Source: PVC group bacterium
Lineage (GTDB): Bacteria; Auribacterota; Erginobacteria; Erginobacterales; Erginobacteraceae
Length of the DNA: 35,623 bases
Assembly (NCBI GenBank): GCA_003561965.1
Contig: PWXJ01000173.1
Coordinates: 1-35,623, forward strand
Direction: 5' to 3'
Positions 1 through 35,623 of the stretch are shown one piece after another. Each line of letters starts with the position of its first letter. Within the stretch, counting starts at the first letter, position 1. The notes under the pieces were generated by a model. The model had not been told where the DNA came from. It did no database searches and worked only from the letters and a program-made list of their open reading frames with translations. Made by a program: the position numbers and the translations under genes.

Positions 1-264
1 CTCGGTATGGAGTTCTTTCCGGATCTGGTTGTCCAGGCACTTTTGGGAGATCACCCGGTTCCGTTCGGCGGCGATCAGTCCGTCGAGGTCGGCGATCCGG
101 TGGGCCCGGAGCCACTTCCGGGCCCGGGTGCTGACCGCCAGGACGCTGACCGGGAGCCGGCCGAGGGCGGCGGGACGGGGGGGGTCGGAGAAGGAACCCT
201 TCTCCGGCGGGGTGTTGAAGAAGAACTCCTGCTGGCGGCTTTTCCTGGTCTGGCGGGCGTCCAT
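1..264 (-). CDS. RNA polymerase alpha C-terminal-domain-like protein (C-terminus off window)
   Basis: This open frame is absent from the ORF track because it runs off the left edge. Reading the minus strand from ATG at 264 gives 88 codons without a stop. The N-terminus is basic (MDARQTRKSRQQEFFFN), followed by a Pro-rich stretch. Then comes LGRLPVSVLAVSTRARKWL and a segment like RAHRIADLDGLIAAE. The pattern LPVSVLALSTRARNALRRAGI..L..L is the hallmark of the helix-hairpin-helix fold of the RNA polymerase alpha CTD, so I infer a protein carrying this module outside rpoA. An in-frame TGA lies upstream, so ATG 264 is the only good start. The part normally reading NLGRKSLEEI appears diverged (RVISQKCLDNQIRKEL). 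Family assignment is by eye; the role, perhaps in transcription, is unknown. Confidence 0.55.
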   Translation of the reverse strand, partial: MDARQTRKSRQQEFFFNTPPEKGSFSDPPRPAALGRLPVSVLAVSTRARKWLRAHRIADLDGLIAAERNRVISQKCLDNQIRKELHTE

Positions 265-315
265 CGCGGCGAGCGGCGCTTCAAGGCGCCTTCAGGGGTC
301 GAAGTTTATTTTTTC

Positions 316-345
316 AGTATATCAAGGGCCGGTCCCGGGAAACAA
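316..345 (-). promoter_or_regulatory. Possible sigma-70 promoter for the alpha-CTD-like gene
   Basis: On the minus strand TTGTTT and TATACT are separated by 18 bases and lie about 50 bases upstream of the ATG at 264. The -10 matches the consensus at five of six positions and the -35 at three to four. The AT-rich patch stands out from GC-rich surroundings. Confidence 0.4.
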
Positions 346-352
346 GATTAAT

Positions 353-381
353 TTGCACAGATTATTTCGCGCCCGTATTAA
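353..381 (+). promoter_or_regulatory. Possible sigma-70 promoter for the exchanger gene
   Basis: TTGCAC and TATTAA are separated by exactly 17 bases. This would give a leader of about 120 bases before the exchanger start at 509. It is back to back with the minus-strand candidate at 316-345. Confidence 0.35.
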
Positions 382-508
382 TTTTCGCCCCGTCCGCGTC
401 GTCCGGCCCTTCTCCGTTGACAGGGGGCCGCCCGGCGGATATTCTTTCTCCTTTCCGGATGTCCGATTCACCGGCGGTCTTTGCGGGCCGGCCGGAGAGG
501 AGAGGTTG

Positions 509-802
509 ATGATCTGGTTTCATTTTATCTTCAGCGCGGTCCTGGTGGTCGGCGGCGGTTTTTACCTCGCCCGCCAGGGTAAGGAACTGGCGGCGCGCTA
601 CGGCCTGACCGATATCTGGATCGGCTTTATCTTTCTCTCGGCGGTCACCTCGATCCCGGAACTGGCCACCGCGGTGGGGGCGGTCACGGTCGCCGGTTCC
701 CCGGACCTGGCCCTCACCGATGTCCTGGGCAGCAACGCCTTCAACCTCTTCGCGGTGGCGGTGCTCGGCCTGGCGCTCTTTCCCACCCTGACCCTGAAAT
801 AG
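509..802 (+). CDS. Sodium/calcium exchanger (CaCA) family, N-terminal half ending at in-frame TAG
   Basis: The track begins at 29, but the ATG at 509 follows GGAGAGGAGAGG and starts a hydrophobic segment, so it is the likely start. The 97 residues hold two to three membrane helices and the alpha-1 repeat of CaCA antiporters, TSIPELATAVGA...LGSNAFNL. In this family the alpha repeats bind the exchanged cations. The frame stops at TAG (800-802) after LTLK and then continues open, in the same frame, through the second half. An intact family member would be one protein of about 330 residues, which is what 509-1501 would encode if the TAG were sense. It is therefore a split gene, a pseudogene, or a sequence error. 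Confidence 0.75.
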   Translation: MIWFHFIFSAVLVVGGGFYLARQGKELAARYGLTDIWIGFIFLSAVTSIPELATAVGAVTVAGSPDLALTDVLGSNAFNLFAVAVLGLALFPTLTLK

Positions 803-820
803 TTCCGGGTTCTGCTGCTG

Positions 821-1501
821 ATGATTTTCCTGATGACCGGCCTGGTCCTCGGATTCGCCCTTCTCGACCGGGCCGGGGAACTGGCTTCCCCCGGAAGTAT
901 CAGTTACGCCTCCTGGGCGGTACTGGCCCTCTACCTGCTCGGTTCCTGGAAACTGTTCCGCGATGAACATCCCGCCCCGGTTTCCGCCCTCACTCCCGTC
1001 CCGGAGCCAGAACCCGGCCCCGACCGCGATACATTCTACCTCCGGCTGATCGTTTCCGTCTCCCTGGTGGTCGCCGGCGGGTTCTGGCTGGCCTGGGCCG
1101 GGGGCCGGATCGCCGGGGAGACCGGCTGGGGGGACGGCTTTGTCGGTGTCCTCTTCCTGGCCCTGGTCACTTCCCTGCCCGAGCTTTCGGTCTGCCTGGG
1201 GGCGCTGAAGATCGCCGCCCCCGAGATGGCTCTCTCGAATATCCTGGGGAGCAACGTCTTTAACCTGGGGATCATCTTCTGGGCCGACCTCGCCTACGGC
1301 CGCGCCTCGCTCCTGGCCGGGGCCGGCGGCCCGACCCTGGTCTCCGGGGGACTGGGAGCGGTCTTCGTTCTCCTGTTGGCCCTGGCCCTGAAAATGAAAC
1401 GGCCCGCGGCCGTCCCGGTGGTGATGGCGATCAACCTGGCCGTCATCCTCTCCTACCTGGCCGGGCTCCGCTGGATCTTCAGTCTCTCGGCCGGCGGTTG
1501 A
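821..1501 (+). CDS. Sodium/calcium exchanger (CaCA) family, C-terminal half
   Basis: This is in the same frame as 509-802; codons 803-820 are also open, so only the TAG separates the halves. It carries a hydrophobic N-terminal helix, a Pro/Glu-rich hydrophilic loop (PVPEPEPGPDRD) typical of the cytoplasmic loop between exchanger halves, then the alpha-2 repeat TSLPELSVCLGA...LGSNVFNL and further helices. I see no clear ribosome-binding site before the ATG at 821 or the later in-frame ATGs, which argues against an independently translated subunit. CaCA proteins work as inverted duplicated halves, so two separate polypeptides could in principle assemble, but nothing here shows that. The stop is TGA. 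Confidence 0.72.
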   Translation: MIFLMTGLVLGFALLDRAGELASPGSISYASWAVLALYLLGSWKLFRDEHPAPVSALTPVPEPEPGPDRDTFYLRLIVSVSLVVAGGFWLAWAGGRIAGETGWGDGFVGVLFLALVTSLPELSVCLGALKIAAPEMALSNILGSNVFNLGIIFWADLAYGRASLLAGAGGPTLVSGGLGAVFVLLLALALKMKRPAAVPVVMAINLAVILSYLAGLRWIFSLSAGG

Positions 1502-1561
1502 CAGGACTGGTAGAATAAGGAGAGCGGAAAACCGTTATCCTTCCGGCAGAGAGGAGATATT

Positions 1562-1753
1562 ATGAACTGTTACTACTGTTTCGCCTGCAAGAAATTTTTC
1601 CGCAGCGAGAGCAATCTCTGTCTCAACTGCGGAAAGGGTTCGGCCGCCGCCACCAGGAAAATCTGGAAGTCCACCCCGACGGTGGACATCTACCGGATCT
1701 ACGTGGACGGAAACCTGGTCGGGAACCAGCGGGTGAAGAAGAAAGCCGGTTAG
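1562..1753 (+). CDS. Small zinc-ribbon-like protein
   Basis: A 63-residue protein starts at ATG 1562, six bases after GAGGAG, an adequate ribosome-binding site. The N-terminus has closely spaced cysteines (CYYCFAC at residues 3-9 and CLNC at about 20-23), a likely zinc-binding knuckle pair. The C-terminal half (VDIYRIYVDGNLVG) could form a beta-hairpin. The tail is lysine-rich. Function is unknown. It sits 60 bases after the exchanger on the same strand and ends convergent with the MazG-like gene. The cysteine spacing supports a real gene rather than a chance ORF. Confidence 0.6.
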   Translation: MNCYYCFACKKFFRSESNLCLNCGKGSAAATRKIWKSTPTVDIYRIYVDGNLVGNQRVKKKAG

Positions 1754-1767
1754 GGGAAACGGGCCGG

Positions 1768-2076
1768 TCAGGTCTCGGTCACCCGGACTGTCCCGTCGAC
1801 CATCCGGGAATCCCGCTCCATAATCCGCCCGATCTTCTTCCAGAAGGCTTCTTCCAGGTCGAAGTCGAGGGCGATCGCGTTGCCGATCAGGAGGATCAGG
1901 AGGTCGGCGTGCTCCTCGATCAGCTCCCGGCGGGGTTTCCCCTTGGTCAGGCACTGGCTGATCTCGCCCACCTCTTCCATAATCAGGTTCATCCGGTGGA
2001 GCATCTCCTCGCCCCCCCGGGCCTTCAGGTCGTGCTTCCGGTGGAACTCCCGGACCGCCTCGATCAGCTCTTTCAT
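1768..2076 (-). CDS. MazG-like nucleotide pyrophosphohydrolase
   Basis: The track start at 2151 overlaps the upstream gene. The ATG at 2076 overlaps that gene's TGA as ATGA, a classic coupled start, so I use it. The 102-residue protein is all-helical with the MazG-type metal motif EEVGE (in LIMEEVGEISQCL) followed about 20 residues later by EEHADLLILL. These acidic residues bind magnesium in all-alpha NTP pyrophosphohydrolases, which hydrolyse NTPs or dNTPs to NMP and diphosphate, often for nucleotide-pool cleaning. The length fits single-domain MazG-like proteins. The actual substrate cannot be told from sequence. Confidence 0.75.
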   Translation of the reverse strand: MKELIEAVREFHRKHDLKARGGEEMLHRMNLIMEEVGEISQCLTKGKPRRELIEEHADLLILLIGNAIALDFDLEEAFWKKIGRIMERDSRMVDGTVRVTET

Positions 2077-2297
2077 CCGGAGAAGACGTAGTCGACGATC
2101 TTGTCGATATGGGAGTGATACCCCGGGAGCTTCTCTCCCTCGTACTCCCATTCCACGTTCTGCCGGATCATCCGCTTGACCTCGGCCGCGGAATAATCCA
2201 GGTCCTGGAGCAGCGAGGCCCGCTCCTTGATCTCGTACATATGCATCTTCTCGAAGTCGCTGGCGTACTCGTGTTTCTTTCCCGGATGCTTGACCAC
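2073..2297 (-). CDS. Conserved-looking hypothetical protein upstream of MazG-like gene
   Basis: A 74-residue charged protein starts at GTG 2297, preceded at good spacing by GGGAGGAAAG, and ends in a 4-base ATGA overlap with the MazG-like gene. Translational coupling suggests a functional link. Sequence features are KMHMYEIKERASLLQDLDYS, a helical middle, and a C-terminal HSHIDKIVDYVF. No signal peptide, membrane helix or cysteine motif is present. I do not recognise the family. Confidence 0.6.
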   Translation of the reverse strand: MVKHPGKKHEYASDFEKMHMYEIKERASLLQDLDYSAAEVKRMIRQNVEWEYEGEKLPGYHSHIDKIVDYVFSG

Positions 2298-2324
2298 TTT
2301 CTTTCCTCCCTGGTAATTGTCTTC

Positions 2325-2344
2325 CCCGGCCGCGGCCGGCCGGG
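2325..2344 (-). other. GC-rich hairpin in the leader of the minus-strand pair
   Basis: CCCGGCC, a 6-base loop and GGCCGGG form a perfect 7-bp stem about 30 bases upstream of the GTG at 2297. A T-rich tract precedes it on the minus strand and no U-run follows, so it does not look like a terminator. It may be a leader structure or a protein-binding palindrome. Confidence 0.3.
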
Positions 2345-2449
2345 AAAAATAAAAAGTTTTATCTGATGTTTTCGGAAATGGCTAGTCTAATCTTATACCG
2401 GAGGCAAGAGCAATATAATTCTGGCGCCGGAGGTATATTTCTCCCCGGT

Positions 2450-2478
2450 TTGACAATTTACCGGGAATGGTATATATC
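2450..2478 (+). promoter_or_regulatory. Sigma-70-type promoter before the 88-aa gene
   Basis: A perfect TTGACA (2450-2455), a 17-base spacer and TATATC (2473-2478) lie in an AT-rich island. A predicted start near 2485 leaves about an 18-base leader before ATG 2503. It is among the clearest promoters in the window. Confidence 0.6.
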
Positions 2479-2502
2479 TATGGTAAGTTTTAACAGACTA
2501 CG

Positions 2503-2769
2503 ATGGAAAAACTAATGGTTGCCCGGAAGACAAAGTCACTGCTTCTCGGCCTGGGGTTCGACAACCAGGACGGACAGCGCCGGATCACCCGGGGGGAGAA
2601 CTTCCGCCTCTACGGGGGATCGGCGGATACCCATTCCCTGATGCAGGAGAAAGCGATCAAGTTCAACGAGAAGCTGAAGCAGAAAGGCAAGTCCCTGGAG
2701 GAGATCTCCCGGCCGGAGTTCAAGGAGATCGCCGACAAGATCGGTCTCAACTCCCCGCCCGACAACTGA
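2503..2769 (+). CDS. Small conserved hypothetical protein
   Basis: An 88-residue soluble protein. ATG 2503 is taken from the track. ATG 2515 (MVARKTKSLLLG) is a serious alternative because a GGA lies about 8 bases before it and 2503 has no clear Shine-Dalgarno. The sequence reads KTKSLLLGLGFDN, then GGSADTHSLMQEKAIKF, a lysine-rich helix and SLEEISRPEFKEIADKIG. I recall similar short uncharacterised proteins in anaerobic bacteria, but this is memory and not a search. No catalytic motif is visible. A strong promoter directly upstream suggests real, possibly high, expression. Confidence 0.65.
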   Translation: MEKLMVARKTKSLLLGLGFDNQDGQRRITRGENFRLYGGSADTHSLMQEKAIKFNEKLKQKGKSLEEISRPEFKEIADKIGLNSPPDN

Positions 2770-2813
2770 CCCCGGTTCTTCCGCCCGGCCCGGACTTTCC
2801 GGAAGCGTCCCCG

Positions 2814-3320
2814 ATGAAGCTCCACCACCATAGCGTCCTCTCCCTGACCTCCTCCACCGCGGTCTATCTCTTCTCAAGTTCCCTCTCCGCCGCCCTGGCC
2901 TGCTTCCTGGCCGGGATCTTCATCGACCTCGACCACTTCCTGGAATATTTTTATTATTTCGGCTTCCGCCGGTTCTCGCTTCGGAACTTCTTCCGGGCCG
3001 CCGACGACCATATCTACCGGAAGTTCTTCCTCTTTCTCCATTCCTACGAGCTGGCGGCCGTCTTCTGGGCCCTGAGCCTGGCGCTGATCCGGCGCCCCTG
3101 GGCCTGGGGCTTCTCCCTCGGGTTCACCCTCCACATCATCGCCGACCATATCTACAACCCCTGTCTCCCCACCACCTACCTCCTCGCCTTCCGGCTCCGC
3201 CACCGCTTCGAGGGGGAGCGGATCTTTCCCCCGGAGATCCAGGAGAGATACCGTTCCCGGGGCCGTTTCTGGATGAAAAAAATTCCCCTCCCCGCCGAGC
3301 GCTCCCGGGACCGGGCTTAA
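2814..3320 (+). CDS. DUF457/YdjM-like membrane protein
   Basis: A 168-residue protein with several membrane helices. It has DLDH in GIFIDLDHFLEYF and a second HIIADHIYNP segment. Paired Asp/His motifs in helices are typical of the YdjM/DUF457 membrane-bound metal-dependent hydrolase group, whose reaction is not well established. It begins 44 bases after the 88-aa gene, probably on the same transcript, with GGAAG before the ATG. The C-terminus is short and basic. It ends facing the YfhO-like gene with only 21 bases between them. Confidence 0.6.
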   Translation: MKLHHHSVLSLTSSTAVYLFSSSLSAALACFLAGIFIDLDHFLEYFYYFGFRRFSLRNFFRAADDHIYRKFFLFLHSYELAAVFWALSLALIRRPWAWGFSLGFTLHIIADHIYNPCLPTTYLLAFRLRHRFEGERIFPPEIQERYRSRGRFWMKKIPLPAERSRDRA

Positions 3321-3322
3321 AG

Positions 3323-3339
3323 CCCCCGGCGCTCGGGGG
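3323..3339. terminator. Hairpin between convergent genes, possible bidirectional terminator
   Basis: CCCCCG, loop GCGCT and CGGGGG fill almost the whole 21-base gap between the two convergent stop codons. The stem is perfect and GC-rich. A long U-tract is missing on both strands, so termination may be weak or Rho-assisted. Confidence 0.4.
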
Positions 3340-3341
3340 GG

Positions 3342-5840
3342 TTAGCCGGGCCGGCTCTTCCTTCCCCCGGCCGCCGGGAGGATTAATCCGAGGCCGAGCG
3401 CCAGGAGGGCCGCCAGGGAGATCGCCGATCCGAGGGCGAAAGACCCCGGGCGGTAACGGAACTCCACCAGGTGGGAACCCCCCTCGAGGAATACCGCCCG
3501 CATCAGGTAGTTGGCCCGGTAAACCGGCAGTTCCTCTCCCCGGAGATAAGCCCGCCAGCCGGGCCGGTAGCTGTCGTTGAGGAGGAGAACCCCCGGCCGG
3601 TCGAGCTCGGCCTCGACCCGGACCCGGTTGACCCCGTGGTCGACCACCCGGGCCCGGCCGGTTCTCTCCCCCGGACCTCCCCGGAAGCCCTCCGGAGTCT
3701 CCGCTTCGAGATAGACCTCTTCTTCCGGCCGGTAACCGGGCCGGGCCAGGGCGCCCAGGATCGCTTCCGGCGGGTCGAGCCGCCGGGCCCGGGAGGAGAC
3801 CAGCGTTCGGGGGGCGGCCCGGGGGTTTTCGAGGACGGTTCCGCCGGGGGCGGTCAGGACCTGGCGGAAAGACCCGCCTTCTATAGAGGTGCCCGGGGGC
3901 AGCAGCAGGTATCGGGTATTGAGGAGGTCGAGGAGCGGGGTGTAGGCGGTGACCGCCGGGAGCAGTTCCAGCTCTCCGGGCGGGAGTCCCTGGCTGCGGT
4001 TGAGGTATTCCAGGACCCGCCGGGGGACGTCGGCCTGGTAGCCGAGGATCGAGTCGAAGCCGCCTGCCATACCCCGGTTGAAGTCCGCGGGATCGAAGGG
4101 GAGGTAACGGAACGGTTCCTCCCGGCCGGCGAAATAGGCGGCGATCTCCCCGTCCCAGAGACAGACCCGGCTGTCGAAACCGGTGACGTAGGGCGCGGCC
4201 CAGAGGGCTATCTCCCCCGCCGCCAGGAGGCAGGCCGCCGTCGCCCACCATCTCCGGAGGCGGGAAAAGCGGAGGACCGCGGCCAGGAGCAGGCCCATCG
4301 CCGCCGCCGAGAGTCCCAGGCGGAGCAGCCCGGCGCGGAGAGTCCGCCAGCTGTTGAGGGGAAAGGGGGTCTCCGAGACCAGCCGGCGGACGTAACCGGG
4401 ATAATCGAGGTCGGGAGGGGTCTCCCGCACCAACCGCTCCCACCATTCCGGCTGACCGGGGGGAACGATTTCGTAGTGCCGGCCGTGGAGGAGGTCGGTC
4501 TCGATCCGCTCCCGCCACCAGGAGGGCGGTTCGTTGCCGGCGAGGGCGGAAGCGGCCAGGGCGGCCGCCCCGGCCAGGAGCAGGACCGCCGCCCCGGTTC
4601 CGGCCAGGCGCCGCCGGAAGCTGACTGTTCCCCGCCGCTCGGGGCGGTGGACGTTCCGGCCCCGGCCGAAGAGCCCCTCCGCCCCCCGGGCGGCCAGGGT
4701 GGCCAGGAAGAAGGCGGCGAAGAAGAGCAGCTTGGCGTGGCCCCGGAAGTAGCGGAACCCCGGCAGACCCCGGTGGAGGACCCGGAAGAGCGGGGTGGAG
4801 CCGCCCAGCGCCGCCAGGACCGCCAGCCCGGCCAGAACGGCGAGGAGCGGGGTGAAGCGGTCCTTGAGGAAGATCACCGCCCCGGCCGCCAGGACCAGGG
4901 GAACGAACCCGAGGTAGGCGCACATCTCCCAGAAGTAATACTCCCCCCGGTAGAGGCTGGTCAGGGAGTCCCCCAGCCAGCCGGGGAGGACGAAGGTCGC
5001 CAGGTTGGCCGGGGGGAGGGAGAAGGCGGCCCCCCACTCCAGACCCGGTTCTCCCCGGAACGAGTCTCCGGCCAGTTCCAGGGCGGGGAGGACCTGGACC
5101 GCGGCCAGGGCGAAGGCGGTCACCCCGGCCAGGACGGCCCCGGCGGGAAGGAGGAGCAGACCCCTTCCCGCCCGGCGCGGTTCAATCAGAACCCGGCCGA
5201 TCAGGTAGACGACCAGAACCAGGACCGTGTAATAGACGTACTGCCAGTGGCCGGCCAGGAGCTGCAGGGCGATCAGGGCCCCGGCCCCGGCCGCCCGGCC
5301 GAGCCGCCGGGTCCGGAAGAAACCCTCGGCCAGGAGGAAGATCAACGGGACCCAGGCAAAGGTGGTGATGTTGGAGAGATGACCGGCGGTCAGGCGGAGG
5401 ATGACCGGGCCCGAGCCGGCCAGGACCACCCCGCCGAGCAGGGAGGGGACCCGGCCCGAGCCGGTGAAACGGAGCCAGAAGTAGGTGAAGACGGCCAACA
5501 GCCAGAGGTGGCCGGCGAAGCTGAGGTTGAGGGCCGCCGGGAGGGGTAGAATCAGGAAGACCAGGTTGGGCGGGTAGAAGAGGGCCGCCTCCGGGTAGGC
5601 GGCGAAGGGGACCCCGGAGAAGACAGCCGGGTTCCAGAGCGGGAGCACCCCGGACCGGAGTGTACCGAAGCCGAAGGAGCGCCAGTAGTAATAGAGCGAG
5701 GCGACGTCCCCCGACTCCCGGGAGAAGACAAAGGAGGGAAAGGGGGGGAAGATCGCTTCCCGGAAGAGGACCGCCGCCGCCCCGGCCAGGAAGAGGACCG
5801 GCCATAGTTTATGAAAACCCGGTTGTTTGCTCACTGGCAT
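3342..5840 (-). CDS. YfhO-family multi-pass membrane protein (GT-C-like)
   Basis: The track starts at 5960, inside the divergent promoter region. ATG 5840, preceded by GGAAGATAAA, gives an 832-residue protein starting MPVSKQPGF. The N-terminal two thirds are hydrophobic with many helices. The loop ESGDVASLYYYWRSF, followed by PLWNPAVFSGVPFAAYPEA, is typical of YfhO-like GT-C proteins. The C-terminal domain has NDSYRPGWRAYLRGEELP and ends in two helices, also typical. Bacterial YfhO is linked to glycosylation of lipoteichoic acid in Bacillus. Relatives in other phyla are mostly uncharacterised, so transfer of sugars from a lipid carrier outside the membrane is inference. The gene is monocistronic here. 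Confidence 0.75.
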   Translation of the reverse strand: MPVSKQPGFHKLWPVLFLAGAAAVLFREAIFPPFPSFVFSRESGDVASLYYYWRSFGFGTLRSGVLPLWNPAVFSGVPFAAYPEAALFYPPNLVFLILPLPAALNLSFAGHLWLLAVFTYFWLRFTGSGRVPSLLGGVVLAGSGPVILRLTAGHLSNITTFAWVPLIFLLAEGFFRTRRLGRAAGAGALIALQLLAGHWQYVYYTVLVLVVYLIGRVLIEPRRAGRGLLLLPAGAVLAGVTAFALAAVQVLPALELAGDSFRGEPGLEWGAAFSLPPANLATFVLPGWLGDSLTSLYRGEYYFWEMCAYLGFVPLVLAAGAVIFLKDRFTPLLAVLAGLAVLAALGGSTPLFRVLHRGLPGFRYFRGHAKLLFFAAFFLATLAARGAEGLFGRGRNVHRPERRGTVSFRRRLAGTGAAVLLLAGAAALAASALAGNEPPSWWRERIETDLLHGRHYEIVPPGQPEWWERLVRETPPDLDYPGYVRRLVSETPFPLNSWRTLRAGLLRLGLSAAAMGLLLAAVLRFSRLRRWWATAACLLAAGEIALWAAPYVTGFDSRVCLWDGEIAAYFAGREEPFRYLPFDPADFNRGMAGGFDSILGYQADVPRRVLEYLNRSQGLPPGELELLPAVTAYTPLLDLLNTRYLLLPPGTSIEGGSFRQVLTAPGGTVLENPRAAPRTLVSSRARRLDPPEAILGALARPGYRPEEEVYLEAETPEGFRGGPGERTGRARVVDHGVNRVRVEAELDRPGVLLLNDSYRPGWRAYLRGEELPVYRANYLMRAVFLEGGSHLVEFRYRPGSFALGSAISLAALLALGLGLILPAAGGRKSRPG

Positions 5841-5924
5841 TTTATCTTCCATCCGGGATGGGAGGAGGCAACTGCCCGGGGCCTCCCGTTCGCCCCGGCC
5901 CGGAGGAAAAAAATATAACATACC

Positions 5925-5953
5925 TTTTACTTTATTTGACACCCTGATATAAT
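5925..5953 (+). promoter_or_regulatory. Promoter with consensus -10 immediately before nfeD
   Basis: TATAAT lies at 5948-5953 with TTTTAC 17 bases upstream. The predicted start of transcription falls at about 5960, the nfeD ATG. The -10 sits in the centre of a perfect inverted repeat, CCTGA-TATAA-TCAGG (5944-5958), a possible operator. No Shine-Dalgarno precedes the ATG, so the transcript may be leaderless. Confidence 0.45.
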
Positions 5954-5959
5954 CAGGCA

Positions 5960-7330
5960 ATGAAAATTATCGCCCTGATTCTCCTCTTGATCCCGGGGTT
6001 TATTTATTCCCCGCCGGCTGAGGCGATCCCCCCTGCCCCGGTTTACGTGATACCGGTCGAGGGGGAGATCGCCAAGGGCCTGGTCTGGGTGGTCCGGAGG
6101 GGTATCCGCGAGGCGGAAGCGGCCGGAGCGGAGGCGGTCGTCATCTGGATGAACACCAACGGCGGGGCGGCTGACGCCACCGAGGAGATAATGGAACTCC
6201 TGGCCCGGACCGACCTGCCCACCTACACCTTCGTCGATATCCGGGCCTTCTCCGCCGGGGCCTACATCGCGGTGGCCACCGACCACATCTATATGGCCCC
6301 GGGTTCGATGATCGGGGCCGCCACCCCGATCGCCGTCTCTCCCCTGGCCGGCCCGGCCCAGATGGACGAGTCCCACGCCGAGAAGATCACCTCCGCCTTC
6401 CGGGCGATGATCGCCTCGACCGCGGAGGAGAAGGGGCACCCGGTCGAGGTGGTGGAGGCGATGGTCGACCGCGACGTCGAGATCCCCGACCTGATCGAGA
6501 AGGGCAAGCTCCTCACCCTGACCAATACCACCGCCGTCGAGGCCGGGCTCTCCCGGGGGACGGTCTCCGACCTCGACCAGCTCTTTCAAGAGGCCGGCTT
6601 CCCCGACGCCCCCCGGGAGGTGATCCGGGTCACCCCCGCCGAGAGCCTGGCCCGGTTCATCACCGGCTCGACGATCACGGTCCTGCTCCTGCTCGGCGGC
6701 CTGGCCGGGATCTACTTCGAGATCCGCTCCCCGGGCTTCGGCCTCCCCGGGATCCTCGGGCTCTCCCTGCTGGCCGTCTTTTTCTTCGGGCATAACGTGG
6801 CCGGGCTGGCCGGGCGCGAGGTGCTCATCCTCTTCGTGGTCGGCTTGGTCCTCCTCCTGATCGAACTCTTCTTCACCCCCGACTTCGGCCTGATGGGGGC
6901 CGGGGGCATCGTCTGTATCCTCCTCTCCTTTATCCTGGCGATGGGGCGGGGGCCGCTCTTCGACCCCCAAACCATCGTCCATCCCAATTACTTCCGGGCG
7001 GTCACCCTCTTCGGGATCGCCCTGGGCGGTTTCCTGATCCTGATCCTCTCCACCTACCGGATGGTCTTCACCAGTTCCTCGCCGCTCTACGGGAGGTTCG
7101 TCCTCACCGCCGCCGAGAAACGAGAGCAGGGGTTCGAGAGCTCCGAGGCCGGGATCTCCGACCTGGTCGGGTCCCGGGGAGAAGCCCTGACCAAGCTCCG
7201 GCCGGCCGGGAAGGCCCGGCTCGAGGGGCGGCCGGTCGATGTCGTCTCGCTGGGCGAATACATCGACCGGGGGGAAGAGGTCCGGGTGGTCGCCGTCGAC
7301 GGCAACCGGGTGGTGGTGAGGAAGGCTTAG
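5960..7330 (+). CDS. nfeD: NfeD-family membrane serine protease (ClpP-like), long form
   Basis: A 456-residue protein with an N-terminal signal segment (MKIIALILLLIPGFIYS). A ClpP-class protease domain spans about 28-215: WMNTNGG near 64-69, candidate nucleophile Ser98 in AFSAGAYIA, and candidate base Lys142 in SHAEKITSAF. These resemble the Ser-Lys dyad of the Pyrococcus NfeD homologue. Next are four or so membrane helices (about 235-360). A soluble NfeD OB-fold domain ends the protein (GSRGEALTKLRPAGKARLEG). NfeD proteins are genetically paired with flotillin-like proteins, and FloA follows two genes later. No ribosome-binding site is visible; see the promoter entry. Confidence 0.88.
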   Translation: MKIIALILLLIPGFIYSPPAEAIPPAPVYVIPVEGEIAKGLVWVVRRGIREAEAAGAEAVVIWMNTNGGAADATEEIMELLARTDLPTYTFVDIRAFSAGAYIAVATDHIYMAPGSMIGAATPIAVSPLAGPAQMDESHAEKITSAFRAMIASTAEEKGHPVEVVEAMVDRDVEIPDLIEKGKLLTLTNTTAVEAGLSRGTVSDLDQLFQEAGFPDAPREVIRVTPAESLARFITGSTITVLLLLGGLAGIYFEIRSPGFGLPGILGLSLLAVFFFGHNVAGLAGREVLILFVVGLVLLLIELFFTPDFGLMGAGGIVCILLSFILAMGRGPLFDPQTIVHPNYFRAVTLFGIALGGFLILILSTYRMVFTSSSPLYGRFVLTAAEKREQGFESSEAGISDLVGSRGEALTKLRPAGKARLEGRPVDVVSLGEYIDRGEEVRVVAVDGNRVVVRKA

Positions 7331-7333
7331 GTG

Positions 7334-7368
7334 ATGGGGAATGGGGAATAGGGAATAGGGAATGGGGA
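7334..7368. repeat. Heptamer tandem repeat ATRGGGA x5
   Basis: Five uninterrupted 7-bp units read ATGGGGA, ATGGGGA, ATAGGGA, ATAGGGA, ATGGGGA, starting three bases after the nfeD stop. They resemble the GGGAATAGGGAATGG-type heptamer repeats seen in intergenic DNA of various bacteria, and cyanobacterial STRR-type heptamers. Confidence 0.85.
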
Positions 7369-7371
7369 ATA

Positions 7372-7399
7372 GTAATCAGTAATCGGTAATCGGTAATCG
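7372..7399. repeat. Heptamer tandem repeat GTAATCR x4
   Basis: Four 7-bp units read GTAATCA, GTAATCG, GTAATCG, GTAATCG, with a fifth partial GTAAG. The array starts three bases after the ATRGGGA array and has the same period. Both lie between the long and short nfeD genes, so copy number would change the spacing in this operon. Confidence 0.85.
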
Positions 7400-7445
7400 G
7401 TAAGGGGAATTCCGCCGGCGGCGGATTTAACGAGGTTTCCGGGTT

Positions 7446-7940
7446 ATGGTCTGGATAGTCTTTCTGCTGGGTATCGGTCTGCTGCTGGTCTGCCTGGAGG
7501 TCTTCGTCCCCGGCGGGGTGGTCGGGACCCTGGGCGGGTTTTTCCTGGTCGCCTCGATCGTGCTCGCCTTCGTCGAGCGGGGGTCACCCTTCGGCTTCTA
7601 CTGGGCGGGCGGGGTTCTGGTCCTCACCCTGCTGGCGATCTTCATCGCTGTCAGGTTACTCCCCGGTTCGCCGGCCGGCAAGCGGCTCTTCCTCAGTTTC
7701 TCCCAGACCGGGTATTCCGCCGCCGAGGAGGGGTTGGAGAAATGGGTGGGCAAGCGGGGGGAGGCGATTACCAACCTCCGCCCGGCCGGGATGATCGAGC
7801 TCGAAGACAACCGGATCGATGTCGTCACCGGGGGCGAGTACCTTGCCCGGGGGACCACCGTCGAGGTGATCCGGGTGGACGGAAACCGGGTCGTGGTCAG
7901 CGAGGCGCCGCCGGAGGAAGAGAACAAAACGGTTGTCTGA
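7446..7940 (+). CDS. Short NfeD-family protein (membrane plus OB-fold domain)
   Basis: A 164-residue protein without a protease domain. Two to three membrane helices fill residues 1-75 (MVWIVFLLGIGLLLVCLEVF, GGVVGTLGGFFLVASIVLAF). The soluble OB-fold NfeD domain spans about 95-155 (GKRGEAITNLRPAGMIELED, DVVTGGEYLARGTTVEVIRV). The domain closely resembles the C-terminus of the long NfeD upstream. Short NfeD proteins of this type accompany SPFH proteins and are thought to interact with them at the membrane. It lies 55 bases before floA and is probably co-transcribed. The heptamer repeats occupy most of the gap to the long nfeD. Confidence 0.85.
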   Translation: MVWIVFLLGIGLLLVCLEVFVPGGVVGTLGGFFLVASIVLAFVERGSPFGFYWAGGVLVLTLLAIFIAVRLLPGSPAGKRLFLSFSQTGYSAAEEGLEKWVGKRGEAITNLRPAGMIELEDNRIDVVTGGEYLARGTTVEVIRVDGNRVVVSEAPPEEENKTVV

Positions 7941-7995
7941 GGTCCCCGCGCCCTGATAATGTATTCAGAAATCGCAACTTCAAGGAGGTAGCGCA

Positions 7996-9006
7996 ATGGA
8001 TGCCGGTATCGGTCCTTTAATCATCCTGATCGTCATCATCATCGCCCTGGTCTTGCTGGGGATCTTCTTTTACTTTCTCAAGGTCTGGGTTCGGGCCCTG
8101 GCCGCCGGAGCCCGCGTCTCCATCTTCAACCTGGTGGGGATGAAGCTGCGGGGGATCAAGCCGGTCCTGATCGTCGACGCCAAGATTATGGCGACCAAGG
8201 CCGGCCTGACCGTCACCACCAACGACCTCGAGGCCCACTACCTGGCCGGGGGATCGGTGGGGAAGGTGACCCGGGCCCTGATCGCCGCCGACAAGGCCAA
8301 CATCCCCCTGACCTTCCAGAAGGCCTGCGCGATCGACCTGGCCGGGCGGGACATCGAGGACGCGGTCCGGACCAGCGTCAACCCCCGGGTGATCGACTGC
8401 CCCAACCCGGAGAAGGGGAGATCCACCGTGGACGCGGTGGCGATGGACGGGATCCAGCTCAACGCCAAGGCCCGGGTCACCATCCGGGCCAATATCGACC
8501 GGCTGGTCGGGGGGGCGACCGACGAGACGATCATCGCCCGGGTGGGGGAGGGGATCGTGACCTCGATCGGCTCCGCCGAGACCTACAAAAGGGTCCTGGA
8601 GAACCCGGATTCGATCTCCCAGCGGGTGCTGGAGAAGGGTCTCGATTCCGGGACCGCTTTCGAGATCCTCTCGATCGATATCGCCGACATCGACGTGGGG
8701 AAGAACGTCGGGGCTGAGCTGCAGCAGCGGCAGGCCCAGGCCGACCTGGAGATTGCCAAGGCCAAGGCCGAGGAGCGGCGGGCGATGGCGGTGGCCCAGG
8801 AGCAGGAGATGAAGGCGCGGGTCCAGGAGATGCGGGCCAAGGTGGTGGAAGCGGAGGCCGAGGTCCCCAAGGCGATGGCCGAGGCCTTCCGGGAAGGCAA
8901 CCTGGGTATCCTCGACTACTACCGTTTCCAGAATATCCAGTCCGACACCCGGATGCGGGAGTCGATATCCGGGATCGAGCCGGGGCCGAAAAAACCCACG
9001 GGCTAA
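7996..9006 (+). CDS. floA: Flotillin-like protein FloA (UPF0365), copy 1
   Basis: A 336-residue protein starting at ATG 7996 after AAGGAGGTAGCGCA. A membrane hairpin or helix covers about 8-30 ([20 protein letters not shown]). Then comes the SPFH/band-7 domain of the FloA/UPF0365 type ([20 protein letters not shown]). A long Ala/Glu/Lys/Gln-rich helix follows near 240-300 ([20 protein letters not shown]), typical of flotillin oligomerisation. FloA proteins scaffold functional membrane microdomains, established for Bacillus FloA. The nfeD-floA pairing matches the arrangement known in Bacillus (yqeZ-floA-yqfB). A near-identical paralogue lies 0.7 kb downstream. Confidence 0.92.
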
Positions 9007-9044
9007 AGACCGAACCCGACGAACCGGGAATACCGTAATCCGAT

Positions 9045-9563
9045 ATGAACGGGGAATGGATCTGGATACTGCTCGCCCTCTTCGGGATCTTCCGGCTTTT
9101 GATGCTGGCCGGGAAGAAAAAAACCCGGGAGGAGCAGGCCTCCCGGGATGCTTTTGTCCGGGATGACTCACCGCCGCCGGAATCGCGGGAAGATTCCGAC
9201 GAACTGAAGGTTTTTATCGATTCCCTGACCAGGCAATTCGGGCCCCGCCATTCCCCGCCGCCGCCTCCGGCGGCGCGGGAGCCGTCCCCCCGGGTTCCGG
9301 ACCCGCCCCGTCCCCGGCCGGCGGCCCGGCCTCCCCGGTCCGCCCGACCCCGGACCCCGGCCCCCCGGCCGAAGCCCGTCTCTCCCCCCCGCCCCCGGCC
9401 GGCTCCCAGCCCCGTCTTCGAGGATCCGGTCCGCGCGACGCCGGGGTGGTTTAACTTCTCCGAACATCCGGTGGTCCAGGGGATTATCCTCGCGGAAATC
9501 CTCGGTCCGCCCCGCGGCCTGGACCGGGGCGGCCGCCTGCCTTCCGACTTCGGCAGTTCTTGA
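9045..9563 (+). CDS. Membrane-anchored proline-rich protein between two floA copies
   Basis: A 172-residue protein with one N-terminal helix (about residues 4-20, WIWILLALFGIFRLLML), then basic KKKT. This is consistent with a single-pass anchor and a cytoplasmic tail, though topology is a guess. Residues about 65-125 are a Pro/Arg-rich low-complexity linker. The C-terminus is ordered again, with VVQGIILAEILGPPRGL. I recall similar xxLSEILGPPxA tails on short proteins next to flotillin genes, but cannot check this. The terminal motif could be a docking peptide for FloA or NfeD. Codon pattern matches the neighbours despite the skewed composition. Confidence 0.65.
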   Translation: MNGEWIWILLALFGIFRLLMLAGKKKTREEQASRDAFVRDDSPPPESREDSDELKVFIDSLTRQFGPRHSPPPPPAAREPSPRVPDPPRPRPAARPPRSARPRTPAPRPKPVSPPRPRPAPSPVFEDPVRATPGWFNFSEHPVVQGIILAEILGPPRGLDRGGRLPSDFGSS

Positions 9564-9617
9564 TTGGGTGCAACACATTAGCTCTATAAACGCGCCAACT
9601 GTTTTATTTCCCTGAAA

Positions 9618-9655
9618 TTGTCATTGCGAGGAGCCGAAGGCGACGAAGCAATCTC
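9618..9655. repeat. Dispersed palindromic intergenic repeat (GTCATTGCGAGGAGC...GCAATCTC type)
   Basis: The stretch TTGTCATTGCGAGGAGCCGA...GACGAAGCAATCTC is flanked by ATTGC/GCAAT inverted ends with an inner GCC-GAA-GGC hairpin. I recognise it from memory as the very common intergenic element that, when wrongly translated, yields peptides like [12 protein letters not shown]. The track's extended start for the second floA (TTG 9618) is exactly this artefact. It is the only copy I see in the window. Confidence 0.7.
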
Positions 9656-9692
9656 TAAATACCGCAGGCCATCCATCCAAGGAGAAAGCGTT

Positions 9693-10703
9693 ATGGATCA
9701 GAGCATTGTCCCGTTAATCACCGTGGTCGTCATCATCATCGCCCTGATCTTCCTGGGGATCTTCTTCTACTTCCTCAAGGTCTGGATCCGGGCCCTGGCC
9801 GCCGGCGCCCGGGTCTCGATCTTCAACCTGGTGGGGATGAAGCTGCGGGGGATCAAGCCGGTGCTGATCGTCGACGCCAAGATAATGGCGACCAAGGCCG
9901 GTCTGACCGTCACCACCAACGACCTCGAGGCCCACTACCTGGCCGGGGGTTCGGTGGGGAAGGTGACCCGGGCGCTGATCGCCGCCGACAAGGCCAACAT
10001 CCCCCTGACCTTCCAGAAGGCCTGCGCGATCGACCTGGCCGGGCGGGACATCGAGGGCGCGGTCCGGATGAGCGTCAACCCCCGGGTGATCGACTGCCCC
10101 GACCCGGAGAAGGGGAAATCGACCGTGGACGCGGTGGCGATGGACGGGATCCAGGTCGAGGCCCACGCCCGGGTCACCATCCGGGCCAACATCGACCGGC
10201 TGGTCGGGGGGGCGACCGACGAGACGATCATCGCCCGGGTCGGGGAGGGGATCGTGACCTCGATCGGCTCCGCCGAGAGCTACAAGAAGGTCCTGGAGAA
10301 CCCCGACCTGATCTCCCAGCGGGTGCTGGAGAAGGGCCTCGACTCCGGGACCGCCTTCGAGATCCTCTCGATCGATATCGCCGACGTCGACGTGGGGAAG
10401 AACATCGGGGCGGAACTGCAGCAGCGGCAGGCCCAGGCCGACCTGGAGATCGCCAAGGCCAAGGCCGAGGAGCGGCGGGCGATGGCGGTGGCCCAGGAGC
10501 AGGAGATGAAGGCGCGGGTCCAGGAGATGCGGGCCCGGGTGGTGGAGGCGGAGGCCGAGGTCCCCAAGGCGATGGCCGAGGCCTTCCGGGAAGGGAACCT
10601 GGGTATCCTCGACTACTACCGTTTCCAGAATATCCAGTCGGATACCCGGATGCGGAAATCGATCTCCGGTCACGTCCCGGGGGAAAAGAAGCCGTCAGGC
10701 TGA
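9693..10703 (+). CDS. floA: Flotillin-like protein FloA (UPF0365), copy 2
   Basis: I place the start at ATG 9693, after CAAGGAGAAAGCG. The upstream part of the track ORF is translated repeat DNA. The protein has 336 residues, the same as copy 1, and differs from it at about 27 positions by my count. Changes cluster in the N-terminal membrane segment (residues 3-20) and the extreme C-terminus; the SPFH core and long helix are almost unchanged. DNA identity is also high in the core. This indicates a recent tandem duplication or ongoing gene conversion. Different membrane segments could give the two proteins different partners or lipid preference while allowing mixed oligomers; that is inference. 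Confidence 0.92.
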
Positions 10704-10736
10704 AATAATCCCGATCTTTTTTCCCGCCCGCCCTTA

Positions 10737-10788
10737 CCCCCGGTCCGGGGGCTAGGTTCCAGACCGAAAGTCCGGAGATATCCTCCGG
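10737..10788. terminator. Two hairpins between the flotillin island and the glycan cluster
   Basis: CCCCCGG-T-CCGGGGG (10737-10751) is a 7-bp perfect palindrome. CCGGAG-ATATC-CTCCGG (10772-10788) is a 6-bp stem with a 5-base loop. They lie in the 110-base gap before the TPR gene. Neither has a U-run directly after it, so termination or a leader structure is possible but unproven. Confidence 0.35.
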
Positions 10789-10813
10789 CCCCGGCCACCA
10801 GAGAAGACCAGAA

Positions 10814-12508
10814 ATGACGGCCTGTCGCCAGCGCTTCGTCCTGATAGCCCTTCTCGTCTTTCTTGCCCTCGGCTTGGTCGGCCACCGGCTTTACCGCCCC
10901 CCCTTGCTGTCGGGGTCCGGGTGGAACCTTCCGGGCCGGATCTACGATTTCTTCGCCTGCTCCTACCATTTCACCCGGGCGGAGCGGCTGGCCCACCAGG
11001 GCCGTCAGGTGGAATCCCTCCGGGCTTCCGCCCGGGCGGCCTGGCATCGCCCGGCACTGCTGGGTAAAGTCTGGCCGAAGCTGTCCGGAGATCTCTTCGC
11101 CATCGGGAAAAAATATTCCTCCCTGGGGCTGGAGAGCCGGGCCCTCTGCCTTTTCCGGGCGGCGGCGGAACCCGGACCTCCGGGGGAGAAAGATGCCCTC
11201 GACCTGGTTTCTTACCTGGCGCTGCTCGACGATTGGCCGGCGGCGGGGCGGGTCGCGGGTGGATATCTGGAAAAAAATCCCAAGTCGGCGGAGGCGAAGT
11301 ACTGGCTGGGCCGGGCGTTGCTGGAAGTCGGCCGTCCGGTGGAGGCCCGGCCGGTTTTGCGAGCAGCCTTTGAAGTTGACCGGACCTTGATCGACTCGCT
11401 CTACCAGGCCGCCCGGGCGGCCGGGCGGGCGGACCGGGAAGAGATCGCCCTGGAGGAATACCGGGAGGTGGCGGCCGCTTCGCCCGGGCATCTGGGAGCC
11501 TGGCGGGCGCTGGAGCGGATATACGAATCAACCGGGGAGGAGAATAACCTCCAGGAAGTCCGGGCCCGGATCGGGGAGTTGACCCCGACTGTCCCCCGCC
11601 CGGTGAAATTAAGCAATCAGGCGCTCCTCGCCGGTTACGATCTCCAACCTTCCGCGATGGGAACCGGGGAAAGCTTGTCCCTGGGTTTATATCTCCGGGG
11701 CTGGCGTCCCGGTCCGGTCGATTCCCTGATTCTGATCCGGTTGGCGGCGGAGGAGTTCTCCCGGGAGTTCGAAGTTCAGAGCGCGCCGTTTTTTAGCCCG
11801 CCGGCCGGTGTGGTGGTCCGGCAAGAGCTCGATTGGGAAAACCCCTTCCACCTTTATCCGGGCAAGTACCGGCTGGAGATTGCCCTGGCGGAAGCGGCCG
11901 TTGCCGATTCAGCCGCCGGGGTGATGCGGGATCCGGTGTATCATACCCTGGACGTCCTCGAACTGTCGCCTTCCTGGCTTCCCTCCCGTCTGCGGGCTGA
12001 ACAGATCAGCGGACATTTCGGGGACGCGGCTTATCCGCTGGGAAAGAGAACCTTTCTCGGTCCGGGTTCCGAACTGGGGATGACGGTTGCCGGGGAGAAG
12101 AAGACGGCGGCGGTGGCGCTGGTAACATCGGCCCAATGTTACGCCTCCTTCCCCCAGGGCCGGGAGATAGCCCGGCTGATTGTCTCGACCGGCGAGGGGA
12201 AAAAGTATGATTTCCCCATCCGGATGGGAATAGAGACCGCCCGGACCTGGTGGGAGGGGTCTCCGCCGGCGCTGAGGATGCACCGCCAGGCGCCGGTGTT
12301 CCGGACCTGGCCGATCAAGCGGGACGGGAGGGAATTTCCGGCCGCCGACTACCGGGCGGTTTTCTCCTTCCCCGAACCCGGGGTCATCTCCAGCTTCCGG
12401 GTGATCAATGTCAGCGCGAACTCCGGGTTGTATATTGAGGATATAATTCTTATCCCGGAGGGCTCCCGCGACCTCCCCGGTCTCCGTCCGGGGCACTCCA
12501 ATCCCTGA
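10814..12508 (+). CDS. Membrane-anchored TPR-type protein of the glycan cluster
   Basis: A 564-residue protein with a single N-terminal helix (about 8-24, FVLIALLVFLALGLVG). A helical region with TPR-like periodicity covers about 55-260 (AEAKYWLGRALLEVGRPVEA, SLYQAARAAGRADREEIALE, HLGAWRALERIYESTGEENN). Residues about 275-550 form a beta-rich, probably extracytoplasmic domain (LSLGLYLRGWRPGPVDSLIL). I recognise no named domain in the C-terminal half. It opens the run of glycan genes and could act in assembly or export, but that rests on position only. The start has only a weak AGAGAAGA ribosome-binding site. It ends 38 bases before the radical SAM gene. Confidence 0.65.
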   Translation: MTACRQRFVLIALLVFLALGLVGHRLYRPPLLSGSGWNLPGRIYDFFACSYHFTRAERLAHQGRQVESLRASARAAWHRPALLGKVWPKLSGDLFAIGKKYSSLGLESRALCLFRAAAEPGPPGEKDALDLVSYLALLDDWPAAGRVAGGYLEKNPKSAEAKYWLGRALLEVGRPVEARPVLRAAFEVDRTLIDSLYQAARAAGRADREEIALEEYREVAAASPGHLGAWRALERIYESTGEENNLQEVRARIGELTPTVPRPVKLSNQALLAGYDLQPSAMGTGESLSLGLYLRGWRPGPVDSLILIRLAAEEFSREFEVQSAPFFSPPAGVVVRQELDWENPFHLYPGKYRLEIALAEAAVADSAAGVMRDPVYHTLDVLELSPSWLPSRLRAEQISGHFGDAAYPLGKRTFLGPGSELGMTVAGEKKTAAVALVTSAQCYASFPQGREIARLIVSTGEGKKYDFPIRMGIETARTWWEGSPPALRMHRQAPVFRTWPIKRDGREFPAADYRAVFSFPEPGVISSFRVINVSANSGLYIEDIILIPEGSRDLPGLRPGHSNP

Positions 12509-12546
12509 GCCGGACCACCGGCCGGATTCGATGACAACCCGCGGAA

Positions 12547-13695
12547 ATGGCAGCAGCTATGCAAACCGGGGATAGGAGGGGTTCAGCCGGGAACGGGTAT
12601 CTCCGGACGGCTGCCGCTTCCCCCCGGCTCGGGTGGAATTTTCTCAAGTATAATTTCGCCCCAAAATCCGCCAGACCTTTCCCCCCCCGGGCGATCTGCG
12701 TTTACGTGACCTATCGGTGCAATCTCCGCTGCCGGATGTGCGGGATCTGGATGCGGGAACCTGACCTGCCGCCGCCCGGAGAATTGTCGCTCGAAGAATT
12801 CAATGCCGTCTTCTCCGACCCGTTATTCCGTCATATCGAGTACGTCAATATCAACGGCGGGGAGCCGAACTTGAGGGATGACCTGTCTCAATTGGCCGGG
12901 CTCTTCATCGATAAGTTCCCGCGTCTGCGGACCATCACCATCAACTCCAACGGTCTCCCCTTTGCCCGGGCCGTCTCCAACGCCGAGCGGATCTCCCGGC
13001 TGGCCCGGGAGAACGGCATCCGGCTCTCGATCAGCGTTTCCCTGCATAAGATCGGCCCGGGGTACGACGAGATCGCCGGGGTCGACAACGCCTACTCCCG
13101 GGTCATCCGGACTCTCCGGGCGCTGCGGGAAATGCGGGACCGGGGCCTCTTCTACCTGGGGGTCAACTGCGTGGTTACCAACCTCAACGTATTTGACCTC
13201 GACCAAATGCTGGAATGGAGCCGGCGGGAGCGGATCCCGGCTAATTTCACCTTCGCTGAGGTCCGGGACCGTTTCAATAACCGGAAGATGAGAGGAGCCA
13301 TCGAACTCCGGAATGATGGCAGGGAAGCCCTGATCCGGTTCTGCCGCCGCCTGGGGGAGAAGAAATCCCTCTTCAATCAGCACGCCTTCAGGTACCGGGA
13401 GCTGGCCGGGATGCTCGAGTCCGGCAAACCGCGGACGATCTCCTGTCACTACGCGATGGGGTCGCTCATTCTCGGTTCCGAAGGGTCGCTGTATTACTGC
13501 CCCAAGAGCAAGTCGCTCGGCGATTGCCGGAAGCGGTCGGCATTTGAGATATTTTACGACCGGGGTAACTTGAAGTACCGCCGCGATATCCTCTTGCAAG
13601 CCACCTGTCCCGGTTGTCCTCCCTACACCTTCAACCGGTTCGAACTGGAGAAGGACCTGCTGAAATACGCCGGATTCCTGCTGTTTGATGTCTGA
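12547..13695 (+). CDS. Radical SAM protein with SPASM-like C-terminal cysteines
   Basis: A 382-residue protein. The [4Fe-4S] motif CNLRCRMC occurs near residues 58-65 in VTYRCNLRCRMCGIW, followed by NINGGEPNLRDDL (a GGEP-type SAM-binding motif) and a TIM-barrel-like region. The C-terminal part has several more cysteines (TISCHYAMGSLILGSEGSLY, YCPKSKSLGDC and ATCPGCPPY), resembling SPASM/twitch domains that hold auxiliary iron-sulfur clusters. Such enzymes modify peptides, sugars or lipids; the substrate here is unknown. The start is uncertain: ATG 12547 and 12562 both lack a strong ribosome-binding site. It overlaps the flippase gene by 8 bases, so they are translationally coupled. Confidence 0.8.
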   Translation: MAAAMQTGDRRGSAGNGYLRTAAASPRLGWNFLKYNFAPKSARPFPPRAICVYVTYRCNLRCRMCGIWMREPDLPPPGELSLEEFNAVFSDPLFRHIEYVNINGGEPNLRDDLSQLAGLFIDKFPRLRTITINSNGLPFARAVSNAERISRLARENGIRLSISVSLHKIGPGYDEIAGVDNAYSRVIRTLRALREMRDRGLFYLGVNCVVTNLNVFDLDQMLEWSRRERIPANFTFAEVRDRFNNRKMRGAIELRNDGREALIRFCRRLGEKKSLFNQHAFRYRELAGMLESGKPRTISCHYAMGSLILGSEGSLYYCPKSKSLGDCRKRSAFEIFYDRGNLKYRRDILLQATCPGCPPYTFNRFELEKDLLKYAGFLLFDV

Positions 13696-15244
13696 AAGGC
13701 CTCGAGAAAGGGCGGAAGAGACCGTCTTGCCCGGAGGAACCGGTGCGGAGCTGATGACCATCGCCAAGGGCGCCGGGATCGGTGTCGGGGGGACGGTGGT
13801 CGGGTCCGGGTTCCGGTACGCCTTCCAGGTGCTGGCCGCCCGGAGCCTGGGCTCCGAACTGCTGGGGCTCTTTTTCCTGGGCTTCGCCGTCTTCAAGATC
13901 TCCCGGATGATCGCGGAACTGGGTCTGGCCAACGGAGTGGTGAGGTACGTCGCCCTCTATAACGGCGTTGGCGACCTCGGGAGGGTCAAGGGTATTGTCA
14001 GCCTGGGGACGAAATGGGCGGCCGTCTCGGGGCTGGCCGTCGGAGTCCTCCTGGCCCTGCTGGCCCGGCCGCTGGCCATCGGTCTCTTCGCCCGTCCGGA
14101 GCTGACCCTTCCCCTGCGGCTGTTCGCCGTCGCCCTGCCTTTTTCCGCCGCCGGCGCGATGCTGCTCTTCGCCACCCAGGGCTTCAAGGTAATGAAGTAC
14201 CAGGCTCTGGTTCGGGAAATCTTCGAGCCCGGGCTGAGGCTGGCGCTGGCCGCTGCTTTCTTCGCTCTGGGGATGGAGATTTACGGGGCGGTCATCGCCT
14301 CCGTGGCACCGTTGATCTTGAGTCCCCTCCCGGCCTGGTATTACTTGAAGAAACTTTTCCCCGCCCTCCGGGACCGCCGGCTGAAGCCGGTTTACGAGGC
14401 GGCCCGGCTCCGGTCTTTCTCCTGGCCGCTGCTCTTTGTCCAGTTTATCGGGCTGGCGGTCCTCTGGACCGACACCCTGATGCTCGGGTACTTCCGAACC
14501 GCCGGGGAAGTCGGGATATACGTCGCGGCCCATAAAACGGCGCTGCTCGGATCGGTGGTCATCACCTCCTTCGCCGCCATCTTCGGCCCGGTGATCTCGG
14601 ACTTCTTCAACCGCCGGGAAGAGCAGGATCTGCGCCGGAGTTTCCAGGGCGTGACCAAGTGGATACTTACCTTCAGTCTTCCAATCTATCTCTTCCTGGT
14701 CTTCTTCCGGGCGCCCATCCTGGAGATCTTCGGCCCGGAGTTCACGGCCGGGGGTTCCCCCCTGGCCATCCTCTGTCTCGGCTGGCTGGTCTCCTCGGCG
14801 ATCGGACCGGTCGGGCAGATGATCATTATGACCGGTCGGCAGAAACTCCATTTCCTGAATATGTCGGGGCTGATGGTTATCAATATTTCCCTGAACCTGG
14901 TCCTGATCCCGGGGTACGGGATAGTCGGGGCGGCGGCCGCCACCGCCCTCTCCATCTCCGCGTTGAGCCTGGCCGAGCTGTGGCAGATCAATCGGCTTCT
15001 CCGGATCCAGCCCTTCCGTCGGGATTTCCTCAAACCGCTGGCGGCGGGGGCGGTCTCCCTGGCGGCCCTGGCCGGGCTGGAAAGGTTCGCCTTTGAACTG
15101 ACCGGCGTCGCCGGTCTGGCGGCCGGGTTTTTGTTGCTGGCAGGGTTCTACACCGGCATAATCTTGGTTCTCGGCCTGGGGCCGGAGGACCGGATCGTCT
15201 TGAACCGGCTGAAGAAAAAATTTTTCGAGAAAATTCCTTCCTGA
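13688..15244 (+). CDS. Wzx-like oligosaccharide flippase (MATE/MOP superfamily)
   Basis: The track gives TTG 13685, but ATG 13688 directly follows and gives MSERPRER; this overlaps the previous gene's TGA. The 518-residue protein is hydrophobic with about 12-14 helices in the repeat pattern of the MOP (Wzx/MurJ) exporters. Recognisable stretches are GTVVGSGFRYAFQVLAARSL, LGLANGVVRYVALYNG, VLWTDTLMLGYF and IPGYGIVGAAAATALSISAL. Wzx proteins flip undecaprenyl-linked glycans to the outer face of the cytoplasmic membrane. With the glycosyltransferases further on, this is the best evidence that 10.8-25.7 kb builds a surface glycan. No Wzy polymerase candidate is present nearby. Confidence 0.88.
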   Translation: MSERPRERAEETVLPGGTGAELMTIAKGAGIGVGGTVVGSGFRYAFQVLAARSLGSELLGLFFLGFAVFKISRMIAELGLANGVVRYVALYNGVGDLGRVKGIVSLGTKWAAVSGLAVGVLLALLARPLAIGLFARPELTLPLRLFAVALPFSAAGAMLLFATQGFKVMKYQALVREIFEPGLRLALAAAFFALGMEIYGAVIASVAPLILSPLPAWYYLKKLFPALRDRRLKPVYEAARLRSFSWPLLFVQFIGLAVLWTDTLMLGYFRTAGEVGIYVAAHKTALLGSVVITSFAAIFGPVISDFFNRREEQDLRRSFQGVTKWILTFSLPIYLFLVFFRAPILEIFGPEFTAGGSPLAILCLGWLVSSAIGPVGQMIIMTGRQKLHFLNMSGLMVINISLNLVLIPGYGIVGAAAATALSISALSLAELWQINRLLRIQPFRRDFLKPLAAGAVSLAALAGLERFAFELTGVAGLAAGFLLLAGFYTGIILVLGLGPEDRIVLNRLKKKFFEKIPS

Positions 15245-15294
15245 CCGGAGTCGCTTGATCGGCCTGATTCAGGAATTCAGGGGAACCCGCGCCA

Positions 15295-16950
15295 ATGGAT
15301 AACACCCGGCCCAGAGTCGTGGTGATCGGCCTCGACGGAGCGACCTTTGATGTTATCGATCCCTTGATCCGGGAGGGCCGGCTCCCCCACCTGGCCGGGC
15401 TGATGGAAAGGGGTGTCTCCGGTCCGCTCAACTCAACCGTTACGCCCAACAGTTTTCCCGCCTGGGTGACCTGCACCACCGGGGTCAACCCCGGTAAACA
15501 CGGGATCTTCTGGTCGCTGATCAGGACCGGCAGCGGTTCCTGCCGGTTCAAGCTGATGAGTTCCCGGGATATCCGGGCCAGGAGGCTCTGGCACCTCCTG
15601 GGAGATCAGGGAAGCCGGGTCGGGGTGGTCAACCTCCCGACCGAGTATCCCCCGGAAGCGGTGAACGGCTTTATGGTCTGCGGGGCCCTCTCCCCCGGCG
15701 TCGAGAGTGAATTCACCTACCCCCCCGGCCTCCGGGAGGAGATCCTGGCCGCGGTGCCCGGCTACCGGTGCGAGGTCGATTTCGCTCGGTCGAATTCAAA
15801 GGTTCTGGCCGGTCAGCTCCTTCGTTCGATCGAGAACCGCGAGCGGCTCCTCCTCCACCTGTTAAGGAATCATCCCTGGGACCTGTTCTTCGCGGTCTTT
15901 ACCGAGACCGATATCGCCCAGCATAAATTCTGGGCGGGTATCGACCCCCGCCATCCGGATCATCCCCGGCTGAAAGGGGAATTGAAGACGTTTGTCCACC
16001 GGGTTTACGAGCGGCTTGACCGGGCGGTCGGAGAGATCATCCGGACGGTTCCCCGGAACACCGTTGTGATGATCATCTCCGATCACGGTTTCGGTCCCTA
16101 TTACCAGTCTTTCTCCCTGCCCCGGTGGCTGACCGAGAAAAAATACCTGGTGCTCAAGGAATCCCCGGTCCGGGCCGGTCTGAAGAAGGTTCTGCAGGGG
16201 GCGGGATTGCTGGAGAAAACCAAGTCCGCCGGTCGGTCCCTGGCCGGCCGGTTCCAGGGTTCCCGACGCCGGCTCGATTCCCGTTACCTGCGGGAACGGG
16301 AAGCCTCCGCCAGCGGGAACCTGGAGGGAACCGTGGACTGGGAGAGGAGCCGGGCCTATTTCGGCGGTGACCAGGGGATCCGCCTGAACCTCAGGGGGAG
16401 GGAACCCCGGGGGATCGTCTCCCCGGGTCGGGAAGAAAACGCCCTGAAAGAGAAGATCCGGAACGAGCTTGAGAACCTGACCTATTCCAACGGCCGGCCG
16501 GTCTTCAAAAAGGTGTTGACCAAAGAAGAAGCTTTTCGGGGTTCTTCCCTCGACCGGGCCCCCGATCTGATCCCGGTGATCGATCACTCCCAGGCTCCCC
16601 CCGCGCCGGAGCGGTGGAAGTTCCGGGCGGTCCTTCCCGGCATCAGCGGGGCGCATTCATCCCGGGGGATTTTTATCGCCGCCGGCCCCGGTGTGGGGCG
16701 GGGCCGGTCTCTGGCCGGGTTGGATATAATTGACATCACCCCGACGATCCTGTATATGCTGGACCATCCGTTGACCCGGGATATGGACGGCAGAGTGATG
16801 AAGGAGATCTTCCGGCCGGAGCTGGTCCGGCGGCGTTCAACGCGGAGAGAGGGGTTCTCTCTCCGGGAGCCGGCGAAGGAAAAGACTTATACCCGGGAGA
16901 ACGAGGACGAGATTATCGGAAGACTGCGGGCGTTGGGATACATTGATTAA
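15295..16950 (+). CDS. AlkP-superfamily phosphohydrolase/phosphomutase (COG3379-like)
   Basis: A 551-residue protein. The N-terminus VVVIGLDGATFDVIDPLIRE holds the first metal-binding Asp. The segment NSFPAWVTCTTGVNPGKHGIFW is the active-site region of this group. Later metal ligands appear in IISDHGFGPYYQ (about 263-268) and SGAHSSRGIFIAAGPG (about 450-465). No signal peptide is seen, so it is probably cytoplasmic. The superfamily covers phosphodiesterases, phosphomutases and phosphoglycerol-type transferases; the COG3379 branch is uncharacterised. The C-terminus (TPTILYMLDHPLTRDMDGRV) is typical. In this cluster it may process a phosphorylated sugar or nucleotide-sugar, which is inference. 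Confidence 0.82.
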   Translation: MDNTRPRVVVIGLDGATFDVIDPLIREGRLPHLAGLMERGVSGPLNSTVTPNSFPAWVTCTTGVNPGKHGIFWSLIRTGSGSCRFKLMSSRDIRARRLWHLLGDQGSRVGVVNLPTEYPPEAVNGFMVCGALSPGVESEFTYPPGLREEILAAVPGYRCEVDFARSNSKVLAGQLLRSIENRERLLLHLLRNHPWDLFFAVFTETDIAQHKFWAGIDPRHPDHPRLKGELKTFVHRVYERLDRAVGEIIRTVPRNTVVMIISDHGFGPYYQSFSLPRWLTEKKYLVLKESPVRAGLKKVLQGAGLLEKTKSAGRSLAGRFQGSRRRLDSRYLREREASASGNLEGTVDWERSRAYFGGDQGIRLNLRGREPRGIVSPGREENALKEKIRNELENLTYSNGRPVFKKVLTKEEAFRGSSLDRAPDLIPVIDHSQAPPAPERWKFRAVLPGISGAHSSRGIFIAAGPGVGRGRSLAGLDIIDITPTILYMLDHPLTRDMDGRVMKEIFRPELVRRRSTRREGFSLREPAKEKTYTRENEDEIIGRLRALGYID

Positions 16951-16968
16951 AGAGCCGGGTGTACAGGG

Positions 16969-18162
16969 ATGTTCTCGCAAGTTATTGAAAGCGTACTGAG
17001 CCGGACCGAAGAGATCGGCCGCTTCGATCCGTCAGGCCGGAGCCGGACCGGCCGGTTGCTGGAAAAGTCCGCCCGGGGGGAGAGACTCTCCCCGGATGAA
17101 ATCGTCGAGTTGATGAACGCCAGCCGGGACGAGAAGAACCGGGCTTTGATCCTGGACTTTTCCGCCCGCTACCGGAGACCCCGATCGGGGGACATTCTCC
17201 TGCTCCCGCCACTGTATTTTTCCAGCATCTGTGAAAATACCTGCCTCTACTGCGACTTCTCCCGGCACCGGGGTGACTGTCTCTCCCCGGAGGAATTTCT
17301 CGAAGAATTCGAGGCCCTGCTCGACTCCGGTTACCGGAGTATCGAACTGGTCAGCAGCCAGGACCCGGATCTCTATGTCCGCCAGGGACTGCCGGAATCC
17401 CCCGACCAGGAGTACGATATTGAGCGGGTCCTGGAGTATTTCGCCGCCGCCCGGCGGATGCTGGATGAAAGGGGGGGAGGGATGCTGACCAGCAACATCC
17501 CCCCCCTCGACCGAAAGAGTTTCCGGCGGTTGAAATCGGCCGGGCTCGACTGTTACCTGAGCTGGCTGGAGACCTTCCACCCCGGCCAATACCGCCTGCT
17601 CCATCCCCAACCGGGCCCCAAGTCGACCCAGGCCTTCCGCCTCGACGCCTTCGAGCGGGCGGTCGGCGCCGGGATCGGCCGGCTGGCCGGGGCCTTTCTC
17701 AAGGGACTCTATGACTGGCGGAAAGAGGAGGCCGTTCTCTACTGCCTGGACACCTACCTGAAGCGGGAGACCGGCCGCGGCTTCTCGATTATCGGGACCC
17801 CGCGGCTGAAGGGGAATTTCTGCCGGGAACCCTTTATCCGGCCCTATGTCGTCTCCGACCGGGATTACGAGCTGAACATCGCCCTCGACCGAATCCTCTT
17901 CGACGGCGTGCTCTGGCTCCAGACCCGGGAAGACTACCTCTTCAACAAGAGGTTGATCGACCGCTACGGGGCGGGGGTGATCCTGACCATAGACTGTTCC
18001 ACCGCCCCCGGAGGCTACCGGAACCGGCCGAAAGCCCGGGCCCAGTTTCCCGTCCACCGGCGGCGCCTGGCGGAGACGGTGGCCGGGCTGGAAGGCGACG
18101 GCTACCGGGTCATCTTCGACTGGGACGGTGACACCCTGGACGATTTTCAGAGAAGGAATTAG
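16969..18162 (+). CDS. ThiH/HydG-like radical SAM enzyme in a glycan cluster
   Basis: A 397-residue protein. After a helical N-terminus, LLPPLYFSSICENTCLYCDF carries the CxxxCxxC cluster motif in the form used by ThiH and HydG (tyrosine-cleaving radical SAM lyases). Later matches are FLKGLYDWRKEEAVLYCLDT, FSIIGTPRLKGN, DCSTAPGGYRN and a C-terminus GYRVIFDWDGD that resembles ThiH ending in KDWD. The second C-terminal cluster of HydG (CTxCxR) is missing, so ThiH or another lyase is closer. No other thiamine gene (thiG, thiS, thiF, thiC) is near. It may therefore be a repurposed family member making a building block or modification for the glycan. Substrate unknown. Confidence 0.8.
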   Translation: MFSQVIESVLSRTEEIGRFDPSGRSRTGRLLEKSARGERLSPDEIVELMNASRDEKNRALILDFSARYRRPRSGDILLLPPLYFSSICENTCLYCDFSRHRGDCLSPEEFLEEFEALLDSGYRSIELVSSQDPDLYVRQGLPESPDQEYDIERVLEYFAAARRMLDERGGGMLTSNIPPLDRKSFRRLKSAGLDCYLSWLETFHPGQYRLLHPQPGPKSTQAFRLDAFERAVGAGIGRLAGAFLKGLYDWRKEEAVLYCLDTYLKRETGRGFSIIGTPRLKGNFCREPFIRPYVVSDRDYELNIALDRILFDGVLWLQTREDYLFNKRLIDRYGAGVILTIDCSTAPGGYRNRPKARAQFPVHRRRLAETVAGLEGDGYRVIFDWDGDTLDDFQRRN

Positions 18163-18213
18163 CCCTTCCGGATATATTCTTCCCGTTCCGGACCAGCCGC
18201 TTCAAGGCAAATT

Positions 18214-19695
18214 ATGAAAATCCTCTGGCCGGTTATCGATCTCGACAAGGGCGACAACCAGTTTGTCGGCATAATGATTATGGCCGCCCTCCTCCGCCGG
18301 TCCGGCCATCACTCCGAGGTGGTGGACGCCGGGTATAACCGGGTCCGGGCCCGGATGCTGGAGATCGAACCGGATATCGTCGCCTTCAGCACCCCCTCGA
18401 TCTACTCCCGGACTTACGTCGAGCTCAACCGGAGACTGAAGCGGGAGTTCAAGTTCTACTCCGTTTTCGGCGGTCCCCACCCGACTTTCTTCCCCGAACT
18501 GATCGAGGAGGATGGAATCGACGGCGTCTGTATCGGGGAGGGCGAATATCCGATGCTGGAGCTGGTGGAGAACCTTTCCCGGGGAGATCCGGCGATCGGG
18601 ATTAAGAACTGGTGGATCAAGGAGGGGGGAGAGATCCACAGAAACCCCCTCCGGCCCCTGATCCGGGACCTCGACCGGCTCCCGCTGCCCGACCACGGAA
18701 TCTTCCGCCGGTCCGCCCCCCGGAGCATCTGGCAGGCGATGGTCCTGACCGGCCGCGGCTGCCCCTACGGCTGCACCTACTGTTATAACCACGCTTACAA
18801 GGCTCTCTACCGGGGGAAGGGCCGGATCATCCGGCGGCGGAGCGTGGACAATGTCATCGCGGAACTCCAGACCGTCAAGAGACAGAAGTCCTATCGGTTC
18901 ATCCGGTTTCTCGACGACCTTTTCACCCTTGACCCCGAGTGGGTCAGGGAATTTTCGGTCAGGTACCGGCGGGAGATCGGGTTGCCCTTCTCCTGTCTGG
19001 TCCGGGCGAACCACGTCACCCCGGAGATCGCCCGGGACCTGAAGGAAGCCGGCTGCTGGCGGGTCACGATCGGCCTGGAGGCCGGGGACGAGTATCTCAG
19101 AAATCAGATCCTGAAGAGGAATATGAGCGACGAAGAGATCCTCAACGCCTGCCGGATAATCAAGGAAGCCGGTTTGAGGCTGGTGACGGGAAATATCCTG
19201 GGGATACCCGGCGGGTCGCTGGAGGCGGACTTCAAGACGCTGGAACTCAATATCCGGACCGGGACCGATTTCGCCGGGGTCAACCTCCTCCAGCCCTATC
19301 CGGGGACGGAGATTCACCGTCTGGCGGAGGAGATGGGACTGCTCGACCGCCGGGAAGGCGGGATGAGGGAATCGACCGTGATGCGGATTTCCAGCCTGTG
19401 CTTCCGCGACGAGAAGGAAAAACAGATGGTGGAGAATCTGGAGAAGCTGTTTCCGATCACGGTCGGCTTTCCCGTTATTCGTCCATTGGTGCGGTGGTTG
19501 ATCAAACTTCCCCCCAACAAGGTCTTCTATTTGTTTTTGTCCGGATGGGTGAATTACTGTCACTATTTCCGCGCCATCCCGCCCCGGGTGGGTTGGAGGA
19601 CGATCTGGAAGAGGACCGGGATATATCACCGCCTGGCCCGGTTGGGCGAGACCCTGACCGCGAAGCTGAAGAAACCGCTGCCGGGAAATGCGTAA
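18214..19695 (+). CDS. B12-binding-domain radical SAM protein
   Basis: A 493-residue protein. Residues 1-140 form a Rossmann-like cobalamin-binding-type domain (VGIMIMAALLRRSGHHSEVV, YSVFGGPHPTFFPELIEEDG) but lack the DxHxxG motif, so any cobalamin would bind base-off without a protein histidine. The radical SAM motif CPYGCTYC lies near 188-195, followed by RFIRFLDDLFTLD and GLEAGDEYLRNQILKRNMSD, both typical of this family. The C-terminal 100 residues are basic and hydrophobic and may touch the membrane. Such enzymes methylate unactivated carbon or do other radical chemistry; the substrate cannot be assigned. It is 51 bases downstream of the ThiH-like gene and has AAGG before the ATG. Confidence 0.82.
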   Translation: MKILWPVIDLDKGDNQFVGIMIMAALLRRSGHHSEVVDAGYNRVRARMLEIEPDIVAFSTPSIYSRTYVELNRRLKREFKFYSVFGGPHPTFFPELIEEDGIDGVCIGEGEYPMLELVENLSRGDPAIGIKNWWIKEGGEIHRNPLRPLIRDLDRLPLPDHGIFRRSAPRSIWQAMVLTGRGCPYGCTYCYNHAYKALYRGKGRIIRRRSVDNVIAELQTVKRQKSYRFIRFLDDLFTLDPEWVREFSVRYRREIGLPFSCLVRANHVTPEIARDLKEAGCWRVTIGLEAGDEYLRNQILKRNMSDEEILNACRIIKEAGLRLVTGNILGIPGGSLEADFKTLELNIRTGTDFAGVNLLQPYPGTEIHRLAEEMGLLDRREGGMRESTVMRISSLCFRDEKEKQMVENLEKLFPITVGFPVIRPLVRWLIKLPPNKVFYLFLSGWVNYCHYFRAIPPRVGWRTIWKRTGIYHRLARLGETLTAKLKKPLPGNA

Positions 19696-19729
19696 CCGGT
19701 TAATTGCGGCCGGGCCGGCCGCGTAACCT

Positions 19730-21010
19730 ATGCGCCCTGTCAATCTGATAGATTTTTACCGGCTGCGGGGGCGGCAGTGGAGCCCCGCCGGGGCGATCGG
19801 CGATCTCCAGAGCGCCCGACTCCGGCGGTTGATCCGCCACGCCTATGCCTCTGTTCCCTACTACCGTCAGCTCTTCGACTCGGCCGGGGTCGATCCCCGT
19901 CAGATCCGGAGCGCGGCCGACCTCTCCCGGATTCCGGTCACCACCAGGGAAACCCTGGCCGACCTATCCCCGGCGGAGCGGACCGCCCGGGGAGTGGACC
20001 TGGAAAAATGCCGCCGTTCGGTGACCAGCGGGACCACCGGCGTCCCCCTGGCCACCCACTTTTCGCCCCGGGACGCCACCCTGATCAACCTCTCCTGGAT
20101 CCGGGCCTTCTCCGCGGCCGGGATGAAACCATCGGACCGGTCGGCGGCCTTTGTCGGACGGCGGGAAGTCAAGAGAACCAGGTCCTGGTATGAACATTTC
20201 GGTCTCTTCCGGAGAAGGGAGATTTCGGCCTGGGAGAGCCCCGATCTCTGGCTCGACCAGCTCCTCCGCTGGCGCCCCCGGGTGATAACGGGATACGTGA
20301 TGACCCTGAAACTGCTGGCCGAAGTTTTCCGGGAACGCCGGGTCGACGACTGGAGCCCGGAACACATTTTCCACAGTTCCGCGATCCTTGACCGGGGCTC
20401 CCGCCGGAAGCTCGAGTCGGTCTTCTCCTGCCGGGTGACCGACTTTTACGGTTCCGACGAGGGAGGATGCCTGGCCTGGGAGTGCCGGCGCTGCCGGGCG
20501 TACCATATCTGTTCCGATATGGTGGTCGTCGAGGTATTGCAGGACGGGGTTCCGGCCGACCCCGGGGAGGAGGGGGAAGTGGTGATCACCAACCTCCACT
20601 CCTCCGCCCAGCCTCTGATCCGCTACCGGCAGAACGATATCGTCCGGCGGGGGGCCCGCCCGCCGGTCTGCGGGAGGAGCTTCCCCCTGCTCGACCGGGT
20701 GCGGGGCCGGGTTGACGATTTCATAGTCCTGAAGAGCGGGAGAAAGATTTCACCCCACCCGGTCTATCATTCCCTGGATCCCCTGAAAGGAATCAGGAGG
20801 TGGCGGGTTATCCAGGAGAGCCCGGATACGCTCACCGTGGAGATCGAGCCGGCCGGGGAATTCGACGATTCCTGCCGGGGAGCGGTCGAGCGCAATCTGC
20901 GGGCACTCACTGCCGGGGAGATCGGGATCAATGTCATCCTCCGGGATAAGATCCCCGTCGACCCGGACGCGAAATTCCGGGCGGTGAGTTCCAGAATCGG
21001 AAGTCGGTAA
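19730..21010 (+). CDS. CapK/PaaK-like adenylate-forming enzyme
   Basis: A 426-residue member of the phenylacetate-CoA ligase / CapK group. Visible motifs: the ATP-binding loop RSVTSGTTGVPLATHFS, DFYGSDEGGCLAWEC, a CRRCRAYHIC segment like the Zn or structural motif of PaaK-like proteins, PLIRYRQNDIVRRG, and RVDDFIVLKSGRKISPHP near the C-terminus. The N-terminus RHAYASVPYYRQLFDSAGV is also characteristic. PaaK activates aryl acids to CoA thioesters. CapK-like relatives in capsule clusters are not well defined but likely activate an acyl group as adenylate. The gene ends 184 bases before the methyltransferase gene, the largest gap in the cluster. Confidence 0.85.
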   Translation: MRPVNLIDFYRLRGRQWSPAGAIGDLQSARLRRLIRHAYASVPYYRQLFDSAGVDPRQIRSAADLSRIPVTTRETLADLSPAERTARGVDLEKCRRSVTSGTTGVPLATHFSPRDATLINLSWIRAFSAAGMKPSDRSAAFVGRREVKRTRSWYEHFGLFRRREISAWESPDLWLDQLLRWRPRVITGYVMTLKLLAEVFRERRVDDWSPEHIFHSSAILDRGSRRKLESVFSCRVTDFYGSDEGGCLAWECRRCRAYHICSDMVVVEVLQDGVPADPGEEGEVVITNLHSSAQPLIRYRQNDIVRRGARPPVCGRSFPLLDRVRGRVDDFIVLKSGRKISPHPVYHSLDPLKGIRRWRVIQESPDTLTVEIEPAGEFDDSCRGAVERNLRALTAGEIGINVILRDKIPVDPDAKFRAVSSRIGSR

Positions 21011-21059
21011 CCCGATGGAGACGGTGTATTTCCCGATCCCCATCCGGAAGAAACTTCCC

Positions 21060-21103
21060 CTGGAGATTGCTGGGGTTTTTGGCGGCATTATCTCAATCTC
21101 CAG
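21060..21103. other. 10-bp perfect inverted repeat in the intergenic gap
   Basis: CTGGAGATTG and CAATCTCCAG are exact reverse complements with a 24-base loop containing GGGGTTTTTGG. They lie 50 bases after the CapK-like stop, in the longest gap inside the glycan cluster. They could form a terminator- or attenuator-like hairpin or an operator; a U-run is absent. The rest of the gap is AT-richer, with TATATC near 21146-21151 as a weak -10 candidate, and a CTCCCGGGAG palindrome. Confidence 0.45.
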
Positions 21104-21194
21104 CTCTCTTTCCGAAAAAGATTATCCGATCGCTGGAAAAAAATATATCTGAACTTCTTCTCTCCCGGGAGGGAAGCGAAATAGGCTGGTTAAT

Positions 21195-22091
21195 ATGGAC
21201 CTCTCCGTCTATCCCCACGCCGAGAGCTTTGCTCGCGAGGTAGGGATCCCCGCCGGGAACCTTATCCGGGCGTTCGAGATCGAGAGAGAGTACCGCGGTC
21301 GGATACTGCGCGAAGAGGACCCGGCGGCGCGCCGGATGTTATACTCGGAAGTCTGCTCGAAAGTTCATCCGCTGTACCGGGTTACTCGTAGCCGGAAAGA
21401 CGAGATCGCCGCCAAACTCCCGGTTGTCAAGCTCTTCCGCCGGGAATTGACCGGCCGGTCGATTCTGGATCTCGGCTGCGGAACCGGGGCTTTCCTGCTC
21501 TGCGCCGCCGGATGGGTAAAACCTAAGCGCCTGCTCGGGATAGACATTGATCCGGACAAGATCGGGCCGGAGGACAAAATCATCAACTATCGGCGGATGA
21601 ATCTCACCGACTTTAGCCTGGAGGAATCTTTTGATGTTGTTTTTTCCGACAACGTGATGGAACATATCGCCCCGGCGGATCTGCCGGGGCATTTAAAATC
21701 GATCTGGAACGCCCTTAATGACGGCGGCCGGTTGATCGTCATTATGCCGAATCGGTTGTTCGGCCCCTCTGATGTCACCCGGGTGATCGACCGCAGCTGT
21801 ACCAACCGGATTCCCGCCGCCGGGATGCATCTCTTTGAAAGTACCTACTCGGAGATGATCCCGCTGCTGGCCCGAGCCGGTTTTGCTGAATTCGAGACGG
21901 TGATCCAGATACCCGGTCTGACCTGTCATCTTCCCCGGATCCGGATCAGCCCCCGGGTTTATCTTGAAATTGAGAATAATGATGGATTATTGAACCTGAT
22001 GTACAGGTTCCGATTTCGAGGAAAATGCCGGTTTAAGTTTATGGTGATTTTGCTATGCCGGAAATCAACTCCCGGCCGGGACATCAATTGA
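21195..22091 (+). CDS. Class I SAM-dependent methyltransferase
   Basis: A 298-residue protein. The SAM-binding motif I SILDLGCGTGAFLLCAA is near 92-108, followed by LGIDIDPDKIG (acidic residue for the SAM ribose). VVFSDNVMEHIAPADLPGHL and LNDGGRLIVIMPNRLFG are typical motifs II and III of glycan-type methyltransferases. About 80 N-terminal helical residues precede the fold (VGIPAGNLIRAFEIEREYRG). The target is probably a sugar or lipid intermediate of the cluster, by context only. A weak TAGG precedes the ATG. The end overlaps the start of the pyruvyltransferase-like gene by 37 bases in another frame. Confidence 0.82.
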   Translation: MDLSVYPHAESFAREVGIPAGNLIRAFEIEREYRGRILREEDPAARRMLYSEVCSKVHPLYRVTRSRKDEIAAKLPVVKLFRRELTGRSILDLGCGTGAFLLCAAGWVKPKRLLGIDIDPDKIGPEDKIINYRRMNLTDFSLEESFDVVFSDNVMEHIAPADLPGHLKSIWNALNDGGRLIVIMPNRLFGPSDVTRVIDRSCTNRIPAAGMHLFESTYSEMIPLLARAGFAEFETVIQIPGLTCHLPRIRISPRVYLEIENNDGLLNLMYRFRFRGKCRFKFMVILLCRKSTPGRDIN

Positions 22092-23365
22092 AGATTGTTC
22101 TGCTCAATACCCATTCCACATTGAATGCCGGCGACGCGGGGATCGTTCTCGCTCAGATCAGGCTGCTCAGGGATTACTGGCCCCGGGCCGTCATCTCCCT
22201 GACCTCCCGCACCCCGGAGATCGACCGCCCGGTTTACGAATCGCTGGGGGTGGAAGTCTATCCGCCGCTCACCCCCGCTCCGGGAGTTTTTATCGGAGTC
22301 CGGAAAAAATTCGGGAACACCCTGATAAACCTGGTGAACTTCAAGGACAAGCGGGATTTGCTTTCGGCGATCCGGGACAGCGACCTGGTCGTGAGCAGCG
22401 GGGGGGGGTATTTTTATTCATACCGGAGGCATTTTCCGGGCCCCACTTTCCTCCAGCACCTTCTGCACCTCGAGCTGGCCCGGGCCTATGCTAAACCGGT
22501 GATTTTTTTCCCCCAGTCGTTCGGTCCTTTCGCCAACCCCCCGGCCTCCCGGATGTGCCGGTCGATTCTCCGGGCCCCTAACGTCCTGAAGGTGTTCGTC
22601 AGGGAAAATATTTCCCGGACTCTTCTGCTGGACTTGCTGGGAGCCGACGGGGGGGAGAAGATCGCCATCTGCCCGGACCTGGTCTTCCTGCTCGAGCCGG
22701 GGGAAGGCCGGCCGCCCCCCGGTTTTATCTCCGCGCTCCGCCATCCGGTCCTGGCGCTGACCCTGCGTGACTGGCACTTTCCCCGGGCCGCTTCCGGTCC
22801 GGGAACGCATACCGCCCGGGAAAAATATTTGAGTTCGATGCTGGAGATCGCCTCGTCCTTTTTAAGACGTTTTGGGGGAACGGTGGTCGTGGTCCCGCAG
22901 GTGAGAGGGCCCGACCTTCTGGAGGACGATACCATCATCTCCCGGGAGTTCGTCCGGCGGAGCGGCGAGATGGGCGGACGAGACAAGGTCTTGCTCGCTC
23001 CCCCCTCTATCCTCGGCTCGCCGTCAGACCTGATCGACCTGATTTCCCGGGCCGACCTGGTGCTGGCCACCCGTTTCCATTCGTCGGTCTTCGCCCTGCT
23101 GGCGAAAATCCCCGTGGTTACCGTCGGGTATCATCACAAGGCTTCCGGAATCCTGGAGGAGTTGGGGCTGGAACGGTTCCTGGTGGATATCTCAGAGATC
23201 ACTCCCGCGAGTGTTCTGCCGTTGCTGGAACAGTTGATGGAAGACCGAGCGGGGTGGCGGGAAAAAACCGCGGCCAGCCTCCGGGCGGCCCGGGAGTTGA
23301 TTCACACCCGGCTGGGAGATACCCTGGAAGAATTTCAGAACAGGTACCCCGGCCGAGTTCGCTGA
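22055..23365 (+). CDS. Polysaccharide pyruvyl transferase family protein
   Basis: A 436-residue protein. It begins LKIVLLNTHSTLNAGDAGIV after 11 residues; the N..GD pattern is the family signature. VVSSGGGYFYSYRRH, IFFPQSFGPFAN, RENISRTLL and ISRADLVLATRFHSSVFAL, with VTVGYHHKASGILEELGLER near the end, are also typical of the WcaK/CsaB fold. Family members add ketal-linked pyruvate to sugars of surface polysaccharides. I use ATG 22055; a TTG at 22088, overlapping the upstream stop as TTGA, is possible and would give LKIVLLN as start. The overlap implies translational coupling with the methyltransferase. Confidence 0.85.
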   Translation: MPEINSRPGHQLKIVLLNTHSTLNAGDAGIVLAQIRLLRDYWPRAVISLTSRTPEIDRPVYESLGVEVYPPLTPAPGVFIGVRKKFGNTLINLVNFKDKRDLLSAIRDSDLVVSSGGGYFYSYRRHFPGPTFLQHLLHLELARAYAKPVIFFPQSFGPFANPPASRMCRSILRAPNVLKVFVRENISRTLLLDLLGADGGEKIAICPDLVFLLEPGEGRPPPGFISALRHPVLALTLRDWHFPRAASGPGTHTAREKYLSSMLEIASSFLRRFGGTVVVVPQVRGPDLLEDDTIISREFVRRSGEMGGRDKVLLAPPSILGSPSDLIDLISRADLVLATRFHSSVFALLAKIPVVTVGYHHKASGILEELGLERFLVDISEITPASVLPLLEQLMEDRAGWREKTAASLRAARELIHTRLGDTLEEFQNRYPGRVR

Positions 23366-23386
23366 CGCCGGATAATTTAACTTCTG

Positions 23387-24427
23387 ATGGTCGAAATGGA
23401 GAAAAATAATTCCCTGGTTTCGGTGGTGGTTCTGACCTGTAACGGCCGCCGGCACCTGGAAGAGTGTCTCGGTTCTCTCCTCGACCAGACCTGGGAAGGG
23501 CGGGAAATCATTCTGGTGGTCAACGGCTCCACCGACGGGTCGGCGGAGCTGGTCCGGGAGCGCTTCGGAGCGGCGGTCCGGCTGCTCGAACTGGGGGAGA
23601 ATATCGGTTATACCGGCGGGAACAACGCGGGCCTCCGGGCGGCCCGGGGCGATTACGTCGCCGTCCTCAACGACGACACCCGGGCCGATCCCCGGTGGCT
23701 GGAGGAGATGGTCGAGGCGCTGGAGAGACGGCCGGATTGCGGGCTGGCGGCCTGCAAGATTCTCTCCTACCGGGAGCCGGAGGTGATCGACAACGTCGGA
23801 CATCTGATCTACCGGGACGGGACCTTCCGGGGCCGGGGGCGGCTGGAGCCGGACCGGGGCCAGTACGACCGGGAGGAGGAGGTCCTCTCCCCCAGCGGCT
23901 GCGCCTTGATGGCCCGGAAGGCGGCCCTGGAAGACACGGGACTCTTTGACGAGGATTTTTTTATCTACGGCGACGACGCCGACCTTTCGCTGCGGATCCG
24001 GCTGGCCGGGTGGAAGGCGGTCTATGTTCCGGGCAGCGTGGTCTATCACAAGTATTCGGCCACCACCGGGGCCTATTCCCCCTTCAAGGCTTTCCTGGTC
24101 GAGCGGAACCGGATCTGGCTGACCGTCAAGTGTTTCCCCCCGGGGGCCCTGCTGGCGGCTCCCTGCTTCGCCGCCCTCCGGATCATTCTCCAGGCTTACG
24201 GGGCGCTGGCCGGGAAGGGCGCTTCCGGGGCCTTCGTCCGCCAGTATTCGGCCTGGACTCTCCCGGTGATCCTGGCCCGGGCCCACCTGGCCGCCCTGAA
24301 GGGCCTGCCCCGGATGTGGCGGAAGCGGAGAAAGATCCGCCGGAACCGAAAGGTAACCAACCGCGAGTTCTACCGCTGGCTGAAAAGGTTCCGCCTGACC
24401 GCCCGCGAGTTGTCCCTCAAGGAATAG
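23387..24427 (+). CDS. Family 2 glycosyltransferase
   Basis: A 346-residue GT-A enzyme. SVVVLTCNGRRHLEECLGSL at about 11-30 opens the nucleotide-sugar fold. VVNGSTDGSAELV and NIGYTGGNNAGLRAARGDYV follow, then the metal motif in VLNDDTRADPRWLEEMVEAL. DTGLFDEDFFIYGDDADLSL matches the rhamnosyltransferase-like GT2 branch. Residues about 250-310 form a hydrophobic stretch that may associate with the membrane, and the C-terminus is very basic (MWRKRRKIRRNRK). It lies 21 bases after the pyruvyltransferase-like gene. ATG 23387 or 23396 could start. The donor sugar cannot be assigned. Confidence 0.88.
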   Translation: MVEMEKNNSLVSVVVLTCNGRRHLEECLGSLLDQTWEGREIILVVNGSTDGSAELVRERFGAAVRLLELGENIGYTGGNNAGLRAARGDYVAVLNDDTRADPRWLEEMVEALERRPDCGLAACKILSYREPEVIDNVGHLIYRDGTFRGRGRLEPDRGQYDREEEVLSPSGCALMARKAALEDTGLFDEDFFIYGDDADLSLRIRLAGWKAVYVPGSVVYHKYSATTGAYSPFKAFLVERNRIWLTVKCFPPGALLAAPCFAALRIILQAYGALAGKGASGAFVRQYSAWTLPVILARAHLAALKGLPRMWRKRRKIRRNRKVTNREFYRWLKRFRLTARELSLKE

Positions 24428-24482
24428 CCGCTGAGATTACGATAATCTGGTAAAGTCGGAGTCGCGTCTTGAAGTTTTCGGG

Positions 24483-24501
24483 ATAGTCGCTTCGAGACTA
24501 T
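24483..24501. other. Hairpin in the gap between the GT2 and GT4 genes
   Basis: ATAGTC, loop GCTTCGA and GACTAT form a 6-bp stem followed by TATTT, an AT-rich tail. It sits in the 97-base gap and may be a weak terminator or a processing site. Confidence 0.3.
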
Positions 24502-24524
24502 TATTTCCGCGGGGAAAAAATGAA

Positions 24525-25721
24525 ATGAAGATCGGAATCAACGCCCTTTACCTCATCCCCGGCCGGGTCGGGGGGAGCGAGATCTACCTCCGCCGCCTGA
24601 TTTCCGCCCTGGCGAAGATCGACCGGGAGAACAGTTATGTCGTCTTCACCAACCGGGAGAACCGGGGGACCTTCGACCTGGGGGAAAATTTTCTCGAGCA
24701 TCACTGCCCGGTCCGGGGTTTGATCCGTCCCCACCGGATCGCCTGGGAGCAGCTGGTCCTTCCCTGGCGGATCCGCCAGCACCGGATTGACGTCCTCCAC
24801 TCCCCCGGATTCGTCGCTCCTCTCTTCTGCCCCTGTCACTCGGTGATTACCGTCCTCGACCTGATCTACCTCGAATTCCCCGAGACCTTCCCCTTCCTGG
24901 CCCGGCAGTGGATGCGGTTCCTGGTCCGGCATTCGGCCCGGCGGGCCCGGGCGGTCATCGCCCTCACCCGCTACTCCCAGGAGGAGATTCTCTGGGGTCT
25001 CGATGTTCCCTTCTGGAAAGCCCGGGCGATCTACCTCGGGGGAGGGGAGGACCGTCCCGGGCCCGCCGCCCCCGGAGAGGAGGAGGAGATCCTGGCCCGC
25101 TACGGGATCACCCCTCCCTATCTGCTGACCGTGGCCGCCTCCCACCCCCACAAGAACCTGGTCCGGCTCCTCGAGGCCTACTACCGGCTGGCAGAGAAGG
25201 ACCGGTACCAGCTGGGGATCGTCGGGGTCCGACATAACCGCTACGGCGCCCGGCTGCTCCGGACGGTCGAGCGGCTCGACCTCTCCTCCCGGGTCATCTT
25301 CACCGGCTGGGTTCCGGAGCGGGACAAGGAGATCATCTACGCCCGGGCCGCGATGACGGTATTCCCCTCTCTTCTCGAGGGATTCGGCCTCCCGGTTCTG
25401 GAGAGTATGCGTTACGGGGTCCCGGTCGCCTGTTCCGATCTCCCTTCCCTGGCCGAGGTGGCCGGGGAGGCGGCCTCTCTCTTCGACCCCTACTCTTCGG
25501 AGTCGATCGTCTCCGCCATCCGGTCCTGCCTCTTCGACCGTTCCCTCCGCGAGACGCTGGTCCGGAAAGGGAGGGCCCACGCCGCCCGGTTCACCTGGGA
25601 GGAGACCGCCCGGCGGACCCTGGAGGTTTACCGGGCGGCCGCCGCGGCCGGGGACCGGGACAAAGGAAAGTTGACAGAATGGGCCCGCCGGCGGAAAATC
25701 AGCCTCTCCGCCCCGCGGTAG
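24525..25721 (+). CDS. Family 4 (GT-B) glycosyltransferase
   Basis: A 398-residue GT-B enzyme. The N-terminal domain starts MKIGINALYLIPGRVGGSEI, where the GGSE loop contacts the acceptor or donor. HRIDVLHSPGFVAPLF and VITVLDLIYLEFPETFPFLA follow. The C-terminal donor domain has LLTVAASHPHKNLVRLLEAY, RVIFTGWVPERDKEIIYARA, and the EGFGLPVLE sequence, the E-x7-E motif of GT4 retaining enzymes. Mannosyltransferase-type GT4 proteins look like this, but the donor cannot be fixed. It is the last glycosyltransferase of the cluster, and the lipoprotein gene follows after 12-24 bases. Confidence 0.88.
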   Translation: MKIGINALYLIPGRVGGSEIYLRRLISALAKIDRENSYVVFTNRENRGTFDLGENFLEHHCPVRGLIRPHRIAWEQLVLPWRIRQHRIDVLHSPGFVAPLFCPCHSVITVLDLIYLEFPETFPFLARQWMRFLVRHSARRARAVIALTRYSQEEILWGLDVPFWKARAIYLGGGEDRPGPAAPGEEEEILARYGITPPYLLTVAASHPHKNLVRLLEAYYRLAEKDRYQLGIVGVRHNRYGARLLRTVERLDLSSRVIFTGWVPERDKEIIYARAAMTVFPSLLEGFGLPVLESMRYGVPVACSDLPSLAEVAGEAASLFDPYSSESIVSAIRSCLFDRSLRETLVRKGRAHAARFTWEETARRTLEVYRAAAAAGDRDKGKLTEWARRRKISLSAPR

Positions 25722-25745
25722 CCCCGGCGGCAGTTGAATACGGCT

Positions 25746-26732
25746 ATGAAAAAACTTACGGGTAAATCCGGCTTCCATATCGGGGTATTTATCTCCCTGG
25801 TTTTCCTGGCCGCTTGCGGCCGCCCGGCCCGTTTCGAGGACCGGCTCAAGGTGGTCGGGATCTTCCCGGACACCCGGGAGAACCCTCCGACCGCGGTCAT
25901 CCACCAGGCCCTCGACCGGGCCGACCGGGACCTGCTGATTACCTATGAAATCGTCGAGAACGTCCCTCCCCGGGAGATGGAGCGGGTGCTGCTCGATTAC
26001 GTGAACAAGGGCTACGACCTGATCTTCGGCGACGACCGGGGGGCGGAGGAGACGGTCCGGAGGGTGGCCCGGGACCACCCCGAGACGGCCTTCTGCTTCC
26101 ACTCCCGACTCGGGTCGGTCGAGCCGAATTTTTCCGTCTTCAGTTTCTGGATCCACGAGCCGGCCTATCTCTGCGGGCGGCTCGCCGCTCACCTCAGCGA
26201 ATCCGGCCGGGTCGGGGCGGTGGCCGGGGAATCCCCCCCCGCCCTCAACGCCGTCCTCAACGCTTTCCGGGCCGGCGCCCTCGCCGCCGATCCCTCGATC
26301 CGGGTGGAGGTGGTCCTGGCCGGCGCCGGGGGGGTTCAGGAAGCTGCCGGACGGCTGATCGAAGACGGGGCCGATTATATCTTCGCCGGTTCCCCGGAGG
26401 CGATCCCGGTCTGCCGGGGGAGGGGGGTCCCGGCTTTCGGGAACCTGAGGAACTGGTACTCACTCGCCCCCGACACGATGGTCTCGGGGGCGATCTGGGA
26501 CCTGGGCCCGACGGTCAAGAAGGTGGTCGAAGAAGTGAAAAAAGACAATTACCGGGCCCGGGACCTCAGGGAGTGGTCGATGATGGCCAAGGGCGGAGCC
26601 TACCTCGCCCCCTACCACGCCTTCGATACCCGGATCCCCTTTCCGGTCAAGGACGAGATCGACGATCTCCGCCGGCTGATCCTCTCCGGCCTCTACCGGG
26701 TGCCGGCCGACGAGTCCCTCCCCGCCCCCTAA
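25746..26732 (+). CDS. BMP-family lipoprotein (PnrA-like substrate-binding protein)
   Basis: The track starts at TTG 25734; ATG 25746 (MKKLTGKSGFH) gives a standard lipoprotein signal with basic N-region, FISLVFLAAC and lipobox Cys. I therefore prefer 25746, giving 328 residues. The mature part has a periplasmic-binding fold of the BMP/PnrA type: LKVVGIFPDTREN, ETAFCFHSRLGSVEPNFSVF, PAYLCGRLAAHLSESGRVGA and RLIEDGADYIFAGS. BMP proteins bind nucleosides or similar ligands for ABC import. No permease or ATPase gene is adjacent, so it is an orphan here. Proximity to the GT4 gene suggests co-transcription. Confidence 0.82.
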   Translation: MKKLTGKSGFHIGVFISLVFLAACGRPARFEDRLKVVGIFPDTRENPPTAVIHQALDRADRDLLITYEIVENVPPREMERVLLDYVNKGYDLIFGDDRGAEETVRRVARDHPETAFCFHSRLGSVEPNFSVFSFWIHEPAYLCGRLAAHLSESGRVGAVAGESPPALNAVLNAFRAGALAADPSIRVEVVLAGAGGVQEAAGRLIEDGADYIFAGSPEAIPVCRGRGVPAFGNLRNWYSLAPDTMVSGAIWDLGPTVKKVVEEVKKDNYRARDLREWSMMAKGGAYLAPYHAFDTRIPFPVKDEIDDLRRLILSGLYRVPADESLPAP

Positions 26733-26787
26733 TGATCCCTCCGGCCGGCCGCTCCCTGGCCGGGAAAACCGGGCCGGGAAAACCCGA

Positions 26788-26817
26788 TTGACGGAAGCTC
26801 GGCCTTTGTCTTAGTAT
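26788..26817 (+). promoter_or_regulatory. Promoter of the PALP-family gene
   Basis: TTGACG (26788-26793), an 18-base spacer and TAGTAT (26812-26817) lie 35 bases before the ATG at 26853, in the 120-base gap that ends the glycan cluster. An ATCAGGAG ribosome-binding site follows. This marks the start of a new transcription unit. Confidence 0.55.
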
Positions 26818-26852
26818 GTCCTTTCCATCCGTCGACAATCAGGAGAAACCCT

Positions 26853-28319
26853 ATGCGCGACCCCAACCAGGTACTGGAGAATACCGTCCGGAGGTGCCGG
26901 GAAAAGGACATCCTGATCCCGACCTTCGCCCAGATGGCCGACCCGGGGCTGATCCCGGAGAAGGTCAGGGAGGAGCTGAAAGGAATCGGCCTCTGGGATC
27001 TCCACCCCCGCAACCTCTTCCGGATCACCTGGAAGAACGAACCCCGCGACCGGGGGGGCGGCTTCGGGAAGGTGAATTACCTGGAGATCCCCCGGGAACT
27101 GACCGGCATCAAGGCCCGGCTGATAATGATCCTGGGCAAGTATTTCCCCACCGGGGCCCACAAGGTGGGGGCGGCCTTCGGCTGCCTGGTGCCCCGCCTG
27201 ATCAGCGGGGAATTCGACCCCACCACCCAGAAGGCGGTCTGGCCCTCGACTGGAAACTACTGCCGGGGCGGGGCTTACGACTCGGTTCTCCTCGGCTGCA
27301 CCCCGGTGGCCATCCTCCCCGAGGAGATGTCGAAGGAGCGCTTCGAGTGGCTCAAGGAGGTCGGCTCGGAGATCTACGCCACCGCCGGCTGCGAGAGCAA
27401 CGTCAAGGAAATCTACGACAAGTGCTGGGAGCTGAAACGGCAGTTCGGGGACCGGGTGGTCGTCCTCAACCAGTTCGACGAGATCGGCAACCCCACCTGG
27501 CACTTCAACATCCCCGGCCGGGCCCTCGAGGAAGTCTTCAACCTGGAGAGACGCGAGGGAGAGAGGCTCTCCGCGGTCTGCCTGACCCAGGGGTCGGCGG
27601 GGACCCTGGCCGCCGCCGATTACCTCAAGGAGGTCTTCCCCGGGGTGAAATTGACGGTCGGGGAAGCGCTCCAGTGCCCGACCCTCCTCTACAACGGTTT
27701 CGGCGGGCACCGGATCGAGGGGATCGGCGACAAGCACGTCCCCTGGGTTCACAACCTCCGGCAGACCGACCTGGTCGCCGCCATCGACGACAACGCCTGC
27801 GTCGCCCTGGCCCGGCTCTTCAACGAACCCGCCGGGAAGAACTTCCTCAAGGGGATCGGGGTCCCGGGGGAAGCGGTTGACCGCCTGGACCTGCTCGGGA
27901 TCTCCTCGATCGCCAACCTTCTCTCGGCGATCAAGACCGCCCGCTATTTCGAATATGACGAGAATGATATATTGATGTCGATCGCCACCGACTCGATGGA
28001 ACTCTACGGCTCGCGGATCGAGGAATACCGGGAGCAGAGCGGCGAATACACCGACACCCGGGCCGCGGTCGATTACAACAGGTACATCGCCGATCTGGGG
28101 ATCGATTATATGCTCGAGACCTCTTATTACGACCGCAAACGGATGCACAACTTGAAGTACTTCACCTGGATCGAGCAACAGGGGCGGGAACTGGAAGATC
28201 TCAACGCCCAGTGGTACGACGCCGCCTGGTGGACCGATCAATTCCGCTCCACCGCGGAGCTGGACGAAAAAATCACCGAGTTCAACGCGAAAACGGGGCT
28301 GCTCCGGAAGTACGGCTGA
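26853..28319 (+). CDS. PLP-dependent PALP-fold (tryptophan synthase beta / cysteine synthase superfamily) enzyme
   Basis: A 488-residue protein. PTGAHKVGAAFG (Lys104) is the likely PLP-lysine site, in the S/T-x-K-x-R/x-A style of type II PLP enzymes. WPSTGNYCRGGAYDSVLLG is the Asn-containing substrate and phosphate loop. VCLTQGSAGTLAAADYLKE supplies a Gly-rich phosphate-binding stretch. It is longer than typical cysteine synthases, with a C-terminal helical extension (about 390-488, DYMLETSYYDRKRMHNLKY). I recall similar uncharacterised pyridoxal-phosphate-dependent proteins of about 470-490 residues, but cannot assign the reaction. Its neighbours are a small unknown and the glycine-cleavage genes, so an amino-acid lyase or synthase is plausible. 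Confidence 0.8.
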   Translation: MRDPNQVLENTVRRCREKDILIPTFAQMADPGLIPEKVREELKGIGLWDLHPRNLFRITWKNEPRDRGGGFGKVNYLEIPRELTGIKARLIMILGKYFPTGAHKVGAAFGCLVPRLISGEFDPTTQKAVWPSTGNYCRGGAYDSVLLGCTPVAILPEEMSKERFEWLKEVGSEIYATAGCESNVKEIYDKCWELKRQFGDRVVVLNQFDEIGNPTWHFNIPGRALEEVFNLERREGERLSAVCLTQGSAGTLAAADYLKEVFPGVKLTVGEALQCPTLLYNGFGGHRIEGIGDKHVPWVHNLRQTDLVAAIDDNACVALARLFNEPAGKNFLKGIGVPGEAVDRLDLLGISSIANLLSAIKTARYFEYDENDILMSIATDSMELYGSRIEEYREQSGEYTDTRAAVDYNRYIADLGIDYMLETSYYDRKRMHNLKYFTWIEQQGRELEDLNAQWYDAAWWTDQFRSTAELDEKITEFNAKTGLLRKYG

Positions 28320-28391
28320 ACCGGGGGAGGGAAGTGGAACCTGCCCGGGAGTGATTTCGGGGAGAGTTATTTTCACCGGAGATCAAGGAAT

Positions 28392-28682
28392 ATGATTGCT
28401 ACGAAAGTCAAGGAAGGCTATAAACTGGAAAGTCCGACCATCGACGGGGTCTTTGTGGTCAAGATGACCCTGAACGATACCGGGGAAGAGAGTATCGAAA
28501 TCTGTTCCGGCCGGGCCGGGGTCTGTTTCCCGGTCCAGAAACTCGAGCCGGGAACGATTGAAAAGGCCGTCGGCCCCAAGCGCTGGCGGTTCTTCCAGAA
28601 ACTGAAGAAGGAGGGTGTCGACCGGATGTTCCTCGACCCCCAGAAAGACGGGCGCCGGGCCCCGGCCACCCGGAGCTGGTAG
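28392..28682 (+). CDS. Hypothetical 96-aa protein between PALP enzyme and gcvH
   Basis: A 96-residue soluble protein with AAGGA before the ATG. The N-terminal half looks beta-stranded (KLESPTIDGVFVVKMTLNDT, ESIEICSGRAGVCFPVQKLE). The C-terminal half is basic and helical (KRWRFFQKLKKEGVDRMFLD). Two cysteines occur, without a metal motif. I do not recognise the family. It is 72 bases after the PALP gene and 78 bases before gcvH, all on one strand. The gap after it contains CCCGA...TCGGG, a short possible stem. Confidence 0.6.
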   Translation: MIATKVKEGYKLESPTIDGVFVVKMTLNDTGEESIEICSGRAGVCFPVQKLEPGTIEKAVGPKRWRFFQKLKKEGVDRMFLDPQKDGRRAPATRSW

Positions 28683-28760
28683 CCCCGACCCGACCCCGGT
28701 TCGGGCTGCCGCCGTTTGGTTACACCAGCTCAGAAATAATCAAAACCAAGGAGAGAGAAT

Positions 28761-29144
28761 ATGTCGCCCGAGGACCTGCTCTTCACCCGCGAGCACGAAT
28801 GGATCGAGTCCGGAAAGTCCCCGGCCCGGTTCGGGATCACCGACTACGCCCAGGGTGAGCTGACTGACGTGGTTTACGTCGAACTCCCCGAGGAAAACGC
28901 CGAGGTCAGCCGGGGCGATGTGGTCGGGACCCTGGAGTCGGTCAAGGCCACCTCCGACTTTTACGCCCCGGCCGACGGAAAGATCACGGCGGTTAATTCG
29001 GAACTCGAGGACAGCCCGGAGAAGGTCAACCAGGACCCTTACGGGGAGGGATGGCTTTACGAGATCGAGATCGCCGACCCCGGCCAGCTCGCCGGGCTGA
29101 TGGATTACCCGGCCTACCGGAAGTACCTCGAAACCGGCGAATAG
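28761..29144 (+). CDS. gcvH: Glycine cleavage system H protein
   Basis: A 127-residue lipoyl-domain protein, full length for the family. The lipoylation site is Lys62 in GDVVGTLESVKATSDFYAP. HEWIE near the start and GITDYAQGELTDVVYVELPE are standard GcvH motifs. H protein carries the aminomethyl group from P protein to T protein on its lipoyl arm. An AAGGAGAGAGAAT site precedes the ATG. It is 2 bases before gcvPA. No gcvT is in the window, so the T protein must be encoded elsewhere or be absent. Confidence 0.95.
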   Translation: MSPEDLLFTREHEWIESGKSPARFGITDYAQGELTDVVYVELPEENAEVSRGDVVGTLESVKATSDFYAPADGKITAVNSELEDSPEKVNQDPYGEGWLYEIEIADPGQLAGLMDYPAYRKYLETGE

Positions 29145-29146
29145 CG

Positions 29147-30490
29147 ATGCGGTTCATCCCCAACACCGCCCCGATCCGCCGGGAGATGCTGGAGGCGATC
29201 GGGGTCTCCGACTTCGAGGAACTGATCGCCGCCATCCCCGGGGGCGTCCGCTTCCGGGGTGAACTCGAGATCCCCGGCCCCCTCTCGGAGTCCGAACTGC
29301 TGGAGCGGGTCTCCGCCCTGGCCTCCCGCAACCGGGACCTGGCCGGGTTCAAGCCCCTGGTCGGGGCCGGGGCCTACCGCCATTTCGTCTCGCGGGTGGT
29401 TTCCGCCCTGCTCTCCCGGGAGGAGTTCTACACCGCCTACACCCCCTACCAGCCGGAGTTGAGCCAGGGAACCCTCCAGGCGGTCTTCGAGTACCAGTCC
29501 TTCCTCGCCCGCCTGACCGGGATGGAGGTGGTCATCCCCTCGATCTACGACGGGGCCTCGGCCGCCGCCGAGGCGGTGCTGATGGCCCTGCGGCTGTCGA
29601 AGAAGAACCGGGTCCTGGTCTCCGCCGCCCTCCACCCCCACTACCGTTCGACGATCGAGACCTACACCGCCCCCCACCGGACCGAACTGGTCGAGATTCC
29701 CTGTTCCGGGGGTCTGACCGACCGGGCCCGGCTGGAAGAGGCCCTCGGCGAAGAGACGGCGGCGGTGGTGGTCCAGTCGCCCAACTTCTTCGGAGCGGTC
29801 GAGTCGGTGGACGAACTGGCGGCCCCGGCCCGCGATCATCCGGCGCTTTTCATCCAGGCGGTGGCCGAGTCGCTATCCCTGGGGCTGCTCCGGGCCCCCG
29901 GGGAGATGGGGGTCGACATCCTGGCCGGGGAGGCCCAGTCGCTGGGGATGGAACTCAACTTCGGCGGCCCCTACAACGGCTACCTGGGCGCCCGGAAGAA
30001 ATACCTCCGCCAGCTCCCGGGCCGGATCGTCGGGGAGACCGAAGACCGGGACGGAAAGCGCTGCTTCGTGATGACCGCCCGGGCCCGGGAGCAGGATATC
30101 CGCCGGGAGAAGGCCACCTCCTGCATCTGCACCAACCACGGGCTCCACATCCTCGCCTCCGCCATCCACCTGGCTCTGCTGGGGACCGAGGGGCTCTACC
30201 GGACCGCCCTGGTCAACACCCGGGCCGCCCACTACCTGGAAGAGAAACTGGTCGGGACGGGGAAGTTCGAGCGGGTCTTCGACTGCCCCTTCTTCAACGA
30301 GTTCACGCTCCGGTCCCTGGCCCCGATGGACGAGGTCAGGAAAAAGCTTCTGGACGGAGGATTCATTCCCCCCCTCGGACTCGGTTCCTATCTCGGGGAG
30401 GAGGAACTGGCCGGCACCGCCCTCTTCGCCGTCACCGAGATCTTCTCCCGCGCCGACCTCGACCGGGTGACCGAACTTCTCGGAAAATAA
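29147..30490 (+). CDS. gcvPA: Glycine dehydrogenase (P protein) subunit 1
   Basis: The track begins at 29051, overlapping gcvH in another frame. ATG 29147, two bases after the gcvH TAG, starts MRFIPNTAPIRREMLEAIGV, the normal N-terminus. The 447-residue length matches GcvPA. Visible blocks are YTAYTPYQPELSQGTLQAVF, SIYDGASAAAEAVLMALRLS, GEAQSLGMELNFGGPYNGYL and RIVGETEDRDGKRCFVMTAR, then KATSCICTNHGL. It forms a heterodimer or tetramer with GcvPB. Together they decarboxylate glycine with PLP and pass aminomethyl to GcvH. The two-subunit P protein is common in Firmicutes, thermophiles and many candidate phyla. Confidence 0.95.
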   Translation: MRFIPNTAPIRREMLEAIGVSDFEELIAAIPGGVRFRGELEIPGPLSESELLERVSALASRNRDLAGFKPLVGAGAYRHFVSRVVSALLSREEFYTAYTPYQPELSQGTLQAVFEYQSFLARLTGMEVVIPSIYDGASAAAEAVLMALRLSKKNRVLVSAALHPHYRSTIETYTAPHRTELVEIPCSGGLTDRARLEEALGEETAAVVVQSPNFFGAVESVDELAAPARDHPALFIQAVAESLSLGLLRAPGEMGVDILAGEAQSLGMELNFGGPYNGYLGARKKYLRQLPGRIVGETEDRDGKRCFVMTARAREQDIRREKATSCICTNHGLHILASAIHLALLGTEGLYRTALVNTRAAHYLEEKLVGTGKFERVFDCPFFNEFTLRSLAPMDEVRKKLLDGGFIPPLGLGSYLGEEELAGTALFAVTEIFSRADLDRVTELLGK

Positions 30491-30505
30491 TCGCGGATTA
30501 TACGG

Positions 30506-31975
30506 ATGAAACTTATCTTTGAAAAATCCCATCCCGGCCGGGAGGGCTACTCCCTTCCCGCCGACGGGTTCGAGGAGATTCCCCTCGATCGCTGTATCCC
30601 GGAGGAGCTGAGGGGGAAGAAGCGGGAACTGGTCGAGGTCTCCGAGGTCGAGGTGGTCCGCCACTACACCCGGTTGAGCAAGCTCAACTACGGGATCGAG
30701 GACGGCCTCTACCCGCTGGGATCCTGCACGATGAAGTACAACCCCAAGGTCGGCGAATACCTGGCCGGCCTGGAGCGGTTCGTCCACGCCCACCCCTTCT
30801 CCCCCCCCGAACTGGTCCAGGGGACGCTGGAGCTGATTTACGAACTCGGTGAGCTGTTGGGTCGGATCACCGGGATGGAGGCCTACACCCTGGCCCCGGC
30901 CGCCGGGGCCCACGGCGAGCTGGCCGGGGTCCTGATCATCCGGAAGTACTTCGAGGACCGGGGAGAGGAGCGGACCAGGATGCTGGTCCCCGACTCCGCC
31001 CACGGGACCAACCCCGCCTCCTCGGCGATGGCCGGCTACCGGGTCGTCGAGCTGAAGTCGAACGATCAGGGCACCATCGACCTCGGGGAACTTGAGAAGG
31101 CGATGGACTCCGGGACCGCCGGACTGATGCTGACCAACCCGAACACCGCCGGGATGTTCGACCCCCGGATCGACCGGATCGCCGAGATCGTCCACGGCCG
31201 GGGCGGCCTGCTCTACTACGACGGGGCCAACCTCAACGCCACCCTGGGCATCCTCCGGCCCGGGGACTGCGGCTTCGACGTCGTCCACCTCAACCTCCAC
31301 AAGACCTTCGGCACCCCCCACGGCGGGGGGGGGCCCGGGGCCGGACCGGTCGGGGTCAAGGAGTTTCTCCGGCCCTACCTCCCCTCGCCGGTGGTGGAAT
31401 TCGACGGGGAGAAGTACCGTCTCCGGGACCCGGGGGAGAAGTCGATCGGGATGATCCGGTCCTTCGTCGCCAACTTCTCCGTTTTGGTCAAGGCCTACGC
31501 CTGGATCCTCTCCCTCGGCCCGGGGGGGCTCCGGGAGGCCGCCGAGGCCGCGGTGGTCAACGCCAACTACCTGCTGGCGAAATTAAAGGACTACTACCGC
31601 CCCTCCTACGGGGGTTTCTGCGCCCACGAGTGCGTGCTCACCGGCCGGGATTTCAAGAAGCACGGGATCAAAACCCTGGATATCGCCAAGCGGCTGATGG
31701 ACTACGGCTACCACCCCCCGACCATCTACTTCCCCCACTTCAAGCCTTACGCCGAGGAGACGCTGATGGTCGAGCCCCCGGAGTCGGAGGGGAGGGAGGT
31801 GATCGACGACTTCATCGCGGCGATGATCAAGATCGCCGCCGAGGCCGAGAAGGATCCCGATCTTCTCCTCGAGGCGCCCGGCGCCACCCCGATCCGCCGG
31901 ACCGACGACGTCCTGGCCGTCCGCCGCCCGGTCCTCCATTACGACGACGAATTGAAGCTGAAGGAAGAAGGTTAG
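30506..31975 (+). CDS. gcvPB: Glycine dehydrogenase (P protein) subunit 2
   Basis: A 489-residue protein, full length. PLP-binding Lys266 is in HLNLHKTFGTPHGGGGPGAG. SKLNYGIEDGLYPLGSCTMK, APAAGAHGELAGVLIIRKYF and MLVPDSAHGTNPASSAMAGY are canonical GcvPB blocks. It completes the catalytic P protein with GcvPA. It starts 15 bases after gcvPA and ends 6 bases before the small methyltransferase gene, so all are probably one transcript from near 28.7 kb or from the PALP promoter. Nothing is unusual in the sequence. Confidence 0.95.
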   Translation: MKLIFEKSHPGREGYSLPADGFEEIPLDRCIPEELRGKKRELVEVSEVEVVRHYTRLSKLNYGIEDGLYPLGSCTMKYNPKVGEYLAGLERFVHAHPFSPPELVQGTLELIYELGELLGRITGMEAYTLAPAAGAHGELAGVLIIRKYFEDRGEERTRMLVPDSAHGTNPASSAMAGYRVVELKSNDQGTIDLGELEKAMDSGTAGLMLTNPNTAGMFDPRIDRIAEIVHGRGGLLYYDGANLNATLGILRPGDCGFDVVHLNLHKTFGTPHGGGGPGAGPVGVKEFLRPYLPSPVVEFDGEKYRLRDPGEKSIGMIRSFVANFSVLVKAYAWILSLGPGGLREAAEAAVVNANYLLAKLKDYYRPSYGGFCAHECVLTGRDFKKHGIKTLDIAKRLMDYGYHPPTIYFPHFKPYAEETLMVEPPESEGREVIDDFIAAMIKIAAEAEKDPDLLLEAPGATPIRRTDDVLAVRRPVLHYDDELKLKEEG

Positions 31976-31981
31976 AGACGG

Positions 31982-32599
31982 ATGGCCGCCGACCTCCCCG
32001 ATCGGGAACACCCCGACCGGGTCCGCTGGAACCGGAGATACCGCGAGCGGGAAGAACGGGACCGCGCCCGGCCGCCCTCCCGCTGGCTGACCTCCCACCG
32101 CCGGCTCCTCCTTAAGCTCCCGAAAGGCCCCGCCTTCGACCTGGCCTGCGGGACCGGCCGGAATTCCCTCTACCTGGCCCGGCTGGGGTTCGAGGTCGAG
32201 GCGGTCGATATCTCCGATGTCGCCGTCGATCGCCTGCGTACCCGGGCCGCCCGCCGGAAGTTGCCGATCCGGGCCCGGGTGCTGAACCTGGAGAACGCCG
32301 GTCTTCCCCGGGGCCGATACCGGGTGATCGTCAACGTCAACTATCTGGAGCGGAAGCTCTTTCCGGCCATTCAGGCCGCCCTCCGCCCCGGGGGCCTGCT
32401 CTTCTTCGTCTCCTTTCTCAAGGGTCCTTCGGCCCCCCTCCGGGGGAGGCTCAACCCCGACTACCTCCTCGACCCCGGCGAACTTCTCCGGGCCTTCCCC
32501 GCCCTGGAGATTCTTGAGTACCGGGAAGGAACCGCCGAAGCCCCCGCCCCGCCGGGAAAGCCGCGCTCCGCCTTTCTCCTGGCCCGGAAAAATAAGTAG
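31982..32599 (+). CDS. Class I methyltransferase (TehB-like), end of gcv operon
   Basis: A 205-residue protein starting 6 bases after gcvPB. A highly charged N-terminus (HPDRVRWNRRYREREERDRA) precedes FDLACGTGRNSLYLARLGFE, SAM motif I, and VEAVDISDVAVDRLRTRAAR, motif II. YRVIVNVNYLERKLFPAIQA and LRPGGLLFFVSFL follow. The shape and length fit the small TehB/thiopurine-type methyltransferase group; substrate unknown. Co-location with a one-carbon gene set may be coincidence. The gene is followed by a terminator serving the convergent MBL gene. Confidence 0.78.
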   Translation: MAADLPDREHPDRVRWNRRYREREERDRARPPSRWLTSHRRLLLKLPKGPAFDLACGTGRNSLYLARLGFEVEAVDISDVAVDRLRTRAARRKLPIRARVLNLENAGLPRGRYRVIVNVNYLERKLFPAIQAALRPGGLLFFVSFLKGPSAPLRGRLNPDYLLDPGELLRAFPALEILEYREGTAEAPAPPGKPRSAFLLARKNK

Positions 32600-32625
32600 C
32601 GCGTTCCCGTCCGGGCCGTTCTCGG

Positions 32626-32660
32626 AAAAAAATTCCCCCTCCCCGGCGGGGAGAGGGAAT
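32626..32660 (-). terminator. Rho-independent terminator of the MBL gene
   Basis: On the minus strand ATTCCC-T-CTCCCC, loop GCC and GGGGAG-G-GGGAAT form a long stem with one mismatch, followed directly by a run of seven T. It lies about 72 bases past the MBL stop. The same hairpin on the plus strand could also slow transcription from the gcv side. Confidence 0.75.
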
Positions 32661-32731
32661 CAAGGGCGAGGGAAGAGGTTCAGCGCGGGCCGGGTTGGCC
32701 GTCGGTCCGGCCCGGGGCGTTGGCGCCCGGT

Positions 32732-33649
32732 TCACTCCGTCAAATCTTCGATAACCGGCGTTGAAGCCACCTCGTAGGTCTCCCCGTCGGAGGTGAAGAT
32801 GATGTGGCCGTGGTAGTCGGTCCGCATCACCCGGGTCCCGGCTCTCCGCAGCCGGTTCATCACCTCCCAGTCGGGGTGGCTGAAGCGGTTGCGTTTCCCG
32901 GCCGAGATCACCGCCACCTCGGGGTTGACCATCGCGAAGAACTCCGGCGTGGTCGAGGTGCTTGAGCCGTGGTGTCCGGTATTGAGAACGGTTGACTTTA
33001 GCCGGGCCCCGGAAGAGACCATCAATCCTTCCAGTTCTCGTTCGGCGTCCCCGGTGTTGATAAAGGAGAAGTTCCCGTACTCGACCCTGGTCACAATCGA
33101 CTGGTTGTTGATATTCATAAAGGAACGGCGCTCCAGCGGCAGGGTCGGGCCCAGAACCTGGACGGTGACGTGGTCGCCGAACGGGATCAGGTCGCCGGCG
33201 GTCGGGACCTTGACCGGGATCTCCCGCTCCCGGGCCAGTTCCAGCATCCTTTCGTAGGCCGAGACCGTGTGCGGGTAGCCGGAATCGTAAATCACCCCGA
33301 CCGGAAACTCCTCCATAATCGCCGGCACCCCGCCGATATGGTCGGCGTGGGGGTGGGTCACCACTATCACGTCGACCCGGTCCAGTCCCAGGGACTTCAT
33401 CAGGGGGATTATGGTATCCTGTCCGGCGTCGTAGCGCGAGTGGCGGGTGCCCATCTGGCCGGCGTCGAGCAGCATCGTCTTGCCCTCCGGGCTGATCACC
33501 AGCGTGGCGTCGCCCTGGCGGACATCGATCACGATCACCCGCAGCGGATCGGTCTCCGCCGCCCGCGCCGTCAGCGAAAATAGCAGCCCGCCGGCCGCCA
33601 GCAGAATGACCAGCGCCAGCACCGTCCTGTGATGGCGAAAAATATTCAT
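32732..33649 (-). CDS. Secreted metallo-beta-lactamase-fold protein, ComEC C-terminal-like
   Basis: A 305-residue protein. The N-terminal signal sequence (VLALVILLAAGGLLF) ends in TARA|AET, so export is likely. The MBL fold follows: LRVIVIDVRQGDATLVISPE, metal motif THPHADHIGG (about 99-108), FINTGDAERELEG, and LNTGHHGSSTSTTPEFFAM. This matches the stand-alone C-terminal hydrolase domain related to ComEC/Rec2, not the membrane channel. Such secreted MBL proteins are suggested to be nucleases or phosphodiesterases; no activity can be assigned. A GGGAGGAGAT site precedes ATG 33649. It is divergent from the flavin reductase gene and has its own terminator. Confidence 0.82.
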   Translation of the reverse strand: MNIFRHHRTVLALVILLAAGGLLFSLTARAAETDPLRVIVIDVRQGDATLVISPEGKTMLLDAGQMGTRHSRYDAGQDTIIPLMKSLGLDRVDVIVVTHPHADHIGGVPAIMEEFPVGVIYDSGYPHTVSAYERMLELAREREIPVKVPTAGDLIPFGDHVTVQVLGPTLPLERRSFMNINNQSIVTRVEYGNFSFINTGDAERELEGLMVSSGARLKSTVLNTGHHGSSTSTTPEFFAMVNPEVAVISAGKRNRFSHPDWEVMNRLRRAGTRVMRTDYHGHIIFTSDGETYEVASTPVIEDLTE

Positions 33650-33703
33650 ATCTCCTCCCGGTTATGGATTATCGATAGGATAGTTAGTAACCATTACTAT
33701 GAC

Positions 33704-33719
33704 ACTATAACACTTCCCG
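33704..33719 (-). promoter_or_regulatory. Putative extended -10 promoter of the MBL gene
   Basis: Minus-strand CGGGAAGTGTTATAGT contains an extended -10, TGT-TATAGT, 55 bases before ATG 33649. No good -35 is seen 17 bases upstream. The first 13 bases match the plus-strand sequence at 33808-33820 exactly. Confidence 0.45.
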
Positions 33720-33807
33720 CCGCCGCCGGCCAGAATAAACCGGAGAAATCATCCAAATTGTCTCATCGCCCCGGCCGCCGGGGGAAGTTTCGGATTTTCC
33801 TCCGAAC

Positions 33808-33823
33808 CGGGAAGTGTTATGAT
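33808..33823 (+). promoter_or_regulatory. Putative extended -10 promoter of the flavin reductase gene
   Basis: Plus-strand CGGGAAGTGTTATGAT contains an extended -10, TGT-TATGAT, 50 bases before ATG 33873. The -35 position reads only TTTTCC. The 13-base block CGGGAAGTGTTAT is the exact inverted copy of the minus-strand one, 88 bases away. Confidence 0.45.
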
Positions 33824-33872
33824 CGGAGCGGTGGAAGGGAATTTATCGAGAATAAGTGAAAAGGAGGTGGTG

Positions 33873-34484
33873 ATGAAGGTTTCACTGGGAGCGAAGACCC
33901 TGGCCCCGGCGCCGGTTTACGTCGTCGGGACCTACGATCAAGCGGGTCGGGCCAATGCGGCGGCGGTCTCCTGGGCGGGGATCTGCTGTTCGAAGCCGCC
34001 CTGCCTGGCGGTCTCCCTGCGGGAGGCCACCTGTACCTACCACAATATCCTCGCCCGGGAGGCGTTCACCGTCAATATCCCCACCGAAGAGCAGGCGGAG
34101 CCCGCCGATTACTTCGGCCTGGCCTCGGGGAAGGAGACCGACAAGTTGGCCGCCGCCGGCTTGACCGCGGTGAAGAGCGACCTGGTCGACGCCCCCTGTA
34201 TCGAAGAGTTTCCCCTGGTCCTGGAGTGTTCGCTCTTCCGGACCTTCGAATTGGGCCTGCACACGATGTTCGTCGGCGAGATCAGGGACGTCAAGGCGGA
34301 AGAAGCCGTTCTCGGGGAGAAGCGGGTGCTCGACCTGGGAAGGCTGAAGCCGTTCATATTCTCCCCCGGGGACCGGATGTATTACCGGCTGGGAGAGAAG
34401 CTCGGCCCGGCCTTCTCGATCGGGGAGAAGTTCAGATCAGGGCGTGGAGCTTCTCCTCCAGGGGGGCGAAGTCGGAGCCGGTGA
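33873..34484 (+). CDS. Flavin reductase family protein (FMN-binding split barrel)
   Basis: The track starts at 33819, inside the putative promoter. ATG 33873 follows a perfect AAGGAGGTGGTG and is certainly better. The 203-residue protein has the split-barrel signature: VYVVGTYDQAGRANAAAVSW near the N-terminus, CCSKPPCLAVSLREATCTYH, AFTVNIPTEEQAEPADYFGL, and LGLHTMFVGEIRDVKAEEAV. Family members bind FMN and use NAD(P)H or act as ferric or flavin reductases, and some are redox partners of other enzymes. The last 17 residues (SGRGASPPGGRSRSR) are translated from glyA antisense DNA and are probably an added tail; typical relatives end near GEKFR. Confidence 0.88.
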   Translation: MKVSLGAKTLAPAPVYVVGTYDQAGRANAAAVSWAGICCSKPPCLAVSLREATCTYHNILAREAFTVNIPTEEQAEPADYFGLASGKETDKLAAAGLTAVKSDLVDAPCIEEFPLVLECSLFRTFELGLHTMFVGEIRDVKAEEAVLGEKRVLDLGRLKPFIFSPGDRMYYRLGEKLGPAFSIGEKFRSGRGASPPGGRSRSR

Positions 34485-34857
34485 AGCAGTAGCGGAGGTC
34501 GAGGAAACGCTTCCGGAATTTTTTGACCTCTTCCTTGAGGTTCTTTCCGTCCAGGACTACGGAGCGGATCATCCCGGCCAGCTCGGCGAAGTCGTCTTCC
34601 TCCATTCCGAAGCGGGTCATCTCCGAGACCCCGAGGCGGAGGCCGCCGGCGGCGGAGAAGCCCTCGTCCTGGGGACGGGCCTGGTAGTTGACGATAATGT
34701 TGTTCTCCTCCAACCGCCGGGCGGCTTCCGGTCCCTTCCCGTAACCGACGCTGACCACCACCTGGTGGGTCTCGGTCCAGCCCAGCTTCCGGTCGCCGGC
34801 CACTTCCACCCCGGCCTCGTCGAGGGCCCGGGCGAAGGCCCGGGCGTTGGCCACCAC
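34432..34857 (-). CDS. glyA: Serine hydroxymethyltransferase, C-terminal part after in-frame TAG
   Basis: This segment is in the same frame as 34870-35623, separated only by TAG at 34870-34872 plus YQPK codons. It covers the C-terminal domain: VVANARAFARALDEAGVEVA, THQVVVSVG, LEENNIIVNYQARPQDEGFS, then LRLGVSEMTRFGMEEDDFAE, all standard SHMT regions. The GTG at 34857 lacks a ribosome-binding site and sits in the middle of a helix, so independent translation is unlikely. The end overlaps the flavin reductase gene tail-to-tail by 53 bases. It is listed separately because the frame is formally broken. Confidence 0.8.
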   Translation of the reverse strand: MVANARAFARALDEAGVEVAGDRKLGWTETHQVVVSVGYGKGPEAARRLEENNIIVNYQARPQDEGFSAAGGLRLGVSEMTRFGMEEDDFAELAGMIRSVVLDGKNLKEEVKKFRKRFLDLRYCFTGSDFAPLEEKLHALI

Positions 34858-34869
34858 CTTCGGCTGGTA

Positions 34870-35623
34870 CTACTCCTTGAAGGCGTTCATCTCGTAGGCG
34901 GCCATCAGCAATCCGAGCAGGGTGCCCAGGTGGTGGTTGGAGACCGAACCGGGGAAGGTCCGGGAGAGGACCGACTCCCAGAGCGGCCAGCGGCAGTCGT
35001 CGCGGGAGTAGTTTCCGGCCACGATCCCCCGCTGGGTGCCGAAGAAGGTCTTGTGAGTGGATCCGGTGACGAACTCGGCCCCCTCCTTGAAAGGTTCCTG
35101 GAAGTGGGGTCCGTTCAGCCCCAGGACGTGGGCCATATCGTACATCAGGACCGACCTCGGGGAGAGTTCGTCGATCAGCTCCCGGAGTTCGGCCACCGGC
35201 TCCCGGTAGAGGATCATCGACTTGCCGAGGATGACCAGCTCGGGTTGGTGTTCGGCGATCAGGTAGCGGCAGGCCTCGATGTCGATCTGGTAGGGGTTGT
35301 CGGGCAGGACCGGGAAGTTGACCACCGCCGGGCTTTCGGTCACCGGGTCGCGGGCGACGTAGTCCCGCAGCGCCCCCATCGGCTGGGAGCTTAAATGCCC
35401 GCCCCGGATGATGTGGTGGTTCATCACCCTCCGCAGCCGCCGCGGTTCGCGCTTGCGGGCGCCGAAGTTGATCCGGTGGACCATCGCCGAGAAGAGGGCG
35501 GTGTTGGCCATCTGCCCGGAGATCAGGCGGGTCTCCACCTCCCGGCAGCCGAGAAAGGCCCTGAGTTCCGCCTCCAGAAGCTTCTCCACCTTCCCGATGA
35601 ACTCCGCTCCCTGGTAGTAGAAG
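34870..35623 (-). CDS. glyA: Serine hydroxymethyltransferase, N-terminal part (start off window, ends at in-frame TAG)
   Basis: The track's GTG 35589 is internal. The open frame continues to the edge with FYYQGAEFIGK, which matches the RYYGG.E.ID segment after the SHMT N-terminus. About 30 residues are missing. Then come LISGQMANTALFSAMV (SHMT SGSxAN region), LMYDMAHVLGL (DxAHxxGL) and the PLP-lysine motif GSTHKTFFGTQRGIVAG. The sequence is a diverged SHMT branch. SHMT interconverts serine and glycine with tetrahydrofolate and links naturally to the gcv genes 2.5 kb away. The frame ends ...AYEMNAFKE-TAG-YQPKVV; homologues such as E. coli GlyA read FKTYQQQV without an extra codon. Confidence 0.85.
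   Translation of the reverse strand, partial: FYYQGAEFIGKVEKLLEAELRAFLGCREVETRLISGQMANTALFSAMVHRINFGARKREPRRLRRVMNHHIIRGGHLSSQPMGALRDYVARDPVTESPAVVNFPVLPDNPYQIDIEACRYLIAEHQPELVILGKSMILYREPVAELRELIDELSPRSVLMYDMAHVLGLNGPHFQEPFKEGAEFVTGSTHKTFFGTQRGIVAGNYSRDDCRWPLWESVLSRTFPGSVSNHHLGTLLGLLMAAYEMNAFKE

Follow-up and report, generated by a model that had tools for sequence, protein, structure and literature searches.

The window analysed here is a contig of 35,623 nucleotides from a PVC group bacterium. As judged from open reading frames and family searches of the genes identified, a run on its forward strand holds a radical SAM gene, whose product we will hereafter refer to as P, together with glycan-type genes:

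12547–13695 (+): MoaA/SPASM-like radical SAM protein (Pfam, NCBIfam)
13685–15244 (+): polysaccharide flippase, Wzx/MatE-like (Pfam)
15295–16950 (+): type I phosphodiesterase/alkaline-phosphatase-superfamily protein, 18 bp upstream of P (Pfam)
16969–18162 (+): P, divergent ThiH/HydG-type radical SAM protein (open reading frame, profile and PDB searches, model)
17230–17253 (+): CX3CX2C [4Fe-4S] site of P, C88-ENT-C92-LY-C95 (sequence; columns invariant in the ThiH/HydG alignment)
18214–19695 (+): B12-binding radical SAM protein, 51 bp downstream of P (Pfam, NCBIfam)
19730–21010 (+): CapK/PaaK-type AMP-forming ligase (NCBIfam)
21195–22091 (+): SAM-dependent methyltransferase (Pfam, NCBIfam)
22055–23365 (+): polysaccharide pyruvyl transferase, CsaB/WcaK-like (Pfam, NCBIfam)
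23387–24427 (+): family 2 glycosyltransferase (Pfam)
24525–25721 (+): family 4 glycosyltransferase (Pfam)

An earlier note on this DNA had described P as a ThiH-like lyase lying directly before a B12-radical SAM gene, in a glycan-type setting and away from any thi or hyd genes. The described setting held: the B12-radical SAM gene is the next one downstream, a flippase, a pyruvyl transferase and two glycosyltransferases share the strand of P, and no thi or hyd gene was found among the genes identified in the window. Relatives of the B12-radical SAM neighbor (33–42%) were common in the phylum and CapK-type genes are common in glycan loci, so the adjacency of these two genes to P says little. We found zero P homologs and zero shared gene order at the loci around the closest B12-radical SAM homologs.

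The reading frame of P begins with ATG and encodes 397 amino acids with zero internal stops; its GC3 (0.82) is similar to that of the neighboring genes, and RNA folding of its start region gave nothing informative. The motifs that had been taken to fit ThiH/HydG were all present, namely PLYFSSICENTCLYCDF (residues 81–97), STAPGGYRN, and FDWD close to the C-terminus, and the family searches agreed. The sole Pfam match was Radical_SAM (PF04055, 43.5 bits; cut-off 29.5), which with C88, C92 and C95 places P in the radical SAM superfamily. The best NCBIfam match was thiH (TIGR02351; 1.1e-35, 123.4 bits), far under its cut-off of 380, and HydG (TIGR03955; 5.9e-23, 81 bits) likewise fell far under its cut-off of 312. 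PylB, HydE, CofH and others matched more weakly than these two, the scores for CofG, CofH and MqnC/E were marginal, and NosL (TIGR04158) was not among the NCBIfam matches at an E-value of 0.01. Matches to PDB chains of HydG (3.6e-31 and 1.1e-28), ThiH (6e-19), HydE and PylB put the homology of P well past chance. The second cluster of HydG is missing, as the earlier note had stated: P stops about a dozen residues past DWD, as ThiH does, and the BATS domain profile matched only the HydG on contig C218 in this genome and did not match P.

Fold, placement and distribution of P

An AlphaFold2 model of P, built with 29 ThiH/HydG relatives in the input alignment, reached a mean pLDDT of 82.5 and a pTM of 0.86, with an insertion at residues 135–148 modelled at low confidence. 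The best PDB folds were HydG (4rtb, 4wcx; TM 0.82), ThiH (7pd1; TM 0.79) and NosL (4r33; TM 0.75), followed by HydE, PylB, BioB and MqnE; because the alignment consisted of ThiH/HydG, this order is no independent evidence. HydG was the closest to P in sequence as well (30–34% identity), with ThiH at ~24%.

In a maximum-likelihood tree of 47 proteins, from which CofG, CofH and MqnC/E were left out, the sequences of ThiH and those of HydG each formed a clade that excluded P (support 100/98 and 98/95, respectively); P lay between the two on a branch of 3.9 changes per site (3.9–4.1 across trees). A sister relationship to ThiH (support 75/36) was indistinguishable from one to HydG (p-AU 0.37). For the C-terminal half, in a tree with a NosL fragment, the mean identity of P was 23% to NosL, 32% to HydG and 28% to ThiH, and P kept to a separate long branch and did not join NosL. 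The earlier note had held P to be neither canonical ThiH nor HydG, an idea that would fall if P lay inside ThiH in a genome with no other copy; P lies outside both clades, with both profile scores under cut-off, and the idea stands. P is an intact, very divergent member of the ThiH/HydG/NosL radical SAM group.

A separate thiH in the genome had been suggested as a further point to check. In the host genome (76% complete) no second ThiH was found and ThiG was not detected, nor was ThiG detected in a same-genus genome; the relative that the host genome does carry is a true HydG (L032, 463.5 bits, over the cut-off of 312), along with a true HydE (L034, 330.5 bits, also over cut-off). Strong ThiG matches were present in three genomes of the phylum, each within ~250 bp of a ThiH match. 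With a HydG and HydE of its own and no ThiG or second ThiH detected in this 76% complete genome, neither thiamine nor H-cluster synthesis appears to explain P.

No ortholog of P was found in 384 related and diverse genomes, 43 of them from its own phylum, where nothing but P itself scored above ~120 bits; an earlier set of 145 relatives likewise gave nothing above ~120 bits except P. The genome matches examined by family search were HydG or ThiH, plus the HydE of the host genome. Scanning genome_contigs with the pattern C[DE]NxCxYC returned at least 117 stretches; the matches listed were mostly clostridial ThiH, and none of them was closer to P than ~109 bits. Peptide patterns taken from P alone had no match in genome_contigs or viral_contigs, a stricter pattern had none in viral_contigs, and a plasmid scan gave only distant ThiH/HydG-like matches. 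Searches of small phyla near G134, G083 and G094 (8, 3 and 5 genomes) revealed no P ortholog. P is an orphan within the genomes searched and these limited pattern scans. Separately, a HydG in G083 (L159, contig C28) appears to be fused to a histidine kinase, which precedes it in a single frame of 1113 amino acids.

Active-site residues

In these enzymes, small changes in the active site are known to set both the amino acid used and the bond that breaks (PMC9046217). The tyrosine-bound structure of Thermosinus ThiH shows R300 touching both the amino and the carboxyl group of the substrate and E158 touching the carboxyl group; T299, S318 and S321 make contact with the phenolate oxygen, and R306 stabilises the phenolate. 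R306 and a beta-bulge have been proposed as the primary markers of tyrosine over tryptophan use (PMC9046217). We read P against this structure using a map of 165 ThiH/HydG sequences, in which counts pool HydG with ThiH. Two positions stood out:

17926–17928 (+): R320 of P, equivalent to ThiH R300 (predicted binder of the substrate amino/carboxylate end), kept (Arg in 162/165; PMC9046217)
17944–17946 (+): N326 of P, in the column of ThiH R306 (tyrosine-phenolate marker), lost (Arg in 160/161 ungapped; NosL has Gln)

In the alignments inspected, no gap separates the TRE motif from the column that pairs R306 with N326. T299 is also kept (T319), as are Y83, E201, H212 and K218, and the E158 column holds Asn in P as it does in HydG. 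As a whole, the tyrosine-binding set of ThiH is broken in P: R300 and T299 are kept, while R306 and E158 have become Asn. In P the SAGS loop, the serine crown, is replaced by ILTIDCST, with an insertion. Its placement differs among three alignments, which makes single-residue claims there unsafe, though the motif itself is gone. Other near-invariant positions have changed as well: the Gln of QETY (165/165) is L200, a near-invariant His (163/165) is L260, the Ser of ISxPR (164/165) is G276, and the GE motif (Gly in 159/165, Glu in 157/165) reads S130 and Q131. With the GE motif, the His and the QETY Gln lost, the chemistry may have shifted beyond the substrate alone.

These residues complete the comparison with the known enzymes. 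P shares with ThiH its single-domain length, one CX3CX2C cluster, the TRE arginine and an FDWD-like end, but lacks R306, E158 and SAGS; canonical ThiH was rejected on score, tree, residues and the failure to detect ThiG in the 76% complete genome. HydG differs by its C-terminal second-cluster domain and by keeping R306 and the conserved His, and P was rejected as the HydG of this genome since a separate one exists. NosL has the fold, the TRE arginine and a non-Arg residue at the R306 column in common with P, but shows a one-residue deletion after TRE where P has an insertion, and no thiopeptide genes were recognised; NosL was rejected as an identity on percent identity and the fragment tree.

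Candidate chemistry and alternatives

The radical SAM lyases of this type that have been characterised are, to our knowledge, ThiH, HydG and NosL. P is a candidate amino-acid-type lyase within a glycan-biosynthesis gene run, and its substrate is probably not tyrosine. That it is a functional, highly divergent member of the aromatic-amino-acid-lyase group acting on a new substrate is a putative assignment, which we give a little short of an even chance. The family scores, PDB matches, model, tree, residue map, the genome's own HydG and HydE, the undetected ThiG, and the 18 and 51 bp spacings count for this reading, and the lack of an ortholog and the loss of the GE motif, the His and the QETY Gln count against it. 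P would cleave SAM to yield a 5'-deoxyadenosyl radical, and R320 would hold the substrate, an amino acid or something similar with a non-phenolate side chain, by its alpha-amino/carboxylate end. From the fold and this one arginine, a radical would be expected to form at the amino nitrogen, with bond breakage at the alpha carbon to follow. The fragment, perhaps first activated by the CapK-type ligase and methylated, might then decorate the surface glycan built by the neighboring genes. A bolder version, in which P founds a fourth functional line beside ThiH, HydG and NosL, using neither tyrosine nor tryptophan and feeding a fragment into a surface glycan or glycolipid, is possible but doubtful. 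If active, P would join radical amino-acid cleavage to glycan modification, a link for which a limited literature search found no precedent. By keeping the amino-acid-binding arginine and dropping the phenolate arginine, P offers a natural test of the substrate rules (PMC9046217).

The tyrosine-lyase-like reaction suggested in the earlier note was weakened by the residue map, and tyrosine is a less likely substrate than was held there because R306 is Asn and SAGS is not conserved. As a drifted tyrosine lyase, P would supply the glycan pathway with dehydroglycine/glyoxylate together with p-cresol or a hydroxybenzyl fragment. R320, T319, Y83, E201, H212 and K218 are retained and HydG is the nearest PDB relative, yet the column that is Asn in P is Arg in nearly every ThiH/HydG sequence and, with the beta-bulge, is named a primary marker of tyrosine over tryptophan (PMC9046217); we consider this reading unlikely. 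The loss of several tyrosine-lyase invariant residues and the glycan gene context would also suit a different radical chemistry on the same scaffold, for example on an amino sugar, a nucleotide sugar or a peptide; R320 would then bind a phosphate or a carboxylate. This appears rather improbable, as substrate-side residues common to ThiH, HydG and NosL, the TRE arginine among them, are kept in P.

In nosiheptide biosynthesis, the NosL product is adenylated by NosI and methylated by NosN (PMC5585349). By analogy, P might start from an aromatic amino acid and yield an aryl carboxylic acid, to be activated by the CapK-type ligase, methylated by the B12-radical SAM protein and attached to the glycan. 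The gene order (P, B12-radical SAM, AMP ligase, methyltransferase) and the amide residue at the R306 column of both proteins (Gln in NosL, Asn in P) are consistent with this nosiheptide precedent, but the low identity to the NosL C-terminal fragment, the lack of grouping with NosL, the opposite length changes after TRE and the absence of a recognised carrier protein among the genes identified make it improbable. That P is a copy in decay or without catalytic activity, derived for instance from a HydG, would fit its very long branch and its lack of a relative in its own genus, family and phylum among the genomes searched, but is highly improbable given its full-length frame, neighbor-like codon make-up, intact cluster motif and good model confidence, and it is not especially near the genome's own HydG (95 bits).

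Other genes in the window

Directly after the glycan run lies a Bmp/PnrA-like binding protein gene (25734–26732), ahead of a PLP-dependent CysK-like enzyme (26853–28319) that precedes GcvH-like, GcvPA and GcvPB-like genes (28761–31975, +). A serine hydroxymethyltransferase-like gene (34432–35589, −) is interrupted by an in-frame TAG where the same-genus genome has GAG, most likely a nonsense mutation or an assembly error. Upstream of the run, two tandem, very similar flotillin-like FloA genes (7996–9006 and about 9693–10703, +) lie beside NfeD-type genes.
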